A DNA stretch of 64,000 nt from NCBI RefSeq assembly GCF_031760065.1, contig NZ_CP134500.1, positions 3,968,001 through 4,032,000 on the forward strand, given 5' to 3'. The translations under genes and the position numbers were made by a program. The notes under the pieces are model-generated. The model saw only the letters and a list, made by a program, of their open reading frames with translations, was not told the DNA's origin and made no database searches. Source of the DNA: Streptomyces durocortorensis (lineage in GTDB: Bacteria > Actinomycetota > Actinomycetes > Streptomycetales > Streptomycetaceae). Shown here in pieces: positions 1-64,000 of the stretch. How positions within the stretch are numbered: the stretch's first letter is position 1; every line of letters begins with the position of its first letter.

Positions 1-15
1 GCCATACTGCCCGCC

Positions 16-573
16 ATGTCCGAGAGCACCGAGGAGCCCGGCCCCGACGAGCCGAGCCTCGACGAACAGATCGCCGCCTATCAGCGCGAGTTCCGCGACC
101 TCGACCCCCAGGTCGAACAGGTCGTCTCCGCGCTGGGCCGCCTGAACCGCCGCATGAACGTCGCGTACGGGAGACAGGTCGCCGCCCTCGGCATCAGCAA
201 TGCCGAGTGGGAGGTCCTCAAGACCCTCGTCCTGTCGGGTGCCCCCTACCGCCTCGGCCCCGGCGAACTGGCGAAGCGGCTCGGTCTCACCCCGGCCGCC
301 ATGACCCACCGCATCGACCGGATGGCCGGCGAGGGCCTGGTCACCCGGGACCGCGACGAGAACAACCGGGTCCGCGTCATCGTCGAGCTGACCGACGAGG
401 GCCGTACGAAGTGGCTTGAGGCGATGCGCATGGCGAGCGACTTCGAGGAGGACCTCCTCCAGGACCTGTCCGGCGCCGAGCGCGGAGTCCTCGGCGAGCT
501 CCTGGTCCGCCTCCTGCGCCGCGTGGAGCACGCCCAGCCGGACGCCGGCGGCCGTCTCACCGACCTGGACTGA
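16..573 (+). CDS. MarR family transcriptional regulator
   Basis: This 185-residue protein has a winged-helix DNA-binding core at about residues 60-130. The recognition-helix region reads LGPGELAKRLGLTPAAMTHR and the wing contains RDRDENNRVRV, as in MarR repressors. An acidic N-terminal extension of about 35 residues precedes it. MarR proteins bind as dimers to short palindromes and often respond to small phenolic or lipophilic ligands; the ligand here is unknown. The ATG at 16 leaves only 15 bases upstream, so a start further upstream outside the window cannot be excluded. The gene lies just upstream of the rRNA promoters, with no obvious terminator between them. Confidence 0.9.
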   Translation: MSESTEEPGPDEPSLDEQIAAYQREFRDLDPQVEQVVSALGRLNRRMNVAYGRQVAALGISNAEWEVLKTLVLSGAPYRLGPGELAKRLGLTPAAMTHRIDRMAGEGLVTRDRDENNRVRVIVELTDEGRTKWLEAMRMASDFEEDLLQDLSGAERGVLGELLVRLLRRVEHAQPDAGGRLTDLD

Positions 574-1252
574 GGACCCCCTGCGGACCACGACGGAGGA
601 CCACAGGAGGTGGGTTGACACCCCCCTGGTGGATCCGTAAAGTTCTCCGAGTTGTCACGGAGCCGGAACGGTTCCGCGGCAGCCGATCCCGCCGCGAACG
701 CGGCAACCAAACTCAGCACGACCTCCCACTCGGGATGATTTCGGTATGCCGGAATTCATTGCGAAGGCCCGATTATGAGCCGCCGGGAGAATCCGCTAGA
801 GTTTGAGCGTCGGAACGGCCCAACAGCCGGGAAGACAAAACCCGCTGACTGGGAATCAGGCCCGAAAGGATCTGATAGAGTCGGACTCGCCGAAAAGGGA
901 AAACGCGAAAGCGAAGAACCTCGAAAGCACCCCGCTTCGACCGGGAATCGGACACGAAAGAGTCTGATAGAGTCGGAAACGCAAGAACGAAGGGAAGCGC
1001 CCGGAGGGCCCCGGTGAAACGGGACCGAAGGAAGCGTCCGTTCCTTGAGAACTCAACAGCGTGCCAAAAGTCAACGCCAGATATGTTGATACCCCGGCCT
1101 GCACCTGGTGCAGGTTGGAGGTTCCTTTGAAAGTCCTACGGTCGCCATGTGCGGCGGTAGGCAACAACACAGCGAGGACGCTGTGAACAACGGGTCTTAT
1201 TCCGACCGGTTGTTCCGCTCTCGTGTGTGTGCACCCGATTACGGGTAAACAT
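574..1252 (+). promoter_or_regulatory. rRNA operon promoter and leader region
   Basis: This 680-bp stretch has no credible gene and carries the tandem promoters of the rRNA operon. A near-consensus vegetative promoter is visible: TTGACA at 615-620, a 17-base spacer and TAAAGT at 638-643. Three further TAGAGT -10 elements lie at 797-802, 876-881 and 968-973. The last two sit in a repeated block, TCTGATAGAGTCGGA (871-885 and 963-977), and lack clear -35 boxes. The leader near 1043-1075 contains the CTTGAGAACTCAACAGCGTG segment that I recall from Streptomyces rRNA leaders and that probably takes part in antitermination or processing. Multiple promoters per rRNA operon are typical of this genus. 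Confidence 0.8.
615..643 (+). promoter_or_regulatory. consensus-like sigma-70 (HrdB) promoter of the rRNA operon
   Basis: TTGACA (615-620) and TAAAGT (638-643) are separated by exactly 17 bases, close to the vegetative consensus. It is the farthest upstream promoter of the set, about 600 bp before the 16S gene. Confidence 0.75.
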
Positions 1253-6200
<4,948 letters not shown>

Positions 6201-6201
6201 T

Positions 6202-6218
6202 TGCTCGCGTCCACTGTG
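6202..6218 (+). repeat. right arm of 23S processing stem
   Basis: TGCTCGCGTCCACTGTG is the reverse complement of 3058-3074, directly upstream of 23S. It lies in the 23S-5S spacer. Confidence 0.8.
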
Positions 6219-6275
6219 TTAGTTCTGAAATAACGAACGGCCGTGTTGTTGTCCGGTGTTGGTTAATTTCATAGT

Positions 6276-6394
6276 GTTTCGGTGGTCATTGCGTTAGGGA
6301 AACGCCCGGTTACATTCCGAACCCGGAAGCTAAGCCTTTCAGCGCCGATGGTACTGCAGGGGGGACCCTGTGGGAGAGTAGGACGCCGCCGAAC
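6276..6394 (+). rRNA. rrf: 5S ribosomal RNA
   Basis: The gene runs from GTTTCGGTGGTCATTGCG to GGACGCCGCCGAAC, about 119 nt, with the standard AACGCCCGGTTACATTCCGA block. It completes the 16S-23S-5S order about 75 bases after 23S. Confidence 0.95.
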
Positions 6395-6406
6395 AATTTT
6401 TCCGGG

Positions 6407-6437
6407 AAAGCCCCGTACCGCAAGGTACGGGGCTTTT
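6407..6437 (+). terminator. intrinsic terminator of the rRNA operon
   Basis: A perfect 13-bp stem (6407-6419 with 6424-6436) closes a GCAA tetraloop and is followed by TTTTC. It lies 12 bases after 5S. It can also serve the converging minus-strand response regulator gene that ends at 6470. Confidence 0.9.
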
Positions 6438-6469
6438 CTGCGTTCCGGGGAGGGCAGGGCCCTCCTCTC

Positions 6470-7135
6470 TCACGAAGGCGTGACCAGGCGGGTGTCGTAC
6501 GCCAGGATCACCGCCTGTACCCGGTCTCTCGCTCCTGTTTTGGCGAGGATGCGGGTGACATGCGTTTTCACGGTCGACTCGGCCAGGTGCAAGCGGGTGG
6601 CTATCTCCGTGTTGGACCAGCCCTGTCCTATGACGGTGAGGATTTCGCGCTCTCGTGCTGTCAGCGCGTTGACGCGGGGGTCCTGCGGGGCTTGGGCGTC
6701 GGGGGCGGTGGGGAGGTGGTGGACGTACGCGTCGAGCAGGCGGCGGGTGAGGGCCGGGGCGACCACGGCGTCGCCCGCGGCCACCGCGCGGATGCCGGAC
6801 AGGAGCTCCTCCGGCAGGGCGTCTTTCACCAGGAAGCCGCTGGCTCCGGCGCGGAGGCCGTCGTACGCGTACTCGTCGAGGTCGAACGTCGTCACGATGA
6901 GGATGCGGGTGCGGGCCCCGGACCTGACGATGCGACGGGTTGCTTCGATGCCGTCGAGGCCCGGCATACGGATGTCCATCAGGGCGACGTCCGGCTGGTG
7001 GCGGGCGGTCAGGTTGACGGCCTCGGTGCCGTCGGCCGCCTCTCCGACGACCGTCAGGTCGTCCTGGCTCTCCAACAGCATGCGGAAGCCGAAGCGTTGC
7101 ATCGGCTGGTCGTCCGCGATGAGTACGGTCGTCAC
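6470..7135 (-). CDS. NarL/LuxR family response regulator
   Basis: This 221-residue response regulator has an N-terminal receiver domain (VLIADDQ acidic pair, MDIRMPG with the phospho-acceptor Asp, and a KDALPEE loop). Its C-terminal LuxR-type helix-turn-helix reads LTAREREILTVIGQG then STVKTHVTRIL. The GTG at 7135 overlaps the TGA of the upstream kinase gene (GTGA), which indicates translational coupling and gives the normal start of this family; an in-frame extension further upstream lies inside the kinase gene. The target genes are unknown. Such pairs in Streptomyces often control adjacent ABC transporters, and a decayed one lies just upstream of the kinase. Confidence 0.92.
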   Translation of the reverse strand: MTTVLIADDQPMQRFGFRMLLESQDDLTVVGEAADGTEAVNLTARHQPDVALMDIRMPGLDGIEATRRIVRSGARTRILIVTTFDLDEYAYDGLRAGASGFLVKDALPEELLSGIRAVAAGDAVVAPALTRRLLDAYVHHLPTAPDAQAPQDPRVNALTAREREILTVIGQGWSNTEIATRLHLAESTVKTHVTRILAKTGARDRVQAVILAYDTRLVTPS

Positions 7136-8443
7136 GGGTGGGTGTCCTCCAGGGGGAGGCGGAGGCGTACCTGCCATCCGCTGTGTTCAGGCAGCGGGCC
7201 GGCTTCGACGGTTCCGTCGTAGAGAGCCGCGCGTTCCCGCATGCCCATGATGCCCTGGGCCCGGATCGGCGGTTCCTTCCCACGTGTTGAGGTGGTGGCG
7301 CCGGTGTCGGTGATGCGGGCGTCGATGTGCGTACGGGTGTGGGTGAGCGTCACCGTCGCGGAGAGGGCTGTGCCGGTGGGCGCGGTGGCGTGTTTGAGGG
7401 TGTTCGTCAGGGCCTCCTGAACGACCCGGTACACGGTCAGTTGGCGGCCCGGCGTGAGCGCGGAGGCCTGCGGTTCGCCATGGAGTTCCGGGCCGTGGAG
7501 TTCCAGGTGGACGGGCAGCCCCGCGCGGCGTACGCGTTCGATGAGGGGGGTCAGTTCGTCGAGCGTCGGCTGAGGGGTGCGCTCGGCGTCGGGGTGGTCG
7601 TCGCGGAGGACGTCAAGGAGGCGGCGGAGTTCGGAGAGGGCCTGCCTGCTGGTGGTGCCGATCGCCTCCAGCGCCTGTGCCGCGCGTTCCGGGCTCTTCC
7701 GGGCCGCGTACGCGCCGCCGTCCGCGAGGCCCGTGATGACGGACAGGTTGTGGCCGATGATGTCGTGCATCTCCCGGGCGATACGGGTGCGTTCGGCGGC
7801 GGCGGCGAGGCGGGCCTGCTGGTCGCGTTCGTGCTCCAGGCGGTGGGCGCGTTCGACCAGGGCCTCGGTGTACTCGCGGCGCGTCCGTACCGCGATGCCC
7901 AGAAGGGCGACGAAGACGAACCCCCATACGTAGGAGACGACTTGCCGGCCCCAGACGCCGGGAATGCCGACGGCGCCCGCGAGGAGCGGGGCGCAGAACA
8001 CCAGGGCCGCGGTCCCGAGCGTACGGAGGGGCGAGCGCAGGGCGATCTGGAAGACCGGGATCAGCTGGAGCAGGGCTGCCTGGACCACGGCCCCCGTCCA
8101 GATGTTGACCAGGGATAGGGGGGGCGGACAGCAGGAGCACGGTCATCGGGTGCGTGCGGCGCCACAGGAGCGGGAGCGAGAACCACAGGCTCATCAGCAG
8201 CACCAGCGGTTCGGGTGCGGTCACGTCGCGTGCGACGGTCCGCCAGCCGCCGGAGGTGTAGTCGAGTACGGCCGCCACCGTCCAGAACGCGGTCACCGCG
8301 GCGTCCCAGACCCGTGGCCGACGTCGGTCGAAGGCGCGGAGACGGTCCAGCACGCCGCGGATGGCCCGGGTGAGCGGGGCCGTGGTCGTGGTCGGGGCCG
8401 TGGCGCTGTGAGGGCTCTTGCCGGGGTGGTGGTCGTCCGTCAC
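7132..8443 (-). pseudogene. NarL-family sensor histidine kinase, apparently frameshifted
   Basis: Two reading frames together make one kinase. The N-terminal part (GTG at 8443, MTDDHHPGK...) carries membrane segments and runs to about 8125. The C-terminal part has another membrane segment, the HisKA_3 phospho-acceptor region (REMHDIIGHNLSVIT) and a HATPase domain, ending at 7132. The frames meet at a run of seven C (coding strand; 8118-8124). One C fewer would give a continuous protein of about 436 residues reading ...LSAPLSLVNIWTG.... The second frame has a stop a few codons upstream of the junction, so it cannot start far upstream. This may be a real mutation, slippage or an assembly error. 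The gene is coupled to the response regulator by GTGA. Confidence 0.75.
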
Positions 8444-8505
8444 CTGTCTCTTCTTCCTGCTTCTCTGCTTCTTCCTGCTCTTTCGTCTGCCTTCGCTGCT
8501 TGGGC

Positions 8506-8861
8506 TCAGGCGTCCCGGCGGCGCAGCGCCCGGAAACGGTGTGGCGGAGCCGCGCCCCGGCGGCCTGGGTGGGAAAGTACCGGACGGCCTGCTCGACGGT
8601 CTCCTACGGGAGCATCCCGAGGACCTCGGGGAGGAGCATGACCCCGCCGGTGACCGCGCCGATCGCGCCGGATACCGAGCGAAGGGGGGCGCCGAGGCCG
8701 AGCGCCGGCAGGTTCAGCAGGGTGACCCCTGTCGCCGTGCCTGCCAGGCGTGCGGCATGCCGGGGTCGGTGAGGGAGGCTGCCGGGGCGGACGGTGAAGT
8801 CGAGGTCCTCGACGGCGGTTCGGTCGCCGTACCGCTTGGTGAGTCCGTATGCCGTGTTCAT
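8506..8861 (-). pseudogene. ABC transporter remnant (ATPase N-terminus joined to permease C-terminus)
   Basis: From the ATG at 8861 the frame begins like an ABC ATPase (LTKRYGDRTAVEDLDFTVRPG). It stops before any Walker A motif and continues as the C-terminal part of an ABC-2 permease (LNLPALGLGAPLRSVSGAIG). A TAG at 8604-8606 ends that frame. The sequence after the stop still reads ETVEQAVRYFPTQAAGARL, a typical permease ending, and a second frameshift leads to RFRALRRRDA and a stop at 8506. This is what a deletion of most of an ATPase-permease gene pair, followed by decay, would leave. It sits next to the frameshifted kinase, consistent with loss of a whole regulatory unit. Confidence 0.65.
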
Positions 8862-9023
8862 GCCGTCGACGCTATGGAGCGGGCCGGTGGCGGTCGTCCG
8901 GCCGGGGGCGGGACGTGGGGCGGGGCGTAGTACCCGGGTACGACGGCGTGTGGCGGTGACCAGGGGGCGGGGGCTGGGGTTTAGTCGGTTGAAGCGGGGG
9001 AGGGCGGGGGTGAGGATCGGGAC

Positions 9024-9590
9024 ATGGACTATGTGATGCGTGCGGTGCGGGCCGAGGAATGGCCGCTGGCCAGGCAGCTGCGGCTGGATGCCCTGAAGGA
9101 CCCGGCGGCTCCCGTGGCGTTCCTGGAGACGTACGAGGAGGCGGTGGTGCGGACCGATGCCTTCTGGCAGGACCGTACCGCTGCGGCCGCCGAGGGCAGG
9201 ACTGTGCGGCAGTTCGTCGCGGAGTCGCCCGAGGGGGTGTGGGTGGGCACGGTCACCGTGCTCGTCGAGCGAACGGAGGACGATGTGCGCTTCGGCGAGG
9301 CCCCGGCGGTGGACCAGGGGCACCTGGTCGGTGTCTTCGTCCGGCCGGAGGTGCGGGGGGCCGGGGTGACGGACGCGTTGTTCCGGGAGGCCGTCGACTG
9401 GGCCTGGTCGCTGTCGGCGCCCCGGCTGGAGCGGGTGCGCCTGTACGTCCACGAGAACAACCCGCGCGCCGCGGCGTTCTACCGCCGGTTCGGGTTCGTA
9501 CCGTCCGGGCAGCGTATTGCGGCGCCCGGTGGGCGGGGGGAGTGGGAGTTGGAGTACGTGATCGAGCGGGGGCGGGGCGGGGGTAGGTAG
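9024..9590 (+). CDS. GNAT family N-acetyltransferase
   Basis: This 188-residue protein has the GNAT fold. The acetyl-CoA loop region is at about residues 95-120 (VGVFVRPEVRGAGVTDALF, a variant of the Q/RxxGxG/A loop). The typical C-terminal block VRLYVHENNPRAAAFYRRFG precedes the GFVPSG strand. The substrate cannot be told from sequence. The gene starts with ATG 10 bases after a GGG-rich region and stands alone between the ABC remnant and the minus-strand secretion-like operon. Confidence 0.9.
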   Translation: MDYVMRAVRAEEWPLARQLRLDALKDPAAPVAFLETYEEAVVRTDAFWQDRTAAAAEGRTVRQFVAESPEGVWVGTVTVLVERTEDDVRFGEAPAVDQGHLVGVFVRPEVRGAGVTDALFREAVDWAWSLSAPRLERVRLYVHENNPRAAAFYRRFGFVPSGQRIAAPGGRGEWELEYVIERGRGGGR

Positions 9591-9651
9591 GCCGTTGGCC
9601 CCTCTTCGTTCGGATGGGGCCGGGGGGGGGAGGAGGTTGGTTTCTGTTCGT

Positions 9652-11235
9652 TCAGATGGCGCCAGGGGTGTGCAGGTGTTGCTGCCAGCGGGCCCGGCCC
9701 TGTTCGCGGGAGCGGAGCAGGGCGACGGTGGGCATGCCCAGATCCTGGCCCTTGGCCAGCAGTTCGGGGAGCTGGGGGAGCGGGGCCACGGCGGCCACGT
9801 CGTCCAGGACCAGCGTCATTGGTGGGTCGAGCCGACCGTCGGATGACCGTGCGGCCATGCGGCGGCCGTGCTCGACCACGTGCGAGGCCAGCGCGGTGAG
9901 GAGGGGCATCGCGCCGGGGCGGGTACGGGGATCCTCGATGGGTTCGCCGACCAGATAGAGCGTTCCCCCCTCGCGGGCAAAAGATTCCAGCGCGGCCGAA
10001 TCCGATCGGTTTGCCGTGCAGGCCTCGCGGATGTGCACCGAGGAGAGGGCCGAGAAGGCCCGTACGTTCAACTCCTGCGCCACTTCGCGCCGTTGCGGAT
10101 AGGCCGTGAGCGCGGACTCCAGGAGCCCGGCGAGTCCGGAGGCGGCCTTGGGGTGCGTACGGAGGAGGCGTACGGGTTCGTGGGCGGCGGCCCCGGAGGC
10201 CCAGCGGGCGACCTGGCGGAAGGGACGGCCGTCCACCGAGGCTGCGTGCAGCCAGCACTGGAGGAGCGTCTGCGCGGTGTCGGCCACCGCCGCGTCGATC
10301 CTGGCCTGCGGGCGGACCGGGGCGAGGAGCGCGGCCGCGCGGCCGGCGGCGGTGTCGGGGTGCTCGCAGCCTGCGGTGGGCGGCCAGTGGAGGCGGGCGG
10401 GGGTGTCGCAGAGGTGGCCCGGGTCGTAGACGAGGACCGGGCCGAGCTTGGCGCGGGCGTCCTTCGTCTCGGCCCAGACCGTGGGGTCCGAGGTGACGAC
10501 GAGGGCCGGTCCCTCGGCGTCCTGGATGGCCTGGACGACGGTGGGGCGCCGGGCGGGGGCGGGGGCGTAGACGAGGAGGGGGGTGCGTGGGGAGGGGAGC
10601 GAGAGGGGTAGATGTGGGGGTGGCTGGTGTGTCGCCCGGGGGGTTGCCCGGCGTGTTTCCCGTTCTGTCGGGTGCGATGGTGGTTGCGGTTGAGGTGGCG
10701 TTGCGGGGGTCTTCGTCAGCGGGGACTCGTGCATGTTGTGGGGTTGCTCGTGCACGTTGTGGGGCTGGTGGAGCTCGTGAGGCTCGTGAGGTGTTCCGTA
10801 CAGGCGCTCCTCGCGGCGCCGTTCCCGGACGACTCTCCAGCGGGCCACGGAGCCCAGGACGAAGACCGTCAGCACCACCAGCACCATCAGCTCGCCGATG
10901 AACAGGCCCCAGAAGAGGCCGTATCCGGAGAGCTGGGACGGGGGCGTGTAGGGCCAGGCGGCAGGGAGGTCCTGCGGGGCCGTGGCCAGTTCGCGCAGAG
11001 CGAGGGGAGTTCGGGTGAAGGTGACGCCGTTCGGCCAGGAGCCGTGGGCGAGGAGGCCGGCCAGGCCGGTGGCCGTCCAGGCGAGCACGGTCGTCGCGAG
11101 CAGGAGGCCGACCAGCCCGACCAGCAGGCCGTCGGGGATACCACCGGTGCGGGGCTCCTCGTGGCGGGGCTGGGGGCCGCCGTGCCGACGGCCCCGCTCC
11201 GGCGCCGGTCCCTGTCCTGCTGCCTGGCGGGCCAT
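9652..11235 (-). CDS. VirD4/TraG-like membrane protein without a Walker A motif
   Basis: This 527-residue protein is the last gene of a type IV secretion-like operon, one base after the VirB4-like gene. Two membrane segments lie at about residues 35-65 and 108-132. A charged low-complexity linker rich in His, Pro and Arg follows (about 140-215), then a TraG/VirD4-type domain. Typical family elements are VVTSDPTVWAET, VLVYDPGHL and a Walker B-like strand MTLVLDDVAA. At the place expected for Walker A (after LLVYAPAPARRPT) there is no GKT/GKS. The protein also ends soon after Walker B (RARWQQHLHTPGAI), whereas coupling ATPases usually continue. It may be a non-hydrolysing coupling-protein homologue. 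Assignment to the family is by motif reading only. Confidence 0.75.
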   Translation of the reverse strand: MARQAAGQGPAPERGRRHGGPQPRHEEPRTGGIPDGLLVGLVGLLLATTVLAWTATGLAGLLAHGSWPNGVTFTRTPLALRELATAPQDLPAAWPYTPPSQLSGYGLFWGLFIGELMVLVVLTVFVLGSVARWRVVRERRREERLYGTPHEPHELHQPHNVHEQPHNMHESPLTKTPATPPQPQPPSHPTERETRRATPRATHQPPPHLPLSLPSPRTPLLVYAPAPARRPTVVQAIQDAEGPALVVTSDPTVWAETKDARAKLGPVLVYDPGHLCDTPARLHWPPTAGCEHPDTAAGRAAALLAPVRPQARIDAAVADTAQTLLQCWLHAASVDGRPFRQVARWASGAAAHEPVRLLRTHPKAASGLAGLLESALTAYPQRREVAQELNVRAFSALSSVHIREACTANRSDSAALESFAREGGTLYLVGEPIEDPRTRPGAMPLLTALASHVVEHGRRMAARSSDGRLDPPMTLVLDDVAAVAPLPQLPELLAKGQDLGMPTVALLRSREQGRARWQQHLHTPGAI

Positions 11236-11236
11236 G

Positions 11237-12664
11237 TCAGGCCACCGTCGACCGTGACGACTCGTTCATGTCGCTCATCCGTTGTTGGTTCTCGATCCGG
11301 GCCGCGCGCTGTTCCGCCTCCAGCTCCGCGGCGCGGATGTCGTCGGGGAGCTGGTCGTCCGAGGAGCCCTCGGTCATGGCGCGGTCGGTGAAGACGAGTG
11401 GGCGTTCGGCTTCGGTGATCAGGTGTTTGACGACCTGGACGTTTCCGTTGACGTCCCAGACGGCGATGCCGGGGGTGAGGGTGGGGATGATCTCGACGGC
11501 CCAGCGCGGCAGGCCGATGACCCGGCCGGTCGCTCTGGCCTCGTCCGACTTCTGGGCGTAGATCGTGCGGGTGGAGGCCATCTTGAGGATGGCTGCGGCT
11601 TCCTTCGCCGCTGCTCCGTCGACCACGTCGCTGAGGTGGTGGACGACCGCGACGAAGGAGAGGCCGAGCCGGCGTCCGAACTTCAGCAGGCGCTGGAAGA
11701 GCTGCGCGACGAAAGGGGAGTTGATGATGTGCCAGGCCTCTTCGACCAGGAAGATGCGCTTCTTGCGGTCGGGCCTGATCCAGGTGTGCTCCAGCCAGAC
11801 GCCGACGATCGCCATGAGGATCGGCATCGCGATCGAGTTGCGGTCGATGTGCGAGAGGTCGAAGACGATGAGGGGCGCGTCGAGGTCGATGCCGACGGTG
11901 GTGGGGCCGTCGAACATGCCGCGCAGGTCGCCGTCGACGAGCCGGTCCAGGACGAGGGCGACGTCCAGACCCCAGGCCCGTACATCGTCTATGTCGACGT
12001 TCATGGCCTCGGCGGACTCGGGTTCGGGGTGGCGCAGTTGTTCCACGATGTCCATCAGGACCGGCTGGCGTTCGGTGATGGTAGCGGTCACGTAGGCGTG
12101 GGCGACCTTGAGCGCGAAGCCGGAGCGCTCGTCGAGGCCGTGGCCCATCGCGACTTCGATGATCGTACGGAGCAGGGCGAGCTGGCCCGTGGTGGTGATG
12201 GAGGGGTCGAGGGGGTTGAGTCGGATGCCGCCGTTGAGGGCGGCGGTCGGGTCCAGGCGGATGGGGGTTATGCCCAGCTCCTGGGCGATGAGGTTCCATT
12301 CGCCGACGCCGTCCTCGCCCTGGGCGTCCAGGACGACGACCTGGCGGTCGCGGAAGCGGAGCTGGCGCAGGACGTAGGTCTTCTCCAGCGCGGACTTGCC
12401 GTTGCCGGACTCGCCGAGGACGAGCCAGTGGGGGGCGGGGAGCTGTTGTCCGTACAGCTGGAAGGGGTCGTAGATGTAGCCCTTGCCGCTGTAGACCTCG
12501 CGGCCGATGATCACGCCGGAGTCGCCGAGGCCGGGGGCGGCGGTGGGGAGGTAGACGGCCTGGGCCTGGCCCGTCGACGTACGGACGGGGAGCCGGGTGG
12601 TCTCCACCTTGCCGAAGAGGAAGGAGGTGAAGGCATCCGACAATGCGGACAGGGGGTCTCGCAT
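11237..12664 (-). CDS. VirB4-like type IV secretion ATPase (C-terminal ATPase domain)
   Basis: This 475-residue cytoplasmic ATPase resembles the C-terminal half of VirB4/TraC/TraE proteins. Walker A is GESGNGKS at residues 84-91, followed by VVVLDAQGEDGVG and by a Walker B strand RIFLVEEAWHI near residue 300; both are hallmarks of the family. The usual VirB4 N-terminal domain is missing and may be supplied by the upstream SCO6880-like protein. It would energise substrate or pilin movement at the membrane. ATG at 12664; the upstream gap to the next gene is 121 bases and the following VirD4-like gene starts one base after the stop. Confidence 0.88.
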   Translation of the reverse strand: MRDPLSALSDAFTSFLFGKVETTRLPVRTSTGQAQAVYLPTAAPGLGDSGVIIGREVYSGKGYIYDPFQLYGQQLPAPHWLVLGESGNGKSALEKTYVLRQLRFRDRQVVVLDAQGEDGVGEWNLIAQELGITPIRLDPTAALNGGIRLNPLDPSITTTGQLALLRTIIEVAMGHGLDERSGFALKVAHAYVTATITERQPVLMDIVEQLRHPEPESAEAMNVDIDDVRAWGLDVALVLDRLVDGDLRGMFDGPTTVGIDLDAPLIVFDLSHIDRNSIAMPILMAIVGVWLEHTWIRPDRKKRIFLVEEAWHIINSPFVAQLFQRLLKFGRRLGLSFVAVVHHLSDVVDGAAAKEAAAILKMASTRTIYAQKSDEARATGRVIGLPRWAVEIIPTLTPGIAVWDVNGNVQVVKHLITEAERPLVFTDRAMTEGSSDDQLPDDIRAAELEAEQRAARIENQQRMSDMNESSRSTVA

Positions 12665-12785
12665 GGGGTGGGTGCCCTCTCTCGTTGCGGGGGTGGTGGG
12701 GTGCGTCTTTGTCGGGGTGGGGCGGGCGGGCGTCAGCTTCTTCTGGGGCCTGGTCGGTGCCGGCCCTTTCGGGGCTTGGCCGGCG

Positions 12786-14336
12786 TCAGCGGCGGATGCC
12801 TGTGGCGAACGGGAGTGTGTTCACGAAGGCGCGGTGGTGTTCGCGGTCGCACCACTCCAGCTTGAGGTAGGACTTGCCGGCCGAGGCGCGGATCGTCCGC
12901 TTGTCGCGGGCGAGTGCCTCGGGTGAACGCGAGGACACCGTGATGTACCCCACCAGGTTCACTCCGGCAGCGCCGCTGGCGAGATCTTCACCCCGCTGGT
13001 CGAGCCGGCCGTGGGCGGCGATGTCGCGGGGGTCGACGGTGCGGTTCATCTTGGCCTGGCGGCTGGCCTCGGCGTCGTCGTTGGTCTTCTCGGTCAGCAT
13101 GCGTTCGATGGCGACCTCGGTGGGTTCGAGGTCCATGCAGACGGCGACCGTACGGATGACGTCGGGGGTGTGGACGAGGAGCGGGGCGAGGAAGTTGACG
13201 CCGACGGGGGTCATCGGCCACTCCTTCACCCAGGCCGTGGCGTGGCACCAGGGGGCACGGGTGGTGGACTCGCGGGTCTTGGCCTGGAGGAACGTGGGCT
13301 CGACGGCGTCCAGTTCGGCGGGCCAGGCGTTGCGCTTGGTCATGGCCTGGATGTGGTCGATGGGGTGGTCGGGGTCGTACATGGAGTGCACGAGGGAGGC
13401 CAGGCGGCTCTGGCCGAGCGGCTGGCGGACCCGGATGTCGGCCTCGGCGAGACGGGCGCAGATGTCGGTCAGCTCGCGGGCCATGACGACGGCGAGGCCG
13501 GCGTCGCGGTCGAGTCTGCGGCCGCCGTGGGGGCGGGCGGCGCGGGCCATGGCGTTGGCCTCGGCGGCGAGCTCGCGGCTGTAGTGCATGCAGGCGACGA
13601 GGTAGGCGCGGTGCTGCTCGCTGGAGGTGGAGACCATGGACTGGAGCTGGTCGTAGGAGTCCTGGAGCCAGCCGGGGGCCGTCTTGTCGCCGCGCTGGGC
13701 GACGTCCTTGGCATGGGCGTCGGGGTCGGCGGGGAGGGTGCGGGCGAGCATCTGGAGGCGGGTGACGAAGCCGTCGCCGTTGGCCACGTGCTTGAGGAGG
13801 GTGCCGAAGCGGTCGACCAGGGCTTCCTGGTCCTCGCTGTCGCGGAGGCCGACGCCGGGGCCCTCGATCTCGATGGCGGCGGTGACGGTGCGCCGGTCGG
13901 CGTGGAGGAGTACGGCGATCTCGTCGGGGCCGAAGGGGGCGGCGAGCCAGCTGATCCGGCCGATGCCGGGGGGCGGGCCGATCTCGACCTCGCGGCCGTC
14001 GGCGCTGACGCCCGCCTCCATGGCGCCGGAGCGGTAGGCGGTGCCGCGGCGCAGGGACCGCTTGAAGCTGCGGTTGATCTCGAACCACTTGTAGAACGTC
14101 CGGTGCTTGTACGGGACGTACACGATGGCGAGGGCCAGAAGAGGGAAGCCCACGAGGCAGACGATGCGGAGGGAGAGGACGGGGACGAGGAGTCCGCTCA
14201 TCATGCCGAGGAACGCGCCGGCGATGATCAGGGCGATCTCGCCGGTCTCGCGGTTCTTGCCGACGATCGCGTTCGGCCGGGCGCGGCCGATGAGATACGT
14301 ACGGCGGGGCGTCATCGTGTGGGACTGGGTCGTCAA
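12786..14336 (-). CDS. SCO6880/PrgI-like T4SS component
   Basis: This 516-residue protein has two membrane segments near the N-terminus (about residues 35-75), as in PrgI/VirB3-like subunits. A large soluble region follows that resembles the VirB4 N-terminal domain (ISWLAAPFGPDEIAVLLHAD, then FVTRLQMLARTLP). The family is known as SCO6880. With the next gene it would reconstitute a split VirB4. The start is a TTG at 14336, supported by an exact AGGAGG (14346-14351) nine bases upstream and by a TTGA overlap with the stop of the preceding gene. An ATG at 14315 is the alternative. Confidence 0.85.
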   Translation of the reverse strand: MTTQSHTMTPRRTYLIGRARPNAIVGKNRETGEIALIIAGAFLGMMSGLLVPVLSLRIVCLVGFPLLALAIVYVPYKHRTFYKWFEINRSFKRSLRRGTAYRSGAMEAGVSADGREVEIGPPPGIGRISWLAAPFGPDEIAVLLHADRRTVTAAIEIEGPGVGLRDSEDQEALVDRFGTLLKHVANGDGFVTRLQMLARTLPADPDAHAKDVAQRGDKTAPGWLQDSYDQLQSMVSTSSEQHRAYLVACMHYSRELAAEANAMARAARPHGGRRLDRDAGLAVVMARELTDICARLAEADIRVRQPLGQSRLASLVHSMYDPDHPIDHIQAMTKRNAWPAELDAVEPTFLQAKTRESTTRAPWCHATAWVKEWPMTPVGVNFLAPLLVHTPDVIRTVAVCMDLEPTEVAIERMLTEKTNDDAEASRQAKMNRTVDPRDIAAHGRLDQRGEDLASGAAGVNLVGYITVSSRSPEALARDKRTIRASAGKSYLKLEWCDREHHRAFVNTLPFATGIRR

Positions 14337-15700
14337 CGCCCTCCACCTCCTGTGCTCGGGTTACCTGTACTGCCGGAGCCACCGCCTCCGCCTCGGGAGG
14401 GGCGGCTGCTGTGGGGGGTGCTGGAGGCGGGGGCGGAGCCGCCGCTGCGGGGCGGGGGTGCGGCGGAGGGGACAGATCCGCCGCCGACCCCGCTCCCGCC
14501 GCCGCTTCCGCCGGAGGTGCGGGAGCTGTGTGCGGCGACGCCGCCGCTGGCCGGGTTGGCGGGGCGGCCTCCGCCGGAGCTGTTCTGGTCGTTGCGGCCG
14601 CTGTGGGTCTTGATGCCCTGGGAGACGAGGGCGGCCGGGGAGCTGATGAGGGCGGCGGCCTGGGCGCCGTCGGTGGCCTGCTTGCGGTTGGTGCGGGCGC
14701 CCTGGATCTCGTCGCCGAAGCCGGGGACGAAGCGGTAGATCATGGCGGAGGCGAAGATGGCGAGCAGGATGATGGCGAGGCCGGAGACGACGGCGGAGAA
14801 GGCGTCGGGGCCGTCGTTCGCGGAGAGCGCTCCGGCGAGGCCGAGAACAATGACGATGACGGGCTTGACCATGATCACCGCGATCATGATGCCGGCCCAG
14901 CGGCGGACATGGCCCCACATGTTCTTGTCGACGAGACCGGCGTAGACGACGATGCCGAGGAGCGCGCCGACGTAGAGCAGGGCGGCGCGGATGACGAGCT
15001 CCAGCCACAGGATGCCGGCGGCGAGGATCGAGACGAGCGAGACGACGATCAGCATGATCGGGCCGCCGCCGATGTCCTCGCCCTTCTTGAGGGCTTCGGC
15101 GAACGAGCCGAAGAAGACGTCGCTCTGGCCGCCGGTGGAGGAGGCGATGACCTCGGTGACGCCGTCGGTGGCGGAGACGATCGTGTAGAGGATCAGGGGG
15201 GTGAAGGCCGAGGCGAGGACGGTGAGCCAGAGGAAGCCGACGGCCTCGGAGATCGCGGTGGTGAGGGGGACGCCGCGGATGGCGCGCTTGGTTACGGCGA
15301 GGAGCCAGAGGACGAGGGTGAGGATGGTGGAGGCCGCGAAGATGACGGCGTACTGCTGGAGGAACTTGGGGTTGGTGAAGTCGACGTTCGCCGTGGACTC
15401 GACGGCCTCGCTGAGCTTGCCGACGATCCAGGCGGCGGCGTCGGCGCAGCCTCGGGCTAGGGAGGAGAGGGGGTCGAGGGCGTCGGTGGGGGGGACGTCC
15501 TGGGTGCGGGAGGTGGCGCCTTCGCCGCCTTCGCAGTAGTCCTTGGCGGGGCCGCGGATGAGGTCGCAGGGGTCGTTGCTGGGTTCGGGAGACGGTGTGG
15601 GGTCAGCGTGGGCGTGGCTCGCGAAGAGAATGGCAGTGGCTTGAGTACCGGCTAGGGGTGCTGCGAGAGAGCGCCCCCGATGGGATCGCTTACCTGGCAT
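14333..15700 (-). CDS. TrbL/VirB6-like polytopic membrane protein
   Basis: This 455-residue protein has an N-terminal signal-like segment ending near SHAHADPTP, an extracytoplasmic region with several Cys, and five or six membrane segments between about residues 110 and 320. The C-terminal tail of about 110 residues is very rich in Gly, Ser and Pro. That architecture matches TrbL/VirB6 channel proteins of conjugation-type T4SS. Its stop overlaps the next gene (TTGA) and its ATG overlaps the upstream gene by 11 bases, so the operon is tightly coupled. The low-complexity tail is unusual and may interact with wall or cytoplasmic partners. Confidence 0.85.
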   Translation of the reverse strand: MPGKRSHRGRSLAAPLAGTQATAILFASHAHADPTPSPEPSNDPCDLIRGPAKDYCEGGEGATSRTQDVPPTDALDPLSSLARGCADAAAWIVGKLSEAVESTANVDFTNPKFLQQYAVIFAASTILTLVLWLLAVTKRAIRGVPLTTAISEAVGFLWLTVLASAFTPLILYTIVSATDGVTEVIASSTGGQSDVFFGSFAEALKKGEDIGGGPIMLIVVSLVSILAAGILWLELVIRAALLYVGALLGIVVYAGLVDKNMWGHVRRWAGIMIAVIMVKPVIVIVLGLAGALSANDGPDAFSAVVSGLAIILLAIFASAMIYRFVPGFGDEIQGARTNRKQATDGAQAAALISSPAALVSQGIKTHSGRNDQNSSGGGRPANPASGGVAAHSSRTSGGSGGGSGVGGGSVPSAAPPPRSGGSAPASSTPHSSRPSRGGGGGSGSTGNPSTGGGGR

Positions 15701-16562
15701 AGGTGAACCCTCCGAACTGCTTCACCGCATCCGCCATTTCTTCGGCGGAAGACGCCGCTTGGTCGCGGCCGACGGGGACGGGGCCGTCCTTCTGCTGGAA
15801 GTCGGAGACCTTCCAGTCGTCTTCGACCCATGTCAGCTCGTAGGTGGTCGTGTACCAGCTTTCCGACACGGGGTTCTTGGAGCCTTCACCAGCCAGGCCG
15901 AACAGGGCGGAATACCAAACAGCGACGGTTGCGGTATCACCGGTGTACTTCTCCACCTTGGTGCCTACGGGGTTGGCACGCGAGATGAAGGTAAGTCCGT
16001 CGGGAGCACTGCCGTCTGGGTTCAACCCGATGTTCGCGAGGAAGGATTTCCCTGAATAGACCTTGTCCAGGTCCTCCTGGCGCGCTCTCGCCACGTCCGG
16101 CGCGTAGACCGCTTCGGAGATCTCGCGGCGCCGCTCCTTGATGAACATGCCGTCAGATACGAGGGCTACGGAATAGTTCGCCGCCGCGCTCTGCGCCCCC
16201 TGCTCGTCGTGGGCGAAGCCGGAGGCGATGGTGCCGTTCTTGCCCTGGACGGGCTTGGTGCCGGTGGGCGCGGTAGGGGCGCTGCCTGCGGTTCCGGGGT
16301 TCTTCGTGCCGGAGGAGGCGTTGTCGTCGCTGCCACCGCCCCGGTTGGCGAAGGCGATGGCAGCGATGAGGAGGACCACGACGCCGGTGATCGTGACGAG
16401 GGAGCGGGAGTTCCGGACGGGGCGGCGCGTGCCGGGGTGGCCCGCGTCGCCGTCGGGGAGACGGGTGCGGGTCTGGCGGGTGCCGCCGAGGGTGCTGTAC
16501 GGGTCGTCCGAGCGGCCCGCCTGGTCCTTGCCGCGGTAGTCGTGCTCGTCACCGGGACTCAT
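15690..16562 (-). CDS. VirB8/TcpC-like bitopic conjugal transfer protein
   Basis: This 290-residue protein has about 65 cytoplasmic residues, one membrane segment (LVTITGVVVLLIAAIAFA), a disordered Gly/Thr/Pro linker, and an extracytoplasmic domain of about 170 residues ending in WYTTTYELTWVEDDWKVSDF. That layout and ending are typical of NTF2-like VirB8/TcpC proteins that scaffold T4SS channels. ATG at 16562 has a purine-rich GAGGGAG about 10 bases upstream; an in-frame extension to 16667 has no support. The fold assignment is inference from layout. Confidence 0.78.
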   Translation of the reverse strand: MSPGDEHDYRGKDQAGRSDDPYSTLGGTRQTRTRLPDGDAGHPGTRRPVRNSRSLVTITGVVVLLIAAIAFANRGGGSDDNASSGTKNPGTAGSAPTAPTGTKPVQGKNGTIASGFAHDEQGAQSAAANYSVALVSDGMFIKERRREISEAVYAPDVARARQEDLDKVYSGKSFLANIGLNPDGSAPDGLTFISRANPVGTKVEKYTGDTATVAVWYSALFGLAGEGSKNPVSESWYTTTYELTWVEDDWKVSDFQQKDGPVPVGRDQAASSAEEMADAVKQFGGFTYAR

Positions 16563-16743
16563 GCCGCGTTCGCTCCCTCGGTCGTGTGCAGATCCGAGCA
16601 GGACGACGGTAGCTTTGCTGGTTGCCGCGTGAGCGCGGTGGAGTGACTCGACATCAGGGAAACGCAACCTCAGCCGGTGGGCGCGACGGGCGGATGGTGG
16701 GGAGCGGGCTGGGACGGCCCGGTGCGGGATGGCCGACGGTGGG

Positions 16744-17061
16744 TCAGACGGCCATTCCGTACACGATGGTGAACAGGGTGCCGAGGGAGCCGATGATGAA
16801 GACCCCGGTCAGGCCTGCCACGATCAGCCCCTTGCCCTGTTCCGCGCTGAACGTGTCGCGGAGCGCTGTCGCCCCGATGCGCTGCTTGGCCGCGCCCCAG
16901 ATCGCGATGCCGAGGCAGAGGAGGATGGCGATCGCCATCACCACCTCGATCATGATGCGTGCCTCGTTGCCCAGCGTCCCGAACGGCCCCCAGTCCGGGG
17001 CGATTCCGCCGATGATGGTGGTGATGTCGCCCTTCTCTGCTGCCAGGATCATGTAAGTCAC
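16744..17061 (-). CDS. small two-helix membrane protein, VirB2-sized
   Basis: This protein of about 105 residues has two hydrophobic helices (about residues 35-58 and 78-102) separated by a short polar loop with AKQRIGATALRDTF. Size and layout fit a VirB2/TrbC-type subunit or a small T4SS membrane partner, but there is no diagnostic motif. Two starts are possible: GTG at 17061, which overlaps the TGA of a short upstream frame (GTGA), or ATG at 17052, which has AGGGG upstream at a workable distance. It is the first well-supported gene of the minus-strand secretion-like operon. Confidence 0.75.
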   Translation of the reverse strand: MTYMILAAEKGDITTIIGGIAPDWGPFGTLGNEARIMIEVVMAIAILLCLGIAIWGAAKQRIGATALRDTFSAEQGKGLIVAGLTGVFIIGSLGTLFTIVYGMAV

Positions 17062-17231
17062 CGCCCCTGTTGGGTAGTTCGCCGCCTGTGCCGTTCTGGC
17101 ACGGGTCGCCCTCTATCTTCGCTGATGAAACCGCGCTCGTACGACGCCTTCCGGGTCTCTTTACCCGGATCTCGCACGCTTGACCGGGGCGGCCACCCTG
17201 ACCTGCGGCTCGCCCCGGATTCTTCACGCAT
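17058..17231 (-). CDS. possible short Arg-rich upstream peptide
   Basis: A 57-codon frame (MREESGASRRSGWPPRSS...) ends in a TGA that overlaps the GTG of the small membrane protein gene. It is rich in Arg and Ser with no recognisable domain. The GTGA overlap would allow coupling, but the frame has no strong ribosome-binding site and could be chance in GC-rich DNA. Confidence 0.25.
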   Translation of the reverse strand: MREESGASRRSGWPPRSSVRDPGKETRKASYERGFISEDRGRPVPERHRRRTTQQGR

Positions 17232-17604
17232 ATGCCTGGTTACTCTGTGTATCACGCGCTGTGACCGGGAGCAACGACGGTGGCCATGGGTTCCTGATGC
17301 GGTTGCAGCGTTCGTAGGGCATGGCGTGTTCGTATGCGCCCTTCGAGAGCCGCTGATGCGCCGGTCGGCATGTGGTCCCGGGCGGGCGGAGTCGCCGCCT
17401 CGTACCGGTGGTCTGTGTCCCGTCCCCTCCGTTCGGGTGAACTGCGTGGCCCGGCGGGAACGGTGCTGGTCGGTTCGCGGGCCGGGAAACACCGTGCGAG
17501 CGGTGTAGGGGGCTTGCGCGCTGCGCTGTTGACCGGCGGCATGTCGGGGCCTGCGGATTTGGCACAGTGCCGCCGGTCGGCGATCAGGAGGCGGGGCGAG
17601 CGGC
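17062..17604. promoter_or_regulatory. divergent intergenic region
   Basis: This 540-bp region separates the minus-strand secretion-like operon from the plus-strand hydrolase module and should hold both promoters. I see no consensus -35/-10 pair. Apart from the doubtful short peptide frame (17058-17231), no gene is evident. Confidence 0.5.
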
Positions 17605-18102
17605 GTGAGTGAAGTCGGTGGCGTGAACGGTGCGGGTGGAGCATCCGCCGGCGGGCAGCCTGACGGGGTATCGGGGCCGGCCGGGACGGGGAGACCTGTC
17701 GGGCCGGTGGCGCCGGGCTGGGTCGGCCCCGCGGTGCCGGCCTGGGCGGTCGGACCGGTCGGCGGGGCAGGGGACGGAGATGGGGATCTGCGGCACAGCG
17801 ATGCTCCGTGGGTACGGGCCGCCGGGAGCACCGATCATCTGGTCACGCATCTCGGGCCGGTCAAGGGTGAACTGGAGACCGCGCACCAGGGCCTGACCGC
17901 CGGGGCCGGGGCGCTGGCTTCGCTGGCGGAGTTGAGTTCCGTACGGGACTCGTGGGAGCGGCGGCTGGAAGGGGCGCGCGGTGAGTGCGGGAGCCTCGCC
18001 GGGAAACTGCGGGCGGTCGCCCGTTGCCAGGCCGAGGTCAACGAAGTAGTGAGGAGCAGCTTCGACCAGGTGAAGACCCAGAGCTGTGGCGGGGCGCGGT
18101 GA
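17605..18102 (+). CDS. helical WXG100-like protein upstream of DUF1023 hydrolase
   Basis: This protein of 165 residues has a Gly/Pro/Val-rich, probably disordered N-terminal half (about 1-70). A helical domain of about 85 residues follows, including LSSVRDSWERRLEGARGE. The helical part has the size and two-helix look of WXG100/ESAT-6-like proteins, although a clear WxG turn is not present. No signal peptide is visible. GTG at 17605 follows AGGAGG (17586-17591), at a long 13-base spacing. The stop overlaps the next gene's GTG (GTGA), so the two are coupled. Function unknown; it may accompany export or folding of the hydrolase. Confidence 0.7.
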   Translation: MSEVGGVNGAGGASAGGQPDGVSGPAGTGRPVGPVAPGWVGPAVPAWAVGPVGGAGDGDGDLRHSDAPWVRAAGSTDHLVTHLGPVKGELETAHQGLTAGAGALASLAELSSVRDSWERRLEGARGECGSLAGKLRAVARCQAEVNEVVRSSFDQVKTQSCGGAR

Positions 18103-19931
18103 GCGGGCGGGGTGGCGCGGGCGGCGGTGCGGGTGCGGCGGGTTCCCCGCTGACGTGGGCCGCGTTACGGGATGTGAAGTGCGCCGAGCTGGAGGAGGCC
18201 GCCGATGGGTGGGGCCGGGTGAGTAACCGCGCCGATGCGGCCCGGGACCGTATCGAGGGCCAGATCCTGCCCGGACTGCGTGACACGCAGAAGGGGGAGG
18301 CGGCGGGGGCGGCTCTCGGGCGGTTGCGTCGGCTGGGCATGAACTTCCAGTACATCTATACGGAGTGCGGGCTGCTGCGGACCACGCTGAACAGCCTGGC
18401 CCATGAGATCAAGGCCCAGCAGCGGGTGTTGCAGGAGGCGCTGGACGAGGCGGCGGCGCTGAGGTTCACGGTGCACCCGGATGGTTCGGTGACGTATCCG
18501 GCGGCGGGGGAGGGCCTGGTCGAGGGGAAGCCGTTGGCGGGCGGTACGGCGACCGGGGTTCCCAATCCGGGCATGGTCACCCCTTCCGGCCTGGCCGCGC
18601 CCAACCCGCACGCGGGCAGGGCTCAGGACATCGCGGACCGGGTGGCGCAGGCGGTGCGGACGGCAGCAGATGCGGACTGGCGGTACACCAGGATCCTGCG
18701 GTCGCTGAAGGCCCACGGTGGCCTGGGCGTCCCGGCCGCGACGTGGACGGACGCCGCGGCCGATGCGGCGGCGGTGCGGCAGGCGGCGAGGAGCTACTTG
18801 GAGAACGCGATCCCGCACGATGCGACTCCGGCCGAGCGCAAGAAATGGTGGGACGCGCTGACGGACGAGCACCGCGAGGAGTACCTCGCGGTGTACCCGG
18901 ATCTGATCGGCAACCTGGACGGCATTCCGGCCCTGGTACGGGATGCGGCGAACCGGGACAACCTCCAGTTGCTGATGGGGAAGCTGGAGGGGCGGGACGA
19001 CGAGGACGCGGTGACCAAGCTGGCCGCGCTGCGGGAGATCGACCGGCAGTTGCGGGTGGTGCCGAAGGCGGGGGAGCCGCCGATGTACTTGCTGGGGATC
19101 GGGGATCAGGGGAATGGGCGGGCGATTGTCTCGTACGGGAACCCGGATACGTCGAGGAATGTGGCGGCTTATGTCCCGGGGTTGAATACGTCGTTGGATG
19201 AGGAATTCGCCAAGGGCGACCTGAAGAGGGCACGTGACACGGCCGTAGCTGCAAGAGAAATTGACCATTCCACTGCGGCGATCGTGTGGCTGGGGTATGA
19301 CGCGCCTCAGAGTCCGGACGGGCTGAGCAGCCTGGCTGTTGCCGGCACCGAAAGGGCGGAGACCGGCGGCCGAGCTTTCCATGGGTTTATGTCGGGACTG
19401 GAGGTATCGAACGACCACGGTGATCCGCACATGACGGCTATCGGGCACTCCTACGGATCCAGAACGGTCGGAGCGGCCACGCAGCAAGGTGACGGGATCC
19501 CTGGGGTCGATGACATCGTCCTGGTTGGCAGTCCCGGCGTTGGCGTGGACCGTGCAGAAGATCTCAAGGTGGGAAGGGATCACGTATTTGTTGGCGCTGC
19601 GGAAAACGACGTGGTGACCCACCTTCCTTCGAAGGAGAAGGGGGTTCTCGCGGCAGCGGGGAGCGCGCTCGGGCCGGCAGGATCCATTGTTGTGGATGCG
19701 GTCCATCCGGGAGGCAGTGATCTTTGGTTCGGCAGGGACCCGGCAAGCGAGGACTTCGGTGCGCGGCGCTTCGCTGTGGATCCAGGGCCACCGCTGGTCG
19801 GGCTTGGCCGCGTTTCGATCGAGGCGCATTCGCAGTATTTCGACCCGGAGTTGGACTCCGCGTCGGCCGGAAGTATCGCGCTTGTTGCGGCAGGACATGG
19901 TCATAGGGTCAGGCGGGAGGAGGCGCGTTGA
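18099..19931 (+). CDS. DUF1023 alpha/beta hydrolase with helical N-terminal domain
   Basis: This 610-residue protein has a helical N-terminal half (about 1-290) resembling the N-termini of WXG/LXG-type exported proteins. The C-terminal half is a DUF1023 alpha/beta hydrolase: LLGIGDQGNGRAIVSYGNPD, VAAYVPGLNT, a WLGYDAPQ block, the nucleophile elbow GHSYGS (Ser about 451) and VGSPGVGVDRAEDL. The natural substrate of this family is not established. No Sec signal is seen, so export would need another route. GTG at 18099 overlaps the previous stop. A longer in-frame start at 17985 is unlikely because it lies within the upstream gene. Its TGA overlaps the TTG of the following lipoprotein gene. Confidence 0.88.
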   Translation: MSGRGGAGGGAGAAGSPLTWAALRDVKCAELEEAADGWGRVSNRADAARDRIEGQILPGLRDTQKGEAAGAALGRLRRLGMNFQYIYTECGLLRTTLNSLAHEIKAQQRVLQEALDEAAALRFTVHPDGSVTYPAAGEGLVEGKPLAGGTATGVPNPGMVTPSGLAAPNPHAGRAQDIADRVAQAVRTAADADWRYTRILRSLKAHGGLGVPAATWTDAAADAAAVRQAARSYLENAIPHDATPAERKKWWDALTDEHREEYLAVYPDLIGNLDGIPALVRDAANRDNLQLLMGKLEGRDDEDAVTKLAALREIDRQLRVVPKAGEPPMYLLGIGDQGNGRAIVSYGNPDTSRNVAAYVPGLNTSLDEEFAKGDLKRARDTAVAAREIDHSTAAIVWLGYDAPQSPDGLSSLAVAGTERAETGGRAFHGFMSGLEVSNDHGDPHMTAIGHSYGSRTVGAATQQGDGIPGVDDIVLVGSPGVGVDRAEDLKVGRDHVFVGAAENDVVTHLPSKEKGVLAAAGSALGPAGSIVVDAVHPGGSDLWFGRDPASEDFGARRFAVDPGPPLVGLGRVSIEAHSQYFDPELDSASAGSIALVAAGHGHRVRREEAR

Positions 19932-20491
19932 GGGATTCACTTCGGGCAATTCTAGTGGCCGGTACTATCGGCCTGATGGTGGCTGGATGTGCGATTAATG
20001 GGGGGCTGGATATGGATATGCAGGGCGCGGCGGATCGGTCTGACGCAATCCTTGACGAGGTATTGTGGGAGATTCGACCAGAATTACGATGGACGCATGG
20101 TCCCACTACGGTTGGAATCTGCGATCTGACGCGGCGTCGCGTCGTAATGACTGATGTCTCGGTTACGCGTCGGGGTAACCTCCTGGGGGTAGTGGACCGG
20201 TTCTGGCGTAAGAGTGGGTATCGGATGACTGCGGTGAACAATGATGCAGTATTTCCTGCTATTTACGCTCGGACGCAAGATGGATTTTCGGTGAGCCTTC
20301 GCATTGGGGGCAAGGGTCAAGCCTTCTTCCAGGTGGACACGCCGTGTGTCCGTGAGTCCGAAGTGGCTGACTCCACCAGCCAGGCGACCGCGCCCCTCTA
20401 TGAGGGCATGGAGTTCATTCCTCGCCCGAACATCCACTCCGACTTCTGGTCGGCAGAGACGCCGGAAGTCGACGCAACGTCCGGGCGATGA
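19928..20491 (+). CDS. small lipoprotein coupled to the DUF1023 hydrolase
   Basis: This 187-residue protein starts at a TTG that overlaps the hydrolase stop (TTGA). It has a lipoprotein signal peptide with lipobox MVAGC at about residues 17-21. The mature part has no domain I recognise and contains a Cys pair. Base composition is visibly lower in G+C than its neighbours (for example around 20020-20300), which suggests separate acquisition or fast evolution. Its position after a possible exported enzyme would suit an immunity-like or docking lipoprotein, but that is inference. Confidence 0.8.
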   Translation: MRDSLRAILVAGTIGLMVAGCAINGGLDMDMQGAADRSDAILDEVLWEIRPELRWTHGPTTVGICDLTRRRVVMTDVSVTRRGNLLGVVDRFWRKSGYRMTAVNNDAVFPAIYARTQDGFSVSLRIGGKGQAFFQVDTPCVRESEVADSTSQATAPLYEGMEFIPRPNIHSDFWSAETPEVDATSGR

Positions 20492-21165
20492 CTAGAGCGA
20501 GTTGGATCAACTTGCTGGCTGTGTGAGAGCTTTGAGTCCCCCATTGGTCCCTGGGCCCATGCCGCTCCCCCTGGCGGCGTGGTCGCATACGCGGAGTGAC
20601 TGACCTGGTGTCGTTCCGCCCACTGGCGAGGCAAGGGACTGCTCTTGGTTGGCACGCGAGGAAGTACGGTCTCTGCCGGCGTCGGTGCAAGCGCTGCCAC
20701 AGCAGGCTCGGAAGGACATGCGATGCCCCGGTCGTTGCAGGCAGTCCTGATCCTGGTTCGTGTGCTCGTCGTGGACACCCTGGTGGACGCGGCCAGGTTG
20801 CTGCGCGCGCTCGTGTTGTCGCTGTACGTCCGTACTGGCGGTGTCCACGTCTGACGCGGGCTCCTCGCCGTGCAGGTGCGGGTCGTTCTTGGCGGGAGCG
20901 CGGAGCTGGGTGGTGCAGCAGGGGGGCTGTCCTCTACCCGGCTGAACGGCCAGTCCGACTTCTGGCCGGGGGAAGGGGGTGAGGTCCTGTCAGTTCTGCT
21001 GCTTCGGGCTACCGCCTTCCGTTCTGTGGTGGTGAGCCGGGGACGCCCCCCTGTGCCTCGGGTGCGCCGGTGATGTGTCGCGGATGCCTCGGGAGAGTCG
21101 CGGATGACTCGTACACACCCGCGAAAACATCCCTGAAGCGTCCCTCGATGGGGGATGGTTGAGGG
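20492..21165. other. intergenic region with no confident gene
   Basis: About 670 bases separate the lipoprotein from the wall hydrolase. Long antisense frames here are low-complexity shadows. The only frame with a good ribosome-binding site is a 43-residue hydrophobic peptide at 20723-20854, listed separately. No terminator hairpin stands out. Confidence 0.5.
20723..20854 (+). CDS. possible small hydrophobic peptide
   Basis: A 43-residue frame begins at an ATG preceded by GGAAGGA at good spacing. It encodes MPRSLQAVLILVRVLVVD followed by an amphipathic, Leu/Val/Arg-rich stretch. It could be a membrane-active peptide or small membrane protein. There is no homology evidence and the frame may be chance. 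Confidence 0.35.
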   Translation: MPRSLQAVLILVRVLVVDTLVDAARLLRALVLSLYVRTGGVHV

Positions 21166-22176
21166 GTGCGGAAACTCTGGGTGTTCGGTGGCATCGGCGT
21201 CGGCATGGTCATGTGCTTCCTGGCGCTGCTCGTCGTCGGTACGTACTCGGCCGCCGCCGGACTTGCCGGGGCGGGCGGCGGTGGTGCCGTCGCGCTCGCC
21301 AAGGGCGCCGTTCCGGCGCGGTACCAGCCGCTCGTGCAGAAGTGGGGCGATCTCTGCCCCGCCATCAACCCCGCGCTGCTGGCCGCGCAGTTGTACCAGG
21401 AGAGCGGCTGGAATCCGCGGGCGCAGAGCCACGCCGCCGCGCAGGGCATCGCCCAGTTCATCCCTGGCACCTGGGCCACACACGGGATCGACGGCAACGG
21501 CGACGGGAAGCGGGACGTCTGGGACCCCGCCGACGCGATTCCCTCGGCGGCCTCGTACGACTGCGAGCTCGCCGGGTACGTGAAGAAGGTGCCGGGTGAC
21601 CCGACGAACAACATGCTGGCCGCCTACAACGCCGGGGCCTACGCGGTGATCAAGTACGGCGGTGTCCCGCCTTACAAGGAGACGCAGAACTACGTCAAGA
21701 TCATCCGCTCGCTGGAGAAGAGCTTCGCCCGGCCGGTCGGTCGTGTCGCGCCCTCCCGGCAGGCGGCCGGGGCCATCTACTTCGCGCAGAAGAAGCTCGG
21801 CACGCCGTATCTGTGGGGCGGCAACGGGACGCCCGAGCAGCAGGGGCGGTTCGACTGCTCGGGGCTGACCCAGGCGGCGTACCGGACCGTGGGCATCGAG
21901 CTGCCGCGCGTCGCCAACGACCAGTACAACGCGGGACCGCATCCCGCGCGGGACGAACTGCTTCCGGGGGACCTGGTGTTCTTCTCCGACGACCTGACCA
22001 ACTCCCGGGCGATCCGGCATGTCGGGCTGTATGTCGGGGGCGGCTATATGATCAATGCCCCGTTCACGGGGGCGGTGATCCGGTTCGACAAGATCGATAC
22101 GCCGGACTACTTCGGTGCGACCCGGGTCACCAAGGACGGGGCGGCTGCCCTGCCGACGGATCTGCCTCCGGGGTGA
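21166..22176 (+). CDS. bifunctional lytic transglycosylase / NlpC-P60 endopeptidase
   Basis: This 336-residue exported wall hydrolase has an N-terminal membrane anchor or signal (about residues 4-25). A lytic transglycosylase domain follows, with catalytic Glu at about 79 in YQESGWNP and the family block AAQGIAQFIPGTWATHG. The NlpC/P60 domain has its Cys at about 231 in RFDCSGLTQ and its His in IRHVGLYVGG. The pair would cut both glycan strands and peptide stems. Such two-domain enzymes accompany Gram-positive T4SS (VirB1 role, opening the wall), which fits the neighbouring operon. The GTG start at 21166 follows GAGGG closely. The second domain ends near the C-terminus with no wall-binding module. 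Confidence 0.92.
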   Translation: MRKLWVFGGIGVGMVMCFLALLVVGTYSAAAGLAGAGGGGAVALAKGAVPARYQPLVQKWGDLCPAINPALLAAQLYQESGWNPRAQSHAAAQGIAQFIPGTWATHGIDGNGDGKRDVWDPADAIPSAASYDCELAGYVKKVPGDPTNNMLAAYNAGAYAVIKYGGVPPYKETQNYVKIIRSLEKSFARPVGRVAPSRQAAGAIYFAQKKLGTPYLWGGNGTPEQQGRFDCSGLTQAAYRTVGIELPRVANDQYNAGPHPARDELLPGDLVFFSDDLTNSRAIRHVGLYVGGGYMINAPFTGAVIRFDKIDTPDYFGATRVTKDGAAALPTDLPPG

Positions 22177-22497
22177 GACGGATTCCTCTCCAGGGGTCCG
22201 CTTCCGGAGGCCCGCCGCCACGGCTGACGTCCAGTCATCCGTGGCCGGAACTCTCCGTGAAGCCTGGGCCCTGAGCTGCGGCGACGAGTCACTCTTCGAT
22301 AACGTCATGGTGATCATTCGGTGGAGAGCGGAACGCACGCGGCGGCCGGGCCGTTCCCTGGAGAGCACAGTGCAGTAGAAGCGGATCGCACCGAACACGG
22401 GGGTTCGACCACGGCGGCGCGCTCGGACGTGCGTCGCAGCAGATGATCCAGCAGATGAAGCAGCAGATGAAGCAGACAAGGCAAGGGGCCGCAGCAG
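22177..22497. other. intergenic region with short AGCAGATGA repeats
   Basis: No gene is visible in these 320 bases. Immediately before the PAP2 start, AGCAGATGA-type 9- to 12-base units repeat four or five times (22437-22499), and the last one overlaps the start codon context. Confidence 0.5.
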
Positions 22498-23229
22498 ATG
22501 GCTGGACTCGAACTCGACGGGTCGAACCCGGACGTCAGTCTGCTCTACGACATCAACGGGCTCGCGAAGGCCGCTCCGACCTGGTTCGACCGGACCATGG
22601 AGTTCGTCGGCGAGTACGGGATCATGTTCGGCCTGGTCCTGGTGGGCCTGTGGTGCTGGTGGAGCATGCGCAAGCGAGGGACGCTCGACGACTCGGTGAC
22701 GGCTGCCGCCGCCATCGTCTGGGCTCCGCTCGCCGCCGCGATCGCGATCATCATCAACATCCCGATCCGCGGATTCGTCGAACGGCCTCGTCCGTTCAAC
22801 GACCACGAAGGCCTTGAGGTCCTGATCCACGGCAAGACGGACTTCTCGTTCGTCAGTGACCACTCCACGCTGGCCATGGGCATCGCCGTCGGCATCTTCG
22901 TGGCGAACCGGAAGTTCGGCTTCATCGCGATCGGCCTCGCGCTCTTCGCGGGTGTCAGCCGGATCTACATGGGCGTCCACTACCCGACCGACGTGATCGG
23001 TGGGTTCGCCCTCGGTACGGCCGTCACCCTGCTCCTGGCGCCGCTCGCCATGGCGCTGCTGACTCCGCTGATGGCGGCGATCTCGCGTTCGCCGCGCGTC
23101 GGCTGGTTCGTCCGCTCCAAGAAGCTGTCCGTCGCGTACACCGATGAGCGCGGCGACGCGATGGGCATCCCCGAGCCGCGGCCCGGGGCCGGACGCGGCG
23201 ACGCCGGGGAAAAGGATCTCGCCGCCTGA
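22498..23229 (+). CDS. PAP2 superfamily membrane phosphatase
   Basis: This 243-residue polytopic membrane protein carries the three PAP2 motifs: RGFVERPRP (motif 1), FVSDHST (motif 2, with SDHS replacing PSGH) and SRIYMGVHYPTDVIGG (motif 3, with the catalytic His and Asp). It resembles BcrC-type undecaprenyl diphosphate phosphatases, which recycle the cell-wall lipid carrier on the outer membrane face, though phosphatidate or other lipid phosphates are possible. ATG at 22498 has AAGGGG about 10 bases upstream. A strong terminator follows at 23269-23303. Confidence 0.92.
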   Translation: MAGLELDGSNPDVSLLYDINGLAKAAPTWFDRTMEFVGEYGIMFGLVLVGLWCWWSMRKRGTLDDSVTAAAAIVWAPLAAAIAIIINIPIRGFVERPRPFNDHEGLEVLIHGKTDFSFVSDHSTLAMGIAVGIFVANRKFGFIAIGLALFAGVSRIYMGVHYPTDVIGGFALGTAVTLLLAPLAMALLTPLMAAISRSPRVGWFVRSKKLSVAYTDERGDAMGIPEPRPGAGRGDAGEKDLAA

Positions 23230-23268
23230 CCCTCCGCTCGACCGTCAACTGCATGATCGTTTTGCCTC

Positions 23269-23303
23269 CGTTCCCCCAGGTGCTCAGAGCGCCTGGGGGA
23301 ACG
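23269..23303 (+). terminator. terminator hairpin after the PAP2 gene
   Basis: Arms CGTTCCCCCAGG (23269-23280) and CCTGGGGGAACG (23292-23303) pair perfectly around an 11-base loop. It lies between convergent genes and may act in both directions. No long T run follows. Confidence 0.7.
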
Positions 23304-23346
23304 TGCGTGTAGGGGTACCCGGCGGTCTTGTACGGGTACCCGGCGG

Positions 23347-23628
23347 TCAGGCGGCGGCGAGGTGTTCGGCTGCGTCGGTACGGGCCCGGTCCCGGGACCT
23401 GCGCGCCGGGCCCGACCAGCCGCAGGTGCAGCGGGCCAGGCAGAACGAGCCGCGCTCGATTGTCGTGGCGCTGTGCCCCACCGATGACGGAGGGGGAGGG
23501 GGAGCGGGAGGGGAAGAAGGTGAAGGGGGCGCAGGGGGTGGGGAGTGCGCCGGTGGGGTGAGGGCGGGCCGGATCTGGGTGTGCGGGACGGTGGCGGTGC
23601 GAGCTGGGGCAGGGGGTTCCTCATGCAC
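23347..23628 (-). CDS. small conserved-type Streptomyces protein with CxC motif
   Basis: This protein of about 93 residues has a Pro/Thr-rich N-terminal half. Its C-terminal segment reads SATTIERGSFCLARCTCGW then RRSRDRARTDAAEHL, a pattern I recognise from small Streptomyces proteins in which clustered Cys may bind zinc. The proposed GTG at 23628 is a guess, because the frame stays open upstream through a 39-bp tandem repeat. Function unknown. Confidence 0.6.
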   Translation of the reverse strand: MHEEPPAPARTATVPHTQIRPALTPPAHSPPPAPPSPSSPPAPPPPPSSVGHSATTIERGSFCLARCTCGWSGPARRSRDRARTDAAEHLAAA

Positions 23629-23991
23629 GTGACCACGGTACTGGCGGCGGCCGGTGAACGGAGGGCCGAGTACCGGCCGCCCTCCGTGCGCTCGCCGCGC
23701 ATGACCCACCGGCTGCCCGCCCTGCGGCCGCCGCCCCGCATGACCCACCGGCTGCCCGCCCTGCGGCCGCCGCCCCGCATGACCCACCGGCTGCCCGCCC
23801 TGCGGCCGCCGCCCCGCATGACCCACCAGCCGCCCGCCGTGCGGCCGCTCCGCATAGCGCCCACCGGCTGCCCGCGTACCCGCCCCCGCCGCTCGTCGCG
23901 CCGGGGGCGGCGTGACGAGCGGCGCCGGTGGTCGTTATGCGAGGCGGGTGAGGGCTCGGGCCGGGCGGAAGTCGTTGGGGGTTGGCAGGCG
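23629..23991. other. divergent intergenic region containing a 39-bp tandem repeat
   Basis: This region lies between the minus-strand CxC protein and the plus-strand lipoprotein. Its main content is the minisatellite at 23698-23850. Both strands stay open through it only because the 39-bp unit is a multiple of three. Confidence 0.6.
23698..23850. repeat. 39-bp tandem repeat (minisatellite)
   Basis: The unit begins CGCATGACCCACCGGCTGCC and recurs with period 39 (ATG at 23701, 23740, 23779, 23818). The first three copies are identical and the fourth is diverged. On the plus strand it reads as MTHRLPALRPPPR per unit, but it lies upstream of the likely start of the lipoprotein gene. Confidence 0.9.
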
Positions 23992-24882
23992 ATGGTGGTG
24001 CAGCAGTACAGGTACGGAGGCGGGGCCCGTGCTGCCTGCGCCCTCGCCGTGGCCGGGGTGATGGCGGTCACCGCCGGGTGCTCCAGTGGGGACGGCGGTG
24101 ATGACGGGAGCGGCGCGGGTGACGGGTCCGGGCAGCGTGCCGTGGCCGCCGAGCGTCCGATCGATGTGCTCGGGCAGGCCGCGGACGCCCTCGTCGAGGC
24201 GGGCGGTGCGGAGGCCCGTACGTCGATGGAGACGGCGGTCGGCGGGACCCGGGTGACGATCCGGGGGCAGGGCGCGTACGACTTCCGTACGCAGCTGGGG
24301 CGGCTCAAGGTGGTGCTGCCCCAGGACGCGGCGGGCAAGGACGCGGCGGGCGAGGGCGGCCACCGGCCGATCACCGAGCTGCTGGCCCCCGGCGCGCTGT
24401 ACATGAAGAACCGTGGCGCCGGGGTGCCCGACGACAAGTGGGTCCGGATCGACACGACCACGCTGAAGGACGGCAACCTCGTCACCGGTGGGGTCACCGA
24501 TCCGATGGCCGCCGCCGAACTGCTGCGCGGGGCCGACCAGGTGACGTACGTGGGGAAGTCCGAGCTGGCCGGGGTGATGGTGCGTCACTACCGCGGCGTC
24601 GCGGACCTCGGGCGTGCCGCGCGGGATGCCTCTCCCCTGTCACGCGGGGCGTTGAGCGCGGCGGCGAAAGGGTTCAGCAACGATGCCGTCCCCTTCGACG
24701 CCTACTTCGACGAGGACGGCCGGCTGCGGAAGGTACGCCACCGCTTCAGCTTCTCCTCCGAGGCCGGGGGCCCTGAGGTGTCGGTCGTCTCGACGCTGCT
24801 GCTGTACGGGTTCGGGCTGCCCGTCACCGTCACCCTGCCGGACGACGACGACATCTTCACCGGCCAGATCCAGCAGGGTTGA
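23992..24882 (+). CDS. LppX/LprG-like lipoprotein
   Basis: This 296-residue lipoprotein starts at ATG 23992 with a signal peptide ending in the lipobox VTAGC and a Gly/Asp/Ser-rich spacer. The body has repeating beta-strand patterns and phrases such as YMKNRGAGVPDDKWVRID and YVGKSELAGVMVRHYRGV, as in LppX/LprAFG-type actinobacterial lipoproteins that can hold lipids. Upstream in-frame sequence through the tandem repeat is excluded because the signal peptide fixes the start. It is anchored on the outer face of the membrane; the ligand is unknown. Confidence 0.85.
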   Translation: MVVQQYRYGGGARAACALAVAGVMAVTAGCSSGDGGDDGSGAGDGSGQRAVAAERPIDVLGQAADALVEAGGAEARTSMETAVGGTRVTIRGQGAYDFRTQLGRLKVVLPQDAAGKDAAGEGGHRPITELLAPGALYMKNRGAGVPDDKWVRIDTTTLKDGNLVTGGVTDPMAAAELLRGADQVTYVGKSELAGVMVRHYRGVADLGRAARDASPLSRGALSAAAKGFSNDAVPFDAYFDEDGRLRKVRHRFSFSSEAGGPEVSVVSTLLLYGFGLPVTVTLPDDDDIFTGQIQQG

Positions 24883-25123
24883 GGGAAGGGGAGGGGAAGG
24901 GGGAGGCAGGGGGAGGGGCGGGTGGTGGCCCGTGGAGGGGTCTGGTGGGGCGGGGTGGCCGGTTGGGAGGGGGCCGAAATGGTCCGTCCGTGCCATGCGC
25001 GGTGCGTATCGCGATCCCTACGCTAGGAAGCCGGTATGTGTCGGGGCCCTGGTTGTCAGGGTCCCGGTTGCCGGGTCCCGGTTGCCGGGTCCCGGGCCTC
25101 AGGGGCGACGACGGCAGAGAGAG
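24883..25123. other. intergenic with short 14-bp direct repeats
   Basis: G-rich region (24885-24960), then near 25060-25095 a CCGGGTCCCGGTTG-type unit repeated two to three times. No gene is evident. Confidence 0.5.
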
Positions 25124-25360
25124 GTGACGCAGGTGGTGACGCTCAGCGCTCCGAACGCTCAGGACTGTGTGGCCCTCGCCGAGATCGAACTGTGTGGCGA
25201 GCTGATGATCGCCGCGTCGGCGGTGGCGGGCGAGGAACGCCTCAGCCCCGACCGTATCGACGAGGTGCTCAAGGTCCGGGACGAGTCGCTCGGTGTCCGG
25301 GGCAGGGACACGGAGTCCTGGACGGCGACCGTCCCCCGGCAGGCTGCTCGCCGGGGATGA
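25124..25360 (+). CDS. hypothetical small acidic protein
   Basis: A 78-residue protein from GTG 25124 (AGAGAGG just upstream) contains LSAPNAQDCVALAEIELCGE and LSPDRIDEVLKVRDESLG. It is acidic, probably helical, with no signal and no domain I recognise. Ordinary Streptomyces codon usage and a real ribosome-binding site support it. An antisense frame overlaps it but looks like a shadow. Confidence 0.65.
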   Translation: MTQVVTLSAPNAQDCVALAEIELCGELMIAASAVAGEERLSPDRIDEVLKVRDESLGVRGRDTESWTATVPRQAARRG

Positions 25361-25587
25361 CCCCACGCCCGTGGCGCCGGGCGGACCGAACGCCCCTGGT
25401 GGCCTGTATACCCCGGGCAGCTCCTTCTGCCCCTGGCGGCCCGACGCCCCTAGTGGCCCGTGTGCCCCGGGCAACCCCGTATGCCCCCGGTGGCCCGTAC
25501 GCCCCAGGTGCCCTGTATGTCCCGGGGTGGGGCGGGCGCGGGCTCCTCGTCCCGCCCACGCGGACCCGGCCCCCGCCCCGCCCCGCC
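25361..25587. repeat. degenerate 9-/18-base-period GC repeat
   Basis: Phrases such as GTGGCCCGTGTGCCCCGGGC recur imperfectly (25385-25540). On the minus strand, in a frame that starts with GTGA overlap at the csoR stop, they read as collagen-like Gly-X-Y triplets. The frame then runs antisense through the 25124-25360 gene, so coding is doubtful. Confidence 0.5.
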
Positions 25588-25971
25588 TCACGTACGCAGC
25601 AGGCGGGCGATCGCCTTCGTGGCCTCTTCGACCTTCGCGTCGATCTCCTCGCCGCCCTTGACCGCCGCGTCGGCGACGCAGTGGCGCAGGTGCTCCTCCA
25701 GCAGCTGGAGGGCGAAGGACTGCAGGGCCTTCGTGGAGGCCGAGACCTGGGTGAGTATGTCGATGCAGTAGACGTCCTCGTCGACCATGCGCTGGAGGCC
25801 GCGGATCTGGCCCTCGATCCGTCGCAGCCGTTTGAGGTGTTCGTCCTTCTGGTGGTGGTAGCCGTGGATGCCGCGGTCGTGGTCGGTGACGACGTCCGCG
25901 GGGGCGGTCGCCTCGGGGTCAGGGGCCGCCGCGCCCGCCGATTCCGTCCCCGTGGTCCCGGTCGTGGTCAT
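25588..25971 (-). CDS. csoR: CsoR-type copper-sensing repressor
   Basis: This 127-residue protein is a CsoR/RcnR-family helical repressor. A variable N-terminal tail of about 38 residues precedes the core RLRRIEGQIRGLQRMVDED. Cu(I) ligands expected for CsoR are present: Cys in VYCIDIL, and His and Cys in EEHLRHC. The protein binds as a tetramer to GC-rich palindromes and releases on Cu(I), derepressing copper efflux genes. A matching operator lies at 26085-26103. ATG at 25971 fits the family; an extension to 26169 would run through the operator. No copper ATPase gene is adjacent. Confidence 0.93.
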   Translation of the reverse strand: MTTTGTTGTESAGAAAPDPEATAPADVVTDHDRGIHGYHHQKDEHLKRLRRIEGQIRGLQRMVDEDVYCIDILTQVSASTKALQSFALQLLEEHLRHCVADAAVKGGEEIDAKVEEATKAIARLLRT

Positions 25972-26084
25972 CTGCGTCCTCCGTCTGTCCTCGTGGGGCT
26001 TGTCCTCATGGGGCTCATGAGGACCGGGGCCCTGCGGTGCTGCGTAACCGCTCTGCCGTGCCGGCCTGCCGCGCCTGACGTCCT

Positions 26085-26103
26085 TATACCCCTGCCGGGT
26101 ATA
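26085..26103. promoter_or_regulatory. CsoR operator palindrome
   Basis: TATACCCCTGCCGGGTATA is a perfect palindrome in its outer seven bases (TATACCC/GGGTATA) around a 5-base centre, and matches the known CsoR box (ATACCC..GGGTAT). It lies 114 bases upstream of csoR, consistent with autoregulation. Confidence 0.85.
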
Positions 26104-26248
26104 TCGTACCGAATCCTGCCGAAACGTGACCGGGGGTCCGTACTGATCACTCTGTCCGATGGGCGACACTGAAGAACGCCGGTTAGCCGTGGCCGGATGA
26201 TGCGCCTAGCATCAGCCTGACCGAACTCAATGCACCCGAGGACCCCAC

Positions 26249-26869
26249 GTGCGCTTTCGTCTGACCCCCAGGGAGACGAGCTTCTACGACATGTTCTCCG
26301 CGTCCGCGGACAACATTGTCACGGGCTCGAAACTCCTGATGGAACTGCTCGGGGCGGATTCTGCCTCCCGAGTCGAGATCGCGGAGCGGATGCGGGCAGC
26401 GGAGCACGCGGGGGACGATGCCACCCACGCGATCTTCCACCAGCTCAACTCCTCCTTCATCACGCCGTTCGACCGCGAGGACATCTACAAGCTGGCGTCC
26501 TCGCTCGACGACATCATGGACTTCATGGAGGAGGCCGTCGACCTGGTCGTCCTCTACCAGGTCCAGGAGCTTCCCAAGGGCGTCGAGCAGCAGATCGAGG
26601 TGCTGGCCCGGGCGGCGGAGCTGACCGCCGAGGCCATGCCGGGGCTGCGGACCATGGACAACCTCACGGAGTACTGGATCGAGGTCAACCGGCTGGAGAA
26701 CCAGGCCGACCAGATCCACCGCAAGCTGCTCGCCCACCTCTTCAACGGCAAGTACGACGCCATGGAGGTGCTGAAGCTCAAGCAGATCGTGGACGTGCTG
26801 GAAGAGGCGGCTGACGCTTTCGAGCACGTCGCCAACACCGTGGAGACCATCGCGGTCAAGGAGTCCTGA
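26249..26869 (+). CDS. PhoU-like (DUF47) Pit accessory protein
   Basis: This 206-residue all-helical protein belongs to the DUF47/PhoU-like family. It has the signature FYDMFSASADNIVTGS near the N-terminus, FDREDIYKLASSLDDIMDF in the middle and VLKLKQIVDVLEEAAD near the end. These proteins bind metal clusters and modulate the adjacent Pit phosphate transporter. GTG at 26249 has a GAGG 8-9 bases upstream. It is followed after five bases by pit, so the pair is one operon. Confidence 0.92.
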   Translation: MRFRLTPRETSFYDMFSASADNIVTGSKLLMELLGADSASRVEIAERMRAAEHAGDDATHAIFHQLNSSFITPFDREDIYKLASSLDDIMDFMEEAVDLVVLYQVQELPKGVEQQIEVLARAAELTAEAMPGLRTMDNLTEYWIEVNRLENQADQIHRKLLAHLFNGKYDAMEVLKLKQIVDVLEEAADAFEHVANTVETIAVKES

Positions 26870-26874
26870 ACCTC

Positions 26875-27873
26875 GTGGACACCTTTGCGCTGATCGTGAC
26901 CATCGGTGTCGCGCTCGGATTCACGTATACGAACGGCTTCCACGACTCGGCGAACGCCATCGCCACCTCTGTCTCCACCCGGGCGCTGACCCCGCGTGCG
27001 GCCCTGGCGATGGCGGCGGTGATGAACCTCGCCGGTGCCTTCCTGGGCCAGGGGGTCGCCAAGACCGTCAGCGAAGGCCTCATCGCCACGCCCGTGGGGC
27101 AGAAGGGGATGGGCATCCTGTTCGCGGCGCTGGTCGGCGCGATCATCTGGAACCTCATCACCTGGTACTTCGGCCTCCCCTCCTCGTCCTCGCACGCCCT
27201 GTTCGGCGGGATGGTCGGGGCGGCGCTGGCCGGTGGTACGGATGTGATCTGGTCCGGGGTGCTGGAGAAGGTCGTCATCCCGATGTTCATCTCCCCGGTC
27301 GTCGGCCTGCTGGTCGGCTACCTGGTGATGGTCGGCATCATGTGGATGTTCCGGAACGCCAACCCGCACAAGGCCAAGCGCGGCTTCCGGATCGCGCAGA
27401 CGGTCTCGGCGGCGGGCATGGCGCTCGGCCACGGTCTCCAGGACGCCCAGAAGACGATGGGCATCGTGGTGATGGCCCTGGTCATCGCCGATATCGAGGG
27501 CCCCAACGACGAGATCCCCATCTGGGTGAAGATCGCCTGTGCGGTGATGCTCTCGCTGGGTACGTACGCGGGTGGCTGGCGCATCATGCGGACCCTCGGC
27601 CGGAAGATCATCGAGCTGGACCCGCCGCAGGGCTTCGCGGCGGAGACGACCGGCGCGTCGATCATGTTCGGCTCGGCGTTCCTCTTCCACGCCCCGATCT
27701 CCACGACGCACGTCATCACCTCCGCGATCATGGGCGTCGGCGCCACGAAGCGGGTGAACGCCGTGCGCTGGGGCGTCGCGAAGAACATCATCCTCGGCTG
27801 GTTCATCACCATGCCGGCCGCGGCGCTGGTGGCCGCTCTCAGCTATGGAGCGGTGTTCCTGTTCTTCGGCTGA
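26875..27873 (+). CDS. pit: low-affinity inorganic phosphate transporter (PiT family)
   Basis: This 332-residue polytopic membrane protein is a proton- or metal-phosphate symporter of the Pit family. The duplicated signature is visible: GFTYTNGFHDSANAIA near residue 15 and the second-half block FLFHAPISTTHVITSAIMG near 270, plus GLPSSSSHALFGG. About nine membrane segments. GTG at 26875 follows the PhoU-like gene by five bases. Its 3' end meets pstB, with a strong shared terminator between them. I recall the S. coelicolor equivalent as pitH1. Confidence 0.94.
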   Translation: MDTFALIVTIGVALGFTYTNGFHDSANAIATSVSTRALTPRAALAMAAVMNLAGAFLGQGVAKTVSEGLIATPVGQKGMGILFAALVGAIIWNLITWYFGLPSSSSHALFGGMVGAALAGGTDVIWSGVLEKVVIPMFISPVVGLLVGYLVMVGIMWMFRNANPHKAKRGFRIAQTVSAAGMALGHGLQDAQKTMGIVVMALVIADIEGPNDEIPIWVKIACAVMLSLGTYAGGWRIMRTLGRKIIELDPPQGFAAETTGASIMFGSAFLFHAPISTTHVITSAIMGVGATKRVNAVRWGVAKNIILGWFITMPAAALVAALSYGAVFLFFG

Positions 27874-27913
27874 GCCGACCACGTGCGACGTGGACGTATA
27901 CGTAGACGTGAAG

Positions 27914-27956
27914 GGGTCCGCCCCCGTTCTCCGAGGAGAACGGGGGCGGACCCTTT
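27914..27956. terminator. bidirectional terminator between pit and pstB
   Basis: Perfect 18-bp arms (27914-27931 and 27936-27953) close a CGAG loop, with TTT following on the plus strand and AA preceding. It sits between convergent genes. Confidence 0.9.
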
Positions 27957-28010
27957 CGCCTTGTGGTGGCACCGCCATGCAGCACCGCAAGGCCGTCATG
28001 GGGGAGCGGA

Positions 28011-28787
28011 TCAGCCGAAGCGGCCGGAGATGTAGTCCTCCGTGGCCTGGACCGACGGGTTGGCGAAGATGCGCTCCGTCTCGTCGATCTCGATGAGCTT
28101 GCCGGGCTGGCCCACGGCCGCCAGGTTGAAGAACGCCGTACGGTCCGAGACGCGGGCCGCCTGCTGCATGTTGTGCGTCACGATGACGATCGTGAAGCGC
28201 TCCTTCAGCTCGCCGATCAGGTCCTCGATGGCGAGGGTCGAGATCGGGTCGAGCGCCGAGCACGGCTCGTCCATCAGCAGGACCTGAGGCTCGACCGCGA
28301 TGGCGCGGGCGATGCACAGTCGCTGCTGCTGGCCGCCGGAGAGGCCGGAGCCGGGCTTGTTGAGCCGGTCCTTGACCTCGTTCCAGAGGTTGGCGCCCTT
28401 GAGCGACTTCTCCACGACGTCCGTGAGCTCGCTCTTCTTGTACGTGCCGTTCAGACGCAGACCCGCCGCGACGTTGTCGAAGATCGACATGGTCGGGAAG
28501 GGGTTCGGGCGCTGGAAGACCATGCCGACGGTGCGGCGGACGGCGACCGGGTCGACGTCCCTGGCGTAGAGGTTCTCGTCGTCCAGCAGCACCTTGCCCT
28601 CGACGCGACCGCCGGGGGTCACCTCGTGCATGCGGTTCAGGGTGCGCAGGAAGGTGGACTTTCCGCAGCCGGACGGGCCGATGAAGGCCGTCACGGAGCG
28701 GGGCTCGACGGTCATCGAGATGTCGTCGATCGCACGGTGCGTGCCGTAGAAGGCGCTCAGCCCGCTGACATCGATGCGCTTGGCCAT
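28011..28787 (-). CDS. pstB: phosphate ABC transporter ATP-binding protein PstB
   Basis: This 258-residue ABC ATPase powers high-affinity phosphate import. It has Walker [10 protein letters not shown], the PstB-typical signature [14 protein letters not shown], Walker [14 protein letters not shown] and the switch-His region [15 protein letters not shown] at 28787 is preferred over one three codons upstream. Last gene of pstSCAB; 25 bases after pstA. Confidence 0.97.
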
Positions 28788-28812
28788 GGGGATCACTTCA
28801 CTTTCGGTGGCC

Positions 28813-29886
28813 TCAGCGGCCGGTCTGCGGGGCCTTCCAGCGGGCGATGCCGCGGGCCACCAGGTTGAGGATCATGACGAAGGCGATCAGGACCAGGGCG
28901 CCTGCCCAGGCGCGGTCGACCGAGGCCGTCGTGCCGACGGAGTACTGCTCGTACACGTACAGCGGCAGTGACGACTGCGCTCCGTCGAAGGGATTCGGAT
29001 TGATCAGCTTCGTGCCGAAGACGAGCAGCAGGACGGGGGCGGTCTCGCCGGTGATGCGGGCCACCGCCAGCATCACACCCGTCGTGATGCCGCCGATCGC
29101 CGTCGGCAGGACCACCTTCAGGATGGTGCGCCACTGGGGAACGCCCAGGGCGAGGGAGGCCTCGCGGAGCTCGTTCGGGACGAGCTTGAGCATCTCCTCG
29201 GTGGAGCGGACGATCACCGGCATCATCAGGATCGCGAGGGCCAGGGAACCGGCGAAGCCGGACGGGCCGAACCCGAGCATGAGGTTCCAGGTGGCGAGGA
29301 CGAAGAGACCGGCCACGATCGACGGGATGCCCGTCATGACGTCGACGAAGAAGGTGACGGCCCGGGCCAGCCTTCCCCGCCCGTACTCGACCAGGTAGAC
29401 GGCGGTCAGCAGGCCGATCGGGGTGGCGATGAGCGCCGCGATGGCCACCTGCTCGATGGTGCCGAGCAGGGCGTGGTAGACGCCGCCGCCCTCCTCGGTG
29501 TCGAGGAGGCCGCTCATCGAGTGCGTGAGGAAGTAGCCGTCGAGGACGGTGACGCCCTTGCTGAGGGTGATCCACGCGAGGGAGAGCAGCGGCACGATGG
29601 CCAGCAGGAAGCAGACCCAGACCAGGCTCGTGGCGACACGGTTCTTGCCCTGGCGGCTGCCCTCCACCTTCGCGGTGATGAGGTAGGTGGCGGCCACGAA
29701 GACCAGGGCGGAGATCATGCCCCACTGGGTGCGGCTGTCCAGCCCGGCCACGAACCCGATCAGGCAGCCGGTGGCCACCGAGCCGACGGCGATGGCCGCG
29801 GGGGCCCAGCGGGGCATCCTTGCGTGGGCGAGCGTGGCGTGCGACGGGGCGGCGACGGGGCGCTTTTCCTGGACGGTGTGGCTCAT
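28813..29886 (-). CDS. pstA: phosphate ABC transporter permease PstA
   Basis: This 357-residue membrane protein has a long N-terminal region with extra membrane segments followed by the binding-protein-dependent transport domain. The EAA-like loop ([20 protein letters not shown]) contacts PstB, and [20 protein letters not shown] is characteristic of PstA. It forms the channel with PstC. The ATG overlaps the pstC stop (ATGA). Confidence 0.96.
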
Positions 29887-30875
29887 GCGTTGGCCCCCGA
29901 GTACTCCTTGCGGCGGGCGATGATCGCGCGGGCCGCGCCGTTGACCAGCAGGGTGATGGCGAAGAGGACCAGGCCGGAGGCGATCAGGGCGTCACGGCCG
30001 AATTCGTCCGCCTCGTTGAACTTCGCGGCGATGTTCTGGGCGAAGGTGCCGCCGCCCGGATCCAGCAGGTGTCCGGAGAGCACGAAGCTCGGGGAGAGGA
30101 CGACGGCGACGGCCATCGTCTCGCCGAGCGCACGGCCCAGCCCCAGCATCGAGGCGCTGATGATGCCGGAGCGGCCGAAGGGGAGGACCGCCATCCGGAT
30201 GACTTCCCAGCGGGTGGCACCGAGGGCCAGAGCGGCTTCCTCGTGCATCTTCGGCGACTGGAGGAAGACCTCGCGGGTGACGTTGGTGATGATCGGCAGG
30301 ATCATGATCGCCAGCAGGATGCCGACGGTGAAGAGGTTGCGGGCGGCGCCCTCGCTGGTCCGCTCGAAGATGTAGGTCCAGCCGAGGTACTCGTCCAGCC
30401 ACTTGTTCAGGCCGTCGAGGTAGGGCACGAGGAAGACCACGCCCCAGAGGCCGTAGATGATGCTGGGGACCGCGGCGAGCAGGTCCACCAAATACGCTAT
30501 CGGGCCGGCCAGCCGGCGCGGCGCGAAGTGCGAGATGAACAGCGCGATGCCGATGGCGACCGGCACGGCCAGCACCATCGCGATGACCGAGCTGACGATG
30601 GTGCCGAAGGCGAGGACCGCGATACCGAAGACGGGCGGGTCGCCGGCCGGGTTCCACTCGAAGGTCGTGAGGAAGTTCGCCTCGTCCTTGGAGATCGCGA
30701 GGACGGTGCGGTAGCTGAGGAAGGCCGCGATGGCGGCCATGATCACCAGGAGGGTGATGCCGGACCCCTTGGACAGACCGAGGAAGATCCGGTCGCCGGG
30801 TCGGGCCTTGCCGCGGGGAGCGCCTGTGGGCTGCTCCGGTGGCGGCGCTTGCTTGGGTGCGGTTGCTGTTTCCAT
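29883..30875 (-). CDS. pstC: phosphate ABC transporter permease PstC
   Basis: This 330-residue, six-helix permease includes FSYRTVL-type early segments, YLVDLLAAVPSIIYGLWG and the EAA-like loop EEAALALGATRWEVIRM. ATG at 30875 is preferred to an in-frame start at 30923, which would read through the intercistronic hairpin region. It is coupled to pstA by ATGA overlap. Confidence 0.96.
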   Translation of the reverse strand: METATAPKQAPPPEQPTGAPRGKARPGDRIFLGLSKGSGITLLVIMAAIAAFLSYRTVLAISKDEANFLTTFEWNPAGDPPVFGIAVLAFGTIVSSVIAMVLAVPVAIGIALFISHFAPRRLAGPIAYLVDLLAAVPSIIYGLWGVVFLVPYLDGLNKWLDEYLGWTYIFERTSEGAARNLFTVGILLAIMILPIITNVTREVFLQSPKMHEEAALALGATRWEVIRMAVLPFGRSGIISASMLGLGRALGETMAVAVVLSPSFVLSGHLLDPGGGTFAQNIAAKFNEADEFGRDALIASGLVLFAITLLVNGAARAIIARRKEYSGANA

Positions 30876-30931
30876 CTGATGTCTCCGGTCTGCGGAGCCG
30901 TACGGCTCCTGGCGGCGGTGCACCGGAAGGC

Positions 30932-30962
30932 GCGGCCGGCCCCCGGTCAGGGGGCCGGCCGC
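30932..30962 (-). terminator. GC hairpin between pstS and pstC
   Basis: A perfect 13-bp GC stem (30932-30944 with 30950-30962) with a five-base loop lies in the pstS-pstC gap, with no T run. It would partly terminate or stabilise the upstream transcript, giving more PstS than PstCAB. Confidence 0.7.
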
Positions 30963-30969
30963 GGCCGGG

Positions 30970-32112
30970 TCAGGACAGGGTGGGGACGATCTCGCGGACC
31001 TTGGCCGCGATCTCGGCGGGCATCGGCGCGTAGTGCGCGTCGGTGAGGACCTTCTGGCCCTCGTCGCTGATCGCGTAGTTCAGGAACGCCTTGACGGAGG
31101 GCAGGGTCTCGGCCTTGTTGCCCTTGTCGCAGGCGATCTCGTACGTCACCAGGATGATCGGGTAGGCGCCCTCGGCCTTGGTCGCGTAGTCGAGCTCCAG
31201 GGCCACGTCGTTGCCGGTGCCCTTGACCTTGGCGGCGGCGATGGCCTTGGAGGCGTTCTCCGAGGTGGCCTCGACCGGGGCGCCGGCACCGGTGTCGATC
31301 TTGACGGTGGTCATGTCGCTGGCCGCGGCGTAGGAGAGCTCGAAGTAGCCGATGGCGCCGTTGATGTCCTTGACGGCGGAGGCGACGCCGGCCGAGCCGC
31401 TGGCCGCCTGGCCGCCCTTGGCCTCCCAGGACTTCGAGGAGGCGTCGAACTTCCAGTCGTCGGGGGCGGCGACGCTGAGGTACTTGTTCAGGTTCTGGGT
31501 CGTGCCCGACTCGTCCGAGCGGTGGAAGGCCTGGATCGCGGTGTCCGGCAGCTTCGCGTCCGGGTTGAGGTCGGCGATCGCCTTGTCGTTCCACTTGGTG
31601 ATCTTCGTGTCGAAGATCTTGGCGAGGGTCGGGGCGTCGAGGACGAGCTCGTCGACACCGTCGAGCTTGAACCCGATGGCCACCGGACCGCCGACCATCG
31701 GCAGGTTGATGCCCTTGCCGCCGTCCGCGCAGATCTTCTGGGAGGCGGTGACCTCTTCGGGCTTCAGGGCGGAGTCGGAGCCCGCGAAGGCGACCTGGCC
31801 CTGGGTGAACTTGGTGATGCCGCCGCCCGAGCCGATGGGCTGGTAGTTGATCTCGACGCCGGCGCAGGCGGCCTGGAACTCCTTGACCCAGATGTCCATG
31901 GCGTTCTTCTGCGCGCTGGAGCCGGCGGCCAGGATCTGGCCCTTGGCGTCGTCGCACTTGACGTCCGAGGCGGCGGTCGACTTCTCGCCGCTTCCGGAGG
32001 CGCCTCCGCTGCTGTTGTCGTCCGAACCGCACGCCGTGAGGACCAGGGCGCCGGAGACGGCGAGGGCACCGAGCGCGGTGGCACGAAGCCGGTTCTTGCG
32101 CTGAAGCTTCAC
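30970..32112 (-). CDS. pstS: phosphate-binding lipoprotein PstS
   Basis: This 380-residue periplasmic-type binding protein has a lipoprotein signal (lipobox VLTAC) and a Gly/Ser spacer. Phosphate-binding loops are visible: AAGSSAQKNAMDIW, GSGGGITKFTQGQVAFAGSD and RSDESGTTQNLNKYLS. It captures phosphate outside the cell for PstCAB. The GTG at 32112 places the signal peptide correctly; an extension to 32202 does not. A PHO box lies upstream at 32248-32269, so PhoP control is expected. Confidence 0.97.
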   Translation of the reverse strand: MKLQRKNRLRATALGALAVSGALVLTACGSDDNSSGGASGSGEKSTAASDVKCDDAKGQILAAGSSAQKNAMDIWVKEFQAACAGVEINYQPIGSGGGITKFTQGQVAFAGSDSALKPEEVTASQKICADGGKGINLPMVGGPVAIGFKLDGVDELVLDAPTLAKIFDTKITKWNDKAIADLNPDAKLPDTAIQAFHRSDESGTTQNLNKYLSVAAPDDWKFDASSKSWEAKGGQAASGSAGVASAVKDINGAIGYFELSYAAASDMTTVKIDTGAGAPVEATSENASKAIAAAKVKGTGNDVALELDYATKAEGAYPIILVTYEIACDKGNKAETLPSVKAFLNYAISDEGQKVLTDAHYAPMPAEIAAKVREIVPTLS

Positions 32113-32226
32113 TTTCGGGTGTTCCTTCCAGGAGCCGCCGTGGTCAGTTCGTTCTACGACGGCGTGCGATGGGGAGGAGTGCTGTGGCTTGCCGCCGCGC
32201 ACCTTGTACGTCCGAAATTAGGCAGA

Positions 32227-32269
32227 ACAGGTGAAGCCGCCAACGGGGGAGAGTGAACGGCAGGTGAAC
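32227..32269 (-). promoter_or_regulatory. PHO box (PhoP binding site) upstream of pstS
   Basis: On the minus strand two 11-base direct repeats, GTTCACCTGCC (32259-32269) and GTTCACTCTCC (32248-32258), match the Streptomyces PHO box. A third weaker unit (GCTTCACCTGT, 32227-32237) lies one turn further on, out of phase by one base. Confidence 0.85.
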
Positions 32270-32349
32270 CGTGTCGGGCAGGCGGGTGCGCGGCCGGGCC
32301 GGCCGGGGTGATGGTCGGGACGTGGACCAGGGCCTGATCAGGGCGCGGA

Positions 32350-32829
32350 TCAGGGCGCGGCGAGGGTGTCCAGCAGCGCGGTCAGCTGCTGGACGTCCCG
32401 GGGCTGGGTGAGGCGGGCGCGGGCCGCCCCCGGGGTGAGCCACAGGAGGCGGTCCACCTCGTCGTTCGCCTCGAAGGCGCCGTCCGCCGCCTCGGCCGCC
32501 CAGTAGGCGACCTCCTTGGGGCGGCCGTCCACCAGGTAGCGGGCGGTGGGGAGCCGGGTGCCCGGGGTGCAGTGGTGACCGGTCTCCTCCAGCACCTCCC
32601 GTACGGCGGCGGCCAGCGGTTCCTCGCCGCGCTTCAGCTTGCCCTTGGGGAAGGACCAGTCGTCGTAGCGGGGCCGGTGGACGAGGCAGATCTCCACGCC
32701 GTCGCCGCCGGGGGCGCGGCGCCACAGGACGCAGCCCGCGGCGCGGATGGTGCCGGTCCGCGTGCGGGGCTTCGCGGAGGCGTGGCCCGGGGGGCCGGGG
32801 GGCTCTGCCCGGCTGTCGGTGGGGCTCAT
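32350..32829 (-). CDS. NUDIX hydrolase (MutT-like)
   Basis: This 159-residue protein carries a complete Nudix box (GKLKRGEEPLAAAVREVLEE then TG), which binds divalent metal and cleaves nucleoside diphosphate-linked compounds. An N-terminal tail of about 30 Pro/Arg-rich residues precedes it. The ATG overlaps the CHAD gene stop (ATGA). Together with ppk and CHAD it may act on polyphosphate-related or oxidised nucleotides. Confidence 0.92.
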   Translation of the reverse strand: MSPTDSRAEPPGPPGHASAKPRTRTGTIRAAGCVLWRRAPGGDGVEICLVHRPRYDDWSFPKGKLKRGEEPLAAAVREVLEETGHHCTPGTRLPTARYLVDGRPKEVAYWAAEAADGAFEANDEVDRLLWLTPGAARARLTQPRDVQQLTALLDTLAAP

Positions 32830-33893
32830 GGGGCCGTCATGGCCGCTGTGTACGGCCAGGTCTCCCGGAACACCGCCCGGGCCGCCTCCACCTCGTGCCG
32901 CTGGTCCGCGTGGAGGACGCCCAGCGCGTACGCCGTGGCCGGGGCGATCCGGGGGGTACGGGCCGCCGCGGCCGCCGCCGCGGCCGCCTCCACCGCGTCC
33001 CGGTGCAGGTCGAGGGCGTGCCCCGGGCCGGCCAGGGACGGGTCGGAGGTGCCCAGGACGACCTCGTGGGCGTACCGGTGCAGGCGCAGCAGCAGGCGGG
33101 CCTGGTGCCAGGGGCCGTCCTGCGCCTCGTTGTACGGCTCGGCCGCGTCGTCGGGCGGGAGGGCGGCCACCGCGGCCAGGAGGCGCTGCTCGGCGAGCTC
33201 GGCGGGTTCCAGGAGGGCTTCGGGGGCCCGGCTCGTGGTGCCGGGGGCCAGCGGGACGTCGGAGGCCAGCAGCGCCACCGCGTCGGCGACCGCGTGGAAG
33301 CGGGAGGAGCCCAGGGCCTGGAGGGCCGCGGAGTGCGCCCGGGTCCGGGCGAGGGTGAGGCGGCGTTCCAGCAGGGCGGCGGCCCGGGCCGCCCCGACCC
33401 CGAGCGCGGCGCGGCCCTGGGCGTCGGCGGCGTCGGGCGCGGCGGGTTTGCCGGCCCGGGCGGCCGGGAGGGTGACCCCGGAGAGCTGGTGCAGGGCCTC
33501 GACGAGCCGGGTCAGGCGGGCGGCGTAGGCGTGTTCGCGGGCGAGGAGTCCGGAGAGCCAGGCCAGTTCCGTACGGAGCTGATCGGCCCAGAGCGGGTCG
33601 AGCGCACCCCGGAAGGTGTGCAGCGAGCCGCTGATCCGGCGGGCCGAGCGGCGCAGTGCGCGGGCGGCCTCCTCGGCGTCGCGTCCGCCGGCGTCCGAGG
33701 GGGCGCTGTGCTCGTGGTGCAGCCGCAGACTCCGCAGGAAGTCCGCGGCCTGCGCCCGCAGGTAGGGCGCGAGAACGGCCTCGGTGGTGAGGTCCTCGGC
33801 CGGGTGGGGGGCCCTCGCCGCCTCCGGGCTCCCGGAAACGGCGGAGGCGGTCGTCTGCTGGTCAGGGCGTCGCACGCCGGCGCCTCCGGGCAT
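32826..33893 (-). CDS. CHAD domain protein
   Basis: This 355-residue helical protein contains a CHAD domain (conserved histidine alpha-helical), with [13 protein letters not shown], RKxRxxxR-like Arg-rich helices and [18 protein letters not shown] proteins bind polyphosphate granules, which fits its place between ppk and the Nudix gene. The ATG at 33893 lies inside the ppk 3' end (32-base overlap), so translation is coupled. Ala/Arg content is high. Confidence 0.88.
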
Positions 33894-36114
33894 CGATGAG
33901 CATCTCCTGGACGTGCCGCAGCGGCTGGCCGTCCGCGTCCGTGGCGTGCCGCGTCCAGTTGCCGTCGGGACCCAGGTGCCAGGAGGAGGTGGTATCGGCC
34001 ATACCGGTCTCCAGGAGTCGGCTGAGCGCGGCGCGGTGGGCGGGGTCGGTGACCCGGACCAGGGCTTCGATCCGGCGGTCGAGGTTGCGGTGCATCATGT
34101 CGGCGCTGCCGAACCACACCTCGGGCTCGCCGCCGTTGCCGAAGGCGAAGATCCGGGAGTGTTCGAGGAAGCGGCCGAGTATGGAACGGACCCGGATGTT
34201 CTCGGAGAGGCCGGCGACGCCGGGGCGGATCGCGCAGATCCCGCGCACCCAGATGTCGACGGGCACGCCCGCCTGGGCGGCGCGGTAGCAGGCGTCGATG
34301 ATCGCTTCGTCGACCATCGAATTGACCTTGAACCGTACGTAGGCGGGGCGGCCCGAGCGGTGGTGGGCGATCTCCTTGTTGATCCGGGCGATCAGCCCGT
34401 CGCGCAGGGACTTCGGGGCGACCAGGAGACGGCGGTAGGTCTCGCGGCGGGAGTAGCCGGAGAGCCGGTTGAACAGGTCGGAGAGGTCCGCCCCGACCTG
34501 CGGGTCCGCCGTGAGCAGGCCGAGGTCCTCGTACAGCCTGGCGGTCTTGGGGTGGTAGTTGCCGGTGCCGACGTGGGAGTAGCGGCGCAGCGTGTCGCCC
34601 TCCTGGCGGACGACGAGCGAGAGCTTGCAGTGGGTCTTCAGCCCGACGAGTCCGTACACGACATGGCAGCCGGACTCCTCCAGCTTGCGGGCCCACTTGA
34701 TGTTGGCCTGCTCGTCGAAGCGGGCCTTGATCTCGACGAGGACGAGGACCTGCTTGCCGGACTCGGCCGCGTCGATCAGGGCGTCCACTATCGGGGAGTC
34801 GCCGGAGGTGCGGTACAGCGTCTGCTTGATGGCCAGCACGTCCGGGTCGCCCGCCGCCTGCTCCAGGAACGCCTGGACGGAGGTGGAGAACGAGTCGTAC
34901 GGGTGGTGGAGCAGGACGTCCCGTTCGCGCAGGGCAGCGAAGATGTCGGGCGCGGAGGCGGACTCCACCTCGGCCAGGTCCCGGTGGGTGCCCGCGATGA
35001 ACTTGGGGAACTTCAGCTCCGGCCGGTCCAGCGAGGCGATGGCGAAGAGTCCGGTGAGGTCGAGCGGTCCGGGCAGCGGGTAGACCTCCGCGTCGGACAC
35101 CTTCAGCTCGCGGACCAGCAGATCGAGGACGTACGGGTCGATGGACTCCTCGACCTCCAGCCGGACCGGCGGGCCGAAGCGGCGGCGCATGAGCTCCTTC
35201 TCCAGCGCCTGGAGCAGGTTCTCCGCGTCGTCCTCCTCGACCTCCAGGTCCTCGTTCCTGGTGACCCGGAACATGTGGTGCGCCAGCACCTCCATCCCCG
35301 GGAACAGCTCCTCCAGGTGTGCCGCGATGACGTCCTCGATGGGCACGTACCGCTGCGGGGACGCCTCCAGGAAGCGGGTCAGCAGCGGCGGGACCTTGAC
35401 GCGTGCGAAGTGCCGGTGGCCGCTGACCGGGTTGCGGACGACGACGGCGAGGTTGAGGGAGAGCCCGGAGATGTACGGGAAGGGGTGCGCGGGGTCGACG
35501 GCCAGCGGGGTCAGGACCGGGAAGACGCGCTGCCGGAAGAAGGTGAACAGCCGGGCCTGTTCCTTCTCGGTCAGGTCCGGCCAGCGGATCAGCTGGATGC
35601 CCTCGTCGGACAGGGCCGGGGCGATGTCCTGCTGGAAACAGGCCGCGTGCCGGGCCATGAGCTCGCGCGAGCGGGTCCAGATCAGGTCGAGGACCTCGCG
35701 GGGCTGGAGTCCGGAGGCGGAGCGGGTGGCGACGCCGGTGGCGATGCGGCGTTTGAGACCGGCCACCCGGACCATGAAGAACTCGTCGAGGTTCGAGGCG
35801 AAGATGGCGAGGAAATTAGCCCGTTCGAGGACGGGTGTGGCCGGGTCCTCGGCCAGCTCCAGCACACGTTCGTTGAACGCGAGCCAGCTGCGCTCCCGGT
35901 CCAGGAAGCGGCCCTGGGGCAGCTCGTCACCGTCCCGGTCGGGCTCGTACGCGTCCGCGTCGGCGTCGAGGTCGGGGTCCAGGTCGGCGGCGGTGGAGAA
36001 GCCGACCCCGTTGGACGCGGGGCCGGCCACGGCGTGCGGCCGGTGCGCGGCGAGCGAGCCGACGGACGGCTGGGCGGGCTGGACCGGGACCTCGGAGCTG
36101 GGCTGCTGGCTCAT
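33862..36114 (-). CDS. ppk: polyphosphate kinase
   Basis: This 750-residue enzyme makes polyphosphate from ATP reversibly. The PPK1 blocks are in order: an N-terminal domain with [47 protein letters not shown], and the catalytic region [20 protein letters not shown] with the phospho-accepting His. ATG at 36114 is taken because the in-frame upstream residues are unlike the family. The gene heads a minus-strand series ppk-CHAD-mutT, followed by pst genes, all phosphate-related. A weak PHO-like triple repeat lies at 36288-36320. Confidence 0.97.
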
Positions 36115-36462
36115 AGGCCCATTGTTCCGCGTGGAGGGCCCCTCGGTCGCGTCGGAGCCGGGAAAGATCGCGGAAGGCCCGGGAAACCCGAGGGCGCGGT
36201 CCGGGGTGCCTGGAGAGGCGCCGCCCCGGGCTCTCCCGTTGCGGCGGGGGGCGGGCACAGCTGGCTGCATTCCGCGAGGGTCGCAAGGGTGTCTGAATGG
36301 CCGGTAACGGCGACATGACGTCCAGGAAGCGGTGTGCCTGCGGATCGGACGCGGACGGGCCTGAATCGGGCCTGAGATCGGGCCTGCGGTGACCGTACGT
36401 GTTCGTCGTCCGGGCCCACCCCTCGTAGGGCCCGGACGACGGCTTCTGCCGGACGTCTCCGC
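36115..36462. promoter_or_regulatory. ppk upstream region
   Basis: No gene in 348 bases. It holds the ppk promoter region, three 11-base-spaced PHO-like units on the minus strand (36288-36320: CGTCATGTCGC, CGTTACCGGCC, ATTCAGACACC; weak) and, at its far end, the terminator of the ABC permease gene. Confidence 0.5.
36404..36441 (-). terminator. terminator after the ABC-2 permease gene
   Basis: Perfect 14-bp arms (CGTCGTCCGGGCCC, 36404-36417, and its complement 36428-36441) around a 10-base loop, 22 bases beyond the permease stop. Confidence 0.8.
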
Positions 36463-37497
36463 TCAGCCGTGCAGACGGCGCAGGGCCCGGAAGGCGAGGA
36501 ACACGGCGAGCGCGGCGAGGGCCAGCAGGATGCCGGTCTCGACGAGCTGGAGAGGCCAGTAGTGCGAGGCGGGGTGGTATTCGATGAAGTCGCTGACGGC
36601 GCCCCGGTCGCGCAGGCAGGCTTCGATGTGCTGCGCCAGGTCGCCGTCGTAGCCCTGCGCCAGGTCGGCGTCGTAGCAGTCCTGCCAGTACAGCCTCCTG
36701 CCCGACGCGGTGACCATGCCCGCATCGATGGACCAGTCCCCGGCGGAGAAGGACTGGAGAGCGTCCTGGTCCGTCCGGAACACGGTCGGCCACAGCTCGT
36801 ACCGCCGCTTCTCCAGCCCGAACGCGACCGTCCAGAGGACGAGGGCGGTGAGGGACATGGACAGCAGGGTGCGACGGACGAGGACCGCGCACAGGGCGCC
36901 GACCGCCACGGCGAGCAGCACGTAGCCGAGGAGGGCGGGCCCGGTGCCGGGGAAGACGCCGGAGCCGTACCAGGTGATCCGGTGTGAGTACGGGTACCCC
37001 CTGAGCGCCCACAGGCCCCAGCGGTAGACGACGACCAGCACCGCCAGGCCGCTGACTCCCAGGGCGGCGGGCACCGCCAGCCGGGCGGCGAGCCAGCGGG
37101 CGGGGGAGACCGACTGGGCCCAGGCCAGCCGGAAGGTGCCGCTCTCCAGTTCACGGGCGATGAGCGGGCCCGCCACGAAGACGCCGACGAGCGCGGCCAG
37201 GAGGAGCAGCACCGTGCCGCCATCGGCGAGGAGGGTCTCGGTGGACGTACGGGCGTAGCTGGGCTGGTGGGCGGGGCCGCCGCACGGGGTGATGTCGCCG
37301 TCGGCGCACAGCTCCTTCGCGGACGCCATCCAGACACGGAGGGCCACGACGATGCCGATGCCGAGCACCAGCAGGCCGCCCGCCGCCCAGAGGGCCTTGC
37401 GGTGCAGGCGCAGCACCACGCGGGCGGACCCGCGCAGAGAGGTGCGGCCTGTGGTGGGGGCGCTCGTGGGGGGAGAGCTCATGGTGGAGACGCTCAT
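36463..37497 (-). CDS. ABC-2 type transporter permease
   Basis: This 344-residue membrane protein has about six helices in the ABC-2 layout. An early helix (ALWAAGGLLVLGIGIVVAL) precedes an extracytoplasmic loop with Cys residues, and FVAGPLIARELESGTFRLAW is a common ABC-2 segment. Its start overlaps the ATPase stop (ATGA). With the next two genes it forms a GntR-ATPase-permease unit as in YtrA-regulated exporters, which often sense wall-active compounds. The substrate is unknown. Confidence 0.9.
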   Translation of the reverse strand: MSVSTMSSPPTSAPTTGRTSLRGSARVVLRLHRKALWAAGGLLVLGIGIVVALRVWMASAKELCADGDITPCGGPAHQPSYARTSTETLLADGGTVLLLLAALVGVFVAGPLIARELESGTFRLAWAQSVSPARWLAARLAVPAALGVSGLAVLVVVYRWGLWALRGYPYSHRITWYGSGVFPGTGPALLGYVLLAVAVGALCAVLVRRTLLSMSLTALVLWTVAFGLEKRRYELWPTVFRTDQDALQSFSAGDWSIDAGMVTASGRRLYWQDCYDADLAQGYDGDLAQHIEACLRDRGAVSDFIEYHPASHYWPLQLVETGILLALAALAVFLAFRALRRLHG

Positions 37498-38423
37498 GCC
37501 GACGCCACCGCCTCACGGGGCCCGCCGGGGACGGCGCTCGCGCTCGGGGTGAGCAGGGGCGGGGCGTCCGGTGAGCGGAGATGGGCGAGGAGCAGATCCT
37601 CCAGGGAGGGTTCCGTGACGGACCACAGGGAGTCGTCCACGGGGCCCTCCTTCCGTATCAGAGCGGTGAGCTGACGGCCCGTCGTGCGGGTTTCGACGGC
37701 GGTGTGCGGGGCCAGGTCGCGCCCTGCCTGCCCGGTGATCAGGGCGTGGGCGGAGACGATGTCCTCGGCCTCACCGCCGAGCCGGACGCGCCCGCCGTCC
37801 ACGAACAGCAGGAAGTCGCAGGCGCCCTCCAGCTCGGTGAGGATGTGCGAGGACATCACGATGGTGGTGCCGTGCTCGGCGGTCTCCGCCATCAGGACGC
37901 CCATCAGCTCGTGCCGGGCCAGAGGGTCGAGGTCGGCCATCGGCTCGTCCAGCAGCATCAGTTCGGGTCGCTTGCCGAGCGCGAGGGCCAGGGCGAGCCG
38001 GGTGCGCTGTCCGCCGGAGAGCGTACGGACGCGGGCCTGCCGCGGCAGCGATCCGGCGATCCGGTCGGCGGTGGCACGGTCCCAGCGCCCCGGGTTCAGC
38101 TCGCCGCCCGCCCACAGCGTGTCGGCGACCGTGAGTTGCGGGTACAGCGGCTTGTCCTGGGGGACGTGAGCGATGCGCTCGCGTACGGCGGCGGGACCGG
38201 CGGGACCGGTGGAGCCGAGGACGGTCAGGGAGCCGGCGCTCGGCCGGGCTGCCCCGGCCGCCAGGTTCAGCAGGGTCGACTTCCCGGCTCCGTTGGGCCC
38301 TACGAGGGCGCAGACGCGTCCGGCGGGCAGCCGGAACGAGCAGTCGTGCAGGGCGCGGTGGCCCCTGCCCCCGCGCCCGTAGGCCATGCCGAGGCCGTGT
38401 GCCTCGATCGCGACGCCGGTCAT
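37494..38423 (-). CDS. ABC transporter ATP-binding protein
   Basis: This 309-residue ABC ATPase has Walker A VGPNGAGKSTLLN, signature LSGGQRTRLALA, Walker B LMLLDEPMADLDP and a C-terminal extension typical of ABC-2 exporter ATPases. Its start overlaps the GntR gene stop, and it is coupled downstream to the permease. Confidence 0.95.
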   Translation of the reverse strand: MTGVAIEAHGLGMAYGRGGRGHRALHDCSFRLPAGRVCALVGPNGAGKSTLLNLAAGAARPSAGSLTVLGSTGPAGPAAVRERIAHVPQDKPLYPQLTVADTLWAGGELNPGRWDRATADRIAGSLPRQARVRTLSGGQRTRLALALALGKRPELMLLDEPMADLDPLARHELMGVLMAETAEHGTTIVMSSHILTELEGACDFLLFVDGGRVRLGGEAEDIVSAHALITGQAGRDLAPHTAVETRTTGRQLTALIRKEGPVDDSLWSVTEPSLEDLLLAHLRSPDAPPLLTPSASAVPGGPREAVASA

Positions 38424-38884
38424 CGTTCCTGTTCCCCCTCGTGCGAACTGTGCGTGCTGTGTGGACTACGCGTGCTGGGTGTGTTGTACGTGCCGTCCAG
38501 TACGGCGGTGACGAGTGCGGCGACGTCGTCCCGCTCCAGCCCGGCCGCCCGCGCCCGGCGGGCCCAGTCGGTGAGTTCGGTGCGCAGCGGCGCGTCGGCG
38601 GCGGTTGCCCCGGCCGCGCCGCCCAGCGTCCTGCGGACGAAGGTGCCGAGCCCGCGGCGGGCCTCGACGAGGCCTTCGCGCTCCAGCTCCCGGTACGCCT
38701 TGAGGACGGTGTTCGGGTTGATGGCGGTGGCCTCCACGACTTCGCGGGCGGTCGGTAGCCGGTCGCCCGGTTCGAGGACGCCCAGGCGCAGGGCCTGCTT
38801 CGTCTGCTGGACGATCTGGAGATAGGTGGCGACGCCGCTGCGCCGGTCGATACGGAACTCGACCGCTGCGGACTCGGCTGCCAT
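38420..38884 (-). CDS. GntR family regulator, YtrA subfamily
   Basis: This 154-residue regulator has a GntR winged helix: YLQIVQQTKQALRLGVLEPG, then LPTAREVVEATAINPNTVLK. Its short C-terminal tail instead of a large effector domain is the YtrA subfamily pattern. It probably represses its own exporter operon. ATG at 38884 is likely; a GTG at 38896 is also in frame. A perfect 18-bp palindrome (38889-38930) covers the region just upstream of the start and is the probable operator. Confidence 0.92.
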   Translation of the reverse strand: MAAESAAVEFRIDRRSGVATYLQIVQQTKQALRLGVLEPGDRLPTAREVVEATAINPNTVLKAYRELEREGLVEARRGLGTFVRRTLGGAAGATAADAPLRTELTDWARRARAAGLERDDVAALVTAVLDGTYNTPSTRSPHSTHSSHEGEQER

Positions 38885-38888
38885 GGAC

Positions 38889-38930
38889 TGCACCACCCTT
38901 TCACTAATTGAGTAGTGAAAGGGTGGTGCA
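38889..38930. promoter_or_regulatory. perfect 18-bp inverted repeat, probable YtrA-type operator
   Basis: TGCACCACCCTTTCACTA (38889-38906) and its exact complement (38913-38930) flank ATTGAG. It lies directly upstream of the GntR start codon. The inner part, CACTAATTGAGTAGTG, resembles YtrA boxes. A hairpin role after mshD is possible, but there is no T run. Confidence 0.85.
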
Positions 38931-38980
38931 AAAGAGGGGCGGCGTCAAGTGACGCCGCCCCGGACAGGTCTGGCGGTGAG

Positions 38981-39904
38981 TCAGGACTCCGTGCGGTACA
39001 TCAGATCCACCTCGTGCGTGGTGAAGCCCATCCGCTCGTACACCGTCACGGCCGCCGTGTTGTCCGCGTCCACGTAGAGCATCGCGGTGGGCAGCGCCTC
39101 GGAGGCCAGATGGTGCAGGCCGATCGCGGTCAGCGCCTTGCCGAGGCCGCCGCCCTGGGCGTCGGGCGCCACGCCGACCACGTACACCTCGCCGAGCTGC
39201 TCCTCGGCGTGCACCTTCGTCCAGTGGAAGCCGACGATCTCCCCGTCCCGCTCGGCCAGGAAGAAGCCCTTCGGGTCGAACCAGGGCTCCGCCTTGCGGT
39301 CGTCCAGGTCCTGCTGGGTCAGCGAGCCCTGCTCGGGGTGGTGAGCGAAAGCGGCGCGGTTCACCGCGAGCCAGGCTTCGTCGTCACGGCCCGGCTCGAA
39401 GGTCCGTACGGTGACGCCTTCGGGCAGTACGGGCTCCGCGAGGTCGAGGGGGGCCAGGCTCCGCCGGAGCTGGCGCAGTTCGCGGAAGAGGGAGAGGCCG
39501 AGGACCTGTGCCAGGTGGCGGGCCGCCGAGCTGCCGCCGTGCGCCCAGACCCGCAGCCGCTTGCCGGTCGCGGCCAGGAGGGCGGCGCCCAGGGCCCGGC
39601 CGTGCCCGCTGCCGCGCCGCGCGGGGTGGACGACCAGCTCGGCGGCCGGGGCCTCGACCGGGTCGACGTCCTCCAACTGGGCGTATCCGGCGAGCGCGCC
39701 GTCCACGGTGAGCAGGAAGTGCCGTACGCCGTCGCGGTGTCCGCCCCGGATCCGGAGCCGCCCCTGCTCGGAGACCGCCTGACGGCCGTCGGACCTGGCC
39801 GCCTCGGTGAGCAGGGCGAGGACGGCCTCTGCCTGGCCGGGGTCGAGTGCGTCGAGGGCCTGAATCTCACGTCCGGGGGCGGGGAGGGGTACGTCAGTCG
39901 TCAT
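38981..39904 (-). CDS. mshD: mycothiol synthase MshD
   Basis: This 307-residue enzyme acetylates Cys-GlcN-Ins to mycothiol, the main actinobacterial low-molecular-weight thiol. It consists of two GNAT domains. The first contains ELVVHPARRGSGHGRALGAA. The second, active one contains FFLAERDGEIVGFHWTKVH, VYVVGVAPDAQGGGLGKAL and LYVDADNTAAVTVYERMGF. Length and order match MshD closely. ATG at 39904. Confidence 0.97.
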   Translation of the reverse strand: MTTDVPLPAPGREIQALDALDPGQAEAVLALLTEAARSDGRQAVSEQGRLRIRGGHRDGVRHFLLTVDGALAGYAQLEDVDPVEAPAAELVVHPARRGSGHGRALGAALLAATGKRLRVWAHGGSSAARHLAQVLGLSLFRELRQLRRSLAPLDLAEPVLPEGVTVRTFEPGRDDEAWLAVNRAAFAHHPEQGSLTQQDLDDRKAEPWFDPKGFFLAERDGEIVGFHWTKVHAEEQLGEVYVVGVAPDAQGGGLGKALTAIGLHHLASEALPTAMLYVDADNTAAVTVYERMGFTTHEVDLMYRTES

Positions 39905-40246
39905 GAGGACGAGCGTACGGGGAGCGGGTGCGGGTGCGGGCGCTATGCCGGGGGTGTACGTCCCGGAGCCGGGACGGGAGGGCCCGGGCGGCCGGAGTGG
40001 TCGGGCGGCCGGTTCGTGGCGCCCGTTTGGCCGGATGGCAACCAGGTCGTAACCCCGAACACCTGTTGCGCTACGCGCGTTGACTCTAGGCTGCGGGACG
40101 CAGGATTCCCGACGTGCGCCGCTGCAAGTGACAACCAGTGACAGCTACGACAGCTACCGCAGCTGCGTCGGCTACGACACCGGTGGCACCGACGGCACCG
40201 ACGGCGCACCTGTGAGACCACGACCACTGACACCACAAGGGGACCG
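39905..40246. promoter_or_regulatory. divergent region mshD / 5'-nucleotidase
   Basis: No gene in 342 bases. A TTGACT at 40080-40085 with nearby TAGGCT is promoter-like but the spacing is poor. GACAGCTAC/CGACGGCAC micro-repeats fill 40138-40205. Confidence 0.45.
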
Positions 40247-42076
40247 ATGTCAGCGACTCCGCAGAAGAACCGTGCGTCCCGGCGGGTGATCGCCGCCGCG
40301 GCCGGTCTGGCCACCGTGGGCGCGCTCATCGCCGCGATGCCGGCCGGCGCTCATGACCGGGGCAACGGCCACGGGCATGGACACGGCCACGGGCACGGCC
40401 ACAAGCCCCGTACCGTCGACGTGCAGTTGCTGTCGTTCAACGACCTGCACGGCAACCTGGAGCCCCCGTCCGGCTCCGCCGGTACGGTCAAGAAGACGCA
40501 CGCGGACGGCACGGTCGAGACGATCCCGGCCGGTGGTGTCGAGTACCTGGCGACCTCGCTGCGTACCGCGCGCAAGGGCAACCCGTACTCCGTCACGGCG
40601 GCCGGCGGCGACATGGTCGGCGCGAGCCCGCTGCTGTCGGGCCTCTTCCACGACGAGCCGACGATCGAGGCGCTCAACAAGCTGAAGCTGGACGTCTCGG
40701 CGGTCGGCAACCACGAGTTCGACGAGGGCGCCACCGAGCTGGCCCGCCTCCAGAACGGCGGCTGCCACCCGGTCGAGGGCTGCTACAAGAAGGGCGAGAA
40801 GTTCAAGGGAGCGGACTTCCCCTACTTGGCGGCCAACGTCACCAAGGAGAAGACCGGCAGGCCGCTGCTGAAGCCGTACACGATATGGAAGAAGAAGGGC
40901 GTCAAGATCGGCTTCATCGGCGTCACCCTGGAGGGTACGCCGGACATCGTCACCGCGAACGGCGTCAAGGGCCTCAAGTTCCACGACGAGGTCAAGACGA
41001 TCAACAAGTACGCCAAGGAGCTGGACCGCAAGGGCGTCAAGTCCATCGTGGCCCTGATCCACGAGGGCGGAGCCCCGGCCTCGACCTCGTACAACTACGA
41101 CTGCGACAGCCCCGGCGCGGGCGACGGCATCTCCGGTCCGATCGTCGACATCGCCAAGGGCATCACGCCGAAGGTGGACGCCCTGGTCACGGGCCACACC
41201 CACCAGGCGTACGTCTGCACGATCCCCGACCCGTCGGGCAAGCCGCGCATGGTCACCTCGGCCTCGTCCTTCGGCAAGCTCTACACGGACACCACGCTCA
41301 CCTACGACCGCCGCACCAAGGACATCGTCCGTACGTCGGTGAAGTCCGCGAACCACGTGGTGACCCGGGACCAGCCCAAGGCCGCCGACATGACGCGCCT
41401 GATCGACCGCTGGAACAAGCTCGCCGCCCCGGTCGCCAACAAGGCGCAGGGCTGGATCACCGCCGACATCAACGGCCGCGGCTCCACGGCCCCCGAGAAG
41501 CCGCTCGGCAACGTCATCGCCGACGCCCAGCTCGAAGGCCTCGCCCCGGCGGACAAGGGCGGCGCGGAAGTCGCGTTCATGAACCCGGGCGGTATCCGCT
41601 CGGACCTCGTGTACGAGGCGTCCGGCAGTGAGGGCGACGGGGTCGTCACGTACGGCGAGACGTTCACCGTCCAGCCGTTCACCAACATGATGAACGTCGT
41701 CGACCTGACCGGCGCCCAGCTGATCACCGCCCTCCAGCAGCAGGTCAGCGGTGCCAACGAGGCCAGTCCGAAGATCCTCCAGGTCTCCAAGGGCTTCACC
41801 TACACCCTGGACCTGACGAAGAGCGGCGCGGACCGCGTGGTCGCCGACACCATCGAGCTGAACGGCGAGGCGATCGACCCGGCGCGCACCTACCGTGTCG
41901 CGATGAACGAGTTCCTCGCGGGCGGCGGCGACGGCTTCCCGGCCCTGGGCCAGGGCACGAACAAGCTGGTCGGCGCGTCCGACCTGGACCTGTTCAACGC
42001 CTACCTGGCTGCCCACGCCACGGCCTCGTCCCCGCTGGCGCCGCCGGCTACGGACCGGATCACGGTCGTCGAGTAA
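40247..42076 (+). CDS. secreted 5'-nucleotidase / 2',3'-cyclic phosphodiesterase (UshA-like)
   Basis: This 609-residue exported metallophosphoesterase releases phosphate from nucleotides outside the cell. A signal peptide ends near MPAGAHD and is followed at once by a HGHGHGHGHGHGHK tract. Metal-site motifs are SFNDLHGNLEP, GDMVGASPLLSG, VGNHEFDEGA and VTGHTHQAYV. The C-terminal nucleotidase domain contains AFMNPGGIRSDL and a late FLAGGGDGFPAL block. ATG at 40247 follows AAGGGGA. It belongs functionally with the phosphate genes. A strong terminator follows. Confidence 0.95.
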   Translation: MSATPQKNRASRRVIAAAAGLATVGALIAAMPAGAHDRGNGHGHGHGHGHGHKPRTVDVQLLSFNDLHGNLEPPSGSAGTVKKTHADGTVETIPAGGVEYLATSLRTARKGNPYSVTAAGGDMVGASPLLSGLFHDEPTIEALNKLKLDVSAVGNHEFDEGATELARLQNGGCHPVEGCYKKGEKFKGADFPYLAANVTKEKTGRPLLKPYTIWKKKGVKIGFIGVTLEGTPDIVTANGVKGLKFHDEVKTINKYAKELDRKGVKSIVALIHEGGAPASTSYNYDCDSPGAGDGISGPIVDIAKGITPKVDALVTGHTHQAYVCTIPDPSGKPRMVTSASSFGKLYTDTTLTYDRRTKDIVRTSVKSANHVVTRDQPKAADMTRLIDRWNKLAAPVANKAQGWITADINGRGSTAPEKPLGNVIADAQLEGLAPADKGGAEVAFMNPGGIRSDLVYEASGSEGDGVVTYGETFTVQPFTNMMNVVDLTGAQLITALQQQVSGANEASPKILQVSKGFTYTLDLTKSGADRVVADTIELNGEAIDPARTYRVAMNEFLAGGGDGFPALGQGTNKLVGASDLDLFNAYLAAHATASSPLAPPATDRITVVE

Positions 42077-42097
42077 CTACCTGACCTCTGGCGCATG

Positions 42098-42131
42098 AGG
42101 GGCGGTGGGCCTTCGGGCCTGCCGCCCCTTT
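42098..42131 (+). terminator. terminator after the 5'-nucleotidase
   Basis: A 14-bp stem with two wobble pairs (42098-42111 with 42116-42129) closes a TTCG tetraloop and ends in TTT. Confidence 0.9.
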
Positions 42132-42435
42132 GCGCTGTGCGGAGAGGGGCGGGCGCCGGGCGACGGCGCTTGCGGAGCCTGGGCGTCCGAGACGGTGCGG
42201 CAGGCGCGGCAGCGGCCGTCGGGCAGGAGGACGAAGTCGTCGCCGCGCCACGGATGCTGGTTCGGAGCGGTCCGCACGGATGCTGGTTCGGAGCTGGCCG
42301 CTTGCCCAGCAGGGAGTCGCCATCGGGTGTGGAGCCGGAGACGCGGGCGCGCGCGGGGCAGGCTTGGGGTGCTCATCACCCACCGACGACTCGGCGCGCT
42401 ATGCGGGCCGTCGTGTGGGCGCAACACCAGCCCGG
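42132..42435. other. intergenic region with a 20-bp direct repeat
   Basis: CACGGATGCTGGTTCGGAGC occurs at 42249-42268 and again at 42275-42294 (period 26). A minus-strand frame includes VLLPDGRCRACRTVS, possibly a remnant of a small Cys-rich protein, but nothing firm can be called. Confidence 0.45.
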
Positions 42436-43260
42436 CTACTTCCCGACGGTGAAATACTGCTGGGTGGGGAGGGTCAGTTTGAACACCATCCCGTACTCGC
42501 GGCGCAGATCAGCCACGCTGGTGGACGGCGGCTCGTGCAGGCAACGCCGCATCGTCGGGCCAGGGGATGCACACGGGCGCGGTTCTTCGATCAGTTCGCG
42601 GGTGTCTCCGCTGCGTACCTGGTCCCAGGTGAGCCTGATCGTGGCTGCCGCGAAGAGTTCTCTCGGCTCGCCGGTCCCGGTCCCTTGCGGGTCGCCCGTC
42701 TTTCCCCGGTAGTAGTCGACGACTTTGCGCGCGTACTGGAAGTCGTGGGCGAAAGGGATGGGGGATTCGGCGCGGTCTCCTGCGGTGAGGATGCCGTCGA
42801 TGGTCTCGGCCGTACGGTGGGGGTCAGCGCCGAAGTAGGCGGTGACGCGCATGGTGCAGTTGACCTTGTACTGGTCGTCACCCGTTACGAAGAACCACTC
42901 CTTCGCCTGCCCTCCCACGCATACGTCCTCCAGTACAACCAGCCCGAGTGTGAGCGGGGTGTCGGTGTCCCAGGCGGCGACGGACTTCCGGCTCCAGGAT
43001 TCGGATTCCTGCCGTGCCTTCACGGCCTCCGGGCTGTCGGCGAGCCTGCGCACGGTCTTCTCGCTGGTCGCGCCCCCGCATGCTGTGAGAGCCAGCACCA
43101 GGACGACATTGAGATTGAGAGGGAGGAAGAGGGCGCGGCGTATGCGGGACCTCTTCTGTCGTCGTGGAACAGAGGTTCCGTGCCAGGCCGCAGCGGCAGA
43201 AGCCAGAAGCACAGCCAGGGCGAGCAACGCGATCCATGCGGTGGTGATCATGGTGGCCAT
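42436..43260 (-). CDS. hypothetical membrane-anchored protein
   Basis: This 274-residue protein has two hydrophobic N-terminal segments (about 5-25 and 42-60). The second ends in LVLALTACGG, a lipobox-like sequence. The remainder is an extracytoplasmic domain with several Cys, WFFVTGDDQYKVNCTMRVTA and PFAHDFQYARKVVDYYRGK. I do not recognise the family. The second segment may be a displaced lipoprotein signal, so a shorter product starting near residue 40 is possible. Isolated gene in the accessory stretch after the nucleotidase. Confidence 0.65.
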   Translation of the reverse strand: MATMITTAWIALLALAVLLASAAAAWHGTSVPRRQKRSRIRRALFLPLNLNVVLVLALTACGGATSEKTVRRLADSPEAVKARQESESWSRKSVAAWDTDTPLTLGLVVLEDVCVGGQAKEWFFVTGDDQYKVNCTMRVTAYFGADPHRTAETIDGILTAGDRAESPIPFAHDFQYARKVVDYYRGKTGDPQGTGTGEPRELFAAATIRLTWDQVRSGDTRELIEEPRPCASPGPTMRRCLHEPPSTSVADLRREYGMVFKLTLPTQQYFTVGK

Positions 43261-43513
43261 GGTTGGTCAGCGGAATGGACCGCTGCTACCCGCACAGCTA
43301 CTCAAATACCCCAGGGGGCGCGGAAGCGCTTCTGGCACTGCGGCGGCCACGACATCGGGCAGTCCCGTACCTCAGGCGACACGAACCACGGTGACGAACT
43401 CCCAGCCCGGGCCCACCGCCCAACCCTCGCCCCGAGCATGGCCGACAGCGTCGCTGCACCTCATGGCGTCAGCCGCCGTAAGTGTGGATTCCGGGAGGTA
43501 CTTCACCGCTCGC
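43261..43513. other. intergenic, nothing recognised
   Basis: Some 250 bases with no supported gene, RNA or strong hairpin. Confidence 0.4.
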
Positions 43514-45259
43514 TCAGGTCGGGAACTCCCCGCACCAGGCCCGGCTGATCAGGTGCTTCGGCAGGCGAGGCAGCGTCGCGTCCACCGGGAAGTCGCCGTC
43601 GTGGGCGAGGCAGGCCAGGGCCAGGGGGCCCAGGGCCACGTGGGCGCGGGGGTCAGGGGAGGCGGTCCAGTAGCGGTCGTGGTGGGTCACCGACTCCGTG
43701 AGGGTCTCCGCGAACGCCCCGTGGTTGCGGGTGATGAGGCGGTGGAAGAGGGCGGCGGGCTGGTGGTCGATCAGGTTCAGCAGGTCGGGTGCGGTGCGCG
43801 TCGCGACCTTGGGGTCGGACGTCTCCATCGTGGCGATGAGCTTCTGGACGACGTCGTCCAGGGACTGTCCGAGCCAGTAGGTCTGGAGGGTCTCGATCCA
43901 GTGGAACAGGTACGCGTCCTGGGACGGATCGGCCTGGCGCAGGTCGTTCAGGGGGACGTGCGCCAGCCGGGACAGGCGGTCCCCCTCGCGGCAGACCAGG
44001 GCGAACCAGAAAGCGGTCAGCCAAGTGCGGCCGTTCGCGTGCGGGGACGGGCCGGTGGCGGGCAGGGCGATCACGCGGTCGCCGACGCGGCACGCCACCT
44101 CGCCCTCGCGGGCGACCGAGGTGGCGAACAGCGCGTCGCCCAACTGCATCGCGAGGACCCAGGCCTCCCACGTCTCCAGTTCCGCCGCGTCGGGGTCGTC
44201 CGCGCAGCGTGCGTGCGCGTGTGCCACCGCCGCGTCGAACGCCTCGGGGAGCCCGGCCGGGTCCTGGGGCAGCTTGTCCGTCAACCCCCGCAGTTCTGCG
44301 TGAAGTTCGCCGGCGGATGGCGTTGCTGCCGCTGCGGGCTGCTCCGCGTGCAGGCTCCGCATCAGGTCCATCAGCTCCGGCGGTGGTACGACCCGCATCG
44401 CCCGGGTCTGCTCGTCGAACGACGTCAGGCAGACCAGCTCGTCCCGCCGCCACCAGTACAGCAGCGGGTTGAGCGAGCCCGGCCCGTCCTCGTACGCGCC
44501 CAGGGCGTACATCCCCAGGTCGTTGACCGCGCCCACCGCAGTGGCGTCAACGATGGGGTGGAACGCCAGCAGGTGCCGGGTCGGTACGACGACGAGCGCC
44601 CCGGCCTCCGGGAGGTCGCGGCCCGTGAGGGCGCGGGCCAGGTCCGCCAGGACGAGGGCCTTGCTCGCCACGAAGTGGGAGTCGCCGTGCACCGAGTGCA
44701 GGAGCGCGCCCGACGGCGTACGGATCTCCTCGTGCTCCACCGGTTCGGCCAGCAGGTTCGCCCGGCCCGCCGCCTTCAGCGCGTCCAGACCCGCACGTTC
44801 GACGTCGGCGTCGGTGAGCATCCGTACGGTGTCGGGGGCGTCCAGGGCGAGGACGGTCATCAGGTGGTCGGCGGGCTGCCAGGCGTAGCGGAAGCCCGCC
44901 CGCTCGTCCGCCGCGAGCGCCTCGGTGGGCAGCAGGCGCAGTACCGTCCGGCTCAGCAGCTCCTCGGCGCTCTCGCCGCCCTGGGAGACCGTGTCCAGGG
45001 AGGTGAAGTGCTCCGCTATCACCGTCGGCCAGAGCTCGGGGGCTGCTGCCCGGCACCGGTGGGCCAGGGTGGTGAGGGCGTGCGTGGAACGCTCACGTAC
45101 GGCCGTCGCTCCGTCCACCCGGGGGTGTGCGCCGTCCCGCGCGGACAGGTCGTCGGCCACGAGGCAGCGCAGGCGGTCGGCCTGGGCAGTGGTCAGCATG
45201 GGCAGGTGGGCGTCGGGTGCACTCGCGGGTGCGGTGGCGTTGTCGTTGTCGTGGGTCAC
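43514..45259 (-). CDS. hypothetical protein, large and soluble
   Basis: This 581-residue protein has no signal or membrane segment. Recognisable phrases are GALVVVPTRHLLAFHPI, LLYWWRRDELVCLTSF and RVVPPPELMDLM. The second half is helical and ends with LPRLPKHLISRAW. Composition and codon use are ordinary for the genome, so the gene is real, but I cannot place its family. GTG at 45259. It lies alone between two exported proteins on the same strand. Confidence 0.75.
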   Translation of the reverse strand: MTHDNDNATAPASAPDAHLPMLTTAQADRLRCLVADDLSARDGAHPRVDGATAVRERSTHALTTLAHRCRAAAPELWPTVIAEHFTSLDTVSQGGESAEELLSRTVLRLLPTEALAADERAGFRYAWQPADHLMTVLALDAPDTVRMLTDADVERAGLDALKAAGRANLLAEPVEHEEIRTPSGALLHSVHGDSHFVASKALVLADLARALTGRDLPEAGALVVVPTRHLLAFHPIVDATAVGAVNDLGMYALGAYEDGPGSLNPLLYWWRRDELVCLTSFDEQTRAMRVVPPPELMDLMRSLHAEQPAAAATPSAGELHAELRGLTDKLPQDPAGLPEAFDAAVAHAHARCADDPDAAELETWEAWVLAMQLGDALFATSVAREGEVACRVGDRVIALPATGPSPHANGRTWLTAFWFALVCREGDRLSRLAHVPLNDLRQADPSQDAYLFHWIETLQTYWLGQSLDDVVQKLIATMETSDPKVATRTAPDLLNLIDHQPAALFHRLITRNHGAFAETLTESVTHHDRYWTASPDPRAHVALGPLALACLAHDGDFPVDATLPRLPKHLISRAWCGEFPT

Positions 45260-45342
45260 CCGGAAACCCTACTGAGCGCGGCTCCCCGGGCCGCAAAGCC
45301 GTCCCGGGGAGCCACCGGCTGCCGTTCAGCCGTCCGTCGTCG

Positions 45343-46470
45343 CTACTTCCTGACCGGGCACACTCCGCCCGCCGCCATGTTGTACGTCGGCGCGGATTCC
45401 GTCGCCGCCCGGCGGGTGCCGAGCTGGTTGAGGATCTCGTCGGAGAGCAGGTCCTCCCTGCCCTTCAGGGCGTCCGCGACCTTCGTGTCCTTGGGGAACA
45501 CCATCTCCGCCGCCACGTTGTCCTGCACGATCCGGGCGAGGTTGTCCAGGGCGGTGAACACCGGGTCGGCCGGGTTCTCCAGGCCGGGCAGGTCGATGAG
45601 GTGGGTGGCGACCTTCGCCGGGTTCATGCAGTCCTTGATGATGATCGTGTTCTGGTTCAGCACGCTCGTCGTCCACTGCGAGATCACCACGCAGTAGAGG
45701 TTGGCCCAGCCCGCCTCTCCGACCTTCGCGCGCCAGGCCTTCATCTGGTCCTGCACGCCCTTGATCTGGGCCTGCGCCGCGTGCTCCATGTTGGTGCGGA
45801 TGTCGGGGTAGACGCCGCCGGAGAAGTCCTCGAAGGACTTCATGTCGAACGACCGCGTCGTCACCGAGGTGTCGATGAACCGGAGGGCGGCGTCCAGGAT
45901 GTTGCCGCACGAGGTCGCCAGCGCGGCGGGGAGTCCGGCGCCGGGGAGGTTCTGGCGAGCAGTGGTGAGGGTGGCGGCGTAGGCCTGGAGCGGGGGAATC
46001 CACGCGGTCGACGAGTCGTCGTCGAACGCCACCAGCAGCAGATCGTGCGGGTCGATCCGGTCGGCGTTCGGGAGGTTGGGGATGTGGTCCGCCAGGTACG
46101 AGGCGATCACCGAGAAGATGCCGAGCGGTACGTGGGCGATGGACTTCGCCAGTTCGAACGTCTCCGACACGGGGTTGGCGCTCTCCTGGCCGTTCTCCGT
46201 CACGAGCGTGAACCGGCCGCCCTTGGCGTCGTTCTGTACGACGACCACGGGGGAGAGGTGCTTGATCAGTTCGGCCTTGAGCACCGCGTAGTTGGTGCGC
46301 ATTCCGGCGTTGACGGCGAGGAGGGACTCCTTCGCCTGCTGCGGCGAGACCTGTACCGCGCTCGCCGGGCCGGCGGCGGCCGCCGCTGCCTGCGGGGTCG
46401 CCGCGTAGCCCAGGAGGGCCGCGGTGCCGATTCCGGAAGCGCCGGTCATGAAGCCTCTGCGGGTAGCCAT
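45343..46470 (-). CDS. Tat-exported hypothetical protein
   Basis: This 375-residue protein begins with a twin-arginine signal (MATRRGFMTGASGIGTAALL) and a cleavage region of alanines near residue 35. The mature protein is mostly helical, with VVVVQNDAKGGRFTLVTENG, IDPHDLLLVAFDDDSS and four scattered Cys that could pair. No catalytic motif is recognised. ATG at 46470 is fixed by the Tat signal; the frame upstream is low-complexity Pro. A G-rich tract lies upstream (46549-46608). Confidence 0.75.
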   Translation of the reverse strand: MATRRGFMTGASGIGTAALLGYAATPQAAAAAAGPASAVQVSPQQAKESLLAVNAGMRTNYAVLKAELIKHLSPVVVVQNDAKGGRFTLVTENGQESANPVSETFELAKSIAHVPLGIFSVIASYLADHIPNLPNADRIDPHDLLLVAFDDDSSTAWIPPLQAYAATLTTARQNLPGAGLPAALATSCGNILDAALRFIDTSVTTRSFDMKSFEDFSGGVYPDIRTNMEHAAQAQIKGVQDQMKAWRAKVGEAGWANLYCVVISQWTTSVLNQNTIIIKDCMNPAKVATHLIDLPGLENPADPVFTALDNLARIVQDNVAAEMVFPKDTKVADALKGREDLLSDEILNQLGTRRAATESAPTYNMAAGGVCPVRK

Positions 46471-46548
46471 CTTCGTAATCTCCGTTGGGGATAGTCGTGC
46501 GATCTCTGGCGGAATGGGGGGAAAGTGCTCATAGGGTTCACTTCCGAT

Positions 46549-46608
46549 GGGGGGAGTGGGGGGGAGTGGGGGAGTGGGGGAGTAGGGGGGTGGGGGGGAA
46601 ATACGGGA
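46549..46608. repeat. G-tract repeat with G-quadruplex potential
   Basis: Runs of five to seven G separated by AGT or T (GGGGGAGTGGGGG style) recur at least six times on the plus strand, upstream of the Tat protein gene. Confidence 0.75.
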
Positions 46609-46705
46609 GCGGGGCGTCTGGGGGTGGGGCACAGGGGTTTGCTGTACGGGCGTGGCGCAGGGCGCGCCCGAGCGTGCGCGCCCTGCGGTCACCCGCCCTG
46701 AAGAG

Positions 46706-47440
46706 CTACTTCAGCGACTTCTGCGCCGGGACCACCACTCCGTACAGGTCCTGGATCGTGGCGAGCGCCGACTGGTGCAGCTGCTCGGCCGGGATGCCGT
46801 TCGGGTTGCCCTTCAGCGGCAGCGGGCGGGTCGCCGAGGCGTCGGCCACCACTGTCGGGTTGTTGCCGTTGATGAATGCGCCCTGCGTGGTGAACAGGGT
46901 GCACATGTTGGTCATGAACCCGGCGATGATGACGTTCTTACGTCCGGCCTTCTTCACCTCCTCGGCGAGGTTCGTGCCGTGGAAGGCGTTCGGGACGCTC
47001 TTCTCCACGACCGGCTCGCCCTTGACGGGCTTCACGGCGGGAATGATCCGGCCCGCCTCCGACGCGAGGTCGTAGCCCTTGTCGACGATGTGGATGACCG
47101 GTGTGCCCGCCGCGCGGGCGCGCTTCAGCAGGGCCGCGGTGTTGTCCACGGCGGGCTTCCAGCCGTCGAGCTCCATTACGCCCTCGGTGTAGGTGTTCTG
47201 GTAGTCGACGAGGATCAGCGTCGCGTCGGCCAGCGTCGCCGGGGTCTCGTCGAGCTTGTTGAGCTCCCGCAGTGTGGTCGTGTCCTCGGCGACGTTCTTC
47301 GCGGGTGCGCTCGACGAGGGTGACGCGCTCGAAGCGCCGTCCTTGCCGGTCGCGGCCTCGGAACTCCCGCCGCACGCTGTGGCGGTGGCCGCGAGGACGG
47401 CGGCGACGCCGATCGCGGTGGCGGTACGGAGCAGCTTCAT
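46706..47440 (-). CDS. isochorismatase-like cysteine hydrolase, lipoprotein form
   Basis: This 244-residue protein is an isochorismatase-superfamily hydrolase carrying a lipoprotein signal (lipobox ATATAC) and a Ser/Ala/Pro spacer, so it acts outside the membrane. Catalytic elements are Asp in ATLILVDYQNTY, a Lys in HIVDKGYDLAS, and Cys in IAGFMTNMCTLFTTQG. The ATG at 47440 overlaps the stop of the neighbouring paralogue (ATGA). The frame continues open far upstream, but the signal peptide fixes the start. The substrate is unknown; amide or enol-ether hydrolysis is typical of the family. Confidence 0.88.
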   Translation of the reverse strand: MKLLRTATAIGVAAVLAATATACGGSSEAATGKDGASSASPSSSAPAKNVAEDTTTLRELNKLDETPATLADATLILVDYQNTYTEGVMELDGWKPAVDNTAALLKRARAAGTPVIHIVDKGYDLASEAGRIIPAVKPVKGEPVVEKSVPNAFHGTNLAEEVKKAGRKNVIIAGFMTNMCTLFTTQGAFINGNNPTVVADASATRPLPLKGNPNGIPAEQLHQSALATIQDLYGVVVPAQKSLK

Positions 47441-48024
47441 CGGGCGATCTCCTTCTGGGATGCGACGACGACCCCGTACAGGTCGCCGATGGTGGCCAGG
47501 GCGCTGTAGTGCACCTGGCAGGCGTCGAGGTCGGCCCCCGCGACCGGCAGGGACCGGGTCGCGCAGGCGTCGGCGACGACCGTGGGGCGGTTGCCGCGCA
47601 GGAACGCGCCCTGGGCGGTGAAGGCCACGCACATGTGGGTCATCCAGCCCGCGATGATCACGTCCCGGCCCTCCGGGACGTGATCTCCGAGGTCGGTGCC
47701 GTGGAACGCGTTCGGGGTCTGCTTGACGACGACGGCCTCCCCGGCGGCCGGGGCGACGGTCGGGTGGATCCGCCCGATCTCGGCCCGGATGTCGTATGGG
47801 GTCCCCTCGCCGCCGTCGTTGATGACGTGGACGACCTTCGTCCCGGCCCGGCGGGCCCGCGCCAGCAGCTCCGCGGCGGCGTCCAACGAGGCCTGCCAGC
47901 CGTCGAGTTCCATCACGCCACGGGTGTAGGTGTTCTGGTAGTCGACCAGGATCAGCGTCGCGTCGGCGAGCGTGGCCGGGGTGTCGTCGAAGCCGTTGAG
48001 TTCGCGCAGCGTGGTTCTGGACAT
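47437..48024 (-). CDS. isochorismatase-like cysteine hydrolase, cytoplasmic form
   Basis: This 195-residue paralogue of the downstream lipoprotein is similar along its whole length (TTLRELNGFDDTPATLADAT against TTLRELNKLDETPATLADAT) but lacks any signal. The catalytic Asp is in LVDYQNTYTRG and the Cys in AGWMTHMCVAF; the Lys position reads HVINDGG, so the usual catalytic Lys is not obvious here. First gene of the pair, divergent from a GlxA-type regulator 175 bases away that probably controls it. Confidence 0.9.
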   Translation of the reverse strand: MSRTTLRELNGFDDTPATLADATLILVDYQNTYTRGVMELDGWQASLDAAAELLARARRAGTKVVHVINDGGEGTPYDIRAEIGRIHPTVAPAAGEAVVVKQTPNAFHGTDLGDHVPEGRDVIIAGWMTHMCVAFTAQGAFLRGNRPTVVADACATRSLPVAGADLDACQVHYSALATIGDLYGVVVASQKEIAR

Positions 48025-48199
48025 GGGTGTACCGCCTTGAGGTCATGCGTGCGTCGGGGAGGCGCTCGCCCCGTCCCGGGCGGCGAGCTGTCCTCAACGC
48101 TATGGACCCCTGTGCATGTCTGCAATGACAGCTAGCATGCAGATACCGACATCCGGTCCGAGGGTGTCTGTGCAGGTCGAAGCGAGGTGGAGGCGGACC

Positions 48200-49195
48200 G
48201 TGATCGGTACCAGGCGGCTGGTCGTCATCGTGCTCTTCAAGGATGTCGACCTGCTCGACGTCACCGGGCCGCCGGAGGTGTTCTCGCTCGCCCGGCGCGA
48301 GACCGATGACGCGGCCGGGTACGAAGTCGTCCTGGCCGCCGAGTCGTTGGACCCCGTCACCACCGGGGCCGGGGTCCGCATCCTGCCCGATCTCACCTTC
48401 CGACAGGCGGCGGAGCGGAACATCGACACCCTCATCGTGCCCGGCTCGGTGGAGGTGGACGGCGAGCGCCGCGTACACGCCATCGTCGACCCCGAGCTGG
48501 TCGGCTGGGTGAAGGTGCTCGCCGGGCGGACCCGGCGGGTCACGTCCGTATGCGTCGGGGCGCACCTCCTGGCCGCCGCCGGTCTCCTCGACGGCAAGCG
48601 TGCCACCACCCACTGGTCGACCGCGCAGCAACTCGCCGCCGATCACCCGGAGATCGAGGTCGACGCGGACCCGATCTTCATCCGCGAGGGCGATGTGTGG
48701 ACCGGGGCCGGGATCAGCGCCTGCCTCGATCTCTCCCTCGCCCTGATCGCGGACGACCTCGGCGAGGCGGTCGCACTGCGGGTGGCCCGGCAGCTGGTGA
48801 TGTATCTGAAGCGGCAGAGCGGGCAGAGCCAGTTCAGCGTGCCGCTGGAGCAGATCTCCACGACGCGCCGCATCGAGGACCTCCGCCACCACATCATGCG
48901 CAACATCGACCTCCCGCTGACCGTCGTGGACCTGGCCGCCCACGCTCATGTCAGTGACCGCCACCTCACCCGGATCTTCAAGGCCGAGCTGGGCATGACC
49001 CCGCACGCCTACATCGAGTCCGTACGGGTCGAGAAGGCCCGGAACGACCTGGAGTCCTCCGACGCCACCCTCGAACGCATCGCGTCCGCCTGCGGGTTCG
49101 GCACGACGGACACTCTGGTACGTGCGTTCCGGCGGCGGCTGAACACGACGCCGACGGAGTACCGGAGCAGGTTCCGGTCCTCGTACGCGGTCTGA
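48200..49195 (+). CDS. GlxA family (DJ-1/PfpI plus AraC) transcriptional regulator
   Basis: This protein of about 331 residues has an N-terminal DJ-1/PfpI domain (VVIVLFKDVDLLDVTGPPEV, nucleophile-elbow region VTSVCVGAHLLAAAG). A C-terminal AraC double helix-turn-helix follows (VSDRHLTRIFKAELG then RIASACGFGTTDTLVRAF). GTG at 48200 has GGAGG six bases upstream and gives the usual length; an ATG at 48116 is in frame. It is divergent from the isochorismatase-like pair and is the likely local regulator. Confidence 0.92.
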   Translation: MIGTRRLVVIVLFKDVDLLDVTGPPEVFSLARRETDDAAGYEVVLAAESLDPVTTGAGVRILPDLTFRQAAERNIDTLIVPGSVEVDGERRVHAIVDPELVGWVKVLAGRTRRVTSVCVGAHLLAAAGLLDGKRATTHWSTAQQLAADHPEIEVDADPIFIREGDVWTGAGISACLDLSLALIADDLGEAVALRVARQLVMYLKRQSGQSQFSVPLEQISTTRRIEDLRHHIMRNIDLPLTVVDLAAHAHVSDRHLTRIFKAELGMTPHAYIESVRVEKARNDLESSDATLERIASACGFGTTDTLVRAFRRRLNTTPTEYRSRFRSSYAV

Positions 49196-49598
49196 GCCCA
49201 GGGTGCCGACGGCCCCGTGGACGACGGCCGGTTCATGCGTCGCGGGGGAGGGCCGCCGCCCAGCTCTCCGGCGGACGGCGGCAGCGCACCCCAGGGGCCG
49301 GAGGCTCCAGTCCGCCCCGCGTTCCCGTGCGCGCAGTGTGCAGTGGGTGAGGAGGCCGGGGCCGGCGGCGCCGCGGAGGGCAACGGGCAGTATGCCGAGG
49401 GGACTTGGCGCGGGCATCGCGGGTGAGGGTGCCCGGATCCGGTTTCGGGTGATGGGCGAGGTCGAGTTCGCCGCGAAGTCTGTCCGTGGCGCGGACGCTT
49501 CGCAGCGACCGGTGCCACCTGGGGGTGACACCGGTCGCGGGTACGTGCACATGTCCAGGTCGCCGGGCTCGAAGCCGGGACTGCAGGACCTACGGCGG
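49196..49598. other. convergent intergenic region
   Basis: About 400 bases without a supported gene. The only clear structure is a strong hairpin at 49505-49538 between the two converging genes. Confidence 0.5.
49505..49538. terminator. bidirectional hairpin terminator
   Basis: Arms GCGACCGGTG (49505-49514) and CACCGGTCGC (49529-49538) pair perfectly, with a further four pairs inside after one mismatch. No T run. Confidence 0.6.
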
Positions 49599-51461
49599 TC
49601 AGGCGACCCCGGCGTTCCCCTTACGTCCGGGGCCCGAACCGTACGCGTCGTCTCCGTAGCCGTAGCCGTAGCCCGTGTCCTTACAGGGCTTGTCGTCGCG
49701 GTTGTTGGCGAGCCGCGCGATCACGAGTTCCTGGTCGGCGCTGACCACGTACGGTCCCGCGACCGGGTCGCCGGGCAGGACGTAGCCATCCGGTACGCCG
49801 GTCTCGCGCAGGTAGTACGTGCCGTGGTCCAGGTCGCCGAAGGAGCACAGGCCCGCGCCGTTCGTGGTGCAGGTGGTCCCGACACGGGTATCGGGGTCGC
49901 TGCCGCCTGTCTGGAGGTCTTCGCGCCCGTTGGTCTCCTCCCACAGCTCGAACGTCGCGCCCGGCAGCGGCCGACCGCTGTCGGCATCGGTCTTGAGCAG
50001 CTTGACGGTGCCGGTGCCCGGCGGAATTGGTGTACGGGTGTTGGCGGCGGTGACCGAGACACCGGCGCTCGCGTTCTCCTCGGTCAGCACGAGGGGTCCG
50101 AAGACGGCGGGGTCGGGCAGGTCGTATCCGTCCGGGGCCTCCGTTTCCTGCCAGTAGTACGTCCCTGTCTCCACCGTCCGGGAACACGTACCTTCCGCGT
50201 CGGTGGTGCAGGATGCCCCGACCGTCGTGTCAGGGTCGGCGCCGCCGGTCTGCAGGCCGGGAGTCCCGTTGGTCTCCTCCCAGAGCTGGAACGTCGCGCC
50301 GGGCAGTGCCGCGTCGGTCTCGGAGTCCGTCTTCAGCACCTCCACCGCACCGGTGACGGGCTGCGGGGTCGTGCAGTCGGGCAGGTCGCCGTTGAAGGGG
50401 TAGGCGTGGAACTCCTGGCCGCCGCCGCCCGTGGCGGCGCTGGTGTGGGTGAGCGATCCGGTGGTGAAGAAGCGTCCGTTGATGCCCGGCAGGGTGACCG
50501 TGGTGGCCGAGCTCTGCTCCCCGACGAGGAAGCTGCCCTGGAACTGGCCGGTTCCGTTGAGGTTCACCGTGGTGGCGTCGGGGATGTTCCACAAAAGGCG
50601 CTCGCGGTAGGCGTTGAGCGGATCGGTGGCGTCGTCGATCCCGCCGCTGTAGGTGTTGAGCGTACGGTTCGCGCCCACGATGTTGACGAGAATCGTCGCG
50701 TCGTCGGGAATGCCGGCGAAGACGATGCCCTGCTGGGCGCCCGAGGGCCCCGTCAGGTCGAAGTCGACGTTGAAGACTTGGAGCGCGGAGGTCCCGTCAC
50801 CGGTGAACACCGTCTGGGTGCCCTGGTTGACGGCCGTCCCCGTGGGCGTCCTCGGGGAGCCGTCGACGCGCGCGTAGCAGCGGCTCGCGGTGGTGAGCTC
50901 GTCCCTGAGGGCGGTATAGGGGGCGACGGCCGCGTCGTCCTGGGTGAGGGTGGCCTCGACCGTGCCGGTCAGCGAGCCGGCGTACCGTACGACGCCGGCG
51001 TCGGCCAGCACCCGCTGGCCGGTCGCCACGGTGATATCGCCACCGGTGGTCAGCCAGTCCGCTCCGACGGGCGGCGCGACACGCGATCCGACGCCCGCCT
51101 CTCCGACGTTGTAGGCCTGACTCGCCTGGGCGTCCTTGTTCATGTCGAAGTCGTCCAGGACGACGACGCGCCCCTCGGCCTCCGCCGCGGAACCGCGGAC
51201 GAGGAAGTCGTCACCCACGAACATGTTGATCGCGTTGTCCCGGCCCGCGATGGGGCCGTTGTTGATGCCCGGGAACGGGTCGGGGCAGTCTCCGGGAACA
51301 CAGGGCCCGAGCCCGCCGGGCAGGGGCGCGGCCGATGCCGGAACGGCACCGGGGCCGAGCACGAGGAGGGGGGCGGCCGCCAGGGCCGTCACGCAGGCGA
51401 GTCCGGCGGAGCCGATACGCCTACGAGGACGCCCATGGCGCCGCGGGGAAAGATGTCTCAT
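49599..51461 (-). CDS. choice-of-anchor A / SpaA-domain secreted surface protein
   Basis: This 620-residue exported protein has a signal peptide ending near [11 protein letters not shown] choice-of-anchor A domain (about 50-385) includes [20 protein letters not shown] and a C-terminal [20 protein letters not shown]. Two SpaA/prealbumin-like repeats follow (about 395-500 and 500-600), each opening like [19 protein letters not shown]. Such folds build self-crosslinked adhesin stalks. The C-terminus is Tyr/Gly-rich ([14 protein letters not shown]) with no LPXTG motif or anchor helix, so attachment is unexplained. ATG at 51461 precedes an Arg-rich n-region; the frame is open far upstream but not coding there. 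Confidence 0.85.
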
Positions 51462-51827
51462 GGCGTGAGTCTCGGCTCGGGAAGCACGGAGCGCCCACCC
51501 CTGGCGCCCGGCGCTGATCCGGCCGAGGAACAGGGTCACCGCCACGTGTGAGAGAGCGCCGCCGGATGGCTCAGCCGTCGGGCCCTCCGCCGTCGCGGCG
51601 GTCTGCGACGTGTTCTCGCCGACGGGCCCGCGGCCCGCGCCGATGCCGCGCGCCCTGGGGACGGCCGAGGTGCCGAGCACGTCGAGTCGTACGCGTCGGC
51701 CGACCGCCGGGCGGTCGAAGCCGGGTGCGACGGCGTCGAACTCATGGCGCCGTCCACCCTCTTCCAGTCGTGACGTGTACCCGTCACAATCCAAAGGCCT
51801 TTCCCCCACGGCCCTTGGAGGCACCCC
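51462..51827. promoter_or_regulatory. divergent intergenic region
   Basis: About 365 bases between the minus-strand surface protein and the plus-strand phospholipase. No gene is supported and I see no clear promoter consensus. Confidence 0.45.
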
Positions 51828-52745
51828 GTGTCCACCCCCGTGCCCGCACCCCTGAGTACCCGCAGAGGATTCCTGGCCGGTGCACTCGCGGTCTCCGCCA
51901 CCGCGGTCCTCGGCGCCGCACCGGCCGTCGCCGCCTCGCGCGAGGCGTCCCGGACCGTACGCGGGACGCATGACTGGATGGCCACCCTGCCCGACGGCAG
52001 CGCACTCCAGCGGCTGACGATCCCGGGTACGCACGACTCGGGTGCCCGGTTCGGCGGGCCCTGGTCGGAGTGCCAGAACACCACGATCGCACAGCAGTTG
52101 GAGAGCGGCATCCGCTTCCTGGACGTACGCTGCCGTCTCATCGACGGCTCGTTCGCGATCCATCACGGGGCCGCGTTCCAGAACATGATGTTCGGTGACG
52201 TCCTCGTCGCCTGCTGGGACTTCCTCGCCGCACGGCCGAGCGAGACGGTGCTGATGAGGGTCAAGCAGGAGTACTCCTCCGAGAGCGACGCCGCGTTCCG
52301 GGCGGTCTTCGACGACTACCTGGACACGAGGGGCTGGCGGCCCCTGTTCCGCCTCGGCTCCGCGCTTCCCGACCTCGGCGGGGCCCGCGGCAAGGTGGTG
52401 CTGCTGGCGGACAACGGGGGCCTGCCCGGGGTGCGTTACGGCGATCCTGCCGTCTTCGACATCCAGGACGACTACATGGCCGAGCCGTTCGCCAAGTACC
52501 CGAAGATCGAAGCCCAGTTCCGCAGGGCGGCCCAGCAGCCGGGCAAGTTCTTCATGAACTACGTCTCCACCGCCGCCCTGATGCCGCCCCGCTGGAACGC
52601 GGACCGGCTCAACCCCCAGGTCCACTCCTTCCTGGAGCGCTCCGAGACCGCCGGGTGGACGGGGCTGGGCATCGTCCCGATGGACTACCCGAATCAGCGG
52701 TCCGGTCTGGTCGAGTCGCTGATCCGGCACAACCCGGCCGAGTGA
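51828..52745 (+). CDS. Tat-exported PI-PLC-like phosphodiesterase
   Basis: This 305-residue protein has a twin-arginine signal ([13 protein letters not shown]) followed by a PI-PLC X-type TIM-barrel. The catalytic His pair is visible: His69 in [13 protein letters not shown] and His112 or 113 in [10 protein letters not shown], with LDVRCRL and [10 protein letters not shown] as supporting strands. Bacterial enzymes of this class cleave phosphatidylinositol or GPI-like lipids to cyclic inositol phosphate without needing calcium. GTG at 51828. The target could be actinobacterial phosphatidylinositol or host/fungal lipids; not decidable here. Confidence 0.92.
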
Positions 52746-52864
52746 GGGGCACGCGCCGCCGTTGAGGCGCCCGGCTCGGTCCGGGGCGGGGAGGCTCGGG
52801 CCTGCGGCGCCGGCGGTTGTGCGCTCGCGGGCGGCCTGCGCGACGGCAGGCCCGGCCGGACCGG

Positions 52865-53479
52865 CTATCCGGCCGCGGGCCGAGCGGCAGCCGATGCGTC
52901 GTTCGCCCGGCGGCGTCGGTAGTACGCGACGGTGAGGATCACCAGGAGCGGGCCCCAGGCGAGGAGCGGGGCGTACGTCGTCCACAGCGCCCAGGCGGCA
53001 GGACCACTGGTAGGGAGACCGGTGCCGTCGTCGTTCAGCGGCTCCATGAAGCCGAAGATCTGGTTCAGCGTGCCGTACGCGCAGAGCATCATGATCAGCG
53101 CCGCCCCGAGTGCGGCCGGAATGACCACCGCCGGTATCGGTATCCGTCTGCCGCGCAGCCCCGGCACCCAACGCGGGACGACTTCGCCCCACGGCCGCAC
53201 CAGCCCGAGGGCGAGCAGCGCGAGCCCTTCGGATACCACGGACAGCCCGATCACGTAAGGGCGTTCCCACACCGCCCATTGGTAGTCCGAGTCGTATCCG
53301 GCCAGGCCCAGCACCAGCGCGACACGCCACAACCCGGACGGCAGGACACACAGGGGGATGGCATGGGCCATCCGGACCGCCCAGCGGGGAACGGGCTCGA
53401 CGGGTTCGCCGGCGGCCGGCGCGCGGACTGACGTCTCGGCTGCCGGTGCTGCTGCTGTGGCCTTGGTCCGCGTGGTCAC
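52865..53479 (-). CDS. hypothetical integral membrane protein
   Basis: This 204-residue protein has four membrane helices (around residues 36-55, 70-92, 112-135 and 165-187), an Ala-rich N-terminal tail and a C-terminal YYRRRRAN. No family motif is known to me. GTG at 53479 has GGAGGG eight bases upstream and is preferred over an ATG at 53542. Confidence 0.75.
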
Positions 53480-53689
53480 GTGTGCCCTCCTCGACGAGAT
53501 CCGATGTCGTCGATCATCGTGTGAAGGGTGGCTGTTCAGCATCCGTCGCCGGGGCGACCGGTGCTCGCCCGTGCGGCGGGTGCCGGGCGACCACGGGATG
53601 ACGCCGTCGGTGCCGACGCGAGCGGATCTCCTCCAGCGCCCGGTTCCGCCGCCGCCTCCGAGACGCCCGCCCGGTCCGCCGGAGCGGCC

Positions 53690-55159
53690 TCACATCTCCG
53701 GCGGTGGAGTCGGCGCCCCCGGCAGCCCGATCGTGGCGACCGTGCCGGGCCCGTCGTCGGGGGCCGGGCGCAGCGTGATCTCGCCGCCCGCCTGATGCAC
53801 CGTACGGGCGACGATCGACAGGCCCAGGCCCGAGCCGGGGAGCTGGCGGGCGGAGGGGGAGCGCCAGAAGCGTTCGAAGACGTGGGGGAGTTCCTCGGCG
53901 GGGATGCCGGGGCCGCGGTCCCGGACGGTCAGTTCGCCCCGGTGCAGCCGTACGTCGATCGTGCCGCGCGGCGGGCTGAACTTCACCGCGTTGTCCAGGA
54001 CGTTGACGATCGCCCGCTCCAGGGCGGCCGGTTCGGCCCGTACGTACCAGGGGGCCAGGTCCTCCGTGACCGTCAGCTCGGGGCCCCGCAGCCGGGCGCG
54101 GCGCAGGGCGGTGCGGGTGACCTCGTGCAGGGCCACCACCTGGAGCGGGCCCGGTTCGGCGGCGTCCGGGCGGGCCAGTTCCTGGAGGTCGCCGATCAGT
54201 GCCGCCAGCTCCGTCATCTGGGCCTTCACCGAGGCCATCAACGCCTTCCGGTCCTCCGGCGGGATCATCCGGCCCGTCTCGTCGCTGCGCGCCAGCAGTT
54301 CCACGTTCGTCCGCAGCGAGGTCAGCGGGGTGCGCAGTTCGTGGCCCGCGTCCGCGATCAGCTGGGCCTGGCGGTCGCGGGAGGAGGCGAGCTGGGCGGC
54401 CATGGAGTTGAAGGAGTTCGAGAGGCGGGCGATCTCGTCCTCCCCGTCGACCGGGATACGTACGGTCAGGTCCTCCGTGCGCGCCACGTGTTCGACGGCC
54501 TCCGTCAGTTCGTCCACGGGGCGCAGGCCCGCCCTGGCCACCCACAGGCCTGCCGCGCCGGCGCCGACGACGCCGATGCCGCCGACGAGGGCCAGCACCC
54601 AGGCGAGCGTGGACAGCGGTGCGTCGATCTCGCTGAGCGGGCGGGCCACGGAGACCGCGAGCTGGTTGTTGGCCTGGCCGGAGCTGACCACCGGGGGCAG
54701 CTTGCGGGTGTAGACCCGCATGTCCTGTCCGGCGTCGTTCTCCGTCGTGTGCAGGGCGTCGCTCCGCTCCCCCGCCGCCACGGCCACGTCACTCGGCTGG
54801 GCGGGTACGGGGGTGGTGTTCGGAGCCGTGCAGTAGCTCCCGTTCGCCGCGACGATCTGCACGGTGTACTGGCCGGGGAACTCCTGGGCGGGCAACTGCC
54901 CGCCGCTCAGGCACGAGCTCAGCAGATCGCGCATCGGCGCGTTGTCCATCTTCGCGTCGCGCAGCGAGTCGTCGAGCTGGTCCTCCAGCTGGGCGCGGGT
55001 CACGAACCAGCACGCCACGGCCACCGCCGCCACCGCCACCGCCACCGCCGTGGCGACCAGGATCGCGAGCCGGGAGCGCAGCGGCAGTGCCCGGAAGCGG
55101 CGTACGAACCGGTTCACGGCGGGCCCGGCCTGGTCCGCGGGGGGTCGCGCCGTGCTCAC
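53690..55159 (-). CDS. OmpR-system sensor histidine kinase
   Basis: This 489-residue membrane kinase has a membrane helix at about 28-50, an extracytoplasmic sensor with Cys residues, and a second helix (about 180-205) with HAMP. HisKA carries [18 protein letters not shown], and the HATPase has [19 protein letters not shown] and GSGLGLSIV. It autophosphorylates and passes phosphate to the regulator encoded just upstream (ATGA/GTGA-type overlap at 55156-55159). The signal sensed is unknown. A membrane serine protease gene follows in the same direction further upstream. Confidence 0.95.
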
Positions 55160-55893
55160 GCCTCGCCGCTCCCGCCCGTGCGCAGCGCGTAGCCCACCCC
55201 GCGCACGGTGTGGACGAGGCGCGGTTCGCCGCCCGCCTCCGTCTTGCGGCGCAGGTACATCACGTACACGTCCAGGGAGTTGGAGCTCGGCTCGAAGTCG
55301 AAGCCCCAGACCGCCTTGAGGATCTGCTCCCGGGTCAGCACCTGGCGCGGGTGGGACAGGAACATCTCCAGCAGCGTGAACTCGGTGCGCGTCAGCTCGA
55401 CCCGGCGATCACCCCGGGTGACCTCGCGGGTGGACAGGTCCATCCGCAGGTCGGCGAAGGAGAGAACGTCGTCGTCCGGGGTGTCCGCGCCCGCCGCCGT
55501 CGACGCGTAGGAGCTGCGGCGCAGCAGGGCCCGGATGCGGGCGAGCAGCTCGTCCAGCTCGAACGGCTTGACCAGGTAGTCGTCCGCCCCCGCGTCGAGG
55601 CCGGTGACCCGGTCCCCGACGGTGTCGCGGGCGGTGAGCATGAGGATGGGCGTGGTGGAGCCGGTGGCCCGGATGCGGCGGGCTGCGGTGAGGCCGTCCA
55701 TCCGGGGCATCTGGATGTCCAGGACGATGAGGTCGGGGGCGTACGCCTCGGCCGTCGCCAGGGCGTCGTACCCGTCGACCGCGACCTGGGTGCCGTATCC
55801 CTCGAAGGCGAGGCTGCGTTGCAGGGCCTCGCGTACGGCCGGTTCGTCGTCGACGATCAGGATGCGCTGGGGATCGTCTTCGGCGGGGCTCAT
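55156..55893 (-). CDS. OmpR-family response regulator
   Basis: This 245-residue regulator has a receiver domain ([13 protein letters not shown] acidic pair, [13 protein letters not shown] with phospho-Asp, [20 protein letters not shown]) and a winged-helix output domain ([35 protein letters not shown]). It overlaps and is coupled to the kinase gene. ATG at 55893. Confidence 0.96.
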
Positions 55894-55966
55894 CGCTGCG
55901 TGTCCTCTTCTCGTGTCCGGCCGACGGGGCGCCCTCAGCCTTGCACGGCCGGGGTGCTGTACGGGA

Positions 55967-57007
55967 TCAGGAGGCGTCGCCCGCGCGCAGGGTGTCCAGG
56001 TCCGCCTTCAGCGTGTTCACCGGGATCGCGAAGCCGAGGCCCACGCTGCCCGCCGCTGAACCACTGCCCGCCGCCGACGAACTGGGCGCGTACATCGCGG
56101 AGTTGATGCCGATGATCTCCCCGTCCATGTTGATCAGCGCCCCGCCGGAGTTGCCGGGGTTGAGCGAGGCGTCGGTCTGGAGCGCCTTGTACGTGGTCGT
56201 CTGCTCGCCCGTGTCGCCGTTGAACTGCTGGCCGCCGAACTCGAACGGCCACGGGTCGTTCCCGCCGCGCTGACCCTGGCTCTGGCCCTGGCGTGAGCCC
56301 TGCCCGGAGTCGTCCTTCGCCACCGTGACGTCCCGGTCCAGCGCGGAGATGATCCCGCTGGTGACCGTGCCGGTCAGGCCCTCCGGCGAGCCGATCGCGA
56401 CGACCTGGTCACCGACCTCGACCTGCGAGGAGTCCCCGAGCGTGGCCGTCTTCAGCCCGCTCGCGCCCCGGAGCTTGATCAGCGCCAGGTCCTTGTCGGG
56501 GTCGGTGCCCACGACATCGGCGGTGTAGGTCTTCCCGGTGGAGAGGGTGACCTGGATCTGCTGCGCACCCGAGATCACGTGGTTGTTGGTGACGACCTCG
56601 CCGTCCGCGGTGATCACCACCCCGGACCCGGTGGACCTGCCCGCCGACGAGGACGCGCCGATCTCCACGATGGTGGGGGAGACCGCCTCCGCGACGCCCG
56701 CGACGGTGCCCTTGCTGCTCTGCGAGACCGTGGTGCCGTTGACCGCCCCGCCGGAGCCGGTGGCACGTGCCCCGCCGTCGGTGAGCTGCCCGACCAGCGT
56801 CGCGGTGCCGCCGCCGATCACGGCGGCGGCGAGCGCCACCGCCGTCAGCAGGGCCACCGGTCGCTTCGCCCGGCGCCTGCCGGCGGGCGCGTACGGGGGC
56901 GGCGGCGGGTAGCCGCCCGCGGTGCCGTACGCCGTGCCGTCGTACGAGTACGAGGTGGGGTCCTGGTCCGTCGTGTACGCGCCGCTCGGGCGGGGGTTCT
57001 CCGTCAT
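55967..57007 (-). CDS. membrane-anchored trypsin-like serine protease (HtrA-type)
   Basis: This 346-residue protein has a Tyr/Pro-rich cytoplasmic tail of about 45 residues, one membrane helix ([20 protein letters not shown]) and an extracytoplasmic S1C protease domain. The triad is visible: His in [11 protein letters not shown], Asp in [13 protein letters not shown] and Ser in [12 protein letters not shown]. It ends shortly after [11 protein letters not shown], so the PDZ domain usual in HtrA is missing. ATG at 57007. It lies upstream of the two-component pair in the same orientation and may belong to the same envelope-stress unit. Confidence 0.93.
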
Positions 57008-57157
57008 GTGCACCAGGCTGGCGAGCGAACATGAGAAGGGTCTGAGTACGTCCTGAGAAGCCCGGCAGAACCGCGTATGCCCGATGTAAAGGCCTTCAGG
57101 GGCCGTACGAGGAGAGGACACGGCGGCGGATGAGGCGGATGAGGCTGACCAGGCGGA

Positions 57158-58198
57158 TCAGGCGGAGGGCGGGGGTTCCCCGCAGCCGCACGAGCGCCGG
57201 ACCACCAGCGCCGAGGGGAACTGCTTCAGCCGCTCCCGCCGCGAACCGGAGACCCGCAACGCGTCGTCCAGCACCAGGTCCACCGCCGCCCGCGCCATCG
57301 CCGGGCGGTCGGAGTGGACCGTGGTCAGTGGCGGATCGGTGAGACCGGCTTCCTTCACGTCGTCGAAGCCCGCCACCGCCAGCTCCCGGGGCACGTCGAT
57401 GCGCAGCTCCCGGGCGGCCCGCAGCACGCCGAAGGCCTGGTCGTCCGTGGCGCAGAAGATCGCCGGGGGCCGGTCCGGGCCCGACAGCAGGCCGAGGGCC
57501 ACCTGATAGGCGTCGTAACGGTTGTACGGGGCCTGGAAGAGCCGGCCCTCCGTGGAGCGGCCCGACTCGTGCATCGCCCGGCGCCAGCCCTCGACGTGGT
57601 CGGCCACCGGGTCGCCGACCACCGGGGTCGACTCCATACCGCCGAGGCAGGCCACGTACGCGTTGCCGTGCTCCAGCAGGTGGCGGGTGGCGAGCTGCGC
57701 GCCGCCCACGTCGTCCGTGACGACCGCGACGTCGTCGATCGCCTCGGGCCGCTCGTGCAGCAGGACGACCCGGGCGTCCCACGCCTCGATCTCGGCCGCC
57801 GCCCGCTCGCTGGGGCCCTGGCTGACCAGGATCAGCCCGGAGACGCGCATCCCGAGGAAGGCCCGCAGATAGTGGACCTCGCGCTCGTCGCGGTAGTCGG
57901 AGTTGCCGACGAGCACCATCTTCCCGCGTTCGGCGGCGGCCTGTTCGACCGCGTGCGCCATCTCCGCGAAGAACGGCTGCCGGGCGTCCGGCACGATCAT
58001 GCCTATGAGGTCCGTGCGCCGCGAGGCCATGGCCTGGGCGACCCGGTCGGGCCGGTAGCCCAGCTCCTTGATCGCGGCGAGTACCCGCTCGCGCGTGGCC
58101 GGGGCGACCGGCCGGGGTCCGTTGTTGATGACGTAGCTGACGACCGCGGTCGACGTCCCCGCCAGTCTCGCCACATCGTCCCGCGTCACCTTGGCCAC
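57158..58198 (-). CDS. LacI family transcriptional regulator
   Basis: This 346-residue regulator has the LacI headpiece at the N-terminus ([20 protein letters not shown], then [17 protein letters not shown] with the hinge) and a periplasmic-binding-protein-like ligand domain ([40 protein letters not shown]). The C-terminal [13 protein letters not shown] is a common LacI ending. The ligand is unknown; no sugar genes are adjacent. It lies 24 bases downstream of glnR on the same strand, so may be co-transcribed. Confidence 0.94.
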
Positions 58199-58222
58199 GC
58201 GCGGCAGTCTACGCGGATGGAC

Positions 58223-59029
58223 CTACCGCTTGGCAGCCTCTACCGGGGCTTCTTCCGTCACCCCGGCCGCCGTCGACTGCTCCGAACGGGCGATGGCTTC
58301 GCCGGACGGCTGCTCGGCCGCCGCCCGGTCCTTCGGCTCCTCGGCGGCCCGCTCGATCTTCTCCGGCGCGACGAAGCGGTAGCCGACGTTGCGCACGGTG
58401 CCGATCAGCGACTCGTGCTCGGGGCCGAGCTTGGCGCGCAGCCGTCGGACGTGGACGTCGACCGTCCGCGTACCGCCGAAGTAGTCGTAGCCCCAGACCT
58501 CCTGGAGGAGCTGGGCGCGGGTGAACACCCGGCCCGGATGCTGGGCGAGGTATTTCAGCAGTTCGAATTCCTTGAACGTCAGGTCGAGGACCCGGCCCTT
58601 GAGCTTCGCGCTGTACGTCGCCTCGTCGACGGAGAGATCACCGTTGCGGATCTCCATCGGGGAGTCGTCGGAGGTGATCTGCTGCCGGCCGGTCGCCAGC
58701 CGCAGCCGCGCCTCGACCTCGGCCGGACCCGCCGTGTCCAGCAGGACGTCGTCGATGCCCCAGTCGGCGGTGACGGCCGCGAGGCCGCCCTCGGTGACGA
58801 CGAGGATCAGCGGACAGCCGGGCCCGGTGGACCGCAGCAGCTGGCAGAGCGAGCGGACCTGCGGCAGGTCGCGGCGCCCGTCGATCAGGATCACGTCGGC
58901 ACCCGGGGTGTCCACCAGGGCCGGGCCCTCGGCGGGGGCCACCCGCACGCTGTGGAGCAGGAGGCCGAGGGCGGGGAGCACCTCCGTCGACGGCTGGAGT
59001 GCGTTCGTCAGAAGCAGCAGTGAACTCAT
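58223..59029 (-). CDS. glnR: global nitrogen regulator GlnR
   Basis: This 268-residue OmpR-family regulator controls glnA, amtB and other nitrogen genes in Streptomyces. The atypical receiver ([16 protein letters not shown]) lacks the usual acidic pair but keeps Asp50 in ADVILID. The C-terminal winged helix contains [20 protein letters not shown] and [14 protein letters not shown]. This fits GlnR acting as a dimer without normal phosphorylation. The tail after residue 225 is Glu/Ala-rich. ATG at 59029; the context next to LacI and the alpha/beta hydrolase fits what I recall for S. coelicolor. Confidence 0.96.
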
Positions 59030-59298
59030 CGCCGCCCACCTGCCCGGTTCGGTCGATCGTGTTGCACGGTTCGCTCGCCCATTACGTCGGTCCTCCTCGT
59101 TCCCTGCGAGAGGGGCACTCCCGGGTCGGACCCGGGGGAGTATGCGGCACTGCTTCGTACGTCATACAGGTTTTACGGTGCGGTCCCGCGCCCTGGGACC
59201 GCTGAGCTTGTCGAAACGTCTCCGTAACAACGCCCGGAAAGCACAAAAGGACCCGGGGGCTGCATTGCCCGGATCCTCTTCGCAGCAGAATAGCCCAC

Positions 59299-60255
59299 AT
59301 GAGTTCAGTGTCCGAGGGTCGATTCCTGAGTTCTTCTGTTCCCTTGCTCACGCGGGTCCCACGATTCGCCACATTGCTGACCGATGACGGCGTACCGGTC
59401 GAGGCGGTGTACGAACCGTGTACGGCGGGTTCCGGGGCGCCGGTGGACGCGGCCGCCGAGAGCCTCGCGATCGTGGTGGCACACGGCTTCACCGGCTCGG
59501 CCGACCGTCCGGCCGTCCGCCGGGCCGCGCGGGCGTTCGCCCAGCGTGCGGCCGTGATCACGTTCTCGTTCCGGGGGCACGGACGGTCCGGCGGGCGCTC
59601 CACGGTGGGCGACCGCGAGGTGCTGGACCTGGCCGCCGCGGTGGCCTGGGCGCGCGAGCTGGGGCACGCGCGGGTGGTTACGGTCGGGTTCTCGATGGGC
59701 GGCTCGGTGGTGCTGCGGCACGGCGCTCTGTATACGGATGTGGATGCGGATACGGACACAGGTACGAGGACGGGTACGGCGGATTCCGGGGTGCCGGATG
59801 CCTCCGTTCGCGTAGCGGCGCGCGAGAGGCATAGGGGGCGCACGGGGGCGCATTCGGACGCCGTGGTCTCCGTCAGTGCTCCCGCCCGTTGGTACTACCG
59901 GGGTACGGCTCCGATGCGCCGCCTGCACTGGGTGGTCACCCGCCCCTCGGGCCGGCTCGTCGGCCGCTACGGACTCCGCACCCGCATCGCCACCGAGGAG
60001 TGGAACCCCGTCCCGCTCTCCCCGGTGCAGTCCGTTCCGCTCATCGCCCCGGCCCCGCTGCTCCTCGTGCACGGCGACCGGGACCCGTACTTCCCGCTGG
60101 ACCACCCGAGGATGCTGGCGGACGCGGCGGGGGCGGGCGGTGCGGAACTGTGGCTGGAGCGGGGGATGGGGCACGCGGAGAACGCGGCGGACGACGCCCT
60201 CCTCACCCGCATCGCCGACTGGGCGGTCGCGGCGTGCCCCATCATGGACAACTGA
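59299..60255 (+). CDS. alpha/beta hydrolase with a low-complexity insertion
   Basis: This 318-residue protein has an alpha/beta hydrolase fold: VVAHGFTGSADRPAV oxyanion region, nucleophile elbow GFSMGGS, APLLLVHGDRDPYFPL with the acidic residue, and GMGHAENAA with the catalytic His. Between the elbow and the next strand (AVVSVSAPARWYYRG) sits an unusual stretch of about 40 residues rich in Asp, Thr and Arg (DVDADTDTGTRTGTADSG), encoded by short repetitive DNA at 59728-59860. Divergent from glnR. Substrate unknown. Confidence 0.9.
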   Translation: MSSVSEGRFLSSSVPLLTRVPRFATLLTDDGVPVEAVYEPCTAGSGAPVDAAAESLAIVVAHGFTGSADRPAVRRAARAFAQRAAVITFSFRGHGRSGGRSTVGDREVLDLAAAVAWARELGHARVVTVGFSMGGSVVLRHGALYTDVDADTDTGTRTGTADSGVPDASVRVAARERHRGRTGAHSDAVVSVSAPARWYYRGTAPMRRLHWVVTRPSGRLVGRYGLRTRIATEEWNPVPLSPVQSVPLIAPAPLLLVHGDRDPYFPLDHPRMLADAAGAGGAELWLERGMGHAENAADDALLTRIADWAVAACPIMDN

Positions 60256-60304
60256 CGCACAGGACGCACACCACGTCCGACGACCGAACCGAAGGAGTGG
60301 CGCC

Positions 60305-60559
60305 ATGGCAGCGGGGACGATCCGCTACTGGGCTGCGGCGAAGGCCGCCGCGGGCACCGCGGAGGAACCGTACGCGGCTGCGACCCTCGCCGAGGCGCTC
60401 GACGCGGTGCGCGAGCGGCACCCGGGCGAGCTGAGCCGGGTGCTCCAGCGGTGCTCCTTCCTCATCGACGGGCACCCCGTCGGGACCCGCGGGCATGAGA
60501 CCGTACGCCTTGCCGAGGGCGGCACGGTCGAGGTGCTCCCGCCGTTCGCAGGAGGGTGA
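60305..60559 (+). CDS. MoaD/ThiS-like ubiquitin-fold sulfur carrier
   Basis: This 84-residue beta-grasp protein ends in PPFAGG, the C-terminal Gly-Gly that is adenylated and thiocarboxylated in MoaD/ThiS sulfur carriers. The N-terminal strand IRYWAAAKAAAGTAEE is MoaD-like. It could serve molybdopterin synthesis or another sulfur-transfer pathway. A sulfurtransferase gene lies 2.7 kb downstream. ATG at 60305 follows GAAGGAG. Confidence 0.9.
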   Translation: MAAGTIRYWAAAKAAAGTAEEPYAAATLAEALDAVRERHPGELSRVLQRCSFLIDGHPVGTRGHETVRLAEGGTVEVLPPFAGG

Positions 60560-60569
60560 ACCGCAGGCC

Positions 60570-61874
60570 ATGAGCAGCAGCGATCAGCAGTACCCGTACC
60601 CGTACGACCCGCAGCAGCAGCCGTACTGGCCCGACGGGACGGCCGGGCAGCCCGCGGCCCCCCGAACACCGGACGACTTCGACCAGGGCGCGACGCAGAC
60701 CTGGCAGGCGCCGACCTGGGACACGCAGTACCAGCCGACGATCCGGCCGGACGGGCAACCGCAAGGACAGCCGGGCGTGTACGGGGCACAGGGGCCCGAT
60801 CCGTACGGCACACCGCAGCCGCGGCAGCCGTACCAGCAAGAGCCGCAGCAGCCGCAGCAGTCGTATCCGCATCAGACGCATCAGCAGCAGCAGCAGCCGT
60901 ATCAGCAAGAGCCGCAGCAGCAGGCGTACCCGCAGGCCGCGGCCGACACCGCCTATCTGCCGTCCCAGGCGGCCTCGGGCTCCCTTCCGCTGCCGCCCGA
61001 GGTCCCGGCCGCGCCCGCACCCGCCGCACCGCCGTCGCCCGCGCCCGAGCCCGCGACCGCGCGGCCGGTGGCCGACGGCTCCGGGTACAGCGCCCCCACC
61101 ACTCTCGGCAACGCCCGGATCACCGACGCCCAGCGGGCCCGCGCCGAGGGGCGTTCGCCGATCATCGCGCCCGGGATGCAGCCCGCGGCGCTCACCGCTG
61201 TCCTCGGCCTGCTCCTCGCCGGGGGCGCGGCCATCGGGTCGTACGCCCTGCTCGTCCCGGTCGTGCTGCTCCAGGCGGTGACCGCTGCCGGTTGGTTCCG
61301 GCTCAACGGCATGTGGCCCGCCCGCCAGGGCATCGCGCTCGCCTTCGCCGGCGGGTTCGTCGCCGATGCAGCCCTGCTCGCGGCGGGCCGGGAGCACGGT
61401 CCCGCCGCGCTGCTGGGCACCCTGGGCGTCTGGGTGCTGCTCACCGTGGTCCTCCAGCTCCGCAGCCACGCGGGAGCCGACGAGCGGATGTACGGCCTGA
61501 TGGCCACCGTCGTCTCGGCCGCCCTCGCGGTCCTCGCGGGGGGACACCTCGCGGCGGTCCCGGACGCGGTGACGGTCGGAGGGGTGGCGGTCGCGGCCGC
61601 TGTGCTCGCCCGGGCGCTGCCGCTGCCCGGCACGGTCTCCGTCGCGGTGGCCCTGCTCGCGGGTACGGGCGCGGGGGTCGCGGTGGGCGGATGGACGGAC
61701 TTCGGCGTGAAGGGGGCCCTGCTGGGCCTCGCGGCGGGCGGCTGCGCGCTGATCGGGCTGCGGGTGGCGAGCTACGACTACCCGTCGCGGTTCGTGCACA
61801 TGACGGCCGGGGTGGCGCTGCCGCTCACCGTGGCGGCTCCGGCGGTCTATCTGATCGGCCGAGCCATCGTCTGA
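60570..61874 (+). CDS. Gln/Pro/Tyr-rich membrane protein
   Basis: This 434-residue protein has a cytoplasmic N-terminal region of about 150 residues dominated by Gln, Pro and Tyr (YPYPYDPQQQPYWP style repeats) and an Ala/Pro linker. A compact membrane domain of eight or so helices follows to the end, rich in Ala, Val and Leu. No transporter motif is recognised. Ribosome-binding GGAGG overlaps the stop of the MoaD-like gene, so the two are coupled. Confidence 0.85.
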   Translation: MSSSDQQYPYPYDPQQQPYWPDGTAGQPAAPRTPDDFDQGATQTWQAPTWDTQYQPTIRPDGQPQGQPGVYGAQGPDPYGTPQPRQPYQQEPQQPQQSYPHQTHQQQQQPYQQEPQQQAYPQAAADTAYLPSQAASGSLPLPPEVPAAPAPAAPPSPAPEPATARPVADGSGYSAPTTLGNARITDAQRARAEGRSPIIAPGMQPAALTAVLGLLLAGGAAIGSYALLVPVVLLQAVTAAGWFRLNGMWPARQGIALAFAGGFVADAALLAAGREHGPAALLGTLGVWVLLTVVLQLRSHAGADERMYGLMATVVSAALAVLAGGHLAAVPDAVTVGGVAVAAAVLARALPLPGTVSVAVALLAGTGAGVAVGGWTDFGVKGALLGLAAGGCALIGLRVASYDYPSRFVHMTAGVALPLTVAAPAVYLIGRAIV

Positions 61875-62043
61875 CGGCCACCACGCCCACCGGCACGCTC
61901 GTCCGCGGCGGCCCCCGACCGGTTCCCCGGGAACCGATCGGGGGCCGCCGCTCGTCGATCATCCGGGGCGTCCATTCCTGCGGCAGTAGGCTCACGGGCG
62001 GCGCCGGGGGGACCGATCGGCTCAGGGTGGGGGAACGACACAC

Positions 62044-62733
62044 ATGCGCGCACTGCGAATACTGCTGGTCCTGGTGGTGGTGCTGGGCGGCCTCTTCATC
62101 GCCGTCGACCGTGTGGCGGTCCACTTCGCCGAGTCCGAGGCCGAGGACCGGGTCACGATCAGCGGCGGCAGCGCGGGCTCCACGGACATCTCGATCAAGG
62201 GATTCCCCTTCCTCACCCAGCTCGCGGGCTCACAGCTCGACCGGGTCGATGTGAGCCTCACCGGCATGAACACCAGCGCCGCCGGCCGCACGACGCGGGT
62301 CAGCGAGGTGCGGGCCCAGCTGCACGACGTGAAGCTCGGCTCCGGCTACCGCAGCGCCACGGCCGCGCGCGCCACCGGCACCGCCCTCGTCACCTACGAG
62401 GACCTGACGGCGGCGGCCAGCGACGGCGTCGTCGTCGAGTACGGCGGCAACGGCAAGGCGAAGGTCACCGGCACGGTCGAGATCCTCGGCCGCCCGATCT
62501 CGCGCAGCGTGCTCTCAACCGTGACCCGCGTCGACGGTCACACGATCAAGGTGCGCGCGGATCAGGTGCCGGGCGAGGGACTGCCCGGCGTCGAGGAACT
62601 GGTCCGCAAGAAGACCGACTTCGAGGGTGACATCGACGGCCTGCCGAAGGGCTTGGAGCTGCGCAAGATCGAGGTGACCGAGAAGGGCCTGGAGATCCAG
62701 GTGACCGGCTCGGACGTCTCCCTGACGGGCTGA
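62044..62733 (+). CDS. LmeA family (DUF2993) phospholipid-binding protein
   Basis: This 229-residue exported protein has an N-terminal signal-anchor (LRILLVLVVVLGGLFIAVD), followed by the DUF2993 domain: ISIKG-type strand DISIKGFPFLTQLAGSQLD, VSLTGMN and LPKGLELRKIEVTEKGLEI. In mycobacteria LmeA binds phosphatidylinositides and is needed for lipomannan synthesis; a related envelope role here is inference. ATG at 62044, no strong ribosome-binding site. Confidence 0.9.
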   Translation: MRALRILLVLVVVLGGLFIAVDRVAVHFAESEAEDRVTISGGSAGSTDISIKGFPFLTQLAGSQLDRVDVSLTGMNTSAAGRTTRVSEVRAQLHDVKLGSGYRSATAARATGTALVTYEDLTAAASDGVVVEYGGNGKAKVTGTVEILGRPISRSVLSTVTRVDGHTIKVRADQVPGEGLPGVEELVRKKTDFEGDIDGLPKGLELRKIEVTEKGLEIQVTGSDVSLTG

Positions 62734-63219
62734 GCGCCGGGCGGGGCTGTACACAGGGGAGAGCCCGGCCGGGAGCGGGTACGTACCCGCTGATCCGGAT
62801 AGTGAGACGCCCCCGTCCGGTCCGCAGATGCCGGAGCGGCCGCCAGGGGCCCGGCGGCGGATGCGAGGCGCGGCGACCACGCTCTCGTCCCGCATCATGG
62901 ACGATCGTGTCTCACGATACGACACGGCGGTGACATCTCCGTGCGTACCTCCCTACGATCGGACCCATGAAGCGACAGGCGGATCTCACGAAGCGGCGGG
63001 CAGTAGACCTGTGCCGCGTCGCCGCCATGCTCTGTCGCCCCTTCTGAACGGGGCCGTTCCCACCGCCCCGCCTCCCCCGGCCCTTCGACCGTCGTCAGGG
63101 CCGCCCCCGGGTGTCCCGTACGCGCCGCGTTCCGTGCCCCCGCGCGTACAGCCGCACCCCGCACCCGCACTCAGCAACTCCGCACCACCCCGCCGCAGAC
63201 TGCCCCGGAGGAGAACAAC
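62734..63219 (+). promoter_or_regulatory. cysA leader region
   Basis: Nearly 490 bases between the LmeA-type gene and cysA. It carries a promoter (GTGACA 62930-62935, 18-base spacer, TACGAT 62954-62959), a leader peptide (62967-63047) and about 170 bases of transcribed leader before cysA. Confidence 0.65.
62967..63047 (+). CDS. cysteine-rich leader peptide (regulatory uORF)
   Basis: A 26-residue peptide from ATG 62967 contains DLCRVAAMLCR near its end, the actinobacterial leader-peptide pattern with Cys codons found before sulfur-assimilation genes. Ribosome stalling at Cys codons when Cys-tRNA is scarce would alter leader folding and allow expression of cysA. It sits eight bases after a -10-like TACGAT, so the transcript may be leaderless or nearly so. 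Confidence 0.75.
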   Translation: MKRQADLTKRRAVDLCRVAAMLCRPF

Positions 63220-64000
63220 ATGAGCCGCAGCGACGTCCTGGTAGACGCCGACTGGGTCGAGGCCCACATCGACGACCCGCAGGTCGCGATCGTCGAGGTG
63301 GACGAGGACACCTCGGCGTACGAGAAGAACCACATCAAGAACGCGATCCGGATCGACTGGACCAAGGACCTCCAGGACCCGGTCCGCCGCGACTTCGTCG
63401 ACCAGGCCGGCTTCGAGAAGCTGCTCAGCGAGAAGGGCATCGCCAACGACACGCTGGTCGTCCTCTACGGCGGCAACAACAACTGGTTCGCGTCGTACGC
63501 CTACTGGTACTTCAAGCTGTACGGCCACGAGAACGTCAAGCTCCTCGACGGCGGCCGCAAGAAGTGGGAGCTGGACTCCCGCGACCTGACCGATGCCGTT
63601 CCCACGCGCCCGGCCACCCAGTACAAGGCCAAGCCGCAGGACGAGTCGATCCGCGCCTACCGCGACGACGTCGTGAAGGCCATCGGCAGCCAGAACCTGG
63701 TCGACGTGCGTTCGCCCGACGAGTTCAGCGGCAAGCTGCTCGCCCCGGCGCACCTCCCGCAGGAGCAGTCGCAGCGCCCCGGCCACGTGCCGAGCGCCCG
63801 CAACATCCCGTGGTCGAAGAACGCCAACGACGACGGCACCTTCAAGTCGGACGACGAGCTCAAGGCCCTCTACGAGGACGAGCAGGTCGACCTGTCGAAG
63901 GACACCATCGCCTACTGCCGCATCGGTGAGCGCTCCGCGCTCACCTGGTTCGTGCTCCACGAGCTGCTCGGCCAGGAGAACGTCAAGAACTACGACGGTT
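63220..64000 (+). CDS. cysA: thiosulfate sulfurtransferase (rhodanese), 3' end outside window
   Basis: The first 260 residues of a tandem-rhodanese sulfurtransferase are present and the gene runs past the window end. The inactive N-terminal domain includes VVLYGGNNNWFASYAYWYF. The C-terminal domain has catalytic Cys233 in IAYCRIGERSALTW. It moves sulfane sulfur from thiosulfate to acceptors such as cyanide or thiols and is close to mycobacterial CysA2/CysA3. ATG at 63220 follows CGGAGGAG. The symbol follows actinobacterial usage and does not mean the sulfate ABC ATPase. Confidence 0.95.
   Translation, partial: MSRSDVLVDADWVEAHIDDPQVAIVEVDEDTSAYEKNHIKNAIRIDWTKDLQDPVRRDFVDQAGFEKLLSEKGIANDTLVVLYGGNNNWFASYAYWYFKLYGHENVKLLDGGRKKWELDSRDLTDAVPTRPATQYKAKPQDESIRAYRDDVVKAIGSQNLVDVRSPDEFSGKLLAPAHLPQEQSQRPGHVPSARNIPWSKNANDDGTFKSDDELKALYEDEQVDLSKDTIAYCRIGERSALTWFVLHELLGQENVKNYDG

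Follow-up and report, generated by a model that had tools for sequence, protein, structure and literature searches.

The closest described counterpart of the locus studied here is cmdABCDEF of Streptomyces coelicolor, an operon that is already known and was published together with its deletion phenotype in 2009 (PMC2782261). The S. coelicolor genes are co-transcribed and developmentally induced, and CmdB, already termed VirB4-like in that work, is located in the membrane. Deletion of cmdABCDEF alters sporulation and the timing of actinorhodin: sporulation is delayed and chromosome segregation disturbed, with 8% anucleate spores in the cmdB deletion and 6% in the operon deletion versus 0.1%, and sporulation defects likewise appear in S. 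lividans and S. avermitilis (PMC2782261). Loss of cmdA by itself is published as silent for sporulation. CmdB mutants at K90, the Walker A lysine, fail to complement, though the authors could not exclude lost protein stability (PMC2782261). In the open-licence literature on the cmd operon we found little mechanistic follow-up.

Other relatives differ from cmd in location, content or phenotype. S. coelicolor carries paralogous VirB4, SCO6880 and SCO6881 proteins (SCO6878/6880/6881) in the SCO6871-6884 cluster; the SCO6880 and SCO6881 paralogues are said to resemble cmdC and cmdD, and mutants of SCO6878 or SCO6881 lack a cmd-type developmental phenotype (unpublished data cited in PMC2782261). 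Gram-positive type IV secretion systems (T4SS) of the pCF10 type share VirB4, PrgI, VirB8-fold and wall-hydrolase modules with cmd but, unlike cmd, have VirB4 as one polypeptide and carry a relaxase and VirD4. In a 2025 T4SS review, the relevant passages on Streptomyces concern transfer of the TraB type. The sequence-only reading of this DNA had held that Streptomyces conjugation uses TraB and not a T4SS, which is too narrow: related gene sets are located on Streptomyces and Actinacidiphila plasmids, and SLP2 transfer requires genes of this T4SS-like kind (PMC2782261).

Identity of the locus

The window, meaning the whole stretch of 64,000 nucleotides that was analysed, covers positions 3,968,001-4,032,000 of one contig 7.30 Mb long. 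It holds a six-gene operon on the minus strand (17061 to 9652), and all seven reading frames listed by the sequence-only reading were present at the coordinates it gave. The predicted features are as follows.

16744 to 17061, minus strand: cmdF-like, 105 aa, two hydrophobic helices, pilin/VirB2-sized
15690 to 16562, minus strand: cmdE-like, VirB8-fold protein; the longest reading frame extends to 16667
14333 to 15700, minus strand: cmdD-like, multi-TM, VirB6/TrbL-like, several hydrophobic segments
12786 to 14336, minus strand: cmdC-like, SCO6880 family, combining a PrgI/VirB3-like TM pair with the N-terminal domain of VirB4
11237 to 12664, minus strand: cmdB-like, VirB4 C-terminal ATPase domain (AAA_10)
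9652 to 11235, minus strand: cmdA-like, degenerate VirD4/TraG coupling protein
17605 to 20491, plus strand: non-core trio between cmdF and tgdA (a small protein, an Abhydrolase_8 protein, a small protein with a lipoprotein-like start)
21166 to 22176, plus strand: tgdA-like (SCO4132), bifunctional SLT and NlpC/P60 wall hydrolase, divergent from the operon
28011 to 32202, minus strand: pst-type phosphate-transport genes used as synteny anchor; the end genes are ABC_tran and PBP_like_2

The locus is probably the orthologue of cmdABCDEF-tgdA (SCO4126-4132; PMC2782261), because gene order, Walker lysine 90, SCO6880/SCO6881 family matches and the tgdA and pst neighbours all agree. First, the six genes share order and direction with cmdA-F, with the ATPase gene second from the downstream end. 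Second, the lysine named as residue 90 in S. coelicolor CmdB (PMC2782261) is found at position 90, inside Walker A, both in the window protein and at 80/80 of the named loci used for comparison, a set that does not include S. coelicolor; the window CmdB is 97-100% identical to CmdB of named Streptomyces loci. Third, CmdC matches SCO6880_fam, and CmdD gives a weak match to SCO6881_fam. Lastly, the SLT/NlpC gene at 21166 and the pst-type genes at 28011-32202 are present as neighbours, the latter adjoined by PHO4 and PhoU_div genes and with two middle members known as reading frames alone; S. coelicolor pstS is SCO4142 (PMC6585502), so the pst-type genes beyond the operon fit its position and support orthology. 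The sequence-only reading had called the job of the machine unclear, a view overtaken by the sporulation and actinorhodin phenotypes already published for this operon (PMC2782261).

Two possible differences from S. coelicolor were noted. The second lysine mutated in PMC2782261 is K404; here the conserved lysine closest to that position is residue 413, both in the window and at 80/80 loci. The window also has three additional genes between cmdF and tgdA, whereas SCO4131 and SCO4132 are numbered consecutively. Matches to the three were found in 13/80, 13/80 and 10/80 loci, some of which end before that point, and the Abhydrolase_8 match scored 110.5 bits.

Components of the machine

The VirB4-like ATPase proposed at 11237 was borne out by an AAA_10/VirB4 Pfam match (49.9 bits, cut-off 27.5) and by a match to the PDB VirB4 4ag5 (E 3.9e-6); a single-sequence comparison of CmdB with R388 VirB4 gave a poor match (prob 2.5). 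The SCO6880/PrgI-like assignment at 12786 also held, with SCO6880_fam at 193 bits (cut-off 60). A PrgI match was found in 3/11 CmdC family members (best E 0.0031), the window's own protein having none. Compared by hhalign with the N-termini of Gram-positive VirB4 proteins, a profile of 28 CmdC sequences reached prob 84-94, while the single-sequence comparison of CmdC with R388 VirB4 gave prob 0.4. Judged from these profiles, CmdC and CmdB look like a single VirB4 split in two.

CmdE has a VirB8 fold, with PrgL among the fold matches, in line with the VirB8/TcpC-like call at 15690; its start is probably the shorter one at 16562, giving 290 aa, as suggested by the length of its relatives. Assignments for CmdD and CmdF are weak. 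The TrbL/VirB6-like call at 14333 is consistent with an SCO6881_fam match of 25.1 bits, far under the cut-off of 325, and with TrbL matches, all sub-cut-off, in 3/6 CmdD homologues from other families; searching plasmids L123 and L125 for CmdD gave nothing significant. CmdF is, as described, a VirB2-sized protein with two hydrophobic helices, without any Pfam match, pilin families included. It is 38-40% identical to equally placed proteins of 105-107 aa in plasmids L121-L123, and its median identity is 94% over the 71/80 loci with a match. For the enzyme at 21166, both the SLT and the NLPC_P60 domain were matched in Pfam, as expected for a VirB1-type transglycosylase/NlpC protein; its identity is 44% with the L123 enzyme that adjoins the CmdF homologue of that plasmid, and 53% with an enzyme of plasmid L124.

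From its sequence, CmdA is a degenerate VirD4 coupling protein without the canonical ATP-binding motif. Its TraG-D_C match (18.7 bits, under the cut-off of 22) covers only positions 1-48 of the 126-position profile, and an alignment of ~520 columns shows 26-27% identity with the TraM-recognition proteins that plasmids L121 and L122 encode. Walker A is present in 0/62 full-length CmdA proteins, whereas its GK is intact in 21/21 VirD4 relatives; the Walker B glutamate is also lost (E to D) and the C-terminus is ~110 residues shorter. VirD4 descent, as proposed for the protein at 9652, is thus upheld for a degenerate protein that has lost Walker A. For the same reason the description of the locus as a near-complete T4SS needs qualifying: the parts are T4SS-derived, and catalytic motifs are missing from the coupling ATPase.

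Plasmids L121 and L122 carry homologues of F, E, D, C, B and A in cmd order, with an additional small gene between E and D, and in L123 a wall hydrolase adjoins the CmdF homologue, resembling cmd and tgdA. CmdB is 41-50% identical to its counterparts in L121-L123 and 35% identical to that of L124. Unlike CmdA, the VirD4 proteins of L121-L123 have intact Walker motifs and C-terminus, and unlike the plasmid sets (L121-L124, SLP2), cmd sits in the chromosome and occurs in nearly all of Streptomyces.

Conservation and mobility

CmdB matches were found in 293/296 genomes of the genus, 291 of them at E <= 1.2e-264, and cmdC in 80/80 loci. Median dN/dS was 0.05-0.12 for cmdB, cmdC and cmdF (0.05 for cmdF), indicating strong purifying selection. 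In a CmdB tree that includes long-branched plasmid sequences, the 11 cmd sequences were monophyletic (100/99) and fell together with plasmid systems of the Streptomyces type. A second relaxase-less set, branching separately and without VirD4, was found in another actinomycete family with large genomes, which we infer to be Micromonosporaceae.

The relaxase survey covered two families, MOBF/MOBP, represented by TrwC (PF08751) and Relaxase (PF03432), and a whole-genome search matched neither at E <= 1e-5. Such a relaxase lay within 50 kb of 0/30 cmd loci, part of which are near contig ends so that the full 50 kb is not visible at every locus, versus 21/27 relatives in other families; within Streptomyces, 3/12 paralogues had a relaxase nearby, making these families poor markers there. 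The window held no match to the integrase and large recombinase families PF00589 and PF07508, the nearest tyrosine recombinase match being at 3,919,966, ~48 kb ahead of it, and no tRNA; att-like direct repeats of >= 20 bases flanking the operon were absent from 6395-26200. Within these searches, the earlier statements that the locus is T4SS-derived and chromosomal, with no relaxase, integrase or att-like repeat, agree with the family and fold matches and with the operon's place in the 7.30 Mb contig. An ordinary conjugative element was rejected: the locus lacks a relaxase of the two families, an ATP-binding VirD4 and a border integrase or att site, and its distribution is not patchy.

Discussion

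We favour, with a probability of roughly 0.78, the reading that a conjugative T4SS was captured by a Streptomyces ancestor and became a fixed chromosomal system serving development of the aerial hypha. CmdB would be the VirB4 motor, partnered with CmdC (VirB3 plus the VirB4 N-terminal domain), CmdD a VirB6-like pore, CmdE a VirB8-fold extracytoplasmic scaffold, CmdF a pilin-like subunit, and TgdA would open the wall locally. CmdA probably descends from a VirD4 coupling ATPase but has lost its canonical ATP-binding motif, and because CmdA lacks this motif and no relaxase was found at the locus, the usual way in which such systems recruit and pump DNA has apparently been lost. During aerial growth the VirB4-driven complex would build an envelope-spanning structure or export protein or pilin-like cargo, on which orderly branching, septation and the distribution of chromosomes may depend.

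The 2009 authors considered a machine that translocates DNA, with an FtsK-like CmdB moving chromosome or plasmid DNA at sporulation septation. The anucleate spores of both deletions and the PHYRE likeness of CmdB to RecA/FtsK motor domains (PMC2782261) point that way; however, CmdB matches VirB4, the DNA-handling coupling ATPase of a T4SS is here without its motifs, and transfer of an SLP2-derived plasmid was not significantly changed by deletion (PMC2782261), which leaves this account unlikely. A secretion or cell-to-cell role, as the sequence-only reading inferred, could also mean effector delivery against neighbours or cell-to-cell contact, with the adjacent Abhydrolase_8 protein as candidate cargo. 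T4SS descent and the position of that gene next to the operon in the window would suit such a function, but the gene's occurrence in 13/80 loci, some ending too early, versus 80/80 for cmdC, and the developmental nature of the published phenotypes make it less probable still. The least credible alternative, a functionless, decaying and immobile ICE remnant, draws on the degenerate VirD4, the lack of a relaxase (two families) or integrase match and the defective-ICE passages of PMC9513070, but is already contradicted by conservation and phenotype: a close orthologue in 291/296 genomes, the low dN/dS of cmdB, cmdC and cmdF, and deletion phenotypes that are complemented, though not by site mutants (PMC2782261).

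Beyond PMC2782261, the present analysis adds the conservation and relaxase counts, CmdA degeneracy, the apparent VirB4 split, the VirB8 fold of CmdE and the second relaxase-less set. Together with this second set, the proposed capture and fixation of a T4SS in the cmd lineage raises the tentative idea, to which we give somewhat less than even odds, that actinomycetes have at least twice fixed in their chromosomes a T4SS that had lost its relaxase and whose coupling ATPase was inactive or missing. In both, the core of VirB4, VirB3, VirB6, VirB8 and pilin plus a wall hydrolase would work without a coupling ATPase and serve hyphal development as a machine for the envelope or for pilus assembly. 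If true, this would constitute a class of non-translocating or coupling-independent T4SS. The cmd locus may also account for the 'defective ICE' call in all strains of one population, as described in passages of PMC9513070. As a genus-wide T4SS whose coupling protein is degenerate and for which mutants exist, cmd is a tractable model for a VirB4/VirB8 core without DNA cargo, and the second relaxase-less clade would generalise the question of what that core does.

Genomic context and identity of the operon

The window covers positions 3,968,001-4,032,000, near the middle of a single 7.30 Mb contig, and holds the following features:

1252-6394, ribosomal RNA operon
17061 to 9652, minus strand, six-gene cmd-like operon
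21166, plus strand, SLT/NlpC gene (tgdA-like)
28011-32202, pst-type phosphate genes, with PHO4 and PhoU_div genes adjoining

No tRNA, integrase or large recombinase was found in the window, nor any att-like repeat around the operon, and a second cmd copy is absent from the genome (next-best CmdB match, E 0.02). The operon equals cmdABCDEF of S. coelicolor (SCO4126-4131) in gene number, order and direction; those six genes are co-transcribed and encode the ATPase CmdB and five membrane proteins (PMC2782261). The tgdA-like and pst-type neighbours are likewise common to both regions, SCO4132 being tgdA, a putative secreted lytic transglycosylase, and SCO4142 pstS (PMC6585502). Window proteins also match the SCO6880 family and, weakly, the SCO6881 family. 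CmdB of the named Streptomyces loci L001-L008 is 97-100% identical to that of the window, whose Walker lysine is residue 90, as is K90 in S. coelicolor CmdB. The K404 named in PMC2782261 has no counterpart at that position, the nearest conserved lysine being 413 in the window and in 80/80 comparison loci.

Between cmdF and tgdA, the plus strand (17605-20491) encodes a small protein, an Abhydrolase_8 protein and a small lipoprotein-like protein, a trio matched in 10-13 of the 80 loci, some of which end short of the region. A tandem repeat with 39-base spacing lies at 23654-23887, early in the ORF listed at 23545, whose real start may be further in.

Distribution and relaxase neighbourhood

Of 296 genomes searched in the genus, 293 have a CmdB match at E <= 1e-20, and in 291 of these it reaches <= 1.2e-264. 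In a class-wide sample, for which mostly matching and few non-matching genomes were listed, 116 of 394 genomes matched, 47 of them in the window's genus. Among the matches listed outside the genus, CmdB was 24-38% identical, with one exception at 78% in a contaminated draft, and all 200 matching plasmid records fell below 60% identity.

Relaxases of the TrwC and Relaxase families were searched in 59 of the matching genomes and counted if within 50 kb of a CmdB relative on the same contig. None was found at 30 cmd loci, whereas 3 of 12 Streptomyces paralogues listed had one, as did 21 of 27 relatives from other families. Contig ends limit the view at some loci and both relaxase families are poor markers within Streptomyces, so it is the comparison with other families that carries most weight. 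In family f15, no main copy (0/10) had either relaxase within 50 kb, while other copies did in 4 of 5 cases. Strand flips local to the cmd operon in two draft assemblies (L020, L057) are probably assembly errors.

Descent and a second clade

In a CmdB tree of 45 rows, all 11 cmd rows formed a single clade (100/99) that grouped with 5 of 6 plasmid-type rows (98/92), though the sister group of cmd is unsure because the plasmid branches are long. Median dN/dS against the window was 0.37 for CmdA, 0.085 for CmdB, 0.12 for CmdC, 0.41 for CmdD, 0.37 for CmdE and 0.05 for CmdF. The Streptomyces plasmid locus L124, with CmdB- and CmdC-like genes, carries an FtsK/SpoIIIE-domain gene immediately upstream of a wall hydrolase and is possibly a hybrid of TraB-type and T4SS-type transfer.

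Eight f15 rows formed a separate clade (100/100) on the opposite side of the tree from cmd. All eight chromosomal f15 loci fetched (L126-L132, L134) hold homologues of E, D, C and B in cmd order, with no VirD4 homologue in the ~20 kb fetched per locus and neither type of relaxase within 50 kb. A TgdA-like gene was present in 5 of 8, several loci being cut at the edge, and a two-helix protein precedes E in 6 of 8, with a DUF6112 match in the one tested. The VirB4-like gene was found in 8/8 genomes searched of genus g48. Our guess, partly from the mention of a virB4 gene among unknown genes of Micromonospora lupini (PMC4182475), is that f15 is Micromonosporaceae. The SCO6880-family protein at L126:7938-9440 also matched EccE of type VII secretion (TIGR03923, E 7.7e-11, below the cut-off; Pfam EccE, 3.2e-4), a hint that EccE may be linked to the VirB3/VirB4 N-terminal module.

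Function and mechanism

In S. coelicolor, deletion of cmdB or the operon made sporulation late and poor and branching aberrant, with anucleate spores at 8% and 6%, respectively, versus 0.1%. Actinorhodin was overproduced in operon mutants and in those of cmdB, cmdD and cmdE, and cmdA deletion left sporulation without apparent difference (PMC2782261). Mutating the operon in S. lividans or S. avermitilis likewise led to poor development, and cluster deletion did not significantly alter transfer of an SLP2-derived plasmid (PMC2782261). CmdB was reported at the membrane, and a K90 mutant could not complement, with protein instability left as a possible cause (PMC2782261). In tgdA mutants, actinorhodin rose to the level of cmdBCDEF mutants (PMC6585502).

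The operon itself is already known, and its T4SS resemblance is also in print: the 2009 authors noted VirB4 homology and proposed a test for a type IV-like channel (PMC2782261). Searches of open-licence papers found no mention of the dead coupling protein, VirB4 split, VirB8 fold, genus-wide count or second clade. A 2022 survey reports that all its strains have a 'defective ICE' close to the middle of the chromosome (PMC9513070), which we infer to be the cmd locus.

Our analysis shows that, of the T4SS modules, cmd has retained the motor, the scaffold and the wall hydrolase, and probably also the pore and the pilin, while the coupling motifs are lost. A VirB4-driven envelope complex or a coupling-independent exporter would be at work in aerial hyphae, and the segregation defect may be a secondary effect of the septation and branching defects.
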